The notes beneath the pieces are model-generated. The model ran no database searches, was not told the DNA's origin, and was given only the letters and a program-made list of their open reading frames with translations. Positions 1 through 64,000 of a DNA stretch of 64,000 nucleotides are shown one piece after another. Position 1 is the stretch's first letter. Every line of letters begins with the position of its first letter. The stretch is from Platerodrilus igneus (taxonomy: Eukaryota > Arthropoda > Insecta > Coleoptera > Lycidae): the NCBI GenBank assembly GCA_036346225.1, contig JARFIW010000835.1, positions 1,101,829-1,165,828 of the forward strand, given 5' to 3'. Made by a program: the position numbers and the translations under genes.

Positions 1-262
1 ACTAGAACAGGTGAAATGGCTTGCGTGTTCTAATGAGCTAAAGAGCCAAACTACAGGTCCAACCAAAGTAGTAGGGTCGTTAGTGAGGAACCAGACTAAG
101 ACAGGTCCCCGAAAGAGGGCAGCGGCTCTTTGGGTACTTAGATTGGCAGAGACCATAGGGGTCGGTGTGGCAGTCTAAGACACACTACCGCGATGTGGAA
201 GGCAACGGGAAACCACCACATTATCCCCCAAGTACACAGCGTACGTAAATTGTAACAAACAT

Positions 263-537
263 TCTTCTAAATCTTCTTTGGCGATTAAACCACTCATAGT
301 TTTTAAAATTATCTTTATTAACGTTTCGATCCATGACCTATGATCGTTTTCAAAATAATAAAAACTTAAAATTATCTTTATTAACGTTTCGATACATGAC
401 CTAGGATCGTTTTCGATCCTAGGTCATGGATCGAAACGTTAATAAAAATAATTTTAAAAACTATGAGTGGTTTGATCCCCAAAGAAGATTTATAAGAATA
501 CTAAACAAACCACAACAAACATACAGGGAGTATTTAT
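263..537. repeat. Snap-back insertion with 13-bp target duplication (Penelope-like end?)
   Basis: The 13-mer ttgtaacaaacat occurs at 250-262 and again at 538-550, directly flanking this 275-bp block inside RTE leader sequence, so it reads as a target-site duplication. Within the block, 278-345 and 420-488 form a long inverted repeat containing atcgaaacgttaataaa, and a second inverted-orientation copy of the same core lies at 369-415. The core resembles the tail reported for some Penelope-like elements, where inverted partial copies and target duplications of about 10-15 bp are common. That family call is inference. An open frame at 426-686 crosses the insertion boundary and is not a gene. Confidence 0.6.
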
Positions 538-698
538 TTGTAACAAACATGATGGCATTCTCTGGGGTAAAAGATTACGGATTTAAAATAGTCCCCCATT
601 CGGATCTCCGGGAGGGGACTAATTCGAAGTATGCGATCCATAAGTTAAAAACAAGAGTCGGGAACATTCTGCGGGTCGGAGCGTAGAATGTTAGAAGT

Positions 699-1088
699 AT
701 GAAGCAAGTAGGTAAGCTAGAGAACCTAAAAATCGAAATGAATAGGTTACCACTAGACATAGTAGGGATCAGCGAAGTTCGGTGGCCAGAGGCGGGGGAT
801 TTTTGGAGTGGAGACTTTAGGGTAATACATACAGGAGCAGAGAAAGGAAATTTAGATGTGGGGATAGTTATGCAGAAAAAGATAGGATACTGTGTAGAAA
901 ATTACTTACAAAAGAACAAAAGAATACTCATGGTTAGATTAGAATCTAAACCGGTAAACACAGTAATAATACAAGTATACATGCCCACCTCTAGCTACAG
1001 TGACGAAGAGGTAGAATCCATCTACAAAGATATCGAAGACATATTAAGTTACGTAAAAGGACATGAAAATTTAATAATAGTAGGGTAA
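699..1088 (+). pseudogene. RTE LINE endonuclease fragment (copy A)
   Basis: Partial apurinic/apyrimidinic-type endonuclease domain of an RTE LINE, the enzyme that nicks target DNA to prime reverse transcription. Visible motifs are ISEVRWPEAGDF, containing the catalytic Glu region, and IIQVYMPTSSYS, containing the conserved Tyr/Pro stretch. The upstream part, with WNVRS in sister copies, is broken here by a stop (residues RVGA then stop near 686). The frame closes at HENLIIVG; downstream, GLDTRNDRGN-type sequence continues in another frame to about 1370. It lacks reverse transcriptase entirely. The closest relatives in this window are at 45,810-46,250 (plus) and 61,091-61,979 (minus). Confidence 0.75.
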
Positions 1089-1433
1089 ATTTACCCTACT
1101 AATAATTATTTAAGATTTTAATGCCGTGGTAGGTAAGGGTAGGGATGGAGCGGTAGTAGGTTTATTTGGTTTAGACACGAGAAACGACAGGGGAAATAGA
1201 AAATAGGCTGGTAGAATTTTGCGACAAGAACAATTTAATCATCACAAACACATTATTTCAACATCATGCTAGAAGACGATATACGTGGAAGATGCCAGGA
1301 GATATAGGAAGATATCAAATAGATTACATTCTTGTTAGACAACGGTTTAGGAATCAAGTAAAAGACTGTAGAAGCGGCGCCTAGACTTACTTCTACTAGT
1401 AGACCTAGTGAAGACAATCTGTCGTCGTCGGTT

Positions 1434-3037
1434 GTGCATGAACAACCTGTCACTAGTTCGTTGATTTCGACGTCATTAGAACACACAACCACGCTGTTAG
1501 CTACGGCAATGGTGTCGGTGCTTGATTATACAGGAACATTGCAATCTGTTCGTGTAATATTAGACAACGGATCCATGGAAAGTTTTATGACTGAAAGGTG
1601 CCGTCAGAAATTAGGTTTAAGGAAACGGAGAGCCAATGTCACTGTTCAAGGACTTGGCTTGAATTCGTCGTTGGTGTCTGGTGCACTATCGTGTGTAGTC
1701 AGCCCTCGGGAGCACGGTCTCCAGCATATGGAATTGATTGTTATATTTTACCTAACATTTGTAATCAATTACCTTCGTCGTCGATAGGGGTCAAGGAATG
1801 GTCGCATACTCGAGGTTTGGCCTTAGCTGATCCTAATTTTAATGTTCCTGGTAAAATTGACATGCTACTCGGAGCGGAAATCTTTGCTCAGGTTTTGTTG
1901 AACGAGTTTCGTTGGGGTGTCGCTAACGAGCCAGTTGCTATTAAAACAACCTTTGGTTGGGTTTTAACGGGAAAGGTCGTTTCCCAGCATAATTCTATTA
2001 CGTCGTTGTGTGCTTTCGTTGAGCCCTTAGACAGTGACATTCGTCGATTATGGGAATTAGAAAATATTCCCTTCAAAAAACACATTTCTCCTGAAGAAGA
2101 AAGGTGTGAAAATCAATTTGTGGAAAATTATAGACGTAACAAGGACGGTCGTTTTGTAGTATCCTTGCCCTTTAAAATTTCGGAATCCTCATTCGTGGGT
2201 ATGAGATCAATTTGTATTAAAAGATTTTTGTCGTTAGAACGTCGTTTGTTAAAAAATCCTGAATTGTATTCAGATTATAAAAAATTTATGGAGGATTATT
2301 TGACAAGCGGGCACATGGTTCAAGTGAAATCGCCTGAAAATTCGTCGGGTCATGAGAAAATGTACTACATTCCCCATCATGCTGTACATAAGCGTGATAG
2401 CACTACCACCAAATTGCGGGTGGTTTTCGATGCTTCGTGTCAGGATCAATCTGGAAAGTCGTTAAATGATAGCTTGGGTATTGGTCCTGCTTTGCAAAAG
2501 GACATTGCAGTTTTGTTATTGCACTTTCGTGTACATCCTATGGTAATTACGGCTGACATTAAACAAATGTATCGGCAGATTTTGGTTAAAGATACTCATC
2601 GTGATTATCAACGTATCGTCTGGAGATTTTCTCCGTCAGATCCTATTATGGACTTTAAATTAAATACTGTAACTTATGGAGTTTCGTCGTCGCCTTTTTT
2701 GGCCTTGCGTACTGTTCAAGAATTGGCAAGGTTAGAGTCGATTAATTTTCCTTTCGCGTCATCGGTATTGGCGAGCGATACCTATGTTGATGACTTAGTC
2801 ACTGGATGTAATTCGATTGAAGCTGCTAATCAATTAATTGGTGAATTGAATAGTATTTGCTCTAGTGGTGGTTTTCAATTAAGAAAATGGAGTAGTAATT
2901 GCCCGAAAGTGATGTCCAACTTGAGGGAGTCCCTGTCCAGTTCGGACGCAATTACATTTCAAGATAAAGATAGTGGTTCAATAAAAATTTTGGCCTTTCG
3001 TGGCGTGCTCTTACAGATGCATTTTTATACAACTTAG
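1434..3037 (+). pseudogene. BEL-1 Pol: aspartic protease and reverse transcriptase
   Basis: Two overlapping frames make up one broken Pol. The first (1434-1787) carries the retropepsin-like active-site region RVILDNGSMESF; the usual D-S/T-G-S or D-P-G-S is D-N-G-S here, a possibly inactivating change. After a frameshift near 1700-1790 the second frame runs through ALADPNFNVPGKIDMLLGA, a typical BEL linker, then the reverse transcriptase: KLRVVFDAS, TADIKQMYRQILV (motif A with catalytic Asp), TYGVSSSPFLA, and TYVDDLVTG (catalytic YVDD, intact). The frame shifts again near 3010 (KILAFRGV), just before the connection to RNase H. The family normally makes one long Gag-Pol or Pol polyprotein in cytoplasmic particles. 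Confidence 0.85.
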
Positions 3038-3072
3038 ACGTTGAAGAGCGCACTTGCACTAAGCGTAATATT

Positions 3073-4218
3073 TTGTCGGCTATCGCAAAAATTTTTGTAA
3101 CTCTCGGGTTGATAGCACCTGTAGTACTGTTCGCTAAACGTTTAGTTCAAGATCTTTGGCTTTTAGGTCTCGGGTGGGACCAAGAGCCTCCATTGGAAGT
3201 CATACAAAAATGGAAACATTGTTTGGGTGAATTGCCAGCGGTTTCGAACATTGAGATTTCGCGTCGCATCTTATGTCATAATTTTAAAAGGGTGGAGTTG
3301 CATGGATTCTGTGATGCTTCTGAAGCCGGGTATGCAGCTGTAATCTATTTCCGTTCGTTCGATCTAGAAGGTAATATTACCATTTCAGTAGTATGCGCAA
3401 AATCGAAGGTTGCTCCTACTAATCGCGTTTCATGGCCCCGTCTCGAATTGTGTGCTGCCGTACTCTTGGCAGATTTAGTAGATTTCGTCATAAATACTTA
3501 TACAGATATTTTATCATTTAGTAATATTTTCGCGTGGTCAGATTCTACTGTTGTTTTGTCTTGGATTCGGTCTTCCTCGCATAAGTGGAAGACATTCGTT
3601 AGCAATCGTATTTCGCATATTCAAGAACGTATTCCTCCATCTTCGTGGTTTCATGTTAAGTCCCAGGATAACCCTGCGGATTGTGCCTCACGTGGACTTT
3701 TGGCTTCAGAGTTGGTTCATCATCCATTATGGTGGACAGGACCTTCCTGGTTAGTGCGTCGTAACGAAGAATGGCCAGTAACATCGCTGCCAAAACTTAT
3801 CGACTCATCTCAGATGGACGTCGAATATCGTACTTTGTCGTTAACAGTCGTTATGTCTGAGAATTTCTTAGATTTGTTGTTGGATAAATTTTCAAAACTG
3901 CAGAAAATTTGTAGGATTATTACATGTATTCGTCATTTCATTCGTAATGTTCAATGTCCAGCAGATTTGCGTTCAAAATATTCTGATCGTTTGTCTCTAG
4001 CTCAGCAGCAAGAGGCTATACATTTATTGATTAAAAGAGTTCAAACAAATGTTTTTGCTCAAGACATTGCAAATATTAAAACTAGAAAACTTGTTAGTAA
4101 ACAACTTCGTAGCCTTAGTCCATTTCTAGATAGTCGTGATTTGTTGAGGGTGGGCGGTCGCCTACGTAACTCAGAGTTGTCGCATGATGCAAAATTTCTA
4201 ATTTTGCTTCCTCGGTAG
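3073..4218 (+). pseudogene. BEL-1 Pol: RNase H and connection domain
   Basis: Continuation of BEL-1 Pol after a frameshift. The RNase H region shows HGFCDASEAGYAAVIY (first catalytic Asp in FCDAS), WPRLELCAAVLLADL (catalytic Glu) and FAWSDSTVVLSWI (catalytic Asp), followed by SQDNPADCASRGL, the conserved D-N-P-A-D motif, and HPLWWTGPSWL. These match the order in BEL-3 (55,688 down to 55,032). The frame ends at LILLPR then stop at 4218; the next frame resumes with the integrase zinc-binding region seven bases later. RNase H removes the RNA strand of the RNA:DNA hybrid during retrotransposition. Confidence 0.85.
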
Positions 4219-4224
4219 CATCGG

Positions 4225-5320
4225 TTGACTGAACTTATTATATTAGATTGTCATGAAAGACATTTACATCCTGGAAATCGAACAACACAATTTTTACTAA
4301 CTCAAAATTATTGGATCTTGTCCGCCAAGAGGGCTATTCGGCAATGTCTGAAATACTGCATTCGTTGTTTTCGTGAAACCCTGTGGCTTTATGCCCCCAT
4401 ATGGGGGATTTACCAGCTTCTAGGTTATCTCCAGGTAAGGCGTTTTTACATACGGGAGTCGACTTTGGTGGACCTTTCTCTGTTACGATGAATCGATGTC
4501 GTGGCGCAAAATCATTGAAAGCGTGCATTTGCTTATTTATTTGTTTCAGCACTAAAGCCATCCATTTGGAACTAGTGTCTAACTTGTCGACAGACGCTTT
4601 CTTGGGTGCTTTACGTCGATTTATTGCTCGAAGAGGCAAATGTATTCAAATCCATTGTGATAATGGTACTAATTTCGTTGGGGCCTCTCGTGAAATCTCG
4701 CAATTGATGCGCCATTCGGCAGGCGTTGAGGGAATCGAATTTGTGTTTAATCCTCCTGCTGCTCCTCATTTTGGTGGGTTGTGGGAGGCCGGGATTAAAT
4801 CAGTAAAATCCCATTTAAAGAGAATCATCGGTGAACAAATTTTGTCGTTTGAAGAATTCTCGACGGTATTGATTCAAATCGAAGCGATTCTCAACTCACG
4901 TCCACTATGCGCACTAAGTTGCGAACCGCATGACTTCTCGTATTTGACCCCGGGTTATTTTCTTAATGTTAAACCAGTTTCGGTGTTACCAGATCCAGAT
5001 TTGTTGTCCATAAACCCCTCTTGTTTAAATCGCTGGCAATTGTTGCAGCAAATGCAACAAGGGTTTTGGAAAAAATGGAGTGCTGAATACCTGCACACGT
5101 TGCAGCAGAAAGGTAAGTGGTTGAAGAATTCCGCTACCTTACCTATTGATTCGCTTGTCCTCTTAAAGGAAGAAAATAACCCCTCTACAGTGGCGTTTAG
5201 GAAGAGTAGTAGATGTTCACCCTGGTAGAGACGGTATCGTTCGGGTAGCTACAGTCAAGACATCCCAAGGGTTAGTTAAACGCCCCCTAGTGAAACTATG
5301 TTTACTGACAGTTACTTGAT
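4225..5320 (+). pseudogene. BEL-1 integrase
   Basis: The zinc-binding HHCC region lies at 4225-4380 (CHERHLHPGNRT then CLKYCIRC), after which the frame shifts. The catalytic core is in the frame 4383-5228: GVDFGGPF (first Asp), HCDNGTNFVGA (second Asp) and FGGLWEAGIKSVK (Glu), so the DDE triad is visible. A C-terminal stretch LNRWQLLQQMQQ and EYLHTLQQKGKW matches BEL integrases. The frame breaks again at 5228; the last residues KTSQGLVKRPLVKLC continue in a third frame to about 5320. The enzyme would insert the cDNA into chromosomal DNA. With three breaks it is dead. Confidence 0.85.
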
Positions 5321-5442
5321 ATTTAATGGTATGTACACATATATGCACTTATATAAGTTTGTCGGTTAGGTTTCTTAGTTAATAGTTCTAATTATTTTAA
5401 ATATAAAATAAGTTAGTTCATACTTATTTTGGTGGGCGGGAT

Positions 5443-5830
5443 GTTCGGTCTCTTTGTCGCACGTTGCGTGGTTCCAATACGAACGTCCTTCAACCGTATG
5501 ATGGATAGTTGGATTCTGTGTAATGTTATGGGAAAAGCAATAAGTTCGAATTTAAAGGAAACGTTCTACAAAATATGTAGAAATTTTTATGGTTTGTAAA
5601 TTAAGTCCGATGATGTATTGGAATGGTACTGTTGAAACTTTCGTTCAAGATTTACACACAATAGAACATATAAGTCTAGTATTGGAATTTGGTTGGTCCA
5701 GTTGTGCGTATAACAAAAACGCATAATCCAGTCCAAGGGTCAAGCAGCTGTTTGTGTTTTGTGGAACATGTGGATTTTACGTCACTTGTTTTCTGAAAAA
5801 TGTATGTATTAACACCTGCCCGAACATGTT
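5443..5830 (+). repeat. Start of putative BEL-1 3' LTR; right end unresolved
   Basis: The LTR start is placed at tgttcggtctc directly after the polypurine-like tract. Both other BEL elements here have an LTR beginning TGTT right after a G-rich tract (35,889 for BEL-2, 53,299 reading leftward for BEL-3). No second LTR is available to fix the right end. The sequence cccgaacatg near 5818-5828 is an inverted echo of the LTR start but I cannot call it the terminus. Confidence 0.4.
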
Positions 5831-6944
5831 GTGACGACAACATGTAAAGAACGCCTGCAGAGCCAAGGTAAGAGATTAGAATTGTTCTTGCATCACGTCT
5901 ACATTTGGTGATCTTTGATACAAGGCTGCTTCAGAAAATATTTTTGTAACTATCTATTCTGATAAATCCGTTTCGCATATTAAGAAGAACCGTAGTAAAT
6001 TTTAAATGTCAATACTAGTTCAGTATGATTACAGTTATTAAATTTTATGAAATTAGGCAAACTTAAAGAGTTCTTATTGATGTTTCATATATGCATGATT
6101 TTACTTACAATTTTTAAATAATGAATTAATAGACAAAGTAGTTAAAGTTTTATAAATATGTTAACAGAAAAAACAGATCTGATATTTCTGGTATAAATTC
6201 AAGTTATACCTTTGTAACTAAAGTAACATTTAAAGTTTTGTTATTTTTCTTTGAGTATATAATCCTACCTTATGAGTAGATGAAACTTGTATTATATTTT
6301 CTTAAACATGAATTTTATATTTACAATTTTTATGAAAGAACAATTTTAATTAAAGAAGCAACATTTAATTTTCTTAATTAATTGTTTTATTCTGAACAAG
6401 TACGTTCAGAAGTATGATAACAAAGTATAAGATCAAATAGAGTAAAGTGGTAAACCCAATTTAACAAGAAGCTATAATAGCCTTTTCAGTATTTGAAGCA
6501 TAAAACCTGTGTTCGTATTATTGTTGCCTGATTAATCTTTGTTGTTTTTTTTATATGAGGTAGCAAGAGAATACTTCTTGTGTCCTCATTTTTGTATATT
6601 TAACTAAATTTTCTTTACAGCTCCTGCGTTAGCAGTTAATACGGTATTCCTCACTAAGGACGCCCAAGTCCCCCTTAAGGAAACCCTGTGTTTAAAGTTA
6701 ATGACTTGGTGGCGCCCTATTCAAACCCCTGTTTTGTCGAGAATGTATCCCTAGTAATAAAATAATGCTTTGTAAAAAGAACCACGACCAATCCTCATAA
6801 GCTCTGCCCAAGGAATAGACCCCTAGCATAGTCGGAAGATATTTGCGTTCCATCATTTTAAGGAAATCCTTCCTTGAAGGTTACTGGTCACGTTTGGGAA
6901 TATAAAAATAACCCCTAACTATTTAACCCTATCAGTAGATGTTA
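5831..6944. other. AT-rich DNA without recognisable gene
   Basis: Mostly AT-rich with no long open frame. It may include the remainder of the BEL-1 LTR; aataaa-type signals occur near 6757. The GC-richer block 6620-6900 has no recognisable coding signature in any frame that I can name. Confidence 0.5.
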
Positions 6945-7455
6945 AGATTGTGTAATAGGTGACCGAACTGCATCTAACAAGAAAGAACAGCGCCTATGAA
7001 GAAAGACAACAAACATAGAACAAGAAGAAAATTGTTGAAAGCATAGGTATCTAGCACAGCACAGTATGCCTATGAAATACGGGCAGTCTGAAACGCAGAC
7101 AGAAAAACGGTAGCAGTCTTTTGAAATGCTGTGCTTCAAATGCATGAGGACGATAGCAGGACAGACAAAGATAATAACAAATAGGTTATAGAAATAGTAG
7201 GGGAACGAGGATATCTGGGGAAAAATATAAGAGAAATAGAAGGGCAGAATACGTTCTAATGCATTTTTGGGGAACAGTATGGGATATATTACAAGCAGAG
7301 ATAGAAAAAAAGAGGTAGATGTAGACCTAGATCAGATAGTTATAGATGCAGACTGTGCAAATTTCACGGAAATGTCTAGGTTAGTTCAGAATAGGAAACA
7401 AAAACGGTACGCGTCTTACCAGTTCCAGGACTGAAGACCTAATGATGATGATGTA
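6945..7455 (+). repeat. RTE LINE 3' tail module (degenerate)
   Basis: Aligns over its whole length with 48,800-49,325 (plus), and in inverted orientation with 50,333-51,290 and 62,650-63,190. It carries decayed remnants of the RTE C-terminal coding region (agaagaaaattgttgaaagc, gcacagcacagtatgcctatg, ttccaggactgaag) and ends in ctaatgatgatgatg, the short microsatellite tail typical of RTE LINEs. The tail end coincides with the point where the piggyBac reading frame on the other strand stops making sense. Confidence 0.7.
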
Positions 7456-8870
7456 AGTGAAACTACGACATCCGCTTTGCTTGCATCTACCACGCAAAGT
7501 AAACCATTCTGGGAAGTGACCAATGTTGTCACTTCGAACATCATTATTGGGTAAAGCAGTTTTGAGTTTTCTGATCATTGGCGCTTCATCCTCTCCTTTA
7601 CTAGGTCGGCCACGCTTCCTGTTCATTGACTTTCGACCTTGGCATAAGCTTTCTGCAACTTCACATATGAAACTATAGAGCCGCAGTACTTTCTTTTTAT
7701 CAATATTCTTTGTATTTTGAACTCTTCTATAAAGAAGCCACGCATTGACCACTACCATGTCTAAAGAATGTGTAATAAGTCTGTAGTACCATTTCTTGCT
7801 TCTCGACCTAATCGGGTAAAGACCCAACAACGAATCTAAGACATCAACCCCTTCCATGTGCTTGTTGTAGATCTGAATAATGTTTGGACATGGGATGTTT
7901 TGATATTCATTTGATTTCTTTATCCATCTTTTAGCAACGCCCATTAGCTAGGAACCAGAGAACGTGGACAAGAGATGGACAGCTTTATTATCATACCATT
8001 TCAAACAGACAATTGATGTGTCACAAATGTTTGCTACATTTTCGTCGTATGAACCACGCCCTAATTCAATAAGCACTTTATCGGTTTTTAAATTACATTC
8101 TGGTACTCGATTTATACGAACTGTTCCAACAGACCAAATTTTCCGCGATGCTAAATGCAACTGAATTTCAGGACTGTTGAAGTAGTTACCATAAAACAAT
8201 TTATGATTTTTATCTACTGGTATCACTTGTGTCAAGCGTGAAACAACATTACAACTAAGTCCTAAATCAGGTACTCCTTCAATTGATACATTTTCTTGGC
8301 CTGTATGTATTTCAAAATTGTAAGAGAACCCGCTAACACCAGATAAAACATATAACTTGTAGCCCCATTTGTGAGGTTTTTTTTTGGTTCATACTTCTTC
8401 AAGGAACTCTTTCCTTTAAAAGGACAGATTTGTTCATCGAAGGATAAACTCTCCTCTATTGATAATTTTAAGCATTGGGCCTTTATACTTTCTAATACGG
8501 GACGTATCTTGTAACTCTTGTCATACTCCTCTTCACCTCGCTTGACTTGAGAACTGTTGTCATTGAAATGAATAAAACGTTTAATTTCTTCCCACCTATA
8601 GTCATTAGTTTTGCTACTTGAGAAATTTCAAATTTTGAATTCCAATATAATCTAGATCTAGGAAGACGAATCAAAGGCTTTTCAGGTCTCAGCTGTGTTG
8701 AATATAAAACAGTCTGCTCGAAAATGTGATCAATCAATTCTGTTGTAAATATAAATTTAAAAAAATCGCATGGCGCTGTGCAAGAAAGAATCTCTTCAGA
8801 CAGTGTAGTATCTCCACAAAATACTGGTTGCTGTATTTCATAATTGGAAAAGTGCCATTCTTCCAATCAA
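7450..8870 (-). pseudogene. piggyBac-family transposase, decayed
   Basis: Reading leftward, three broken frames match the DDE_Tnp_1_7 (piggyBac) transposase, which cuts and pastes DNA at TTAA sites. The N-terminal part is at 8866-8492. A middle part contains LSIDEQICPFKGKSSLKK-like sequence near 8450-8400 and GTVRINRVPE and LGRGSYDENV at 8235-7948. The C-terminal part at 7944-7450 contains YNKHMEGVDVLDSL, with the third conserved Asp, and RSKKWYYRL. The position of the second catalytic Asp (normally D-N-x-F-T-S) reads YGNYFNSP, an Asp-to-Gly change. The usual C-terminal cysteine-rich finger is cut off after GRCKQSGC by the RTE tail. Frameshifts separate the parts. Confidence 0.8.
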
Positions 8871-8964
8871 AGTTTTTTTTTTAGTTTTCTTCCTTTTGGT
8901 AGATTTGATTTTTCGAGCAGGAGTACTGTGTGTCGCTTCGTCTTCATCACTATATTCAGGTTGT

Positions 8965-10236
8965 TCATTTTGCTGTCTTCCATGAGGAATATCTGCAGTA
9001 AATTGAACCTATGAATTGTTTTGTGTAACAATAATTGTCAGTCTTACAATCTTCATCATCTGAATTTGATAATCTGTCGTCTTCACTGTCAGAAAATGTA
9101 AACGTTTGTTTTATTCCTCTTGTTTTTGCTCCTGATATCATACTGGATGTTGCACTTTGCAATGCTGGTGTTGTATCTATTTGAGTGTGTTTCTTTCGTT
9201 TTGATCTGTTGGTGTGCCTTTGTATTTGTGGTCATGGCAAACTTTGAGTACCCTCTCTAATTGTGCCCACTGCATCTCCAAAACAACCTGTAATAATAAC
9301 AATATAAAACGTCATATAACGAAATATAGAAAGTACTTGGTATTGGATTTTCATAAGTTGTATTATTACTTGAATGTCCATCATTAGCTGCGGATTCTGT
9401 ATTTTGTGATGCTCGAGGTGGATTTGTTTGGGGCTGGTTTTTTCTTTTAGATACCTTATTAGTAACTGATCTTGGTGGAGTAGTGTTGACAAAAGAATCT
9501 AGTTCCGTAATTGGACAGCTTATAGAAAAATAATCTGGCTGAAATGACTACAGTAAAGTTTCAGTAGGTACCTAGATTTGGATACTCGCACGTTGAATAA
9601 CATCGGACTGTACATTATCATCTGCTATTTCAGGCATAGAAATTTCAATAATATGGTCTCCATTTTGTGATATATGAGAATTTATCAGTACATTCTTTTC
9701 AAATAAGCCTTCAAACAAAACAGAAAAATATGTACATAATTATAATGTAAATATTATTTCATTACCCAATAGTGTTTCATTCAGTTTGGAAATGTGAATA
9801 GATGGCTCTACATTGTTACTTGCATGTTCTGGCAAACTATTTTTCTTTCCAGTTTCAATAATAGGAAAATTTTCATAGCCTTGAAATTCAGGTTGCTCAG
9901 AAACATCTATTTCAACAACTTCCATTTCTGGAGAAAATATTTCATATACAGGTTGTGAAAAGGATGGTAGTTGACGTTGATTATCTGAATTTTTAAAAAT
10001 AGTTATTTATTACTCTAATAGCACCACAAAATCACATCGCAAGTACTTGAATCTTCTATTGCTTGCAACACAGTTTGGCGAACCCTTGAAGATGGGCCTA
10101 AGGTTGATTTTACTTTTTGTATAGTAGGTGGTGAAGTTGGCAATTTTGGTAGAATATTTGGACGATATGTAGAAGTTTTTGCAGACTGTGCTTCAGAAGC
10201 TTGCAATGCCATTGCTACTGCGACTATACCAGCCAT
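8965..10236 (-). pseudogene. Acidic upstream exons, probably of the same piggyBac-like gene
   Basis: Several short minus-strand open pieces lie upstream of the transposase domain and look like exons rather than one frame: 10,236-10,015 (MAGIVAVAMALQASEAQSAK, a start codon context), 9984-9766, 9708-9572, 9538 to about 9340, and 9286 to about 8965 (TFSDSEDDRLSNSDDEDC, acidic). Acceptor-like ttcag or attacag precedes 9984, 9538 and 9286, and donor-like gtaatg follows 9766. Acidic, low-complexity N-termini are usual for piggyBac transposases. In-frame stops remain at two proposed junctions, so either the models are wrong or the gene is dead. No piggyBac terminal repeats or TTAA ends were identified. 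Confidence 0.45.
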
Positions 10237-10566
10237 AATTATAGACTTATCTGAACTAGGAATAAATTTGCAAACTTTTATAGCTATTGCATGATTCTGC
10301 TAAAAGAATAATTTAGAATCAACAAATTATGTTATTTGCTACTAGACTAAATATTATTACACAAGCCTACTGTTTCAGAAATGCTACAGAAAAGTAAACG
10401 CATTAATTATTATATAGATGTATGTTGTATCATATTTGCAACAGTACTCAAGTGCCTTCCTTCTAATATCGTGCATACTGTACCATATTTGCAACAGCCT
10501 TGAAGTCACACCAGCCTTGCAATTGTGCATGTTGTTGCAAATATGAAAAGAACAATAATTATGTGA
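10237..10566. other. Non-coding spacer with short repeats
   Basis: AT-rich, no gene seen. The word catatttgcaacag occurs near 10,430 and 10,483, and an inverted version (gttgcaaatatg) near 10,535, giving a small dispersed hairpin-forming set next to the MITE. Confidence 0.4.
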
Positions 10567-11211
10567 GTAGTATAACTATGGAGAAGCTGGGACAGCCCTT
10601 TTTAAAGGGTCATAAATATCTTGTAAAGGGTGTGTGTATTATGGAAAAGAGAAGTATGTATGTGTGAAGGTCATGTATGTGTAGGTGTGTGTGTGTGTTA
10701 GTATTAGTTAGGTTTGAGGATAACGATAGTATGGCTATGGAGAAGCTGGCGGCCCTTTTAAAAGGATCATAAATATCTTGTAAAGGGTGTGCGTATTATA
10801 TAAAAGAGAGGTATGTATGTGCAGGTGTGTGCGTGTAGGGTGTAGGGTATGTATGGTTTGTCGGTGAAGTTAACGTGGAAGTCGTGCCGCCCTCGTGATA
10901 AAAGTGTGTGTGTAGATATCGATCGGGGGCGGTGTTGTTGTTGTTTTATTTTCGAAAAGAAAGGTATGTATCGTTATGTGTATAGGTGTGTAGGGGGCGT
11001 GCGTGTTTTAGTCTAAGACGAAATATCGTAAGGGCGCGCAAGTGGTGCGAACGTGTTTTTGTTTTAAGAGTGTGTTTTCGGGGGTGGTGGTCGCGATCGA
11101 GAATAAGTCTGGGTAAATAACCGCAAGGGTTTTTTATTACAGGTGTCGATAAGAAAAAAATTGCGATGGCCCTTTAAAAGGGCTGTCTCAGCTTCTCCAT
11201 AGCTATACTAC
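10567..11211. mobile_element. MITE-like unit with 43-bp terminal inverted repeats
   Basis: The left end gtagtataactatggagaa... (10,567-10,609) is repeated inverted at 11,169-11,211 (...ttctccatagctatactac), with only a few mismatches over about 43 bp. TGA flanks both ends (10,564-10,566 and 11,212-11,214), a possible 3-bp target duplication. A third, direct copy of the terminal module (ctatggagaagctggcggccc) starts near 10,735, giving a subterminal tandem duplication of about 100 bp. The interior is GT-rich and non-coding. The terminal module contains the palindrome cccttttaaaaggg. It could alternatively be terminal DNA of the neighbouring Polinton-like element. Confidence 0.55.
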
Positions 11212-11320
11212 TGACGTAATCGTATTTTTGCTCAAGATGGTTCGATCGATGACGTGTGCGTGTATTTTTGCCCTCCGAGAGAAGATGATGAAAGTGCGCT
11301 ATTTAATTCGTATACAAATA

Positions 11321-11520
11321 CGGGGTCATGATTATCTCATCGGACACACGTGCAAGACGTTTCAAGTAAACTTTTAATAATTTGGAAATGTTACGCTCGA
11401 TGTTTTCGTAGGCAATTATGATGAAGTATTTAAAATAACGCAGAGATTTCAGATCGTCGGGCAAGAGAAAAAAAACGGGGTCGCGATTATCTCATCGGAC
11501 ACGTGCAAGACGTTTTAAAT
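11321..11520 (+). repeat. Direct repeat upstream of the Polinton-like genes
   Basis: A block of about 43 bp beginning ggggtcatgattatctcatc at about 11,321 is repeated at about 11,479 with a few changes (shared gattatctcatcggacac and gtgcaagacgttt). The unit spacing is about 158 bp. It lies in the non-coding region left of the first Polinton-like gene, where a terminal inverted repeat would be expected. No inverted counterpart was found right of 26.4 kb. Confidence 0.55.
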
Positions 11521-11760
11521 GTAATTGTTTCGGTATAAATGGTAAAAAAGTTCTTCCTTAATTTTGTGTGCATTATATGAACCCAAAGCATATACGATGA
11601 CGAAATCGTATTTTTGCCGAGAAATAAAAAGTGGTCGTAAATTTTGTATAGTATACATTCATTATATAAAGCGGAAGTTAAAATATAAATGATCGAGTAT
11701 GTTTGTATAATTATTTTTTATTATCGAAGTCGGGAATCGCTTTTGTTAAAACATTGTATG

Positions 11761-11768
11761 TATAAAAG
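11761..11768 (+). promoter_or_regulatory. Possible TATA box
   Basis: tataaaag followed about 60 bases later by cgtgagtaagt, a donor-like site, and a ttcag acceptor-like site. It is one of two TATA-like motifs upstream of the plus-strand block. Weak evidence. Confidence 0.25.
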
Positions 11769-12193
11769 ATAGCTTCTTGGAACGCGTTAAGAAAATACTG
11801 TAGTTTAAGATTACATCATTCGTGAGTAAGTTTTAATTTCAGTACACATTGTTTTGAATCATTAATTATATAGGAACCCATTACTTTTAACAAATATGGT
11901 TTATAAATCCTCGAAATATAGACGATTGAAATTTTTATATTCTTTTATCGATGCCGAGTCGGCGAAAATGTCTTTAGTTACTTACATCTTTGAATAAAAA
12001 TATGCTCATTAATTTTTATGCGATTTCAATATCCGCATAATAAAAGATAACGTTTTTAATTTGAATGAGCTTTCTTTGTCCAAAACAAGGGCAATGCTAT
12101 TTAATTCTAATGAATTGCTATCGTTAATGTCTGAATCGTGTATGTGGGGAGCGGTTTTCAGATGCGTAATAAATTGTACGTCATTCGGAGTGA

Positions 12194-12202
12194 TATAAAT
12201 AG
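12194..12202 (+). promoter_or_regulatory. Probable TATA box of the left gene block
   Basis: tataaatag, 160 bases upstream of the first ATG at 12,354. The intervening leader contains aaaacaggtaataatt, a plausible donor for a leader intron. Position and consensus suit an RNA polymerase II promoter for the first plus-strand gene. Confidence 0.4.
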
Positions 12203-12353
12203 AGATCCCTTGTAAGGCTTTTTATCTTGTAAAATATAAGTTTGAGAGTCGTGCAACGTGTTTTGTCATCGTGCAGCTTGCATTAAAAACAGGTAATAAT
12301 TGTAAATATATTTTTTAACTTTATGTAATTATATTCGTAATTAGAATTAAAAT

Positions 12354-12857
12354 ATGGAGTTAATTAAAAAAATCAATTCAGTAAGCCGCATCGATAGGAA
12401 GAAGACCGTAAAAGTCAAAGATCTCGAGCTACAGCGCCCTTATCCGGTTTTAAGCATCAAATCTCTTCAGTCAAAGAAGAATTCTCGGCTCATTCTCGTC
12501 GAATTAGAAGAATGCGTTGTGTTCCTTCCGCAGAGAATCGCGGACGTAATTAGCGACAAAGATATCGAAGAGCTGAATAAACAGGAATGCCTTTGTTTGC
12601 ACTACCTAGGATCGTTCGAAGTTGGTTAGTATTTAATATTTTAATTTTTTATTTAAAAAACTAATACGAAATTCGTTTATTTTAAAGGTAAACCTAATCC
12701 TGCAGCGAGTATTTCCTTCTGCTGCATGGGCGAAAAACAAAAGGATCCATCATCATCAGCCCTCACGGATCCTCCCAAGGAAAATCAAGAACGGCAAGAG
12801 CAAAAAGCCATCCGTATCGTCATCACACTAGAATACCTACCTATACATGGTAATTAA
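12354..12857 (+). CDS. Small conserved-looking protein of the Polinton-like element, one intron
   Basis: An intact 90-codon frame from ATG 12,354 reaches SFEV and then meets a consensus-like donor (gttagt at 12,625) and acceptor (tttaaag ending 12,687). Removing this 63-base gap keeps phase and continues GKPNPAASISFC to a stop at 12,855-12,857, giving about 145 residues. Visible features are an early basic segment RIDRKKTVKVKDLE, the stretch SRLILVELEECVVFLPQRI, an Asp/Glu-rich helix, and a charged Gln/Glu-rich tail. It resembles, from memory, a small unnamed protein found beside arthropod Polinton polymerases. No function is known to me. It is the least damaged gene in the element. The stop-proximal ggtaatt could also be a second donor. 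Confidence 0.5.
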
Positions 12858-12906
12858 TTTTATAATTTTAGTATTTTTACATCTTGATTTTTAAAGTTAT
12901 GAGTAT

Positions 12907-13598
12907 TGAATATAGAATTAGATCAGCAACCCATTACAATCGTGATATGCTAATTGCGGATTATCCACATAATTTTTATAGAATCGCATGCAAGGAATTG
13001 CCTGCTTATTTAAAAGACTTTAAATATCGGGACGGTTTTTGATTGGGTCTCGAGCCCTTTTTCTATTTTGCATGCAATTTAATTTGTTCGACAATTTAAC
13101 GTGCTTAGAAGATTCGTATTCTAACACAATAGCGTTTTGCTTCACCGACGTGTCTCGTATGAAAGAAAAGCTTTTAATTTATGTAATTACGACCGAAGGG
13201 CATTTTATAATATTAGCGAAAGCATCTCGGCCGGTATTAGGTTGTTTAGATTTGTAGATCAATCTGCCGTATCGCCATTAAAAACAGTGTTTAATTTTCA
13301 GTATAAATGTGAAAGTGACATTTTCTTTTATGCAATTCTAAGAACCGATTGCCTATACGTGGACTTAAAAAATAGAGAATTCGTGTTTTCAACTCAATTT
13401 ATTAATTCTTTGTTGATTTGCAGAAAAACCCTCCGCATGCGCTTGCATGAAATCGGCGATTTATTTGTCTATAGTAAATGTGTTAGAACGACAGATGTAT
13501 TTTCTATAAAATCAACTAAAATTACAGATTCAGAAAAATATGCTATAGACTTATCCTTTTGTATAAGATTTTTAAACTCGTACAAATTGTTAGAATAA
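12907..13598 (+). pseudogene. Unknown protein of the left gene block, broken
   Basis: Starts with MSIEYRIRSATHY at 12,913 and runs to about 13,041, where a stop interrupts it. Open frames at 13,039-13,257 and 13,137-13,598 overlap and appear to be parts of one coding region joined by frameshifts. The last and longest piece contains GIRLFRFVDQSAVSPLK, REFVFSTQFINSLL and a hydrophobic end. I do not recognise a domain. Its position, between the small spliced gene and PolB on the same strand, suggests a replication-associated or terminal-protein-like role, but nothing in the sequence proves that. Confidence 0.4.
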
Positions 13599-13734
13599 AA
13601 CGGGGAACTGCATGCCGAATTAGAAGCCATTTTATGGTTCTGCGATTTATCGCCCAAAGACGATACGCCGAACGTATTAGTAAAATTGCACGGTTCAAAA
13701 TACAGAAAGTTGGCATTGAAATACGAAAAAAAAA

Positions 13735-16700
13735 ATGTTAACTAACAGAAAAATCGAAGCGGACGCGGGCGTTTCGATGTGTTGTGATCAGATGCTACAG
13801 TTGTATCGAAAAGTGCACGCAATTTTAACGAAATGTCGTAAAACTAAAGTATTTCGCAATTGGGTTCGAATATTAAAATCACACATTCACAACACCGAAT
13901 CGATTTTAAGAACGGTGAAACAAACTTCTTCTTCGCTCTCGGCTAGTTATCTGAATCTATTCGAAAATCTTCTATGCCATATGAAAAGATATAAAATGCT
14001 ATTTAAAATCTATTAAAAAACTACTGCGGCAGAATGTTCCTAAACAATGGATGTATTCTCGGAGCACGCCTCGACATTCTGAATTGGTTTGGAAGCCGAT
14101 CGTGTCTGCGTTTAAATCGAGAATTCAAACAGCTCAAATTATTAATGTTGCACATAAAGATCTTAATTTATTTATCGAAGATTGTAAAAACTAATTTTAT
14201 CCAAATTGTATACGATTTTAAAAATCACTCGGTAAACCTTAAAATTAATGTCGTGTTAGCGTGCGATTTTTCAAATTTTCCGTCGCGCGTAACGAAAATG
14301 AGTTTCAAACTAGGTATTTTCGACGCCCAACTTTTAATTTGTTTCGGCAATTTAGAAGTTTAACGAGTGGTTTGCGTGCAATATCGCAACACGCTTGTTG
14401 GATAAAATAGAGAACGACGCAATGCACGGGTCAGGATTCACGCTATCCGAAATATTATTTTAAATGTTAATATTAATAAATGCTATGATATGTTTCACGC
14501 GAGTTGTTTCATGCCTCTTCCTATCGCAATTCAAAACAAAAGGCCTGTTTAAACATTAGAAACAATGATTTTCATGCTTTTATTGGAGCGTTTTAGCCGG
14601 AATAATTAAGCCTACAGCAGGTAAGCATGCTAATCGCACAACTTCGTATCCGCATTTTGCAGAAATTTTTAATATGAAAAATTTGGTCAGCCCCATGCCT
14701 ATATCGGATATATCGAAATTCGAAAAGCAGAATGATATTTCTGTAAATGTTTTGCTCTTATTTTAAAACGCGCTCGATACATCGTAACACCGGTACAATT
14801 AACTAGCCAAAACGAGATAAACACGTTAATCTGTTGATTGTTGAAGATGCGTATGTCGACGAGTCGTCAAAATTTAATTCTGACGACGGCGAAGACGTCA
14901 ACGGCGATGACGACGACGACGACGGCGACGAGGCCGATAAAGTTGGAAAAAGTTTGGAAGAATTAAAAAAATATTAAAGATTATAAACGGGGCGTTAGAT
15001 ATCATTATTGTCTTATAAAAAATTTAGCCTCACTTGTGAGAGGCCAATTAACTAAACATACGGGTCACTTTTACGTATGCGATAGATGTCTCTCCTATTT
15101 TTACGATCGCAAACGTCTCGATGTCCACGAGCAAGTATGCGAAAAACTTAACGAGTGTCGTGTTATTTTACCCTCCGAAAAAAACAAATATTTACAATTT
15201 AAAGATTTTAAGTATAAAATACCTGTGCCGATGGTGGTTTATTCTGACATAGAATGCCTTATTAAAAAACCGAAAGAGCTTCCGAATCAGAACGCACTTT
15301 CAAATACCAGGAACATATTCCGTTTTCAATAGGATATTATTTTTATTGTGGATATGACGAATCTCTTTCATATTACAGTCCATACACGGGCACAGACTGC
15401 ATTTCTTGGTTTGTGCGACAATTAAAACATATTGCCATATGTTATGGGAGCGCATTTTTAAAAACGAGCCTGCTACGTCCTCTATAGATGCCTCGACGGC
15501 AAAAACGTGCTTTATTTGCGAAGTCGATTTCTTGCCGGACGACGAAAAGGTTATCGATCACGATCACATGAATGGTTCTGTAAGAGGTGTTGCGCATAGC
15601 AGCTGTAATTTAAATTTTAGGTTATTTCCAATTATTCCGTAGTCTATCATAATTTGAGCAATTATGATGCTCATTTTATTATTAAAGAGCTTGCTAACGC
15701 TTTCGAAGGCCCCATGAATATAATACCCTTGAATAATGAAAATACATAACATTTTCTAAAAAATACAACGACGCAAATGTGACGTTCAGATTCATAGATT
15801 CCTTTCGCTTTATGGCAATGTCATTGGAAAAATTAGCATGCGAGTTGTCTTTCGATGACTTTAAAGTTTTAAAAAGGAATTTAGCTCGCTAAACCCGGAT
15901 CGCATTAAATTGCTAATGCGCAAGGGTATTTTCCTACAGTATTTGGATGACATTTTGAAATTAAGCGAAGAAAATCTTCCTCCTATAGAATGTTTTATAG
16001 CAATCTTAATGAATCACATATTGAAGAATCGGAATATATTCATGCGCAAACCGTATGGAGCACTTTTAAATGCAAAATTTAGGCGACTACGCGGACCTAT
16101 ATTTAAAATGCGACATTCTTTTACTTTGCGATATATTCCAAGACTTTAGAAAAATTGTCTTGAAACATACAAATTGGATCCCTTAAATTTTGTGACTTTG
16201 GCGAGCTACTCGTGGTCTAGCATGTTATTATATACTAAAATCAGGCTAGAACTAATTTGTGACGTCGACATGTTTTTAATGATCGAAAGAGGCATTCGGG
16301 GGGGCCTTACTCAAGTCGTAAAACGATATGTAGAATCCAATAATAAATATTATCCCCAAACGTATGATCCATCGCCGAATAAATTTTTATTTTACGGAGA
16401 TATTAATAATCTCTATGGTCATGCCGAATCTTGCTATTTGCCTTACGGGATTTCAAATGGCTAACGCCTGAAGAAATATTAAAATTTAATGTTACAACGG
16501 TGAGCATTACGAGCGATAAAGGTTATATTATCGAATGCGACTTGGAATTTCCTACGGACATTCACGACGCTCAGAAAGAGTTGCCGATGTGCCCAGAACA
16601 GGACACGCCTCCGGGCTCGAAATTTTCAAAATTAATGTGCACTCTCACGAAAAGTTCAACTACGTTGTGCATTACAGAAATCTCAGGTTTATTTATCTGC

Positions 16701-17618
16701 GGGCGTAGTTATGACGCGCGTTCATAAGGTTTTAGAATTCGGTCAGTCTCCTTGGTTGAGACCGTTTGTCGAATTAAATACAAGAATGCGCACGGAAGCT
16801 AAAACGGAATTTGCACAAAATCTATATAAATTTGCAAACAATTCCATTTTGGTAAAACAATGGAGAATGTTAGGAAAAGACGCGTCATAAAATTAGTGAC
16901 TCATTGGAGCGGTCGGTATGGTGCTCTATCTTTAATTTCCAAACCAAATTTCCATTCGGCAACGATTTTTGACAAAAATCTGGTCGCGATCGAATTGAGC
17001 AAAACAGAGATAGAGTTCAACAAACCTATCTACATAGTATGGCCATCTTAGAATTATCAAAATTGAATTATATAATTTTCACTACGATTTCATGAAGGCA
17101 AAATTTGCAAATAATTGCGAATTATGCTACATGGACACCGACAGCCTTTTGTATAGTGTGACGTGCAATGATTTCTATGAAGAGTGTATAAAGACGAATC
17201 TAGAAAAATTTGATACGAGCGCTTATGATCCCGATAACATCTATAAAATTCCTTTAATTAATAAAAAAGTCATTGGTCTTATGAAAGACGAAACTAGAGG
17301 TCGTATTTTAACGCACTTTGTAGGCCTTCGATCGAAAATGTACTCTTTAAAAAAGAAGGCCGTGAGATAATAAAGAAGGCTAAGGGTGTTAAAAAGTACA
17401 TTATCGATCAGCAAATCTGTTTCGATCACTATCTCGATACGTTACGAAATAAAGTAGTTATAGAGCGAGACCAAAATAGCATACGATCATATTTGCATAA
17501 GGTATATTCCATACGTCAGACGAAAATTGCTTTAAGTTATCAAGATGATAAAAGATACATTTTATCTAACGGAATAGATACTTTGCCTCATGGGCACTAT
17601 CTAATAAAGGACCTTTGA
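13735..17618 (+). pseudogene. polB: Protein-primed family B DNA polymerase of the Polinton-like element
   Basis: A broken 3.9-kb coding region. The helical N-terminal part is at 13,735-14,195. After several frameshifts, a Cys/His cluster (YVCDRCLSYF, about 15,075) precedes the exonuclease motif VVYSDIECLI (15,236). An HNH-like insert follows, with CFICEVDF and IDHDHMNGSVRG (about 15,510-15,600), then a YDAHF exonuclease block. Polymerase motif A lies in GDINNLYGHAES (about 16,398), motif B (K-x3-N-S) near 16,831-16,860 with a frameshift inside it, and motif C in CYMDTDSLL (about 17,126) with both catalytic Asp retained. The end LPHGHY is typical of the family, and aataaa overlaps the stop at 17,618. 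This enzyme would replicate the linear DNA from a protein primer. At least ten stops or shifts make it inactive. Confidence 0.85.
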
Positions 17619-17639
17619 ATAAAACCATATTTTATTTTG

Positions 17640-18070
17640 TGAATTGCATGTTTATTATAAAAAATAATTAAAATCTTGTAACGAGAAAGAAATTGCATTG
17701 TCTTTTTGTATTTTTATATTATAAAAACCGCATTGTATTTTTTAATTTTTTATATTATGTATAAAATTAATTTAAAAATATATTTTAAGCGCTGTTGTAG
17801 AGGCTCTCTTTGTTATATTGTAATCAAGAAAAAAGCATTGTATTTTGTTATTTTTATATTTATTATAAAATTAATTAAAATATTGTAACAAGCCAAGATA
17901 AAAAAAACTGCATTGTATTTTTATTTTTATATTATGTATAAAATAAACTAAAATAATACATTTTAAGTGCTGCTGCATGTCAAAGTATCGCAGTTGTAGC
18001 GTCTCTATCTTTCTTATTTTTACAAGATCAAAAAAATGTATAATAAAAATCAAACAAAAAAGAAACAAAT
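17640..18070. repeat. Convergent-end spacer with AT-rich direct repeats
   Basis: Between the tail-to-tail PolB and integrase genes, a unit containing gcattgtatttt, tatattatgtataaaat and tttaagcgctg recurs near 17,730, 17,837 and 17,910 with drift. The spacer is over 80 percent A+T in most of its length and carries aataaa-type signals on both strands, suiting a shared 3' processing region. No gene seen. Confidence 0.45.
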
Positions 18071-18125
18071 TTTTATTTTTGAAATGTAACATATTTATAT
18101 AATAAAAATATAAAAAACAAATGTT

Positions 18126-19076
18126 TTATTTTAAATGTAACAATCTATATAAGATCAGCTTTTGAATCCAGGAAGGCTCTTGGAAGCCCAACCATTTGAC
18201 GAGAATTTTGGTTCCTTTTCGCCTTAGTATTTTCTCGATAAGGTAAATATTTGGAACTCTCGTTTTCTGCAGCTCAGCTTCATAAAACTGTCCCAATACT
18301 GGATCGCCATGCATGTCGACGAGTAAATAAGTAGTCGGATTTGCTCGAAACACTTTACATATTTTAAACGTCTCCTCGCTCCAGTTTGCATTGTAGCCCT
18401 TAGAAAAATACTTCTATATTTTGAAATGCGTACAAAGTCGTCCACGGCATAACGAGGTTTTCTAGTCGCCAGTTTTAATTTATCGTAAACTTTCAGACGC
18501 GTTTTCGCGGTCACATTTTGGGTTTTCTTTTAGTGGTCGAATGCACCGTATCGTTGTATTTCGATACAATCGAATCGATTATATCAATCCACTTCCATTT
18601 GCCTCTCAGACTAAAAGCTTTATACAGTTTGTTTTTATCGTTCTGATTGCACGTTCTACGATGGCGGCTTTGATTGAGCTATATGTGGAGTAATGATTAA
18701 TATCGCCATATTCCTTCATCAGCCGTGCAAATTGGCCGTTATAAAATTCTGTACCATTATCTGTTTGCAGATTTTTCGGTAAAGGCGGCCGCGATCTTTT
18801 AATTTCATTTAGAATCTCGCGCATCGCAGATGTGACTTCATGACCATTCTTGGATTTAAGCGGTCTCGTCCATAAATATTTCGAATAGCAATCGATCACG
18901 AGTAGAATATACTTATGCCCTTTATTATATTTCGAATATGGAATAAATTCAGCAATATCGGCTTGGAATAAGTCGTGATAAGATTTGATGATCGTTCTTC
19001 GACGTGGAAAATTTATTCTAACCCCTCTGTGCAGTTCATCCACTAGTATTTCCTTATCGTTATATTTCTTAGACAT
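18126..19076 (-). pseudogene. Polinton integrase (rve) with C-terminal chromodomain
   Basis: The N-terminal 156 residues (19,076-18,606) are open and contain the retroviral-type DDE core: FQADIAEFIPYS (first Asp), LQTDNGTEFYNG (second Asp) and AIVERAIRTIK (Glu). The frame then breaks near 18,610. The C-terminal half is split between frames at 18,514-18,224 and 18,353-18,126. It includes KLATRKPRYAVDDFVRISK, a typical SH3-like region, and a chromodomain-like end: IEKILRRKGTKILVKWLGF then EPSW. Polinton integrases insert the element and duplicate 6 bp. The gene lies last in the leftward block, next to the fibre-like gene (2-base gap). Confidence 0.85.
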
Positions 19077-19078
19077 TT

Positions 19079-19978
19079 TTAAGGTTTGACACGAGTATGA
19101 GAGTTAGACGACGAGGCTTTATCTTGCTCCAATAACACGTGCAGGTGTCTTATAACGTCGGTATTAATTTTGTGAAATTGTAAATCGCCTCCAGCAGACG
19201 TCTTGACTCCGTCTAATTTCAAGTGGTTGAAAATCAGGAAGTTCGTGTTTAAAACAACTTCGTTCAACACTTGAACGACCGATTGCAATACATCTCGAAT
19301 GATCACGTTATCGCGGTGAATGGCGACACCTTCGATAAGATTTTGTATTCTCGCGTTCACATAGAACTTAGAAACGGCATCGTGCTCATCTTCGGCCTCG
19401 CCTATGTTGACAATTCTCAAGCCTCGAGTCGAAGTTCTTGGCCTTACCGTCGTCGATCGTGGTTAGTTTCATAAAATTTTGCGCTTTTTCTGACAACGTC
19501 GAGTCCACGTATCTCTTGTTAACGGCATCGCCGAGCTCTGCGGGGTCGTGCAAATTTACAATGGATCGCGATTTGGCGTCAAATTTAAGTTTCTTATTAG
19601 CATGCGTTTTTCCCGAAGATGAAGCGGTCAAACATATTTCCAATGCTTTGCCTATACGCAGATTGAGTTCTTCGCTGCAAAATTTTAAGTTTACGCCGTC
19701 GTTTGATTTTTAGGATCGGCCAAATTCACTATTCTAAAATCCTTCAAGTTAACTATTTTCTCGTCCTCGTCCAATACCAAGGCGCTTCGTTTATTTACCG
19801 CATCCGTTCCGGTCACGGGATTGCCTACGTTGCAAAGTTTTCTATTTTCTATGTTGAAATCGCCTTCCGGAGTTAGTTTAAAGCCTACACCAGGAGGCCC
19901 GCGCGCAGCAGTATTACCAAACCCTCCGCCTCCAGAGTCTCTGGCAACATACGCTCTTCCAAATTTATCGACGACCAT
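19079..19978 (-). pseudogene. Tail-fibre-like protein with D-A-V-N-K repeats
   Basis: Three frames from ATG 19,978: 19,978-19,691, 19,643-19,386 and 19,420-19,079, separated by two frameshifts. The N-terminus is glycine-rich (RDSGGGGFGN, ARGPPGVGFKL). The body carries repeats of the type I-V-N-L-x-D-P/x-E then D-A-V-N-K-R: CNVGNPVTGTDAVNKRS, IVNLHDPAELGDAVNKRYVD and IVNIGEAEDEHDAVSKFYV. This repeat is well known from bacteriophage tail fibres, where it forms trimeric shafts. The C-terminal 100 residues are helical and lack the repeat. By analogy it could be a virion fibre or receptor-binding protein. That role is inference; the repeat itself is directly visible. Confidence 0.65.
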
Positions 19979-20017
19979 TTTATTTCTGAGACTATTCTAT
20001 AGAACGTGTATATTTTA

Positions 20018-21058
20018 TTAGGCGATTAATTTCGCCTCCTTTAATTCGGATATAATAGAAAGAAATTCGTTTTGATTCTGAGAGCTATTGTTGCCCGCCG
20101 AACGTTCGGCCATCAACAAACGAAGCCGGCTCACCAGCTCGGCCGGCGAGTCCCAATGAACGTATTCTATCTCATGATTAGAATTATCGAATTTTTTGTA
20201 TCGCCAAATTCTGCTTATATTACTCGATGGCTGTCTTTTTCGATAAATTATCCATACCGAGACCTTTCTTTTTCTTCGTTATTTTGGATCGTAATTGCAT
20301 GGGAATCGTAGGAGTCGCCGATGCTGTATTCATCTCTCTTGACGACAACGACGACGGTGACGGCGACGAAGCATGCTGCGGCGAGGAGGAGGCGTAGATA
20401 TTGTAGTCGCCACGGGCGACGGTGTTAAATTCGGAACGATATAATTTTTATATTTGGGCGTTTTAGGCAGATCCTTGCGAAACAGTTTATTATATGCATT
20501 GGTTTTCTTCAAAATATCGATGTAATTTTTACATCTAGCTCGGAAGGATTGCCAGCAGGCGTTTTCTTATTCGAAGGATTTTCTTATAAGTTAACAATCG
20601 AAGTAAGCCCTCCGTAATAGGATATTTTTATTTCTAATATTAATCGTAGATCCGTCGTCTGCAATAGCTAACTCTGAATTGCCCATAGACCATTTATTCG
20701 AAAGGTCGTCGTATTGAATGCCGATTCCGGTATCGTCTATATTGGGATCCTCGCTTTTGGACAGGATGTCGGCATACTTTTTAAGTAAGGCATCTGAACC
20801 GTCGCCGACATTATCAGATTCGTGCTCCGCATTCTGACGTCGAATATAATTAGGATTTTTACTTGCAGAGAATTTTGATAGCGATTTTAACGGTTCTAGT
20901 AATTGAGCATGCTTCATTCCGTATTTTAATTGAGCTCGATTTTGATCTCGTTTAAAATCTAAAACTTTTCTTATCGTTTTAGTGGCCTGCACTACGGCTC
21001 GATTTAAATTCGTAGAGTGACGTCGTCGTCGTCCTCGTCTCATCGCAGCCGCAGACAT
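20018..21058 (-). pseudogene. DUF8207-like protein of the Polinton-like element
   Basis: ATG at 21,058 opens with a very basic N-terminus (MRRGRRRRHS), then long charged helices, then DDTGIGIQYDDLSNKWSMG and SELAIADDGSTINI, which fit the DUF8207 family common in arthropod Polinton-like elements. After a frameshift near 20,590, NAYNKLFRKDLPKTPKYKNY and a Pro/Thr/Ser-rich segment follow, and the C-terminus EYVHWDSPAELVSRLRLL and SIISELKEAKLIA ends at 20,018. Function is not established. The basic N-terminus and the location among virion genes suggest a DNA-associated or internal virion protein. Confidence 0.65.
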
Positions 21059-21089
21059 TGCGTTGATGAAAGTTCGCTCGAACGTCGTG

Positions 21090-21819
21090 ATTTTAAATAC
21101 ATATGTAATGATCGAATCCTTTACGGTAGCGGCCCTCGTTTATGGCTTTTCTTTGTCTACCACTAAGAATCCGTATCCGGCTTTATTGCCATCGCCGTCT
21201 TTTTTCCCACGCTAGACGGCACATCTTTTGAAATCTTCGAAGCTCATGTCGGTATTAATGTGCTCCGAATAGATATGTCTTAAGTTCATTTCGTCTTGCA
21301 AAAAAACTATAATTAAATTTGTATTGTCGCGAATAAGATGCTTCGGTATTCTTGCATACGATTGGCTGAGGTAGAACGCGTCTATATTCTTATGACGGCT
21401 CATTGAAAAATATTGACGAATCGCGTTTTGTTCGTGACATTGAATGTCGTCGAAAATGAAAATCGAATTACTCTTAGCATCTTGCGGTGAAATTATTTCA
21501 GAATTTTCGCTAAATTCGTAATAGCCTAGTCCCTTGATCGGTCTCAAAACTCGACTCAAAAAATCGTATTTGGGCTGAAATAGCGACTTGGAGTAAATGT
21601 AAACGTTTTCAAATTCCAATCCGTTGGGTGCCAGTAACAAACTCAAAATCAGGTTTGTTTTACCGCACGCAGAAGGTCCGCATACGATGCATCTTATGCT
21701 GGCCGGTAAGAGATCTCCGTGCTTTTGCGCGTTCCAAAATAGGAATAAGGATCATCCTGCTCGACCGTTAGATCCATATTTGCAACCGGTAGAGATTGTT
21801 TCTGTTTAATAACCTTCAT
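21090..21819 (-). pseudogene. A32/FtsK-HerA-type genome-packaging ATPase
   Basis: Start ATG at 21,819 (MKVIKQKQSLPVAN), frameshift near 21,730. The Walker A loop CGPSACGKTN lies near 21,690-21,660 in a second frame. The frame 21,646-21,212 continues YSKSLFQPKYDFL and the Walker B stretch SNSIFIFDDIQC with paired Asp, then AIRQYFSMSRHKNIDAFYLS and LIRDNTNLI, a conserved order in Polinton and poxvirus-A32-like ATPases. Sequence resembling the family C-terminus (GYGFLVVDKEK) follows a stop after KRCAV, down to about 21,100. The enzyme would pump DNA into capsids. It directly follows the major capsid gene. Confidence 0.8.
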
Positions 21820-21824
21820 GTCTA

Positions 21825-23156
21825 TTATTCGCTAATATGACGCGTAACGATTTCCGTAAACGGATCGTATTCGAATATAGAGTCGTGCAAAATTAAGCAG
21901 TATGCTTTAGTGGTTTGATCGAAAATGTTGCTGGATTCGATTTCGAGACGTATATCGACGGCCGAATTTTTAATAGATTCTTCTTGACGACTGCAATCGA
22001 TCACGAACACGGGACAATTGCCAAATTGCTGATAGTCGTTCAAACAACACAGAGCGTAGCTCAAATTGCTCGCGCCTGCATAATAGTTTTCCGGAAATTT
22101 CGAATAGTGCATGAACGGGTCGAATAATCGTTATTGGCAAAGTCCGAATTCATATCTTGAAGTGGAAATTCTTGGGAATTAAGGTATAGTTTTAAATTTG
22201 TCAGATTGCAGTGATCGAACTGGGCTGCCGATTGCTTCGCATTATCATACTTGCCATGCTGAAGAGTAAATAGAATCCATCGAGGTTTTCTAATTCGTTC
22301 GAATTCTTAATACGCCAAACGTGAATTTTCGAAGACGGAAAGGACGGCAACTCGTGAAGCTCCCAGCGACGAAAGTAAACCACAATTCTGGGATTTTTAT
22401 GCAAATGATGGAATAAATTTAATTTCGATTCATCGCTAAGCTTTAAATGCGGAACCTCCACGATATTTTAGTAATTTTAAATGTTAGCTCGTTTTCGTCG
22501 CTCTTGTAACAATTGACGTCGCTCTTGGATCTAATTAAAACAAGCTCTTGCGGCATGTTTACGACGGCTCGTTTATAATCCTCGCAAAATCCAAAAATAT
22601 GCTTTAGAGGCACATTGCACGAGAAGCGTCCGTTCTTAAAAATGTCGGCGTTTGTATCTCCTCGAGGGTCCCAGGTGCTATTGCTCAAACCGTTGAATTT
22701 TTTGTGATACGAAGCGAGACCCTTCATCGTGCACGTTATACCAGGCTGCTTACAAACGTCGACCACATGCGTGCTCCCCATTTTGTACTGTATTTCATCG
22801 AACAAGAATAATATTGCGTTGTTCGTTATCGTATACGGTTTACCTTCGGTTTTCACCGAAAACGTTCCCTTAATATTAATGTAACTGTCGTAGGTTGCGG
22901 TTATAGCATCGGAATTTTGGATTTCTATAATCACTCTATCGCTGTGGTCTGTGTTTCGCGTGAAGGGTAAATACGAATAATAATCTTCTTTCGAAATTGT
23001 CTCTTCGTAGCGAGGCCTTTTGAATACGTCTAATTTGGCCACCTCGTCAAAACGTAATTTCTTCAAAGGAGAACTAATCACCGACGAGATGTGATCTGCG
23101 ACCATTTTCGTGCTACTACCAAAATCACCACGTATTTTACCGCCACGTTTAGCCAT
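21825..23156 (-). pseudogene. Double-jelly-roll major capsid protein
   Basis: The N-terminal 237 residues (23,156-22,443) are open: FDEVAKLDVFKRPRYEE, a region ITNNAILFLFDEIQYKMG, CKQPGITCTMKGLASYHKK, and the end ELTFKITKISWR. The frame then shifts and continues 22,461-22,201 with VPHLKLSDESKLNLF and VYFRRWELHELPSFPSS, shifts again, and ends at 21,825 with CPVFVIDCSRQEESIKNSAV and HDSIFEYDPF. This order is that of the DJR-like proteins of arthropod Polinton-type elements, proposed to form the icosahedral shell. Length (about 440 codons) is normal. Two or three frameshifts inactivate it. It sits between a small basic ORF and the packaging ATPase. Confidence 0.8.
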
Positions 23157-23179
23157 TTCTAGTACTTTTTTTCTATCTC

Positions 23180-23522
23180 GTATTCAAAAGCTTGTAGCCG
23201 AGCGCTTTTAAGAAACTTGCGTCTGCGCGACTAAGAGCGAGGTTCTTTTTCCTCTTCTTTTTAATATGATGTCGCTTTTCACACCTCTTCCGCTTTTTAT
23301 TTCGTTATGGCCTAACGATGATTTGCGTGCGACTGCAGATTTCGAGAACGTTTTTGCGTTTTATATAGGTTTGTTTTGAGGAAGAAGAAGAAGAAGACTT
23401 CGGCAGCAACGACGATAACAATGCCCAACGCGCGGATTTTTCTTAGGTATATTGACGACTGCGGCTAACGTCTGTTGCTGCTGCTGCTGATGCTGACGCT
23501 CGTCATCGTAAACGACGCCCAT
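23180..23522 (-). pseudogene. Small basic protein between the two capsid genes
   Basis: ATG at 23,522 begins MGVVYDDERQHQQQQQTL, a Gln-rich start followed by a Leu-rich run caused by (aag)n sequence, and stops near 23,360. A second frame downstream is very basic and ends RADASFLKALGYKLLNT near 23,180, just before the major capsid ATG. The FL-x-x-LG-Y/F end resembles, from memory, a small protein that often lies at this point in arthropod Polinton-like elements. Function unknown; a minor virion component is possible. Confidence 0.4.
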
Positions 23523-23570
23523 TTTAACTTAATAATAATTTTATTATTCGCGTCTTAGCTCTAGGCGAAC

Positions 23571-24286
23571 GCAAAGTACGTATCCTTCGAAAAATTAACC
23601 GCTTCACCCGTATGATCCACCAGTCTCAACGTAATGTTATCGAATTCGTCCACGCACAGAGGGAAACGAATTATATTGCTGGGTTGTTGTTCTATGCTGT
23701 AGCCAGGGGCACGGTTAGGCCAAATTCGTAAATGCTATGACAAAGTTGGTTATTGCGGTACGCTCCCGTCGTAATGTTAGTATCTACGAAAATATTAGAT
23801 ACCGAAATTATTTCCACATCGCGATCGGACGTATGCGAACGACCTTCCTCTAAAATTCGATCATGAAATCCCAGCATTCGACCGATGTTGCCGCGCTTCG
23901 TGAAGTCTACGGAGTATTTCGATTTTATTTCGCACTTTAGGGTATTATTATTAGCTCTTAAAGAAAACAAGCCGTCGACCAATCCGTCGTCGTCCAAAGT
24001 TACGGACGAATTAATTTCTTTGTTGGCTTTAGCCGACTCAATATCTTTTTCTCAGGAACGTGTTTAGCTCGTCTATTTCGTAGCATCCCTCGTCGATGGT
24101 GATTTCTTTATCTTTATCGTAATAGAACTTATTATTTCCCTCGTAAATATTTCGAACGGTGTTGCACGTGTAAAGACCCACCAAGCCGCAGGTGTACGTG
24201 CCGCCATCGTTCAGTCTCACAGGTGGGTATAGCGTACCGCTGCTGATGGTATTTCCATACCCGAATATCGTGAATGTCCTAGACAT
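23571..24286 (-). pseudogene. Penton-like (single jelly-roll) minor capsid protein
   Basis: Starts at ATG 24,286 with RTFTIFGYGNTISSGTLYPP and reaches RKRY then stop at 24,038. A second frame (23,997-23,692) continues with LKCEIKSKYSVDFTKRGNIG, RMLGFHDRILEEG and ISVSNIFVDTNITTGAYRNN. A third ends GYSIEQQPSNIIRFPLCVD and VNFSKDTYFAFA at 23,571. The pattern NI-x-R-MLGF and the C-terminal QQPSNIIRFPL block are typical of the minor capsid (penton-base-like) proteins of arthropod Polintons, which close the capsid vertices. The start codon overlaps the end of the protease gene by eight bases. Confidence 0.75.
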
Positions 24287-24746
24287 GAATGTAGCGCTCC
24301 GAGGGCATTATGGTTCTTTTATGTAAAAATTTCAACACTAAATGACCGCACACGATCGTGTTAAAGTCTTGCTCCCTTTCCACGTTATAATATATATCGC
24401 TACCGTGAAAATATCTTAAGACTTCCTCAGGAGGCCTCAGGTCTCGAAACTATCGAAGTATATCACCGTATTGGCCCTTTTTTATAACCGACCCAATGCG
24501 TGCCCGGACCGGATCCATCGTCTAAATTTATAATACCACTTTCGTTTCGCCACGGCGGTGCTAAGCTTCCGTCGCGTCTTTTAGCGGCAACTCGTCTCGC
24601 ATGTACACGCCTCTAAAATACGGAACACCTTTAGCATATTTGTGCAGATCGAGATCGGTCAATGCGCGCATGGGAGGTGTAAGGGTGGTGGTGGTGGTGG
24701 TGGTGGTGGCGGCGAGCTTAGCATTCCTCGATACCGTCGAAGTCAT
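24279..24746 (-). pseudogene. Adenain-like cysteine protease
   Basis: ATG at 24,746 with an expanded threonine run (residues 14-21, from a (ggt)n microsatellite on the plus strand). After frameshifts near 24,560, 24,475 and 24,440 the adenovirus-protease-like core is visible: GPGTHWVGY, with the catalytic His, then VIYFDSF, with a following Asp, and QDFNTIVCGHLVLKFL, with the catalytic Cys and a Gln seven residues before it, the spacing seen in adenain. The family matures capsid proteins by cutting at Gly-containing sites. Three breaks inactivate it. Its stop at 24,279-24,281 overlaps the penton-like ATG. Confidence 0.8.
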
Positions 24747-25043
24747 CCGTTTTTTGAATCCCCCGGATAAGGTTTCAAGTACAAGGCGCTACCTTTCTTG
24801 TGAGGCTTTAAATACAATCCGCTGCCGACTTTTTCTCTTCCATGGCTCTGTTGTGACGCGCGTTCTCGTCGAAATACCTCTTTGCATTTTGGCCGAATTG
24901 ATGGCGTTTGCGACGCTCGACGCTCCGCCGGCCAGTGCTCCGAGCGCCGAAAGACCCGCCAATATCGGAATCAAAGGCAATAAGCCTCCTCGCTTGGGCA
25001 CCGGTATTATGCGCGGTACTTTAATTTTCGAACGACCTCCCAT
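24743..25043 (-). pseudogene. Glycine-rich hydrophobic peptide (pX/pVI-like core or membrane protein)
   Basis: ATG 25,043 gives MGGRSKIKVPRIIPVPKRGG, then the hydrophobic Gly/Ala stretch LPLIPILAGLSALGALAGGA (residues 22-41) and a basic tail. After a frameshift near 24,815 the tail repeats L-Y-L-K-P (GLYLKPHKKG then ALYLKPYPG) and stops at 24,743-24,745, overlapping the protease ATG as atga. Short hydrophobic-plus-basic proteins with L-Y-L-K/N-P repeats sit at this place in arthropod Polinton-like elements and have been compared with adenovirus pX/pVI. A membrane-active or DNA-condensing role is inference. Confidence 0.55.
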
Positions 25044-25051
25044 CCTGTTGA

Positions 25052-25663
25052 CTATAATTTTGCAGCATTCATCGCGCTCGAAATGAGACGATTATGCGAA
25101 GCATCTCCGTGTCCTTTACTCTTGATGCTTTGTTTTCTGATTTCTTTAGATATTTTACTTATAAGACCGCCTCTGAAGGAGCATTTTCTGCCGACGTTAC
25201 CGTTATTGTCTTTGAATTTACCCGAGCATCGACGTACTCGACGTCGTCGTTTTTGTCGTCGTCGTCGTCCTCCTCGCTGTCGACGATCCAGTTTCACGGC
25301 CATTTTCTTGTCTATTCCCATTCCTAGTTTGCGTTTCGCTTTCATTGCAGCCGTTACGCCCAACGCTGCGAGCTTCTCGGACCACTTAGAATCTTTGGCC
25401 TTGACTCGCCGCCAAGCCGCTTCTTGCAAGACCTTGTCGGCCTCGTGCCTGCGCTCCACGTCTTTGTGATGCGAATACGCGATGTCGTGCTGCTTGCACG
25501 CTTCGTCTAGAGGATTAATACCTTTGTCTCCGCGATTTAAACGCTCTTGTAGCCTGGTTCCGGGACCGCAGAAGTTATGACCAGGAAGGTGCAGTTCGAA
25601 GGGCAATTTATTTAAGAGGTTGTTGAACAACCCTTCACCCCGTGTACCAACATTGACTAACAT
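25052..25663 (-). CDS. Parvovirus-type phospholipase A2 domain protein
   Basis: Read from ATG 25,663 (MLVNVGTRGEGLFNNLL) this frame is intact for about 203 codons. A PLA2 domain is clear: LPGHNFCGPGTRLQERL, the calcium-binding loop Y/F-x-G-P-G-T, then LDEACKQHDIAYS, the catalytic D-x-x-C-x-x-H-D-x-x-Y motif with His-Asp intact, and helical KVLQEAAWRRVKA. The C-terminal half is extremely basic (GGRRRRQKRRRRVRR), suiting DNA or nuclear targeting. In parvovirus VP1 the same domain breaches endosomal membranes. The upstream ttgcaggag looks like a splice acceptor; the frame is also open further upstream through a (TA)n run, but that stretch encodes only Tyr-Ile repeats and is unlikely to be coding. 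Confidence 0.75.
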   Translation of the reverse strand: MLVNVGTRGEGLFNNLLNKLPFELHLPGHNFCGPGTRLQERLNRGDKGINPLDEACKQHDIAYSHHKDVERRHEADKVLQEAAWRRVKAKDSKWSEKLAALGVTAAMKAKRKLGMGIDKKMAVKLDRRQRGGRRRRQKRRRRVRRCSGKFKDNNGNVGRKCSFRGGLISKISKEIRKQSIKSKGHGDASHNRLISSAMNAAKL

Positions 25664-25687
25664 CTCTCCTGCAATAACGTAACAATT

Positions 25688-25689
<2 letters not shown>

Positions 25690-25728
<39 letters not shown>
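25690..25728. repeat. (TA)n microsatellite
   Basis: About 19 uninterrupted TA dinucleotides just upstream of the PLA2-domain start codon, in the position of a leader or intron. Likely to vary in length between copies or individuals. Confidence 0.9.
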
Positions 25729-25732
<4 letters not shown>

Positions 25733-25767
25733 ACTGCATACAGAATAAATTTTATTTACAAAAAGGA

Positions 25768-26377
25768 TCATACACTATCTTTAAAATACAAAGGTTTCAT
25801 TTCGACATTTAAATTCTTTTGATATAAACATAATACGTCATCGACAATTTCGTGAGGGAAATGGCGCGTGATTTCTAATAAGCCGAGTCTGTTGATGTCG
25901 TAAAGAACGTTTAGGGTACTTAGGGATGGATTTCCAAATACGTATTCGCTTATCATCTCGACTCGACATAAGATTTGATCCTGCACGTTCGAATAAAGTC
26001 CAGCATCCTCGAGGAGGGACGCCTTCACCTCCATCGTCGTCGCCGTCGCCGCTACTGCTCTTGCACCTGTTATACGCGTAAGCTCCAAACTCTTCGGGAA
26101 GGCAAGTGGCGACGCACTCTATATTTCTATCGTAGAACTCTTGAAAATCTTGTCCTTTCAATATTTCTAATTTGAGCATTACAAGAGGCGCTAGAGTAAA
26201 CACTTTTGCAAATTCTTCGCGGGAGAGAGAAATTCGCGCAACATTGTATCCGGATCCTGTTGTTGTTGATTCTAATGCGGCGAGAGCCGCAGCAGTTTTT
26301 TGCACCTCGACTCTATGAATGGACTCGTATTCGTCTTTAAATTCCACTTCCAAGTATCCGTCGATCGTCTGATGCAT
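25768..26377 (-). pseudogene. Unknown first gene of the leftward virion block
   Basis: Two overlapping frames, 26,377-25,838 and 26,088-25,768, look like halves of one gene with a frameshift near 26,050 in a (ggc/gac)-rich stretch. The N-terminal half reads TIDGYLEVEFKDEYESIHRV, LSREEFAKVFTLAPLVMLKL and a Cys pair; the C-terminal half reads MISEYVFGNPSLSTLNVLYD and ITRHFPHEIVDDVLCLYQKN. The frame is also open upstream of 26,377 to about 26,450 (Ala/Val-rich), so the true start may lie there. No domain recognised. Its position upstream of PLA2 and on the same strand suggests it belongs to the element. Confidence 0.45.
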
Positions 26378-26461
26378 TTCACGCCTCCAGTGCCATGCGA
26401 CTACGGAGGCGGCGGTAGCGCCTGCAGATGCAACCGTGGCAGTATCCGAGCGGTTGGAAAA

Positions 26462-27320
26462 AATTTTCTAAATTTATGTTTGGAAATTGTTAGAACAGAA
26501 GCTGGTCAAAGTATAAGTTAGATAGATGATTAACCGAGTTTTTTCTACCTTTTACGAAGGAAACGGAAGTTGACAGACATCGAGCATATAATTCTCTATT
26601 TGGGTGCTATCGAGTACTTGCCGGTTCTAGAAATAATTACGTGCTACCGACCGCTATGCGGAAGATTTGGTTCTAGGAAATGAGCAACCTACGAATGCAC
26701 AGAATACTCGGTATTAATGCTAACTGGTTTAGTGACCGCGCTTGTGCACTCTGCGAGTGACTTCGACAATCTTCGATTGTTTCCAAAGAAAACATTCAAA
26801 CCTGCCATTTCCTAAAATATGACGTAGAAGTTATTTAAAATTAAATTGCTTTATTAGCATTCTGTAGACAACAAGTTTGGTATTCCTTTAGTAAAGGTTT
26901 AAAGTGTTTTATTAAGTTTTTAATTATAGTAGCACTGCATCTTCTACAGCACGACTTGCAGTCAATTTGTGTGCGTGTGCTACAACCCTTTCGGATTTTT
27001 AACGCGATGCGATTATTGATCCGTAAAACACGGAAGACATGTCCGATGTTTCTACTAACTACATTCGCAGCATGGACGATGCGACCGGGTGCATGCATTG
27101 GTGTTAAATGTACTGGGCGAGCAGCAAGGATTGGCAAAAGATGACGTCATTTAGTTCACCGCTGAATCCTCAACTTCGTTCGGCCGTCTTCGGAAACCTT
27201 CGGTTTGCATTCTATAGGGAACATAAAGCAGGCGCGCAAGAGTAAAGTTTTTAGTTATAAGTTATTTCGCTTACAAGTTTAACCAAAGTCCTATAGTGCG
27301 GATTTTGTTTTGTACTAAAA
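26462..27320. other. Non-coding DNA right of the Polinton-like genes
   Basis: The right terminal repeat of the element would be expected here but no inverted match to 10.6-12.3 kb is visible. Only short shadow frames occur. The last 100 bases before 27,320 are AT-rich and might serve as leader for the zinc-finger frame. Confidence 0.4.
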
Positions 27321-27326
27321 TGGTAC

Positions 27327-27801
27327 CTGCAAACGTTTTAAATGCAACTCTTGCGGTGCTTCCTATACCTGGAAAAATGCTCTCAAACTGCACCAGAACA
27401 AATGTTGTGGTGTAACATCCTCCACGGTTAAGCTTATACATCCGTCAGCAGCAAAGTACTTAAACTGTATGTCTTGCGGTATCGCTTTTACGAGAATGGA
27501 CAACTTACTGCGACACAAGGAAAAACAGCACGGTATGTCATTAAGCCGTAAACGTTCAGCTCCGACAGCTGTTAAAGGGTCTTGTACGAAACAACCACGA
27601 ATTATGTGTAAAGTATGCGATTTCAAAATGGAAAAAACTACCTATGCCGCACACTTGAGAAGCAACAGGCATAAAAATGCAACAGTTACCGCTACTGGCA
27701 AAGATGGTGTAGAAGTGGTTAGCACAGCGTTTAACAACCGTATGGCTAGCTATCGCATAAAGAACACCAGTGTTGACGATGAAGTGTCCGAGTTTCTTTA
27801 A
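27327..27801 (+). CDS. Solo C2H2 zinc-finger protein resembling Polinton polymerase N-terminus
   Basis: An open frame runs from just after a stop near 27,322 to a stop at 27,799-27,801; the first in-frame ATG is at 27,469, but the frame upstream is coding-like. Three zinc fingers are visible: CNSCGASYTWKNALKLH (His partner then C), CMSCGIAFTRMDNLLRHKEK with a second His, and CKVCDFKMEKTTYAAHLRSN with a following His. The last is of the AHLRSN-x-HK type, followed by a block ending NRMASYRIKN and VSEFL. In arthropod Polinton-type polymerases this finger and a SYR(I/V)-x(n)-FL block precede the exonuclease. Here it ends cleanly with no polymerase behind it, so it is either a fragment or a captured stand-alone gene. 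The true start is unknown. Confidence 0.55.
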
Positions 27802-29140
27802 CACAAAAAATATGGTTATAACATCCTCTAGTAATCTGGAAAATAGGTACGAGGTCTTAAACGAAACCATGTAATGCTACATACCGAAAAAAGGCTATGT
27901 AAACAATTCTAATTTTAGTTTAGATTTGTAAGTGAATTCGTGCCAATATTTTAAAAGACTTGTGCGTGCATTTCCGTCACTTTAGATAGTTGCATCGGCG
28001 CTCGAGAATTCGCAGACGCGGAGTGGGAAAGTAAGTTGGACTAGCCAACGAAACGTCAAACAGTGTGGTTATCTGGAGTGTGCCTTATATCTTGTCTTTT
28101 CTCTTTTAAGTAATGTAGGTTTCCTCTGTCGTATCTATTATCGTTCCTCACCTTATTCCTGTTGTTCCGCTACAAAAAAGAAGAGGAAAGACAAATTAAT
28201 TTGACTTTAACGGGGGCGAAGGCCGAACCACGCCTAACAACGCCCAACTAACGCCAAAATAGCTGCCATGTTGTGAAGAGCTCCACAGTTTACGTGAATA
28301 CATTTTATCTTTTCCTATAATCGCAATTAACATTTTTTGCATGTGATACAATAATTTGAAACATAAATCTGGAGTAATATTTCGTGGCGCAATATTATGT
28401 ATGTGTTTATTATATGTATTCTAACTGTCGTAGTGGCTCTTATCAATTACACCGGGACTTTAACGAGTATACCTTAGAATAGAACACCAAGATATAAAGT
28501 AAACACCAACTTTATACCCAATTAATTAATACAATTAGTTTGTCGGGCGAGGACGACAAAAGGTACATCATTCCTAATAGTACAGCACCCTACTCATAGG
28601 GGGGCATAAATATATAAGATAGTTGCTATATTGTATATATTTTATTGTGTTTCCTTCTACAAACAATTAAGGTAGGTCAGTAAACCGTATTAAATTGCTA
28701 TTAATTGGCTTGCATTCAGCGTACTTTCCTTTTGTAATTAACGCATTTGTTTGGAAAAGATATACACTTTTAAAAAGAAATTATACAGCGCTCTCACATG
28801 CGATTTGGGTAATGCATAATCGACAAGAAATTAGTTTGAGAAACGAATTGTATTTTCCAAGTACATATTTAGCATTGAGTATATAATTATATTATGACGT
28901 GCTTAGTAATTAAAAATGTTAAACCAGAAAATTGATAACTGTTTAAAATTTTAAAAGTCATGGGTTTTGAATATTCTAAAAACAGTACATTACTTTTTGA
29001 AAATGGTTTTAAATATTAAACACTTATGACTTATAAAGGGCTCATTTTCTAAACCTCCCGCGGTTTTAGATATTCGGAGATAGTTAGTTAAAGCATATGT
29101 ATTGGGTAGCGAAAAAGGTTTTAAAAATGGAGTTAAATAT
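27802..29140. other. Non-coding DNA
   Basis: No convincing gene. The 28,200-28,260 block is GC-richer and repetitive in feel (cgcctaacaacgcccaacta). An open frame at 28,695-28,886 has no recognisable signature. The rest is AT-rich. Confidence 0.4.
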
Positions 29141-29149
29141 AGATGAGCA

Positions 29150-29735
29150 AAAATTTAGAGGCTCGGAGCCTTTAAAAGTGTAACTTTGTAAGGGGTGGTT
29201 GGATTTTAAATCTGTTTACAGATTCGAATTCTGCGTAAAATTTTAGACTAATTTGATGTTTGCATGTCTAAAAAATTATAAGAACGGTCAGAAATCGCTA
29301 CCGGTAAAAAATCTTAAAGTGAGGGTAGCTCCCTGGGAGGGTGATGCTATCTGAAAAATTCCTAAAAAGCTGAGCAAATTCTAATATTAATTGATACCAA
29401 ACAAGGTACATTTATCTCGTGAGTGAAAATGTGGAGAAAGATTTATCTCGCAGAGGGTATATGTGTAACTTTGCAAGCAGCAGTCCTATATCAAATCTGT
29501 TAGCAGATTCGGATGCTGCATAAAATTCTAGACTAATTTGATGTATCGCACGTCTAAACAAATTTATAAGAACGGTCAGAAATCGCTACCGGTAAAAATC
29601 TGAAAATGAGGGTAGCTCTCTGGGGGTGATGCTATCTGAAAAATTGCTAGAGATTCGAGTAGCTGAAAAAAATTTAATATTAATTGATACCAAACAATAT
29701 AGATTTATCTCGTGGGTGCGGTGCCAATAGGCACC
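29150..29735 (+). repeat. Two tandem copies of a ~296-bp satellite-like unit
   Basis: The stretch from about 29,150 to 29,440 recurs at about 29,445-29,735. Shared words include tataagaacggtcagaaatc, cgctaccggtaaaaa, ggtgatgctatctgaaaaat, attaattgataccaaacaa and atttatctcgtg. The offset between matching words is about 296 bases. Divergence is moderate, with small indels. No coding capacity. Confidence 0.75.
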
Positions 29736-29811
29736 GAGGAGTATCTCAAAAATTTTAGGGGTTAGGTTATCGATTTTTAGGGTAGGGATGGTTGGGGTAA
29801 AAATCCCACAA

Positions 29812-29905
29812 GGAGATCCACAAGGAGGAGATTCATCTCCACAAGGAGGAGATTCATCTCCACAAGGAGGAGATTCATCTCCACAAGGAGGAGATTCATC
29901 TCCAC
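29812..29905 (+). repeat. 21-bp minisatellite
   Basis: Four tandem copies of a 21-base unit beginning cacaaggaggagattcatct, preceded by a partial copy (ccacaaggagatc). The copies are identical, so the array is young. It lies at the left limit of BEL-2. Confidence 0.9.
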
Positions 29906-29995
29906 ATTTCCTTTTTATGGGAATTTACATGTAAATTTGGTCCAGATGTGTGAGAAAATGTGGATGCTGGAGGAAATGTGATCACAAAACAACCG

Positions 29996-31888
29996 TTAAA
30001 CATCTACTTTTGTTGTATCATGCGTTAATAACGGCGACTGTTCTTCATTGACACAGGTCGGAACTGACGGAATTTGTGTCACTGGCCACTTTTGCTCCGG
30101 CTCGACAAGAAATTCTGGGCCAACAAACCACCCACTATTAGAATTAATCTTCGATTGTATCTTCCACTTGGTTGCATCATCAGCAACAATCAAGCTAGTC
30201 GGCATCCATCGCCATTCAGAGAGAGCCGTCATCTCTAAAAATTCTCTCACTCTAAATGCGACGAATTGTTTATATCGTTTGTGGTTTCACGACAGCCAGT
30301 GTAGTACGTCCGTCTGGTCGGTATAAAATACTCGACGATTGACGTTGACCGTGTGGGTTTGTTCAATGGAGGTAGACAAACGGAACCCAATGAGAACATC
30401 TTGCAACTCGAAATGCAGTATTGTCATGCACTTTTGGGGCACAACTTTAGTTTTAGCACCAACTAGCCGACAGTTAACCCTAGAGCTTGTCGTGATACGA
30501 AAATATGCTACGGTGGCAAATGCGTTTTCACTTGCATCAACGAAGACATATAGTTCGGTGAGTTGTACCCTACAAAGGAGTAATATCTTTGGGTTGTGAT
30601 TTTCTGCAAGTTTGGCAGGAGGCTAGTCCACTTTAAATAGTGGATGTGAAGGCGTCTCAAGCCACGTTCGCTTTCCAAATGTCTCGGAGAAGCGTTTTCG
30701 CGTAGACAATGAAATACGCGATTAAACCAGGGTGTCAAAAATAATCACAACCGTCCGTAACACCTGACGCTTCGTCGGTTTACCCTCACCAACAATAATA
30801 TCTTTTCCTAATCGTTCCAAGTTTGGGCAAAAGTAAAAACAATCGTCAGTTGTAGACCACCACATACCCAAAACTTTAGCACCGCTTTTGTCATCACTTA
30901 AATTTAGATTTTTTTATTGCTCGTTGCTTTCATACCTCAGCGCATTCAGAAACTCCTGAGAGTTTGAAACTCAGTTGCGGATTTCAAATCCACCAATAGC
31001 ATGAATTTGGACGACCTCGTTTGCGACAGCTACTGCCTCGCGCTCACTTGTGAATCCATCTAACTAGTCATCCACGTAATGATTGTTGCATATAGCAAGA
31101 AATGCTCGTGGATAATCATTCACGAACGACATGGCATTTTTGTTTTTAACAAATTGGGCACAACTTGGCGAGCAGGTTGCCCCAAATGTCTTTACCCTCA
31201 TTTGGTATATATCTTGTTGCTTATGGGTCATAATGCCATAAGAATCGCTGTGAGTCTTGATCAACATCAGTTATAGCAACTTGATGAAACATTTCTCTAA
31301 TGTCGGCTGCAACCGCAACTGGAGATTCCCGAAATCGGTGCAAGATGTCTGACAGTGTTTTCAGTAAAACCCTTTAACAACGCAAAGCTGAGTGACACAC
31401 CATTAACTTCGGCAGCTGCGCCTCACACTATCCGAATCTTTTCCGGTTTATTTGGATTGGTTACTCCAAATATGGGTAGGTACCAAATTCAGGGGCCAAC
31501 AACTTTCTTCTGGGCATAGTATTCTAATATACTCCTTTTGCTTATAGCTTACAAATTGGGATTGCAGATTATGCGCTAGGAGGGGTTCTCGGGTCATTTT
31601 GCGTTCCAAACTCAAAAGTCTACGTTTAACTAGAGGGTAACTGTTAGTAAGACTAACTCTATCGTAGCGTCACAATAGACCAGTGACGTAAGGATTACCA
31701 TGTGTGGGACATTTACCGCCAAAATTTCGGTCAAAAAACTCATGAACCAACGCCTCTAATTTATTGTCCTTAAAGGTATCGCTAATATAAAATATAGGAT
31801 TTGATGCTCCGTAATTGGCCGACAAATGATACACTGAGTCAAATACTATCCACCCTAACCGAGTCTGGGCAGCCACGGGCTCCCCCAA
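29996..31888 (-). pseudogene. BEL-2 Pol remnants (linker, RT, RNase H)
   Basis: Pieces in order on the minus strand. 31,888-31,670 gives AQTRLGWIVFDSV and FFDRNFGGKC, the linker before RT. 31,267-31,064 gives MRVKTFGATCSPSCAQFVKN and NNHYVDD, the RT motif C, with a stop directly after it. 30,738-30,508 gives FNRVFHCLRENA and YYSFVGYNSPNY, the connection and start of RNase H. 30,250-29,996 gives MTALSEWRWMPTSLIVADDA, the D-N-P-A-D equivalent, and GWFVGPEFLVEPEQKWP. The spacing matches BEL-1 and BEL-3 Pol. No piece is longer than about 85 codons. Confidence 0.65.
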
Positions 31889-32294
31889 TGCCTTCGCATA
31901 TTTTTAACAGAATACTAAGTTTCCAGTGTTTTAGCCCAATAAAGTCCTTGGCTTTGCATTCTGGTAGTGACGAAATGGAACACCTATTGGGTGGCGATAC
32001 GCTGTATTATTGTTGTCAATAGTTAGCGATTGAATAGGCAGGTTAAGTGTCTCTACAGTATTTACGGCCTCAATATGAAATTTCTTACAATTTATCTCCA
32101 CGCCAGAAACTTGTAACGAAACTACCTTGCTACCTTGTTCGACTCTGGTAGTTTTTCCCGTCCACTTTAAAAACAGGTTGGTTTCAGACTCCTCAAGGTT
32201 TATTTTGTCGACAATTTCACGATCGAGTAGTGTAAGTAAGGAGCCTTCATCTAGGAATGCGTAGGTGCAAATGCTTTAGTCTGTCTATATAGAA

Positions 32295-32552
32295 CTATCT
32301 AAAATTCGAAAGAGAAGCTATTTGGGTGGAAGGCTTAGTGTTGACGGTCGTAGTAACAATTTGCACTACTTCAGTAGCGGATAGTGTAGGTATGTGTATA
32401 TTTGGATCATGCAATAGTGAATGGTGCTTGTATGTGCAATCATTTACGCTACAATCCCTGTATACTCTGCAACACCGGACATCATGCCGATTTAAACATT
32501 TTCTACACAGTTTGCATCTTTTTCTTTCATCCATTCGATCTTTTGGACACAT
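32295..32552 (-). pseudogene. BEL-2 Gag zinc-binding C-terminus
   Basis: CKLCRKCLNRHDVRCCRVY followed by CSVNDCTYKHHSLLHD, matching the paired Cys/His region that ends BEL/Pao Gag just ahead of the protease (compare CLNCLRTDHASMQC in BEL-3). This region binds genomic RNA in related elements. It is isolated from the rest of Gag by stops. Confidence 0.65.
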
Positions 32553-32779
32553 TTCTATAAATTTTTTGCACTCTATAGGACTACTGCATGTGCTTGTACA
32601 AACAGGGCATGTGATTATTCTGTAGTTACTATTGTTTGGGGTTCGGTTACTAGCGTGAGTGGCATGAAAGTGTTTTGGCTTGCATGAAACAACAAGACCA
32701 GCAGCCTCGGATTAATGGCTTACCAAACATTAAATATAAAGTGATCGACTTTTTCTGTCGTGTTTAACATATATTCGGT

Positions 32780-34169
32780 CTATTGTAGTTTTAGGGTCCC
32801 TCTCAGCTTCTCTACCAACTCAGAAACTAACCCGAGATTATCGTTATACGTAAACATGTTGGCAGCTCTCACAAGAGAACACAAGTGTTGAACCGAAAAA
32901 AAAAATTTGACAATGGAATCCATTCGGTCCTCTTTCACACCCGACTCGTTACGAAGTTTATCAATAACGATACGTAGAACTTGTTCAGGACGTCCACAAT
33001 GGGAACGAAGAATTACTAGAACATGGGGCGTTGATTCAGCAAGTAGCAGCTTTCCCTCCACTAGTTGAACAGCTTGACATGTCAAACAGCGTTGTATCCC
33101 CCCAAATTTTCTTCATTCGAAAAGTTACAAATTCGTGTCGATCGTATATCACTAGAAATGAACATTGGCCATTGCCTCGGATTGCCGTCAAATTTTGGAA
33201 GTTTGTGCGAATTTGACTGTCGGATGACAATTTGTTTTATAGAAAGGTTAATGTCTTCTTCCACGTCCTTGGAACACATTTGGAAACTAGTACTATTCAT
33301 GACTCTTTTGCGTCCGTTCGAAAAACCATGGCACGGATGTGGTTTCTTGCTGTAAGGGTGTTTCAAATAAATGATGGTTTAGTGCAGTCGTCAAGCATTC
33401 GGGTTCCTTATAAGACTGTTCCACTTTAGTAGGTAACGGCATGTCATTTAGTGTTGTCGTGTGATTAACTTTCGCGGATACGCTGGCCTTTTGTGCACTA
33501 GTTGCTAAAGGTGTGGCAACGTGGCACAAATCACCGCTATTAGAATTCATATCTTCTATTTCCGCGAATCCCACTCGAGGATGCTGTACGTCGTTCACCC
33601 ATCGAGCTGATCGCTTTTGTGAAACTTCCTTGTCATCATTAGCTGTACTAAGACGACTTACTTCCAAACCTCATTTTAGGATTTTGTATTTCTTTTGTAA
33701 ACATTTTACTTGCAACAAGTGTTCTTCCTCGAGCATGTCCAGGTCTAATTGCTGTCCACTCGTAGCTGGTGAAGATAGTGATTTGGAATTGTGCGTGTCC
33801 TCATGTGGCTCTAACGGCAACTTAACACAGGTCTTACGATTATATTCAGGATTAGTTATAACCAACTCCGTCTTTGATGTATTTTCAATGTCATGTTCAA
33901 CCACCGAATGCTTCGTTGACTGCTCACTTGTGGCTAACGGGTTTGTATATGCACGGGATGCAGAGCTTTTCTGCATTCCAATACTTAGATGTCGGCAACC
34001 TCGACAAATCCATTTTTTTTGTTCCCGTCCCCGACTGCAGTTGTAAACATGAGATGTGATATTTTTTACGACATAATGTACATGCAACCATTACGTCTCC
34101 ATCTAGTTCTTGACATCTTGGGCAGTTAACTTTTTGAGGCAAACACTGTATGGGTAGCATTGGTGTCAA
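32780..34169 (-). pseudogene. BEL-2 Gag with N-terminal PHD-like finger and DUF1759
   Basis: 34,169-33,924 reads CPRCQELDGDVMVACTLC then KKYHISC, and in the next frame WICRGC at about 34,000: together a C2-C2-H-C-C2 pattern as in PHD fingers. A Ser/Thr-rich linker (33,667-33,293) follows. Then the DUF1759-type Gag core appears in two frames: LPKFDGNPRQWPMFI and ICNFSNEENL (33,366-33,082), and VLVILRSHCGRPEQVLRIVI (33,085-32,780). Gag forms the virus-like particle. The finger is seen in some arthropod BEL/Pao Gags; its role is unknown, and histone or chromatin binding would be a guess. Confidence 0.65.
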
Positions 34170-34460
34170 TTATAAGTACTACGATAGTAACTGGGCGTTA
34201 TACATTGGCAGTGGTTAACTAATCAAGTGTTTGGTTGGCTTCCGCAACTGATCCGTAAAATAGTTATAGCAAGACGTTACCGATGTTGAACAGTAATTCC
34301 TAACAAACTTATTTTCGGTCTATCATTAATAGTAGATGTCGCATAGCTGATGGCTATCAGTTTTTCTTTTGGTGCAGAAAACTCTCCAAAACTAGCTTTT
34401 TTGATGGTAGCTTTAGCTGTACGTTTCAGCTTTTATTATAGCCAATCGAAATTTATAAGT

Positions 34461-34797
34461 TGTTGGAATGTATGAGTAGTCTGCAAGACACGAGACACAC
34501 AATTTGTAATAAAGAACTGAACGTATCATTTATTATAAATTTGCTACGCACAATTAACAATATGGAACAACTATACTTATATGTAACTTACAATATGTTG
34601 TCACCTGGGTTGTGACCTCCTTTTATGCTGAACTAAATTAAGTTATGCATTTAAAAAGCGTTTGACATCCCAATTTATTTTACATTTTCAAACCTTAACC
34701 TTCGTGGGTTTAAAATGTCTAATCTAAACAAAGAGAGATCAAACCCACTAATTCAAATAATTTGGCAATTAGCAAACGCAAGACGCATTCTAGACAC
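34461..34797 (-). repeat. BEL-2 5' LTR (inverted orientation, slightly truncated)
   Basis: The reverse complement of this block aligns along its length with the plus-strand LTR at 35,889-36,258. Shared words include gatacgttcagttcttta, agtatagttgttccatattg and gctaattgccaaat. It ends tgttggaatg at 34,461 (LTR 3' end in its own orientation) and begins inside the LTR at 34,797, lacking about the first 11 bases of the intact copy. It therefore abuts the integrase fragment directly. Confidence 0.75.
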
Positions 34798-35880
34798 TAC
34801 CATCACGAAACAGTCGCAAACGAAATCAGACAGAAGTTTGTGATTTTTCAATTGCGAGCCTTATTGAAAAAAGTAAGATCTCGGTGCCAAAAATGTAAGA
34901 ACGAACGAGCCCGGTTCTTGACTCCAAAAGGGGAGATCATCCTCATGCTAGAGTGGCTTCATATCTTGCACCGTTCTCGTATGTGGGACTTGCTTGTAGT
35001 TGTTGGTCGTCAAATGGGAAAACGATGGGTGGCACTGTTTACCTGTTTAACTATAAGAGTCATTCATCTAGAAATTGTGCATAATCTTAACAAAAGCTCT
35101 TGCATGATGGCGATACAAACTTCATTGCGAGAAGACGAATACCGCTTGAAGTTCAAAGTGACGATGGAACGAACTTTCGAGGAGTCGACAACGAACTACG
35201 TCGACTGTATAGTATAGTCACTCTTAATAATTACAGAACCGAGTTCGACCAAATACGCTGGATCTTTATTTTTCCCTTATCGCCACATATGGGTGGTTGC
35301 TGGGAACGCATGGCACGCTCCGTCAAAAAATGTTTATTTGCTACCATGTCTACGAGAAATCCAGACGACAAAATTTTAAGGTGCGTTTTTATGTAAACGG
35401 AATCGATTGTAAATTCCCGACCATAGACGTATATATCGATCGATCCTGAGGCAGAGGAAGCAATAACGCCAAACCACTTTTTGCTGGGCAATTCAGGCGC
35501 CTCTAAACCGTTCCTACCCTACGACGATAAAGGTGACACCTTGATTAGAAACTGGGAGCTGTCTCATGTAATGGTATACCGATTTTGGCAAAGATGGCTA
35601 AAAGAGTATCTCCCCGAATTGAACCGCACTACAATTTGGATCGAAGAGGTCAAGGTGAATGAAAAGGATGATATCGTCATCATGTTGGACGAGAAAAAAA
35701 CCAATCGTGAAAAAAAGGCATAGTGCGGGAGGTTAAAACTAGCGGGAAAGGCAACCAAAGTCGACAAGTTACCATTCAGAACCCGACGGGTATATACTCG
35801 CCTTCTGCAACTGATGTAGTTGTTCTTGACGTTTGGTGTAGTGTAAATAGTAAGTTGTCCAATTATTTGGGTCTCATTAC
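34798..35880 (+). pseudogene. BEL/Pao integrase fragment, opposite orientation to BEL-2 body
   Basis: The sequence starts abruptly in the zinc-binding region (YHHETVANEIRQKF, then CQKCKNERA) and continues through KRWVALFTCLTIRVIHLEIV, then in a second frame VQSDDGTNFRGVDNEL, with the second catalytic Asp, and LSPHMGGCWERMARSVKKC, with the catalytic Glu. The tail HVMVYRFWQRWLKEYLPELN and the end near GGVFGR match BEL integrase C-termini. The LTR follows at once, so this is the natural 3' end of a BEL element, separated from its RT/RNase H part. Several stops and frameshifts are present. Confidence 0.75.
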
Positions 35881-35888
35881 TGGGGGGG

Positions 35889-36258
35889 TGTTCGGGAGAG
35901 TGTCTCGAATGCGCCTCGCATTTGCTAATTGCCAAATTTATTTGATTTAGTGGGTTAGATCTCTCTTTGTTTAGATTAGACAGTTTAAACCCAAAAAGGC
36001 GAAGGGTTGGAAATGTAAAATAAATTGGAATGTTAAACGATTTTTAAATGCATGACTTAATTTGCCTAATAAAATATAGCCCAGCAAAAAAAGAGGCCGC
36101 AACTCAGGTGAAAACACATTGTTAGCTACATATAAGTATAGTTGTTCCATATTGTTAATGTTTAATTGTCCGTGAGAAATTTATGATAAATGATACGTTC
36201 AGTTCTTTATCACAAATAGTGTGTCTCCTATCTTATGGACTACTCATACATTCTAACA
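35889..36258 (+). repeat. BEL-2-type 3' LTR (plus orientation)
   Basis: Begins tgttcgggag after a run of seven or more G (polypurine tract) and ends ttctaaca, thus TG...CA. It is the complete version of the inverted LTR at 34,461-34,797. To its right is RTE sequence that has no counterpart directly left of the composite, so no target duplication can be read. Confidence 0.75.
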
Positions 36259-36261
36259 CTT

Positions 36262-36395
36262 CCCATCTTGTGTTATTTGACTTCCTAGTTAGCAGAAATT
36301 TTTAACCTCTTGTAAGTTCTTGTTTCCTATTTGTATTCTTGTTTTTGACTTATTTAGCTCTTCCTTTACGTGCTAATACTAATACCTCCAATACC
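36262..36395 (-). repeat. RTE LINE fragment (reverse transcriptase 3' part)
   Basis: Matches 52,605-52,735 of RTE copy C in the same orientation (cccatcttg, gcagaaat, gttcttgttt, cttgtttttga), coding in reverse for the FCYLGSQIT region. It begins directly at the BEL-2 LTR end, suggesting the LTR element landed in an RTE copy. Confidence 0.65.
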
Positions 36396-36950
36396 ATGCA
36401 GCCATCGCCATGGATTGTTTTACAGCGTGACTTGAATGGGGGAGGAGAAAGAAATTGGTTCGATAGATTGGGTGGTGATGGGAAATAAGAGTGGGGCAGC
36501 AAACGGCTGAGCTCGGGTACCTCGGGTTTGCCATGCTCATACCTATTTGGTAGGTAATAGGTCCCCTAGGTTCATGCTTTCGCGGACTTGAGCCTAACTA
36601 ACTGTAACTTCTTCCGAAACTTTTCTTAATCTTGTTGGCCATTGTTTCTATCTCTACTTGTACTCGGGTCACTTTTTACTGAAACTACCAAGCAAATGGA
36701 GTTGCCTTAAAGTATCCTCACAAAAATTCCTGGGCAATGTTATTGTATTTTTAAAGTTTTGTTACTGATTGTGAACACTTAGTGGTTGAAATACGTAATC
36801 TCGTTTAATACTAATTTCTATTTAACCGTTTTTATATTATTTAATACCCATTATCACTTTTTAACTGGAATAGCGTTAATAAGTTCTTGTGAAAAATTAA
36901 TTACTGTAATAATCTATTAATTTATTAACTAATCACAGTTTGTTTGGTCC
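36396..36950. other. Non-coding DNA
   Basis: No gene or clear repeat relationship inside the window. The block 36,500-36,600 is GC-richer than its surroundings. Confidence 0.4.
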
Positions 36951-36951
36951 T

Positions 36952-37196
36952 TGTGTGTGTGTGTGCGCGCGCGCGCGCGTGTGTGTGCGCGCGCGCGTGC
37001 GTGCGAGTATGCGTACGAGCTGTGCATGCGTACGTGTATGTTAGTATGTTTTTAGTGTGTGTGCATATACGTGCGTGTGTGTGCGTATGAGGGTGCGTGC
37101 GTGCGTGCTTGTGTGGGTGCGTTCGTACGTGTGTATGTGTATATGCGTGCGTGCATGCGTGCGTGCGTGAATGCGTGCGTGCGCGTGTGCGTGCTG
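36952..37196. repeat. Alternating purine-pyrimidine (GT/GC/GTGC) tract
   Basis: About 245 bases of nearly strict purine-pyrimidine alternation, including tgtgtgtgtgtgcgcgcgcg and further GC and GTGC runs. Such tracts can adopt left-handed Z-DNA and are prone to slippage. Non-coding. Confidence 0.85.
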
Positions 37197-38270
37197 TTAG
37201 TACAATTAGCGGTTATTTGAATACGTACAAAAATAACATATTTTAGATAAATTCGAGGGCTCTCGAATGGAAAATCTCTTTCCTTAAGCTTGTGAAATCT
37301 ACTACGGTCCTGGTGTTATATAAATATGTATTACAATTACCAATATTTTTCATTTTAAAGATAAATTTATATTGTTATAAGTCTCAAGTTCAAGATAACA
37401 CAAAAGTTCAGGTCATTTTAATCAAAGTCACACACACTTAAAATTCCTACGAGTAAAGAACTACGGAGTTGATTCAGTCGCTCAAAAGTAAAGAAAACTT
37501 CCGTAAAAGTTCTTTAAGGAATATATTCAAACATATTATCATGTAATTTCCCTTGAAATTATCGACGGCGCGGCAAACATGAAAGGAGATAAAAGGAACC
37601 GCTATCATTTTGTCGCATGTATAGTAGTTCCTATCCACACCTTGCAAATTTAACTGTTTATTTATTGTATTATAAATAATATAAACGTGTGCTGACGAGT
37701 CATACTCTTCAACTTCAAAAAAAACGCCGGCAAAACGGTTACAAACTGACAGTAATAATGCTGGATTATATTCTCGTTATCATCCATATTAAATACAAAA
37801 TTAAGCTTTGATTAAATTATTTTGAGGTGCAATATAGTTGTTTATCTTAAACAGAATTATACTTACGTTTATCATAAATTAAATTTAATAAAATCAGTTT
37901 TTATCAGATTTCATTTAACCTACCTTTGGTTTGTTAAAACATTTCGAAAGACTGAGTTTCGCAAAACAATCTCAACCGGACAAATTTTAATCTTTAAACA
38001 TCCTTTGGTCAGAGACTAAGGGTGAACGGGACTAATTAAATTTTCAATCCAACGCTACCACAAGCCCGGCGAACAATAACAACCAATTGCCCAAACACCG
38101 CCGTAACGCCTAAAACGCATAAACAACATCGAAATTTAATTACAAACGTCGCCGTAGCACCGACAACCGGCTACAAAAAAAAAACCCTTTTATCAAGACA
38201 TTCCTTGTGGTTACAAGTTTCCGCGCAGTTAAGCTAGTCTGTCACTTAGAGGAAAGTCTTCATCAAATTG
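37197..38270. other. AT-rich DNA without recognisable gene
   Basis: Only short shadow frames. From about 38,020 the base composition shifts to the C-rich plus strand typical of the R1-like LINE that follows, so the untranslated leader of that element may start here. Confidence 0.4.
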
Positions 38271-38499
38271 AATTATCCCAATGCCAATATCACACATCGC
38301 ACATCCAGCCCAGTGCCAATTCAGTAGATCGAAGCACAAGAACATAAAAAAAGAGAACTGCTAGGATTTGTAGGGCCACATTCATTCAAAACTGGGATGC
38401 CGCTGCTGCCGACTTCATTCCTAATCAAGTTTACTTAGACATGAGCTCACCATACTAGGCGAATGGAGAAAGCAGCAATTTCAAAAACAGGGGATATTC

Positions 38500-38880
38500 G
38501 GACTAATCAAATTTATCGGCCAGACTTTTTACAATACTATGCTTATGCCAACTTTCCGAAAAACTAGATTCAACGAATTTCCCACGATCCATAAAAACTT
38601 GCTCTTCGTTCTTGCAAAAGGATAAAAGAACGTTCAATTTCGAATTCGAGTCAGTTCTCTGCGCTGCTACTAGCCAGAAAAACTTTACACTCCAACACCA
38701 TCTTAGAATCCACAACTCCCCATTCCTTATTCCTACTTGGGAATTCCAATACGGCAAATCCAACATTGACATTACTCTCACCAACTCCCCAGCCTCAAAC
38801 CTAATTAGTTCCTAGACAGTTTCTCACATCCATCAATCCAGTGATCATAATTCAATTACATTTGATATCCTATCCAATCT
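38500..38880 (+). pseudogene. R1-like LINE endonuclease C-terminus
   Basis: Translated in shifting frames this stretch reads HLRIHNSPFLIPTWEFQY then IDITLTNSPASNLI, and further on an S-D-H-N-like block (reads SSDHNSITFDI, about 38,838). These are the last conserved blocks of LINE endonucleases (x-D-I-T-L-x-x and S-D-H-N). Stops and shifts separate them. Confidence 0.6.
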
Positions 38881-39399
38881 TCCCCCCAGAACACACCAGA
38901 AGATTCAATCCTTTAACACCGGAAAAGCAGACTGGCCCTTATTTCTAGAATCCCTAGCTTCAATCATTCCCGCTTTCCCATCAATCTCCTATGCAAATTT
39001 CACTCCTCATTCCCTCGCTAACGATATAACCAACAATATCCTCACAGCTGCCTCTACAACTATCCCACAGAAACATTACACCTCAGGAGCCGCGCCGTGG
39101 TGGACACAACAATTTACTCATGCCAGACGCTCACTTGCAACTACTAGACACCGACTCCAAAGAGCGAAACGTACCAACGCACACCCCATTGCTATTAATA
39201 CATTATCTAACAAATATACCACTGACAGACGACAATACAAAATCCTCATTAACACCACCAGAAAACAGCACTTCTTTGACATAATTCACGATCAACACAC
39301 AAATCTCTGGAGTACGTACCGTAAACTGATCAAACCTCCCTCCACACACATATCCTCACAGCCATTTCAACTACAATCCCTTCCACATTTAAGCAAGCA

Positions 39400-41310
39400 A
39401 TGTTTACCCTCCTAGATACAGCAATACCTTCGGTTCCTCTTGACGTACCAACCCAACCACAACAACGCATAATTGACAACATTCTAACCCAACCAGGCAC
39501 GAACCCAGACACAGACTTTGAACTCTCCCTCTTAGATTCCTTCGTTAACAAACTAAACCCCCATAAAGTCCCCGGCCCAGACCTCATCACCAACCTGATC
39601 CTACAAAAACCCTGGCCCCTCATTAGAGAATCCACACACCTACTATTCCAAAAATGCCTCTCTCCGGAATTTTCCCTGACCCATTTAAATATGCTTCCAT
39701 TCCCTTATACTCAAACCCAATAAGCCCCCCCGAAGACCCCAAATCCTACAGACATATTGCATTCCTTCCAACACTTGGCAAAATCCTTGAACAGACCATC
39801 CTATACAAACTAAACTCACACATAGAACGTCATTCCTTACTCTCACCTAACCAACACGGCTTTCGCTCGGGGCATAGTGCTGAACGTACAATCCGCTCCC
39901 TAATTCAAACGGTCCAAACATCCCCTTATACATATGTAGTTTCCTTATTCCTCAACTTCCACTCAGCCTTCGATCTCCTTTGGTGGACCAATCTTCTTAA
40001 TCAACTTAAACAAGTCAATTCTCCTTCCAATTTTTACCTCTTAATAAAACCCTTCCTCTTATCACGAACAGCCATCTTATCCTCCAATTTCCACTTGGTT
40101 ACTAAACCTCTCACTCAAGGAAGTCCACAACGTTCCCGTTTATCACCTACCCTATGGAACCTCGCAATCGATTCTCTCTTAGACCTCAATATCCCAAACA
40201 CCTCCACCTTCACTTACGCCGATGACATAGCTTTCCTTATCCACGGCAACTCTCGTGCCTCTATAGAATCCACCGCTGCCGTACTAATTAATTCAATTGA
40301 ATCCTGGTCTTCTTTAAACAGACAACCATTCTTCACATCTAGAACAAAAATACTCATGCTCAAAGGCTACCTCAGCCCAAACCGAAATCCTAAGATTCAC
40401 ATCCTTAACACACCAATGCCCCTGTCCACAACAGCTCCCTACCTTGGACTCCACATTGACACTCGCCTAAAAATGAACTCCCTTCTCTCCAAACTTCGAA
40501 TCAAAACACAAATCATACTCCATAACCTACTTCACGCTCTCCCAAAGTCAGTCAACCTCACTAATCCAACACGAAGACTAATCATTAACCACATCATAAC
40601 CTGATCATCAGATACGCAGTAGATTCTTGGCTCCCGCTTACACCTCCAGACGTACGCTCAACACGATCATAAGACCTTTCCCACTACACCTCAAGAGCGT
40701 ACAGAACCACCTACACAGCGTCCTTGTATACCCTGCTTTAAATCCCTCCGATCGAAATCCAACTAAACTCCTCGCTCCAAATCCGAAACTTCAAACATAA
40801 CCTACCAATCATCCTACACGACAGAACACTTCACTATGACGAATACCGTATTCTCCCTAAAACTGAAATAAAATCCCGAATACATAACTCCCTACTCCAT
40901 TCTTGGCAAGATCTTTGGTCCTACTCCACCACCGGCAGATCGGCAGATATACATTTGATATCTTCCCTGATATCACAAACATCCCTCCGCATATTCGTTT
41001 CTCTAATCTTCCTACAATGCAATTTCTGTCCGGCCATGGTAACTTCCGTGACAAACTTCATCAATTCCATTTAACTGCTTCCCTTCATTGTCCTTGCAAC
41101 AATCAATCTCTAGAAACTCCACAACGCCTGATGTACTCTTGTTCCCTAACCTCTCTAAAACAAATCAACCTCAAGCAATCTACAAACTTTGACCCGTTCT
41201 CCCCACTTCTTAACATAAACTTCCTAGTGACTAACTACCCTCAAGAATTCAACCATTTCCTAAATAAAATCCTTTTAACCAAACAAACCACCCATAACCA
41301 GCGGCACTGA
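39400..41310 (+). pseudogene. R1-like LINE reverse transcriptase and C-terminal domain
   Basis: 39,400-39,723 covers the RT N-terminal block (LLDSFVNKLNPHKVPGPDLI). 39,654-40,604 is a 316-codon frame: PKSYRHIAFLPTLGKILEQT, LLSPNQHGFRSGHSAERT, FLNFHSAFDLLWW (motif A position; the usual Asp is Asn, L-N-F-H), TQGSPQRSRLSPTLWNLAID, and FTYADDIAFLIHG (motif C, Asp-Asp intact), then APYLGLHIDTRL. A frameshift near 40,604 precedes the C-terminal region, which includes HCPCNNQSLETPQRLMYSC, the Cys/His nucleic-acid-binding motif. RT would copy the element RNA at the nicked target. Confidence 0.8.
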
Positions 41311-41560
41311 CACACTTAATATACACTCCTGCAATTCACTACCACATCACACTTTCACTCGCACTATGCACACAATCAGCCCCACTCCACGTGCTCAGTC
41401 GACAACAAAGGTAAGAGGCACAAATCCCCCTCACCAAAACTTCAAGAATCCCAGTTGTCGTAGAATTATTGATTCTAAATTCTTAAATATATGTAAATAC
41501 CTATAATGTACGGCTAGTATGGGCTCTGACCTAGGTATAGTCCACAACATTAAATTAATT

Positions 41561-41581
41561 TATCTATCTATCTATCTATCT
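41561..41581 (+). repeat. (TATC)n tail of the R1-like LINE
   Basis: Five tetranucleotide units directly after the LINE 3' untranslated sequence, in the place of a poly-A tail. Confidence 0.85.
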
Positions 41582-41879
41582 AGCCAGAAAAACTCAATCA
41601 GAGCTTCCACTAACCCAAGTACAACAATTTTTGAATCAGTGTCAGCGCTTTCAATAATGCGGGAAATTTTGTCTCCAGCCCTGCGCTTCAACTAGATTTG
41701 ACGAGCATCGTCAGCAACAATAGCGATTTTAAAAGCAGAAGTACCACCACGACGGCTAAGCCGTATAACCGTCATCGACGTACATTCTACTAGTGGTCAA
41801 TCCGACAGATAGAAAACCACGACAACTACAAAGATAAACCAAGCGATCAATGGAGCATTGATGCAACTGAGCAATTTAG

Positions 41880-42190
41880 CAATCAAGTAAGCTAAGTAAA
41901 CAAACATGCGGAGTAAGCGAACAGGCGATCAAGCGACCCAACGAGCAAGCAAGCGAGCAGACGAGAAAAAATGAGAGCAAGCACGCACGTAGACAACCGG
42001 ATAAGTGGACAAGAAGGTAATCTGGCAAGCAAACCAACGAAGTAACAATCATACAGGCAAGCGAGCAAACGTACCATTAAGTGGGCATACGAGGAAGTTC
42101 GTAAACCAGCAAATTAGCATGAACATCTTAGCCAGTGAGCAAACAGGCAAGCTAGCATTCGGACATGGGAAAAAGCGAGCAGAAACTCAG
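41880..42190. repeat. Degenerate low-complexity gcaag/gcgagca repeat
   Basis: A purine-rich plus strand with drifting short units (agcaagcgagc, gcaagcaagcgagc, gagcaaacg). Reverse frames give Leu/Ala/Cys-rich nonsense. No gene between 41,585 and 42,545. Confidence 0.55.
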
Positions 42191-42544
42191 GCTCAAATTC
42201 AGAATTTATTTATGTTTAACCATACCCAAGCTTATATAAACCATCCTGATTGTACATGCTTCATTATTGCAATTTAAATAAAAATGTGTTCAATCATTTA
42301 TCAATATGTCAAAATTAAGTAAATTTCAATAAATGGTTTCTTGGGGGCCAGATATGAGGTAAAGTCCCCCATCGTTGTAGTTAAAGATGCATGTGCCCAA
42401 GGCTGATGGAAATAAGTGCACTGGTGAGTGGAAGCGTGTGAACAAATTAAAGTAATTAAAATTTGTCTTTGGAGAGGGGTTGTTGTAGATTTTAGATTGA
42501 AGGTTTGTTACTGCGGATTAATGTCAGGAATCGGTCTATGTGTT

Positions 42545-43760
42545 AGGGAAAGTGTGCGACAAGATAGTTTAAGTTTGAAACGGAAGAATAAGGATCTAAG
42601 TTTATTTTGAATTTTAATGCCGTCTCTAGAGAAGTAGTGAGCGGACATGAATATAGATGGCTCCGTGAATCAGATAGGTTCGCGTATGGTTGCCCATCCC
42701 AAGGTGTTGGCTTCGAATCCTGACCCGGACCGCTTGAAAAACGTGTCTTCGTTCGGATGAGTAATAAAATGTAGGTGCCGTGTGTGAGTGTTGGTACCCA
42801 CATTCAAGATTCCCTCCTTGCTCGGATTAGCAAAGATTGAGCAAAATTCAAAACTACCAGGCAAAAACTCGCTTCCTGACCTATGTACTACATTCCGGCG
42901 GAGCATTGAAAAATCAAATGAAGGGACATAAATGTATTAAGAGGATTGGGGGTTTCTTAGGTTATGTTGTCACAGGGACAGTATAGGGAAGGAGTTAATT
43001 AAAATAGATGAAGTTTATTTCGAAAGTTTTCATGAGCGGTTAGGAATTGCATTTGACAGAACTGGAGAGTACCGTATGAGTAGGTACATCTGTTATGTTT
43101 GGGAGGATGTTAAAGGTGTAGTGGCCAGTGGGAAGGGATTAGGGGTCTTGCCAGAAACGCAGGAAGGAATTATGGACTTGTGTCGTAATTTCTGATTTTG
43201 GAAGAGTGGGGCTTTAGGATTAACTATCGTGTTTGGGTGATGAAGTGTATTGAGTGGGGAGATCAAAGACGGAATGGAAGTCGACGAAAAGGGCGATTAC
43301 TATTTAAAAGAGAAAGATTGACGGGTAGAAATTAGCGAGTGGACTTGTGTTCTGGTCAAAAATTATGCTGACTGGTAGAAAGGAGTGAATGTAGTTCAAT
43401 AAGATATATAGAGTTCAATAAGAATAAAAGTACATCTTGTGTAGGATGACTTGTTCGAGGATTTTACTAAGTGTTGGCAGTATCATTTATGGTCATGGGG
43501 AGATTTACTTGGTTTTATGATTAGTGTTATGGAAGCGCATTTGAATATTTTTTAAAAGGTTCCTGTAGAGAGGCATTTGCTGACCAGTAGATAGACAGTT
43601 TCTTTTACTAGGGGTCGGGATTTCGTAGAATATCGTTTTTATTTGATTGTAACTAGGTGCTACATGGAAATTGAGTTTGATGATAAAAGAATTTAGAACG
43701 GAGATTTCCAATTCACTGCTTGTTTCGTTTTCAGGCAGGGTTTTTGAATCCTTTATTAGG
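42545..43760 (-). mobile_element. R1-like LINE copy 2, inverted and internally deleted
   Basis: Reverse-strand pieces match the copy at 38.3-41.6 kb: 43,711-43,505 (ISVLNSFIIKLN) with its RT N-terminal block, a V-D-F-H-S-V-F-D motif near 43,280, a FWQDP/HYTFNILPNIT block near 43,130-43,080 matching the C-terminal region, and SHLYSCPLTTSLETALKFKI at 42,640-42,545, the end. Most of the RT is deleted. A SINE fragment interrupts it at about 42,680-42,919. Confidence 0.65.
42680..42919 (+). mobile_element. tRNA-derived SINE, 5'-truncated copy
   Basis: Contains the RNA polymerase III B-box-like ggcttcgaatcc (42,709-42,720) and then the same body as the SINE at 51,337: cttcgttcggatgag, ccgtgtgtgagtgttg and gagcattgaaaaatca. 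The tRNA-like 5' part with the A box is missing or unrecognisable. Confidence 0.65.
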
Positions 43761-44339
43761 TTTTGCTATTGTAGTGTAGAGACACCGTGCGAGGCTGAAG
43801 GGATGACGGTATTCAGAGGAGTGGTCAGTGTGGTCTCGTAAGTGGAAAGAATGGTGTTGGAATAAGCTGCAGGATATGGGTTTGAGGAAGTGTAATTAGC
43901 GAACAAGTAAATAATTAGCATTAATATTTATCTAATGAATATTGATTCAACATGCAGTACATGCACCGTCACAGTCTTTGAAGTTTTCTGTCGTTAACAA
44001 GCCCATTCCATTACAATTCCGGGACACTATAACGAACGTAGAGAGCTCCTCCTGCAAGAAACCCAAGATCTTCCAACCCGATACGATTCCTTTTCTGTTT
44101 GACTAACTGTTTGTAAAATATTTGTAAGGTTTGTAAATATATGTAAATATGTCGTCTTAGTGTGCAATTTGTAAATAATAAATGCAATTGACTTTTACTT
44201 TACAACACGGGCACTAAATAAAGACTAACGCTTAATCCGGAATAGTGAGTGAGTGTGCTAAAAAACGTTGTTTCGCAGTTCTAGGACTTAAAAATTCCAA
44301 TGACGCCCAAGAATTCCTAATACAACCCCAACCCACGAT
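43761..44339. other. Non-coding DNA, possible LTR-retrotransposon leader
   Basis: No gene. The stretch 44,100-44,230 (many tgtaaat words, aataaatgcaattgac) precedes a gag-like fragment and may be remains of its LTR or leader. Confidence 0.35.
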
Positions 44340-44737
44340 ATAATCTGACTGGGAAAGTTATATCAGATTTTGCAATTCACATCGCAATAAGTATCAAGAA
44401 GTTCAACTCCGAAGACCCGCTTGAAGACTCGCGGGCATATTTGGAGACGCTAGGTACTAATCTGACCATAATAACTAACCGGTTTCAAAGAGATGCCATC
44501 AACTGGTGGTAAAGGTATGGGGTACCGGGGCCGACATACAAGGAATTTAAAGAATTGTTTCTGAGGAAGTTTGACAGTCCTCAAAGTTTATCACAGATCA
44601 ACAGTTCAACAATGAAACAATGGCCGCCTTTATCAAGAGTAAACCGAACAACCAAAATATTAAAACTTAACATGAAAAGACAATATCAACTAGTATACTG
44701 GTACTATAAAAGAGATTTTGACGGAAAACATTCATAA
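44340..44737 (+). pseudogene. Ty3/gypsy-like Gag fragment
   Basis: One frame reads EDPLEDSRAYLETLGTNLTI, then NRFQRDAINWW followed by a stop, then GPTYKEFKELFLRKFDSPQS. The pattern A-x-x-W-W ... W/T-Y-x-E-F-K-x-x-F-x-x-x-F is that of the retrotransposon Gag capsid domain. No pol is attached. Only this scrap is present, so the family call is tentative. Confidence 0.5.
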
Positions 44738-45534
44738 GTGCAAAAAGGAAACAACACACACCTTGAGGTACCTCAAAGTATTAGCAATGGCGCTTCCAGG
44801 GTACTGTTGCATACTAATGAAGAGTAGGGGGACAAGTTTTTGCTGGTTGGCGTCCAGCAAACCTCTAGATTAATCTCCATCGAGTTGCTGGTCGAATCCG
44901 CACTACCCTCCCAATATAAACCTGTCGGTTGCCTTCCTGCTTGGTGGAATCTGCATTTCTCGCGTGGGGTGTAGAATCATACTGAGTGGAGATGAGAAGA
45001 CTTCTCAAGCTTGAAAGAAAACCTACTATAACAATACCTAAACCGAGACCTGGAGCTATTCTCATAATTGGTCCTACTACCACTACGGAATCCAATCTAG
45101 TTTCAACTACTCATTACCGCTATCGAGCTCATAAGAGGTGCCGGTCGAATCGAAAAGAACCAGCAAAAAGCAAACCACGCCAGATCCGTGTGACAATCTT
45201 GTGAGCTAACGAATCTCAAAACTTGCAAATACGTAAATGAATACATTGGCAGAAAAATGCACAAACGGTTTAACAAGAAAATTACCCATGAAAATAATAT
45301 AAGTAATATATAGCACAGCTTAATGAGTAGACGAATAAGCACCACTGAAATAGAAGGTGAAAAACAATGTAACATAATAGCAAGTAAGCAGAAACAAACA
45401 CTGGAGTAAACAGACGAAAAACAATCACAAACAAACAATACAGACAACAAATTAACTAAACAAAAAAAGAACATCTTTATACATAGAAGTTGCTAAACAA
45501 TTACATGAATAAAAAAGAAGTTAGTAACAAATGA
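44738..45534. other. Non-coding DNA
   Basis: Short frames only, none with a recognisable signature. AT-rich with a mildly GC-richer block at 44,840-45,080. Confidence 0.4.
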
Positions 45535-45809
45535 CAGGTCCCGGAAAGAGGGCAGCAGCTTTTTCGGTACTTAGAGTGGCAGAGACCATAGCGGTCGGTA
45601 TGACATTCACAGACACACTTCCGCAATGTGGAAGGCAACGGAAAACCACCACATTACCTCCCAAATACACTACATACAAAAATTGTTAATAAACATGATA
45701 GCATTCTCTGGGGTAAAAATTCCGGAGGTAAAATAGTCCCCCATTCGGATCTCCGGAAGGGGACTACTTTGCTGAATGTGATCCGAAAGAATAGACAAAG
45801 GTCCGTGAA

Positions 45810-46250
45810 ATGGATAGGTTAAACATAGTAGGAATTAGCGAAGTCCGCTGGCCAGAGGCGGGGGATTTTTGGAGTGTAGACTTCAGGGTAATTCATACAC
45901 GATCAGAGAAAGGAAATTCGGGTGTGGGGATAGTTATGCGAAAAAAGATAGGACAACGTGTAGAAAACTACGCACAAAAGAAAGAAAGAGTACTCATGGT
46001 TAGATTTGAATCTAAACCAGTAAATACAGTAATAATACAAGTATACATGCCCACCTCTAGCTACAGTGAGGAAGAAGTAGAGGCGATCTACAAAACTATC
46101 GAAGACATACTAAGATACGTAAAAGGACATGAAAATTTAATAATTACGGGTGATTTTAATTCAGTGGTAGGTGAGGATTGGGAAGGAGCGATGTAGGTTT
46201 ATTTGGTTTAGGCATGAGGAATGACAGGGGAAATAGGCCGCACTTAAATT
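45810..46250 (+). pseudogene. RTE copy B endonuclease
   Basis: The frame 45,810-46,196 has IVGISEVRWPEAGDF, MVRFESKPVNTVIIQVYMPT and NLIITGDFNSVVGED, with an intact G-D-F-N motif. The start is truncated: the W-N-V-R-S block seen in copy C is missing. After 46,196 a shift leads to FGLGMRNDRGN, and the domain then stops where a deletion has removed the S/T-D/N-H block. The endonuclease is therefore incomplete. Confidence 0.8.
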
Positions 46251-48265
46251 TAAAAATCTGAAAAAGAGGAACGGAAAAGGGCACTTCGACTTCGGGAAGC
46301 TAAAAGATAAAGATATCCACGAAAGATTTGAAAAAAAGTCAAACGAATTGCTGAAAGATATCGGGAAAATTTCTGATACTAAGGAAGTAGAAACAGAATG
46401 GAATAATATTAAATCCAGCTTAGACATGGCGGCCAGAGATATTCTGGGGTATTCACAAAAAGAAAATAAGAAACTATTAATAACAAAAAATATCCTGAAT
46501 TTAATAGAAGAAAGATGAAAATATAAAAATAGGTCAAACGAAACAAGAAAACAGAGATACAATGCCATAAAATGGGAAATTATTCGCAAATGCAGGAAAG
46601 CTAAAGAACAATGGATTGATGAAAAGTGCAACGAGGTACAAACTAAGATGGAAATAGGAAAGGCAGACGAAGCATACAAATTAATTAGAATGAATTTTAG
46701 AGATATAAAACCATATAGCAAAAATATAAAGGATGCGGGAGAAAACGTCATTAAAGAAAATGTTGAAAAAGTAGCTAGATGGCAGGAAAATATAGGGAAT
46801 TTATATTCAGGAGAGGAATTAACAGCATTAGAACAGGAATCACACATTGAAAAGGATGACTTGGGTTATCCTATACTTAGAGATGAGTTTGAATTAGCAT
46901 TAAAGAGTCTGAAAAATGGTAAGGCACCGGGTACAGATAAGGTGCAAGCAGAAACTTTAAAAGCCGCTGGACAAGCAGTAACAGAACGTCCCTTCCGACT
47001 TGTAAGCTATATGCATGAGCAGGCGAGATACCCAAAGATTTCAAACGTAACATCATAGTAACTATACCAAAAAAAAAAGAGTCGCGGATAGATGTGAAAA
47101 TTTTCAAACAATAAGCTTGACAGCACACGTTTCAAAAATATTAACTAGAGTTGTGCAAAGACGAATGGAAAAACGTGCTGAAGAAATACTGGGAGAAGAT
47201 TAATTTTGGGTTTGTAGATCTGGAAAAAGGATTCGACAATGTAAAATGGAAAAAAATGTTAGAAATACTCAAAAAGATTAGAGTGAGCTTTAAGTACAGG
47301 CGGATAGTACATAGCTTATACAAAGAGCAAACAACGGTCATAGAATTAGAGCAAGAAAGTAGAGAAGTAAATATTAGGAAAGGGGTGAGACAGGGATGTG
47401 CCTTATCCCCATTAATTTTTAACTTGTACGTAGAAGAGGCAATGAATACTGTCAAATGCAGGAAGACATTTGGAATTAATATGCAGGGACAAAAGATTGA
47501 TATACTTAGATTTGCAGATAATATAGCGGTATTAGCATCTAACAAGGAAGAGTTAGTAGCTGCTCTTAATGAAATAGAAACAGTTCTAACGGAGAGATAT
47601 TGTATGAAAATTAACAAAAATAAAATTAAAGCTCTAGTATGCAAAAGAGGGGATAATAAATCAAAAACAAGAATACAAATAAGTAACGAGAACTTACAAG
47701 AGATGAAGAAATTTTGATACCTAGGAAGTCAAATAACGCAAAATGGGAAAAGCACAAAAGATATAAAACAAAGATTAGCACAAGGTCGTGCTACATTTAA
47801 CAAGAAAAAGCAACTACTGTGTTCAAAAACCACAAACATAAAAACAAGGAAAAGATTGCTTAAAACATATGTGTGAAGCACAGCACTGGACAGTAGGAGA
47901 AGCAGACAAGAAAAAGGTGGAAGCCTTTGAAATGTGGTGCTACAGACGTATGATGAAGATACCATGGACAGACAAAGCTAAGAACAAAGAGGTACTAGAA
48001 ATGCTAGGGGAAGAAAGAACTATATGGAAAACAGTAAGAAATAGGAGAGAGTATGATAGGCCGCATACTAAAACATGAGGGAATAGTGTGGAAAAGAAGT
48101 AGAGGTAGACCTAGGTTAGACTACTGCACACAGATAGTGAAAGATGTAGGTTGTGAGAATTTCAGGGACATGTCTAGGCTAGCTCAGAATAGAAATCAAT
48201 GGAGGTACGTTTCCAACCATTCCCAAGATGAAAAAACGAATGACAAAAATAATAACTGTACTTAA
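46250..48265 (+). pseudogene. RTE copy B reverse transcriptase and C-terminal region
   Basis: Linker and helical region 46,250-46,650 (KGHFDFGKLKDKDI-like), then 46,648-47,058 with the pre-RT segment (LKSLKNGKAPGTDKVQAETL). A frameshift follows in a poly-A run near 47,070. RT at 47,151-47,717: FVDLEKGFDNVKWKKM (motif A), KGVRQGCALSPLIFNLYVEE, and ILRFADNIAVLAS. The catalytic F-A-D-D is F-A-D-N here, an inactivating-looking change. The C-terminal frames (47,869-48,265) have YRRMMKIPWTDKAKNKEVLE, then GRILKHEGIVWKR, RGRPRLDYCTQIVKDVG and RNQWRYVSN, a block typical of this LINE family. Confidence 0.85.
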
Positions 48266-49325
48266 ACATGGTGATTATTAAAAACAATTACAGATATTGG
48301 TTTTGCAATACTCTCAACTAATGTTAATTGTGCGAAAGGATTTATTTGAAAACTATTAATACGGCAAATGCCTAAGTGTTGGGGGAACCTTGGCAACTAC
48401 AGGCTGCTTTACCTTCTTCACGTACCACTGAATCTCGGTCAAATAGGGCATATAATTAGAAAACAATAGGGAATCGAACTGTATATCGGTTATTGTGAGA
48501 GTTGCAGGGAACGGTGTAGGCTAGCTCAGAAAATAAATAAGCTGAGGTACATGTCCAACCAGTTTCAAGATGTAAAACCCAATGACGAAAAAATAAGTGC
48601 TCTTAAGTCTGATGATTATTATAAACAACTACAGGTGTTGGTTGTGAAATATTTTCAACTAATGTTGATTGTGCGAAAGGATAAATTGGAAAAACTATTA
48701 ATTCGACAAAGGTTCAGGTGCTAGGGGAACTTGGCAGCCAAAGGCTGCTTACCCCCCTTCATATACCACTGAATATCGGGGAAATAGCGTATATAACTGT
48801 AAAACAATAGAAGGTGACCGAACTGCATTAAACATGAAAGAACAGAAGCTATGTTCAAAGACAACGAAGATAGATACAAGAAGAAAACTGTTGAAAGCAT
48901 AGTGTGGAGCACAGCACAGTACATCTATGAAATAGGGGCAGTGGGAAAGCTGCAGACAGAAAAAGATAGAAGCCTTCTGGAATGTTGTACTTCAGATGTA
49001 TGAAGATGGTAGCATGGACAGACAAAGGTAATAATAAATTGGTTGTAGAAATAGTAGAAGAATAAAGATATCTGTGAAAAATGAAAAAATAGGAGATTTA
49101 GAAGGACGGGATACGTTCTAAGGCATTTTTGGGGAATAGTACGGGATATACTACAAGCAGACATGGGAAAGGAGAGGTAGAGGTAGACCGAGATCAGACT
49201 TTCGCACACAGATAGTTATAGATGCAGAATGTGCAAATTTCAGAGAAATGTGTAGGTTGGTTCAGACTAGGAAACAATGAGAGTACGCGTCCAACCAGTT
49301 CTAGGACTGAGGACCTAATGATGAG
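48265..49325 (+). repeat. RTE copy B 3' region with tandem modules
   Basis: An untranslated module (48,265-48,490: aattgtgcgaaaggat, gttgggggaacc, ccactgaatctcgg) recurs at 48,600-48,830 (gattgtgcgaaaggat, gctaggggaac, ccactgaatatcgg), offset about 320 bases. It is followed by a degenerate second copy of the coding C-terminal module and the (ATG) tail. The same order is found in inverted copies C and D. Confidence 0.7.
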
Positions 49326-50332
49326 TAAAAAATGAATACATTATTTGTATTGTCATAGAACTTGGAACTAGTTTTAACAAAAGCATAAATATTTTTTTTG
49401 CTCGCAAAAAAAGCAGTAACAAAATTTCGGCATCTGCAAATGACATTGCTATATTTAGCGCATTTTTAATGCCTACATCATCTTCCCTCTGATACTTTGA
49501 GTTCGTCCAATTGCCTTCTGTTTATTAAAAACAAACGAGCTGTACAATAAGAATATACTCATCTATCTTTTAAAGAAAAACACTTTTGTACCAATCTTGC
49601 GAGTGGCAACTGGTAATATTAAAATTATACGGCCGTCGTTAAATTAGCATTCCTATTAATAACCACTTCTAGAACTAGGTCAGGAGTTGGCGTTGATATA
49701 TGGTTATACTAGAAGAATGCATAATTTTGGAAAACGCTGCAAGGGCCAGGTGCGTGTATAGGTAACAATTCAGAAAGAAGCAACAGATAGAATAGTAGGT
49801 ATATAATCCAATTCAGAAATTAAACAAATGGGCGTTGTGACGTTGTGAGGTAGTCCCATAAATTAAAACTTCTCAATTTGTAAAAAGCCTCTAAGCAAAT
49901 TTCAGTGCAGCTTGCTTTTTTTAAATAAATTAATTTCGGCTCGTGCTTGTATAATTGGGAATGTTCTTTTGTTTTTAAATTATAACGTTCAAGGGTGTGA
50001 ATTAAATTTTCTCTAATTGAGGCTTATCGTATGTAGGTACTTTGTAGCCATTTACTAAACTAATGAATTACTGGGCTAGAACCATCCCAAATATCAACAA
50101 ATAATTTTTACAGCGTCATAAATAAACTAACCTGAGGTTACAAATTGTTATTATTGGTCTTTATGCATGTTGTGATTTCAATACGCAACGTTCAAGTGTA
50201 CTCCACATTTCTTCATTTCTAAGTATTTCTTTTGTTGTTGTTTATTTAAATTAATTGAGAAGAAATTAAATCCATTTTTTTCATGTGATACAATATTTAT
50301 ATCTCAACGTTTCGCTAAAAACGAATTTTATA
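49326..50332. other. Non-coding AT-rich DNA between two RTE 3' ends
   Basis: Flanked by the tail of RTE copy B on the left and the inverted tail of copy C on the right, so the two LINEs point at each other. No gene seen. Confidence 0.45.
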
Positions 50333-50394
50333 CTTTCATCATCATCATTAGGTTTCTTTAGTCCTGGAATTGGTTAAACGCGTATCCTCAATTG

Positions 50395-50829
50395 TTGCTT
50401 TCTATTTACACGTTAGCTAAGATTATGTTAGGTGAAAATTTAACCTTACCTAACTTCATTTGCATTTGATTATTAGAAGGTACAACTTAGCATTTTAGCT
50501 AACTAACCTATAAAGGGTTTGAAAACAATATTAAAATCAACTGATTCTTGTTAAAAATCAACTTGGTATTAACTGTTGTGTTATAGTTGCTTCTATAAAT
50601 GTTCAATAAAAATTTGTATCATACACAACACGAAAAATATAAACTCAATATAAACTTAGGAAGGGAAGTTAGTATCTAAGGTAGATCTAGAGGCACCTTA
50701 TCTGGGGTAAGGAGAATGCAGAAGATCTAACTTTATCTAAGTTCCTTAGTAGTAAAAAGAATGTGTCCTCAACTAAGATTATTTTAACTTAGGTTAGATT
50801 ATCTTAGTTTTTGGGCAAATAGAAAGCAA
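50395..50829. mobile_element. MITE inserted in RTE copy C
   Basis: Ends ttgctttctattt... and ...aaatagaaagcaa form a 13-base perfect inverted repeat (19 when the flanking palindrome is counted). caattg flanks both sides (50,389-50,394 and 50,830-50,835), a possible 6-bp target duplication. The empty site is visible in RTE copy D near 62,690-62,720. The interior is AT-rich, with many taagatt/cttagtt words, and non-coding. The superfamily is not assigned. Confidence 0.65.
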
Positions 50830-51336
50830 CAATTGTTTCCTATTCTGAACTAACTTACACATTTCCCTGAAATTTGCACAGTCTGCATCCTATCACTGTC
50901 TGACCTAGGCCTACATCTATCTCCTTTTTCCTATCTCAGCTTGTAATATATCCCACACTATTCCCCAAAAATGCCATAGAACGTATTCTGCCCTTCTATT
51001 TCTCCTTTTTTTTTCTACAGATATCTTTATTCCCCTACTACTTGTATAACCTATTTGTTATTAACTTTGTCTGTCCATGTCATCATCCTCATACATCTGA
51101 AGCACAACATTCCAAAAGGCTGCTACCGTTTTTCTGTTTTCTTTTCCTACTGCCCGTATTTTATAGGCATACTGTGCTGTGCTCCACACATATGCTTTCA
51201 ACAATTTCCTTCGTGTTTCTATGTTTGTTGTCTTTGATAATAGGCGCTGTTCTTTCTTGTTAGATGCAATCCGGTCCCCTTTTATAGTTTTACAATTATA
51301 TACCTTATTTCTCCGACATTCACTGGTTGCGAAGGG

Positions 51337-51633
51337 GGGGGGGCGCTCTGTGGCGTAGTGGTATGTGTGTGACTACTGCGCTTAAGGTCGCGGGTTCGAA
51401 TCTCGACACGGTCCGCTTGAAATGTTAGGCGAGCATTTTTCACAAAAATACACCCTCGTTCGGATGAGAGGTAAAATGGAGGTCCCGTGTGTGAGTGTTG
51501 TCACGCACGTTAAAAATTTCTACCTTGCTTGAAACAGCAAGGGTTCGATAAAATTCCAAATTTTTCAGGTAAAAAAACTTGCTTTCTGGCCAACGTAGTA
51601 CCTTCGGGTTGAGCATTGGAAAATCACATGTAA
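51337..51633 (+). mobile_element. tRNA-derived SINE with 12-bp target duplication
   Basis: ggttgcgaaggg occurs at 51,325-51,336 and 51,634-51,645, exactly flanking a 297-bp unit. The unit has a tRNA-like head: ctctgtggcgtagtggtatg (A box, about 51,346-51,365) and gcgggttcgaatct (B box, ggttcgaatct at 51,393-51,403), ending cacggtccgc. A 220-bp body shared with 42,680-42,919 follows, and the end is acatgtaa. It would be transcribed by RNA polymerase III and mobilised by a LINE. It is not a functional tRNA gene, because the head is fused to a repeat body. A poly-G run at its 5' edge makes the first base uncertain. Confidence 0.85.
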
Positions 51634-52079
51634 GGTTGCGAAGGGAGATAAGCAGCCTGTGGCTGCGAAGTTGCCCCAGCACTTGAACACTTGCCGATTT
51701 AATATTTTTCCAATATATCCTTGTCGCACAGTCAACATTAGTTGCAGATGTTTCACAACCACCACTTGTAGTTGTTTATAATAATCATCAGATGTGTATG
51801 CGCTTATTTTTTCGTCATTAGGTTTTCCGTCTCATAACTGGTTAGCCACGTACCTTCAATTATTTATATTCTGAGCTAGACTACACAGTTTCTTGAAATT
51901 CCCACACGGCCTATATACAGCTCGGTTCCCCTTCGATTGTTTTCTAATTATATTTCACCAAGATTCAGTGGTACGTGGCTGCCAAGAACCCCCAACACTT
52001 AGACATTTGCCAAATTAATAGTTTTCCAGTCAATATTTCTCGCACAATTAACTTTATTCGAGAATAGTTATTTTTTTCG

Positions 52080-52911
52080 TCATTAGTTTACCCATCTTGA
52101 GACTGGTTGGATGCGTACCTCCATTGATTTCTATTCTATGCTAGCCTACACATTTACCTACAGCCTACATCTTTCACTATATGTGTGCAATAGCATAACG
52201 TAAGTCTACCTCTACTTCTCTTTTTCCCTATCTCAGCTTCTAATATATTCCGCACTATTCCTCATGACGTAGTATGTGGCTTATTATCCTATCTCTCCTA
52301 TTTTTTACCGTTTTCCACACATTTCTTTCTTCCCCTACCATTCTTAGTACCTCTTTGTTCTTAACTTTGTCTGTCTAGGATATCTTCATCATACGTCTGT
52401 AGCACCACATTTCAAAGGCTTCTACCTTTTTCTTGTCCGCTTCTCCTACTGTCCAGGCTTCATAGCCGTACAGTGCTGTGCTCCACACTTATGTTTTAAG
52501 CAATCTTTTCCTTGTTTCTATGTTTGTTGTCTTTAAACACAGTAGTTGCTTTTTCTTGTTAAATGTAGCACGACCTTGTGTTAATCTTTGCTTTATATCT
52601 GTTGCGCTTTTCCCATCTTGCGTTATTTGGCTTCCTAGGTAGCAGAAATCCTTAACCCCTTGAAAGTTCTTGTTACCTATTTGTTTTCTTGTTTTTGATT
52701 TATTTTCATCTTCTTTGCATACTAGCACTGTAGTTAAATTTTTTAATTTTCATACCGTATCTCTCTGTTAGAATCGTTTCCAATTAATTAAGAGCAGCTT
52801 CTAATTCTTCCTTGCTAGATGCTATTACTGCTATATCATCTGCAAATCTAAGCATATCAATATTTTGTCCTCTATTTTAATTCCAAAAGTTTTCCTGCAT
52901 TTGACAGTATT
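52080..52911 (-). pseudogene. RTE copy C: RT second half and C-terminal region
   Basis: Reverse reading gives LRFADDIAVIASSKEE near 52,850-52,805 (catalytic Asp-Asp retained, unlike copy B), then ENKSKTRKQIGNKNFQGVKD and FCYLGSQITQDGKSATDIKQ (52,728-52,489), and downstream the MWCYRRM / KNKEVL / RPRLT-type C-terminal blocks to about 52,200. Interrupted upstream by BEL-3 between EEAMNTV and KCRKTF. Confidence 0.75.
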
Positions 52912-53299
52912 TGGTTAATGGGGGGTTAAGGAGATGATATAAATATGCTATTTAGGGAAGGACCAATTGCTTTTTGTAGCAATAACAATAGCGGTGGAGC
53001 GGTTATGTAATAATTAAAAACAACTACACCAAACTACTTAATAAAGGGTATAAATACCTTTTATCCTGTGCCGCTGTGGGCAATAAAACGTTCACGCACA
53101 AAAGCTTTCGGACGGAGAACCAGTAACACGCACGAAATGGTGTCGGTCTCGCTTTCAAAAGCTCTAATACAACCGGCTTCTGCAAGGGTTCGAATGCGAC
53201 TGCCTGCCGGTATATAATATTTCACTGACAACTGTAGGATGCACGCACTGACGGTATTTATTGTCACAAAATACCAAATTGTTTGATGATGACGTAACA
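52912..53299 (-). repeat. BEL-3 3' LTR (388 bp)
   Basis: Left-hand LTR; 3' LTR in element orientation. It shares the whole sequence with 59,497-59,897 except five substitutions and a missing 13-base segment. It contains the symmetric ggtataaatacc, which puts a TATA-like word on both strands, and aataaa. Confidence 0.95.
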
Positions 53300-53538
53300 T
53301 ACCGCCCACCAAATTCATAGAATTTTGAAAAGGAGGGAAGTAGGTTGGGTGAAGGAAATCACATGGGATTTGACCTTGCTAGGAAAACAGGTAACGAAAG
53401 ATAGGGTGGTGCACTACAGCGAGCGATATTACCAACTATGCAAAAATAAAATATATATGTAAATAAGCAAATATGTAAAAATAATATACTACTATACATG
53501 TAAGAAATGTGTATATACATCTAAACATAAAAATAAAA

Positions 53539-55125
53539 TTAAAATACCGGTAGCGGCGCTAGTTTGACCAAAGATCGTTTTAGAGTGCCATGTGCCGTTT
53601 TGATTTCTTTGACACGTATAATACCGTCCGCACCGGGAAAGGTATTAATAATACGACCAAACTTCCATTGAAGTGGAGAAAGCTGGTCGTCCTTGATGAG
53701 GACAATAGTGTCCCTTTCAACTTGTCGGACACCTACCTTAGAGTGCCATTTAACCTTTTGGTTCAGAGTATGTAAGTACTCATGGCTCCAGCGAGCCCAA
53801 AAATCTTGGTGGAGTTTTTGCAGGAGTTTCCACCTGCTATTTAATGGTAAAACGTTGGTTGAATGGTCCTCATCTGGTGGTGCAGAAAGAGGCTCCATAG
53901 TTAGGAAATAACCTGGTGTTAGGCAACGCAAGTCATTTGGATCCGAACTCAAAGCGCAGAGTGGCCTTGAATTTAGAACAGATTCAATTTGTGTAAGAAC
54001 TGTGTACAGTTCCTCAAAGGTAAGTTTTTGTTCGCCGATTACGCGAGATAGGTGTGTCTTTACCGACTTAACACCGCTTTCCCACAAGCCACCGAAGTGA
54101 GGGGCGCTAGGTGGATTAAACGACCACTTTATCTTTTCTGAGGTTACTGCACTATGCAGATAACTCATAAGCTGACGATAGGCACCTACAAAATTAGTAC
54201 CGCAATCGCTAAATATTTGAGAACAGCGTCCTCGCCGTGCTATAAATCGTCGCAAAGCGGCAAGAAACGCGTCTGCCGACAAATCCGAAACAAGTTCAAT
54301 ATGTGCTGCCTTAGTGGCAAAACAAACAAAAATACAAATATAGGCCTTAAGAGATTTAGAGCCTCGCAGGCGGTTAGCCTTTATTAAAAGAGGGACAGCA
54401 AAATCAACACCAACAATACTGAACGGTTTGATTTGGGTAATACGTGCTGCCGGTAGGTCTCCCATAGGAGGAGTTACCAGAACCGGTTTGGTACGAAAAC
54501 ATCTATGACATGATGATAAATAACTTCGGATTGAATTTTTAATGGAAAGGATCCAGAAATTCTGTTGGATAAGATACGCTGTGGTATTAACACCGGGATG
54601 GCAATACCTTTCATGAGTTGACCGAATGATAAGTTCGGTTAATCGGTGCCGCTGAGGCAATAACGCAGGAAACTTTTGAAATAGGAAAGCGAAGAAATGT
54701 GTAAAGCGCCCACCTACTCTTAAGATATTTTGTGGATCAACAAATGGAGAAAGTTTTCGCAAGCTTTTAGGTAACTTACGGTTTGCCTTGATCGAAGCTA
54801 TTTCCTTTGAAAATGTAACATTTTGTACATGCCGGACGATAACCATGAGAGCATTGTGTAATTCAATGTCTGTTAAGGGACCCGTATGACGTTGAGCCAT
54901 GGGTTTAGAAAATCTATAAATGTAAGCCACGATGCCTTGGATTTTATATAACGATGAAAAGCGATTTAGTAAAATGTCAATGACGTTTGGATCTGTTTGA
55001 GCGACAAATGTTAGGATCTTCTTTTCTGTAGTTACCTCAGCAATTGAGGTTGACAATGTTGGTTGAGGCGGCCACGAGTCACTAGGGTAGTGAAGCCATT
55101 CAGGCCCCGCCCACCATAGTAACAT
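53539..55125 (-). pseudogene. BEL-3 integrase
   Basis: A long open frame of 528 codons carrying the C-terminal part of the RNase H/integrase connector, the zinc-binding domain (HERYCHPGVNTT, then CHRCF), and the catalytic core with GVDFAVPLLI (first Asp), FSDCGTNFVGA (second Asp; the usual N-G is C-G) and FGGLWESGVKSVK (Glu). The C-terminus WKLLQKLHQDFWARW, YLHTLNQK and VKLAPLPVF is typical. The integrase frame itself is intact; only the join to the upstream RNase H frame (overlap 55,032-55,125) is shifted. Confidence 0.85.
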
Positions 55126-55688
55126 GAAATAACCGCGCTTGGCATTAATCCCCGAGATGCAGGATCAGCCGGATTATGCGAAGATTTAATATAAAACCAT
55201 CGACTAGGTGCAATGATTTCTTGAATGTGGCTAACACGGTTTGCCACAAAAGTTTTCCAACGAAAAGGTGGAGAACGTTTCCAAGTGAGAGCGACCGTAG
55301 AATCACTCCACGCTGAAACATCGGAGATGTCAACCAAGCCTTGATAAGAACGAATGGTAAAAGAAAGTAAATCGGTTAATAAAACGGCGGCACATAATTC
55401 CAAACGTGGAATTGAAATGCGCTTAATTGGAGCTACCTTTGTTTTAGCGGCTACAAATTGTACAGTTATTTCTCCAGTAGTTTGATTTATGAACTGGTAA
55501 TACACTACCGCTGCATACCCTACCTCGCTAGCATCGCAAAACCCATGCAAATGACAAGTAAAAGGATCCGAAGGGGGTAAACAACGTGGTAACTTTAATG
55601 ACGATAATAACGGCAACTCTTCTTGATACTGCTGCCATTGAGACGAAATGTCTGCTGGTGGGATGTCATCCCAATTTAAACCTAACAT
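55032..55688 (-). pseudogene. BEL-3 RNase H
   Basis: Shows MLGLNWDDIPPADISSQWQQ, the RNase H motifs HGFCDASEVGYAAVVYY, IPRLELCAAVLLTDLL and VSAWSDSTVALTW, and NPADPASRG. All catalytic acidic residues are present. Frameshifts separate it from the RT (near 55,715) and from the integrase (near 55,090). Confidence 0.85.
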
Positions 55689-55739
55689 CCACAGATGCTG
55701 GATTAGGCGTTTTGCAAAAGTGTTAGTGGGGCTAAAACC

Positions 55740-56384
55740 CTAATGGATCATATATTCTGGCAACTTGCGAAAGTATGTTGCGCTTTGTACATATTGGTTT
55801 AATGGTTTAACCCGAAATGAGAAAATATCTTCTGTAGGTGACCATTGTAGACCTAATATTTTTATTGATTCGTCAGAATCGAAATCGAGAGAAGTATAAT
55901 GGCAAAAATCTGACGGAATGCCTTCCAAAATAGAAGCTGAATTAGAACTCCATTTTCGAAGTTCAAAACCAGCCAAATGTAAAAGTCGGATAAGTTGATC
56001 TTTAATTTCGCGGGCCGATTGTATAGAATCTCCACCGGCGACGAAATCATCAATATATAGATTTGACCGTATAACCTCAGCGGCTAACGGAAACCTTTTG
56101 CCTTCGTCAATGGCTAATTGCTGAAGAGTTTTTAATGCTAGATTAGGCGATGACTTAATACCATAGGTCACTGTATTAAGCTGATAAGTCTGAATGGGTT
56201 CTTCTGCGGAGAACCGCCAAACAATTAATTGAAACTTTCGATGTTTTTCGGTAACCAAAATTTGTCGATACATTTGGCGAACATCACAAGTAAAAACGAA
56301 ACGATGAGAGCGAAATTTCAATAAGATTGACGAAATATCATTTTGGAGACTAGGTCCAGCCAATTGAGTGTCATTAAGTGACAC
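55740..56384 (-). pseudogene. BEL-3 reverse transcriptase core
   Basis: Contains TCDVRQMYRQILV (motif A), LNTVTYGIKSSPNLALKTLQ and NLYIDDFVAGG (motif C as Y-I-D-D, a known variant), then LAGFELRKWSSN and KILGLQWSP. It joins upstream in frame-shifted fashion to EIRVVLT near 56,400. All catalytic Asp are present. Confidence 0.85.
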
Positions 56385-57997
56385 GTTGTTTTTAGCCTTT
56401 GCAGAGGCGTCAAAACCACACGAATTTCAGAAGTATGACCTTCCTCTTTAAACACAGGGTGATGGGGTAAAAAATAATTATTGTTCCCAACGGGCGGAGA
56501 ATCGAGTAATGCCATATGACCCGCATCAAGATAGTCCTGCATGAAATTGTTGTATTGGGCGCGTAGCTCCGGTTGAGCATGCAATTTGCGCTCCAACGAA
56601 AATAGTCTTTTTTTAGCCATCTCAAAGCAATTATCAAAAACGGGCAAAGTATCGTTGAAAGGTAACGCAACAATAAAACGACCGCTAGGGTCACGAGAAA
56701 ACGTGTTTTCAAAAATCAGATCTGCCTTTTCTTCCTCCGGAGAAGTATAAGGCTTGGATGGCAACTCTTCTATCTCCCAAAACCGCCTTAGGGTCTGGTC
56801 GATAGGATCTTCTACAGAAGTAAAAAATGCTTGGACAGTGTCAGACTGCAAGCTTTTTGTGGGACCAATAATAGTCCAACCAAAAATTGTATTTATGGCG
56901 GCAGGCTGAAGAAATTTGCCATGTATAACACCGCCATTGATGATGAACGGATAAACATCTGCTCCAAGGAGCATGTCAATAGTTCCTGGAAAGTTCCAGG
57001 TCGGGTCTGCAAGGTGCAGGCCGCATAAGTGTTCCCAATTATTAGGAACTTCAACGCTGGGTAATTTGCCAGATATTGACGAAAGCACAAAGGTTGTGAC
57101 TTCTAGAGATTTTTCAGAGTCTAACATAGAGCGAATGGTGCAGCTGACGGCACCCCTATTGACTGCTGAAGTTGTCTGTCCAAGTCCATAAATCGGAACT
57201 TGAGAACGTATGCGTGGAAGCCAAAGTTTGCTCACGCAATCGTCTCGAATAAAGCTAGCTTGAGAGCCAGGGTCTAAGAGTACCCTGATCTGTTTGTATC
57301 TACCAGACCGATCTTGAACTTCCACAACAGCAGTGGAGAGTAAGACAGTAACCCCAAGGTTTGAATTCGTCTGCGAAGACAAAACATTTGCCGGAATAGG
57401 AGAGGCTGACTGCGTCCTATTGCCATTTTTATGCATAGGTGTAGCGATCGGTTCAGCTGAACGGCTAGAAGCAGGTTGCGCTTCAAAATGTAGCAAGGTA
57501 TAATGCGGCTTGGCGCAAGTTCGACAGGAATTATAAGATTTGCATTGCATGGACGCATGGTCTGTTCGTAAGCAATTTAAACAAAGGCGTAAGCGTTTGA
57601 CAATGTCGAAACGTTCTGTCGGAGTTTTCTTTAGAAACGATTGACATCTGTAAATTAAGTGATTGCCCTTGCAAGAAGGACAATGGTGCGAAAATGAATT
57701 CTTTGAGTCACTAGAGCTACTTGGTGTGTCCAGTGAGACTACGTTAGAAGAAACTCTTGATTTAAATTGAAACGCTGAGGATTTCTTAGGCACTGATGTG
57801 TGAGATGTGTGGACAGTCGTCGAATAAGAAACAGGTGCGGTTGAAGAAAAGGTTTCCAACGCTGCACATTGTTGAGTTAAAAAATATCTCAAATCCTCGA
57901 AATTAGGTATTTGCTTCGGATCCGATTGGAGTTCGAAGCGTTTTCTAGTGAACGGATCGAGTTTTCTAAAAGCAAATCGACTAGAATAAAGTTCCAA
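56318..57997 (-). pseudogene. BEL-3 Gag C-terminus, protease and RT N-terminus
   Basis: 559 open codons. An N-terminal Gag remainder (RKLDPFTRKRFELQ) and a Ser-rich linker are followed by the paired zinc-binding region CPSCKGNHLIYRC and CLNCLRTDHASMQC, plus CRTCAKPHYTLLH. The aspartic protease follows: IRVLLDPGSQASFIRDDC (D-P-G-S active site). Then come HLADPTWNFPGTIDMLLGAD and the RT start LFSLERKLHAQPELRAQY. The frame ends in LTPLQRLKTT after a shift near 56,400. Downstream partners are the RT core and RNase H. Confidence 0.85.
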
Positions 57998-58022
57998 TGT
58001 TCAGTGGGAAACTTTAAGTTAG

Positions 58023-58706
58023 TTAGAACAGCAAGGTTCTCTGAAAACAATCAATAAGTGCCCTAAGTTTCTTAGGGTCTTCTGATTTTAAAGGTGGAAA
58101 GTCTTTCATTGCTTTCCAATGCAAAGTTGCCAATAAACGCGGGTTGCTAAATCGCTCACGCAAGGCGTTATAGGAAATAATAAAATTATCCCCCGAAATG
58201 GGTACAGATTTAACGATTTTTAAAGACTCCCCGGTACAGCAACTGATAAGATAATTTAATTTTTCGATATTGGACAGCGACGCGTTATTATAGACCAGAC
58301 TGTCAAATAAATCGATGAAAGATGCAAATTCAGTTACCTCATTATTAAAACTTGGGAGTTTTAACGGTACCAATTTTGATACCGTGCTGCTTGGAGCATT
58401 TTTGATGATTTGTGGTGCTTTCATTTCTTGCATCGTTTCGAGATGCAGCAGTATGCAAAAATAAGCGGAATCTACTTCCTTCCGTAAGGCGTTGTAATTT
58501 AATGATTCTACATCGTCACATGAAGCTAAGACGTCAACTAAAGTTTTATTGAAATTTGTATAAAGGTCATGTACTCCCCTTGTTTGAATGAGGAACAACG
58601 TTTTTAAAGTTGGGTCACTTTGTATAGAATTACAAAGCTCAAACATTTCTATAATACGTGTTTTCAGTAATTCTAGTTCTACTACACGTGCCTTCTTCGG
58701 AGCCAT
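58023..58706 (-). pseudogene. BEL-3 Gag N-terminus
   Basis: From ATG 58,706 (MAPKKARVVELELLKTRIIE): a helical segment, then the DUF1759 core LKLPSFNNEVTEFASFIDLF and SNIEKLNYLISCCTGESLKI, and YNALRERFSNPRLLATLH. It stops after IDCFQRTLLF where a single-base-scale frameshift separates it from the next frame (57,997). Gag assembles into the particle. No PHD-like finger is present here, unlike BEL-2. Confidence 0.85.
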
Positions 58707-59496
58707 AGTGACTGTTATTTGAACGGCCTACACTATAAAAATGCTGTAAAACCGCAAAGTTCAAATGTGGGCTGAGAAATATTAAAATATTATGATTTGT
58801 TCAAAGCACGAAAAGGTAAGACAGCGTATAAACCAATAAATCACGTTTTATGACCATTAGCTTGCAATGTGGTCTTAAAACGAAACGTCGAAAACAAGGG
58901 TTTGTCAAACAAAGCGTGAAGATAAGATTTACAGCTTAACAACCCGGGCGGTTACGGTCGGCCTTTACTTCAAAGCTTACAGAAACATGTGGTTTTAACG
59001 TATTTGCCGAAAGATGCAGCTTAACGTGTTTGCAAGAAGCGTTCAGCTTTTACATTCTATTACCCTTTGCAGATGTTCAATATTTTACCGCAAACCGACT
59101 GAAAAGGTTGCATGTGAAAACTAAAGCGCGCAATGGCTTTTAAATACAAAGCAAATCCCTTTCCTTTCTTATTTAAGAAGTATAAAGCGATTTATAGTTT
59201 TCAGGTTGCTTTGTGTTTTATGCCGCTAAAATGAATTTAAAAATGAAAACTAACACATTTGATGTTTGTTTGTAACTAACGCTTGTTGGTTTAATTACGG
59301 CAAAATCACTTAATTTAGTCTAACGAAAGTATGTAGCTAATATTGTACATATTTTAACCCGCTAATGGGGCTTGAACACAAATTTAAAGCTAAATCATTA
59401 ATTAATTAAAAACGCTCGCTGAAATGCAAAATAATATTTAATTTAGGACATGCGTATACCATAAGACTGGTGAATTCGGATCGACTTTAGGACCAA
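58707..59496 (-). other. BEL-3 leader with putative primer-binding site
   Basis: Non-coding leader between the 5' LTR and gag. In element orientation the LTR end (taatca) is followed after one base by tggtcctaaagtcgatcc (reverse of about 59,478-59,495), which has the TGG start expected of a tRNA primer-binding site. The matching tRNA was not identified. Confidence 0.5.
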
Positions 59497-59897
59497 TGAT
59501 TAATGGGGAGTTAAGGAGATGATATAAATATGCTATTTAGGGAAGGACCAATAGCTTTTTGTAGCAATAACAATAGCGGTGGAGCGGTTATGTAATAATT
59601 AAAAACAACTACACCAAACTACTTAATAAAGGGTATAAATACCTTTTATCCTGTGCCGCTGTGGGCAATAAAACGTTCACGCACAAAAGCTTTCGGACGG
59701 AGAACCAGTAACACGCACGAAATGGTGTCGGTCTCGCTTTCAAAAGCTCTAATACAACCGGCTTCTGCAAGGGTTCGAATGCGACTCACTTCACGCACTG
59801 CCTGCCGGTATATAATGTTTCACTGACAACTGTAGGATGCACGCACTGACGGTATTTATTGTCACAAAATACCAAATTGTTCGATGATGACGTAACA
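59497..59897 (-). repeat. BEL-3 5' LTR (401 bp)
   Basis: Right-hand LTR; 5' LTR in element orientation. It carries an extra 13-base segment (cacttcacgcact) relative to the other LTR, next to a similar cacgcact word, suggesting slippage. Confidence 0.95.
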
Positions 59898-59902
59898 GTA
59901 TT

Positions 59903-60960
59903 CATTGCCTCTTCAATGTGCAATTTAAAAATTAATGGGAATAGAGCACATCCCTGTGTCATCCCTATCCTAATGTTTACTTCTCTACGTTCCTGCTCTA
60001 ATTGTATTACTGCTGTTTGCTCTTTGTACGAGCTATGTACTATTTGTCTATCCCCATAACTCATTCCAATCCTTTCGAGTATAGTGAACATTTAGTTCGA
60101 TTTTACATTGTCGAATGCTTTTTCAAGATCTACAAACCCTATATACACGCTTACCCCTTTTCCTATTGCTTTCTCCATTATCACTCTCAAAGCTAAAATA
60201 GCCTCCCGTGTTCCCACCCCTGTTTCGCCTAAACCCAAATTGATCTTCTAGTCTTCTTCAGCTCGTTTTTGATACGTGTGCTGTCAAACTTATTGTTCGA
60301 AAATTTTCACATCTATCCGCGCCTTTTTTTTGGATAGTTACTATGATGTTACGTTTGAAATCTTTGGGTATCTCGCTTGTTTCATACATACAGCTTACAA
60401 GTTGAAAGAGACGTTTGATTACTGCAGGTCCAGCTGCATTTAAAGTTTCTACTTACACCTTATCTGTACCCGGTGCCTTACCACTTTTCAGACTCTTTAA
60501 TGCTAATTCAAAATAACTTTAAGTATAAGATATCCCAAGTCATCATGTTCAATGTCTGACTCCTGTTCTAATTCTGTTAGTTCCTCCTCTACATATAAAT
60601 TTCCTATATATTCTTGCCATCTACCCACTCTCTACATTTTCTATAATAGCGTTTCCTTTCGCGTCCTTTATATTTTTGCTATACGGCTTTATATCCCTAA
60701 AATTGATTCTAATTAGTTAGTATACTTCATCTGTCTTTCCTATTTCCATCTTAGCTTGTACCTCTCTGCACTTTTCATCAATCCTTTGTTCTTTAGCTTA
60801 CCTGCATTTGCGAATAATTTCCCATTTTCTGAGTTTATATCTGTTTTCCTGTTTCGTCTGATTTATTTTTGTATTTTCGTCTTTCTTCTATTAAATTCAT
60901 GATATCCTTTGTTATCCATGGTTTCTAATTTTCTTTTTGTGTATACCCCAGAATATCTCT
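59903..60960 (-). pseudogene. RTE copy C: reverse transcriptase first half
   Basis: Reverse reading gives REVNIRIGMTQGCALFPLIF then HIEEAMNTV at the BEL-3 boundary. Upstream comes a motif A region near 60,130 (GFVDLEKAFDNVK-like), ERIGMSYGDRQIVHSSYKEQ, and the pre-RT region to 60,960. Many stops. Confidence 0.7.
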
Positions 60961-61090
60961 GGCCGCCATGTCTAAGCTGAATTTAATGTTTCTCCATTCT
61001 GTTTCTACTTCCTTAGTATCAGATAGTTTCCTGATATCTTTCAGCAATTCATTTGACTATTTTCGAATCTTTCTTGAATATCTTTATCTT

Positions 61091-61979
61091 TTAGTTTCTC
61101 AAAGTCAAAGTGCCTTTTTCGGTTTCGTTTTTCAAATTTGTAAATTTAAGTGCGACCTTCATAATTACGATGTTGTGGTTAGTGTCTATATCTGCTTCTG
61201 GATAGCTTCTACAGTCTTTTACTTGATTCCTAAACCGTAGTCTAACAAGAATGTAATCTATTTCATATCTCCTGGCATCTTCCACATATATCGTCTTCTA
61301 GCATAATGTTGAAATAATGTGTTTGTGATGATTAAATTGTTCTTGTCGCAAAATTCTACCAGCCTATTTCCTCTGTCGTTTCTCGTGCCTAAACCAAATA
61401 AACCTACTATTGCTTCTTCCCTACCACCACCTACCACTGCATTAAAATCTCTTGCAATTATTAAATTTTCATGTCCTTTTACGTATCTTAGTATGTTTTC
61501 GATATCTTTATAGATCGCTTCTACATCTTCCTCACTGTGGCTGGAGGTGGGCATGTAGACTTGTATTATTACTGTATTTACCGGTTTAGATTCTAATCTA
61601 ACCATGAGTACTCTTTCGTTCTTTTGTAAGTAGTTTTCTACACAGTCTTTTTTCGCATAACTATCGCCACGCCCGAATTTCCTTCCTCTGCTCCTGTACG
61701 AATTACCCTGAAGTCTCCATTCCAAAAATCCCCCGCCTCTGGCCACTGAACTTCGCTGATCCTTACTGTGTCTAGTGCTAACCTATTCATTTCAATTTTC
61801 AGGTTCCCTAGCTTACCTAGTTGCTTTATACTTCTAACGTTCCACGCTCCGATTCGAAAAATGTTCCCGACTCTTATTCTGAACTTTCCGATCGCATCCT
61901 CCGAAGTAGTCCCCTCCCGGAGATCCCAATGCGGGACTATTTTATCTCCGGAATCTTTTACGCCAGAGAATGCCATCAT
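61091..61979 (-). pseudogene. RTE copy C endonuclease
   Basis: 61,979-61,638 has MMAFSGVKDSGDKIVPHWDL, GAWNVRSIKQLGKL (catalytic Asn region) and ISEVQWPEAGDF (Glu). After a frameshift near 61,650, 61,746-61,258 has VNTVIIQVYMPTSSHSEED, LIIARDFNAVVG (usual G-D-F-N reads R-D-F-N), FGLGTRNDRGNRLVEFCDKN and RRRYMWK. 61,285-61,091 has YEIDYILVRLRFRNQVKDC and DIDTNHNIVIM, where the S-D-H block reads T-N-H. It is the most complete endonuclease of the three copies, but catalytic positions are altered. Confidence 0.8.
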
Positions 61980-62240
61980 GTTTATTACAATTTAAATACG
62001 CTGTATACTTGGGAGATAATGTCGTGGTTTCCCGTTGCCTTCCACATCGCGGTAGTGTGTCTTAGACTGCCATACCGACCCCTATGGCCTCTGCCAATCT
62101 AAGTACCGAAAGAGCCGCTGCCCTCTTGGAGACCTGTCTTAGTCTGGCTCCTCACTAACGACCCTACTACTTTGGTTGGACCAGTAGTTTGGCTCTTTAG
62201 CTCATTAGAACACGCAAGCCATTTCACCTGTTCTAGTAAA

Positions 62241-62640
62241 CTAGAACTTCGGCAGGTCCATTCGAAATGGTTTGTACTTTTAGGTAGGGTAAAATTAAAG
62301 AACGGTAGAATGCATCTCACTAATACCAAAGACAAGTTTGACATGTTTATACTTAAAATTGTAACGTTAAAACGCACGGGTCAGACAGAAACATAAAAGA
62401 AAGTAAAATAAGGGAGCGCACGAATTATGGTCACGTATGAAAGATAATAGAAATTTAGAAAGACCAGGCTAACTACAAATGCGGAGAGTGGTTTACATAG
62501 ACAAAGAAAGGGCATCGCCATCGAGTTTTTATTCACAATAAAAATAAAAATAAAAATTTCTATTTACACAAACAAAAAATTATAACTACTGACAATTTAT
62601 AAATTGAAATGCGAAGGACGCATTTCGTATTGTAACAAGT
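62241..62640. other. Spacer between RTE copies C and D
   Basis: AT-rich, no gene seen. It may contain the extreme 5' end of copy C, since the window also begins inside the equivalent leader of copy A. Confidence 0.4.
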
Positions 62641-64000
62641 AAAAAAAGCTATCATCATCATTAGTTCTTCAATCCTGGAACTGGTTACACGCGTACCCTC
62701 ATTATTTATTATTCTGAGCTAATCTACACTGTACCCCAAAATTTCCACAGTCTTTCATTATCTGCGTGCAATAGTCTGATCTAGTTCTACCCTTACCTCT
62801 TTTTTTCTATCTCTGCTTGTAATATATCCCGCACTATTCCCCAACAATGCCTTAGAACGTATTCTGCCCTTTTATTTCTGCTATTTTTTTGTTTTCCACA
62901 GATATCTTTATTTCCCTACTATTTCTATAACCTATTTGTTATTAACTTTGTCTGTTCATGCTCTCATCATCATACATCTGAAGCACAACATTCCAAAAGA
63001 CTTCCAACGTTTTTCTGTCTGCTTCTTATAGTGTCCTTATTTAATAGACGTACTACGCTGTGCTCCACACATATGCCTTCAACAATCTTCTCCTTTTTCT
63101 ATGTTTGTTGTCTTGGAATATAGCCGCTGCTCTTTCATGTTAGATGCAGTTCGGTTCCCCTTTTATTGTTTTACAAATATATACCCTATTTCACTGATAT
63201 TCAGTGAAAGGGGTTAAGCTGCCTGCGATTACCAAGATCCTCCAGCACTTGAACATCTAACCGAATTAATATTTTTCCAATAAATACCTTTGCACAGTTA
63301 ACAATAGTTGAGAATATTGCAAATCAACCTCTGTAGCTGCTTAAAATAATCATCAGGTTTAAATACAGTTATTTTTAAGCCATTAGGTTTTCCATCTTAG
63401 AAATGGTTGGGCGCGTACCTCCATTTATATCTATTCTGAGCTAGCCTACAAATTTGCTTGAAATTCCCACAGCTAACATCTTTCACTATCTGTGATCTGT
63501 GTGCAATAGTCTAACCTAGGTCTACCTCTACCTCTCTTTTTTTCCCATCTCTGCTTCTAATATTATATTCCGCACTATTCTCTCATGCCGTAGTATGTGA
63601 CCTATCATCCCATCCCTCCTATTTTTTACTGTTTTACACATACTTCCTTCTTCCCCTACAATTTCTAATACCTCTTTGTTCTTAACTTTGTCTGTCCAAG
63701 ATATACGTCTGTAGCACCACATTCCGAAAGCTTCTATCTTTTTCCTGTCCGCTTCTGTTACTATCCAAGTTTCACAGCTGTGCTCCACACATACGTTTTT
63801 AAGCAATCTCTTCCTTGTTTCTATGTTTGTCGTCTTTGAACATAGTAGTTGCTTTTTCTTGTTAAATATAGTACGACCTTGTGCTAATCTCTGTTATATT
63901 TTCCCCTCCTTTGGATACTAGTACTTTAGTTATATTTTTGTTAATTTTCATACCGCATCTCTTTGTTAGAACTTATTACATGCCGAAAATCGGCATTTAG
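62641..64000 (-). mobile_element. RTE-clade LINE copy D, 3' portion, continues beyond window
   Basis: The tail (atcatcatcattag, reverse of the ATG tail) lies near 62,651. A degenerate C-terminal module occupies 62,660-63,190, the untranslated module 63,190-63,360, then coding C-terminal sequence 63,360-63,870 (63,806-63,528 reads ETWIVTEADRKKIEAFGMWC and SWTDKVKNKEVLEIVGEEG), and RT end sequence to the window edge. It is in the same orientation and module order as copy C, arranged head to tail with it. Confidence 0.75.

What the first reader, a model, noticed from the sequence alone, without database searches (positions are those of the whole stretch)
12194..26461. Complete but fossil Polinton/adintovirus-like virus genome
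Seen: polymerase, integrase, ATPase, protease, major and minor capsid, PLA2, DUF8207, fibre-like and small genes in two convergent blocks. Known: Polintons/adintoviruses encode this set. Inference: an integrated virus-like element, inactivated by frameshifts in almost every gene. The small spliced gene at 12,354 and the PLA2 gene are the exceptions with open frames.
Basis: partly seen in the sequence, partly recalled or inferred. Interest (0 to 1): 0.75.

Follow-up and report, generated by a model that had tools for sequence, protein, structure and literature searches.

The report
Young high-copy Polinton, not fossil
The block is a clipped copy of a virus-like mobile element (a Polinton) that has recently multiplied through this large, probably insect, genome; its broken reading frames come mostly from one-letter gaps that vary from copy to copy, so it is not an ancient fossil, and the gaps may be assembly error or a trace of the element's own copying enzyme.

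Summary
The gene set is real: polymerase B, integrase, ATPase, double-jelly-roll capsid, penton, PLA2 protein and fibre-like protein are supported; the protease rests on motifs read by eye; DUF8207 was not confirmed. 'Complete' and 'fossil' are wrong. The left terminus is at 10,566; the right arm is lost at about 26,494, where another repeat begins. One full copy elsewhere is 19.55 kb with inverted ends, a 6-bp target duplication and an empty site in a LINE. The genome holds at least 39 other copies at 96-100% DNA identity. Outside the capsid gene, copies differ by 4-8 substitutions and 4-7 gaps per kb; gaps are mostly 1-nt in homopolymers and vary from copy to copy; unbroken capsid, penton, PLA2, fibre and integrase frames exist in other copies, an unbroken polymerase was not seen. 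The PLA2 gene is broken here too. A BEL family of similar divergence lacks these gaps, so they are tied to Polintons; they do not track substitution distance. Most likely residual assembly error; polymerase slippage is not excluded.

The parts
10566..11525 (.). left terminal inverted repeat (begins AGTAGTATAACT); inner edge approximate
   Evidence: 38 of 39 other matches begin at 10553-10566 and the last is split in two; inverted copy found at the right end of L044 and L058; 8 of 8 loci, the window's included, share the first 14 nt behind different 6-mers
12354..12626 (+). small gene, first exon (91 aa), function unknown
   Evidence: open here and in 4 of 8 copies; longest ATG ORF of its 701-base stretch, a length reached by 9 of 1000 shuffles; no homologue found; fold model poor
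12872..14360 (+). unassigned coding-like stretch between the small gene and PolB
   Evidence: ORFs of 157 and 118 aa here, longer in some copies; no Pfam match for the three window pieces tried, only weak ones for a 248-aa ORF of L049
14569..17615 (+). DNA polymerase B gene, broken frames
   Evidence: Endonuclease_7 in window piece 15358-15639; DNA_pol_B_2 in an unbroken 274-aa ORF of sister copy L053, none in a 263-aa ORF of L048; YMDTDS motif read by eye; no whole open frame in 8 of 8 copies
18129..19103 (-). retrovirus-like integrase, broken; putative chromodomain end not confirmed
   Evidence: rve E 7e-11; solved integrases E 1.5e-5 at best; 293-aa open ORF in 2 of 8 copies
19079..19996 (-). 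fibre-like protein, broken
   Evidence: 306-aa open ORF in 3 of 8 copies; Phage_T7_tail E 1.8e-12 for the one in L032
   Evidence: no convincing match
21215..21751 (-). packaging ATPase (A32/FtsK-like)
   Evidence: Pox_A32 E 1.5e-4 under cut-off; 60% identity, E 9e-77, to L011
21828..23183 (-). double-jelly-roll major capsid gene in four pieces
   Evidence: PF21738; one open frame of 402 aa or more in 2 of 4 copies picked by their left end, in 0 of 9 copies picked for likeness to this region
23564..24307 (-). penton / minor capsid gene, broken
   Evidence: tblastn to the gene beside the capsid gene in L002-L009; 255-aa open ORF in 6 of 8 copies, without a Pfam match
24282..24788 (-). adenain-like protease, putative, broken
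   Evidence: GTHWV and VCGH motifs by eye; position next to the PLA2 gene; Pfam, NCBIfam and PDB negative
24746..25660 (-). PLA2-bearing membrane-active virion protein (PLA2 plus pX-like hydrophobic tail), broken
   Evidence: PF08398 E 4e-13; 1203 homologues; the 15 aligned carry both parts in one protein; 98 of 120 listed match in 2 or 3 frames; 284-327-aa ORF in 3 of 8 copies
25771..26467 (-). unassigned gene at the truncated end
   Evidence: no family match; sister copies continue beyond it
26476..26494 (.). break point: Polinton homology ends at 26494, another repeat family begins at 26476

Best explanation
This is a right-truncated copy of a recently amplified Polinton family. A full copy is about 19.5 kb, with inverted terminal repeats of about 1 kb beginning AGT and a 6-bp target duplication (shown for one copy). 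It encodes an integrase and its own polymerase B for insertion and copying (function inferred from the families) and a virion set: DJR capsid, penton, ATPase, probable protease, a PLA2 protein likely to breach membranes on entry, and a phage-like fibre likely for attachment (roles inferred). The frame breaks in this copy are mostly 1-nt gaps in homopolymers that vary from copy to copy, not shared fossil decay. I judge them most likely to be residual consensus errors in near-identical 20-kb repeats (about 0.6). That the element is young, truncated and part of a high-copy family is nearly certain (about 0.95).
For: At least 39 other copies at 96-99% for the left end and 98-100% for the capsid region. 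Substitutions mostly private to one sequence: 86 of 89 sites in PolB, 53 of 72 in integrase-ATPase. Ends, TSD and a 193-bp ungapped empty site. Gaps 4.3-6.9/kb against 3.9-7.9 substitutions/kb over three regions; 65-91% of gaps are 1-nt, 52-86% lie in homopolymers of 3 or more; step at run length 4. Gap sites recur in 2-6 of 8 copies more often than substitution sites: 49 of 82 against 3 of 89 in PolB, 20 of 50 against 19 of 72 in integrase-ATPase. Homopolymer gaps do not correlate with substitution distance in 5 of 5 sets (rho -0.14 to 0.20, p 0.19-0.70). Unbroken frames exist for capsid, penton, PLA2, fibre and integrase. The Polypolish abstract (PMC8812927, its start seen in the listing) says that homopolymer errors are the commonest residual error of long-read-only bacterial assemblies and often survive polishing in repeats.
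Against: A BEL family with more first-look candidates (2,110) and 10-14 substitutions/kb among three copies has 0 gaps at 86 homopolymer runs of 4 or more, whereas another Polinton lineage at 10.8/kb has gaps at 7.5% of 4-nt and 19% of 5-nt runs. A generic failure of polishing in repeats should have hit both. Gap density at the left end, next to host DNA, is 6.7/kb, not lower than inside, though its 4-nt runs are hit less often (3.9% against 7-11%). No reads were available.
Confidence: 0.6

Rival explanations
1. The gaps are real and made by the element: its polymerase B copies DNA outside mismatch repair and slips on homopolymers, so that most new insertions arrive with broken genes while a few intact genomes keep the family going.
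For: Gap excess at homopolymers of 4 or more in two Polinton lineages (capsid pieces 34-42% identical) but not in BEL, ZnF-repeat or LINE controls (1 of 161, 1 of 69 and 0 of 23 runs); where one copy differs it is shorter at 39 sites and longer at 12, a loss bias as expected of slippage without mismatch repair (recalled).
Against: Some 2-3.5 gaps per kb per copy (half of the pairwise 4.3-6.9) is very high for a polymerase with an exonuclease motif (read by eye); sharp step between runs of 3 and 4; no correlation with substitution distance, though a burst at the last copying step would also give that. In the capsid region of the 9 copies picked for likeness, 0 of 36 comparisons of 5-nt runs differ.
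Confidence: 0.25
2. Ancient fossil: one old insertion decayed neutrally.
For: Frames broken about 2.8 times per kb against 0.6 in two BEL elements of the window (16 in 5.7 kb against 5 in 8.1 kb, p 0.001; hand counts).
Against: At least 39 near-identical copies; breaks vary between copies; gaps about equal substitutions, whereas an older repeat here has about one gap per ten substitutions (ZnF repeat).
Confidence: 0.02
3. A family amplified while broken, moved in trans by intact Polintons.
For: In the 9 copies most like the window the capsid gene shares one frame change with it; another lineage with open capsid genes is present; no unbroken PolB frame was seen in 8 of 8 copies.
Against: That capsid sample was picked for likeness; 2 of 4 copies picked by their left end have one open capsid frame; penton, PLA2, fibre and integrase are open in 6, 3, 3 and 2 of 8 copies.
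Confidence: 0.1

Closest known systems
Sf Maverick 1 and 2 of Spodoptera frugiperda (PMC5803895; part 1 of section 11 and passages read)
   Same: PolB with endonuclease VII domain, rve integrase, A32-like ATPase, PLA2-bearing 'CAP', adenovirus-like protease; in Sf Maverick 2 PolB lies on the strand opposite to the other genes; two lineages in one genome
   Different: Gene order differs from the order in which they number the ORFs (here the ATPase follows the capsid gene). A fibre-like gene is present here.
Polintons with DJR capsid and penton (PMC4028283; passages seen)
   Same: MCP, penton close upstream, ATPase, protease, pPolB, RVE integrase; size 15-20 kb
   Different: PLA2 protein and T7-tail-like fibre are not in the passages seen
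Adintoviruses, now Eupolintoviridae (PMC11071296 and PMC12451622; passages seen)
   Same: lipase-type Macc protein class, hexon, penton, integrase, PolB
   Different: OTU-like PolB domain not tested and integrase chromodomain not confirmed here

Membership tests
Polinton/Maverick | family B DNA polymerase | tested here: met
   DNA_pol_B_2 E 1.8e-6, over cut-off, in sister copy L053; endonuclease VII domain in the window
Polinton/Maverick | retrovirus-like integrase | tested here: met
   rve E 7e-11
Polinton/Maverick | packaging ATPase | tested here: met
   Pox_A32 just under cut-off; 60% identity to an open ORF beside another Polinton capsid gene
Polinton/Maverick | adenovirus-like cysteine protease | tested here: inconclusive
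   motifs by eye; profiles and PDB negative
Polinton/Maverick | DJR major capsid protein and penton | tested here: met
   capsid; penton:
Polinton/Maverick | inverted terminal repeats and 6-bp target duplication (6 bp recalled) | tested here: met
   met in sister copy L058/L059; the window copy keeps only the left end
Polinton/Maverick | length of about 15-20 kb (PMC4028283) | tested here: met
   19,551 bp for one copy; 15,929 bp left in the window
Adintovirus (definition in PMC11071296) | PolB with N-terminal OTU-like domain | not tested
   no OTU profile hit was seen, but no whole N-terminus was searched
Adintovirus (definition in PMC11071296) | integrase with C-terminal chromodomain | tested here: inconclusive
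   looks so by eye; no chromodomain match in Pfam or PDB
Adintovirus (definition in PMC11071296) | Hexon reciprocally recognisable by BLASTp with adintovirus hexons | not tested
   no adintovirus hexon sequence was at hand

The most novel reading that the evidence does not exclude
The homopolymer gaps are true mutations laid down by the Polinton's own polymerase, which escapes mismatch repair; genomes with many young Polintons would then keep a readable slippage record, and most insertions would be broken on arrival.
Probability: 0.22. Interest if true: 0.75.

Novelty: new member of a known kind. Interest (0 to 1): 0.45.

Why it matters
It turns a supposed fossil into evidence of a recent burst of a capsid-bearing Polinton family, shows that one element carries both a DJR capsid and the PLA2 protein, and warns that frameshifts in high-copy Polintons must be checked against sister copies before they are called dead. 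If the gaps are real, Polinton replication fidelity becomes measurable from genomes.

Tried and rejected
Relatives in IMG/VR: six scans gave one weak PLA2 hit, L001, a phage-like contig; of 18 window pieces only the PLA2 piece matched it at E below 0.1. A GTDB scan with the PLA2 alignment gave none. Terminal repeats within the window: none pairs across the element, since the right end is missing. Small gene: no homologue, poor fold (mean pLDDT 45). DUF8207: no paper, no homologue of the 182-aa piece. PLA2 model (mean pLDDT 76): best named viral structures are entomopoxvirus and densovirus PLA2 proteins, none at E 0.001 or better, best 4e-3; nothing convincing in PDB by fold; by profile, four 'Capsid protein' sequences at E 9e-4, parvoviral as I recall the entries. 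A zinc-finger ORF at 27319 was considered as part of the element and rejected. My first count of breaks against BEL pointed to age; the sister copies overturned it. A capsid frame change shared by 10 of 10 sequences looked like a fixed lesion; copies picked without regard to the capsid overturned that.
Full report
What is there. Pieces of the window were searched apart, never joined. Pfam finds a retrovirus-like integrase core (E 7e-11), the double-jelly-roll capsid domain in four consecutive pieces on the minus strand, a PLA2-like domain (E 4e-13) and a recombination endonuclease VII domain (E 2e-7) of the kind reported inside insect Maverick PolB (PMC5803895, section 11 part 1). The ATPase piece scores just under the A32 cut-off. 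DUF8207 and the protease are not confirmed by any profile; the protease rests on motifs read by eye and on its place beside the PLA2 gene.

The PLA2 gene is not an exception. A protein search found 1203 relatives at E 0.001 or better, of which 120 are listed; most of the named ones are from insects. In the 15 that I aligned, PLA2 and a glycine-rich hydrophobic tail form one protein. Against the window, 98 of the 120 listed match in two or three reading frames and 22 in one, some of these as long gapped matches or short proteins. So this gene is broken too. The small gene at 12,354 is open, but at the rate of breaks counted by hand in other genes that is expected with P about 0.46, and it is open in only 4 of 8 sister copies.

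Sister copies. DNA of the left flank matches at least 39 other places at 96-99%, 38 of them starting at 10,553-10,566 and one split (40 of 1,062 candidates scored). The capsid region matches at least 39 at 98-100% (40 of 1,061 scored). A separate lineage, with capsid proteins 34-42% identical to the window's pieces, is present as well: 126 of 9,709 candidates were scored, all over the cut-off, most with open frames, but these are the best-scoring ones. In the stretch beside one such capsid gene (L011) lie relatives of the window's ATPase (60%), integrase (51%), PLA2 protein and penton, which secures those names; gene order and strand differ.

Ends. One far copy has its left terminus in L059 and its right terminus in L058: 19,551 bp, AGTAGTATAACT...AGTTATACTACT, flanked on both sides by CTTGTG; its joined flanks match the LINE at window 40,033-40,225 over 193 bp without a gap, at 91%. 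In 8 of 8 left-end loci, the window's included, the same 14 nt follow different 6-mers. Over the first 577 aligned columns the two terminal repeats of the far copy differ by 12 substitutions, about 21 per kb, more than left ends differ between copies (mean 6.7 per kb), so they are not kept identical. In the window the Polinton matches stop at 26,494 in 7 of 8 copies and at 25,689 in one with a deletion. The six of these copies compared with each other stay alike for about 2.4 kb more, to the end of the fetched stretches. For the three copies tried, the missing right part is nowhere else in the window. An unrelated repeat family (first look 15,466 candidates, 40 scored, 88-93% over its main block) begins at 26,476.

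Nature of the breaks. Against 8 copies per region the window shows 3.9-6.9 substitutions and 4.3-6.9 gaps per kb; copies among themselves show 4.1-7.9 and 4.5-6.9. The capsid region varies less: 2.1-3.2 substitutions and 2.8-3.5 gaps per kb in four copies picked by their left end. In the integrase-ATPase and PolB regions 85-91% of the gaps are 1 nt and 76-86% lie in homopolymers of 3 or more; in the penton region the shares are 65-80% and 52-57%. The chance of a gap rises from 0.2-0.5% of 3-nt runs to 7-11% of 4-nt and 21-25% of 5-nt runs; at the left end it is 0.6, 3.9 and 22%, and in the capsid region of 9 copies picked for likeness 1.8, 4.0 and 0% (0 of 36). Substitutions single out one sequence at 86 of 89 sites in PolB and 53 of 72 in integrase-ATPase; gaps do so at fewer sites, 33 of 82 and 30 of 50, and recur in 2-6 of 8 copies at the others. 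Unbroken frames occur in other copies: penton 255 aa in 6 of 8, PLA2 protein 284-327 aa in 3 of 8, fibre 306 aa in 3 of 8, integrase 293 aa in 2 of 8, capsid of 402 aa or more in 2 of 4 copies chosen by their left end, in 0 of 9 chosen for likeness. No unbroken PolB was seen in 8 copies. Unbroken ORFs of sister copies give DNA_pol_B_2 (E 1.8e-6) and Phage_T7_tail (E 1.8e-12), both over the curated cut-offs; of the ten ORFs scanned, four matched a family over its cut-off.

Error or biology. For error: no correlation of homopolymer gaps with substitution distance in five of five sets, recurrence at the same runs, and the known weakness of polishing in repeats (PMC8812927, start of abstract seen in the listing, about bacterial assemblies). 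Against error: a BEL family whose best copies are 95-98% identical to the window's (2,110 candidates, 40 scored) shows a gap at 0 of 86 runs of 4 or more among three copies and at 1 of 75 against the window; the ZnF repeat shows 1 of 69 and a LINE flank 0 of 23; among three ZnF copies 2 of 6 runs of 6 nt differ. Another Polinton lineage at a divergence like BEL's shows gaps at 7.5% of 4-nt and 19% of 5-nt runs, although its sample was picked for best capsid score, which should lower the count. The excess is thus tied to Polintons in the families compared. I keep assembly error as the likelier cause because 2-3.5 gaps per kb per copy is hard to credit to a polymerase, but slippage outside mismatch repair is open. 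One paper search for Polinton, polymerase, slippage and homopolymer listed no paper that holds the word polinton among the 8 shown of 537; that is a thin search.

How it most likely works. Inferred from the families: integrase inserts the linear element with 6-bp duplications (duplication shown for one copy); PolB copies it; capsid, penton, ATPase and protease build and fill a particle; the PLA2 protein breaches membranes on entry, as parvovirus capsid PLA2 does (profile match to capsid proteins; their identity as parvoviral is recalled); the fibre attaches. PMC11071296 (passages seen) has a class of membrane-active capsid core proteins, some with predicted lipase activity. PMC5803895 reports the PLA2 protein in place of the jelly-roll capsid; here both are present in one element.

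Limits. Only the best-scoring copies were scored, so copy numbers are lower bounds and the first-look counts are not proofs. Pairs of copies are not independent. Break counts were read by hand from ORF lists.

Noticed in passing
26476-27874 and 28499-28800: A separate repeat family with a 160-aa C2H2 zinc-finger ORF, at least 39 other copies at 88-93% over the main block, joins the truncated Polinton.
   Followed up: partly
38684-40644: A LINE with reverse transcriptase; a copy of it elsewhere is the insertion site of a full-length Polinton, giving a clean empty site.
   Followed up: yes
53542-58727: A BEL/Pao retrotransposon of a young family (2,110 first-look candidates; the best 39 others at 95-98%) with almost no homopolymer gaps.
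   Followed up: yes
19079-19996: The fibre-like gene matches the phage T7 tail-fibre N-terminal family (sister copy L032); such a fibre is not in the Polinton passages that I read.
   Followed up: partly
L002-L009 and L011: A second Polinton lineage in the same genome has a different gene order and strand of ATPase and integrase.
   Followed up: partly
29796-29921: Array of a 21-bp unit.
   Followed up: no
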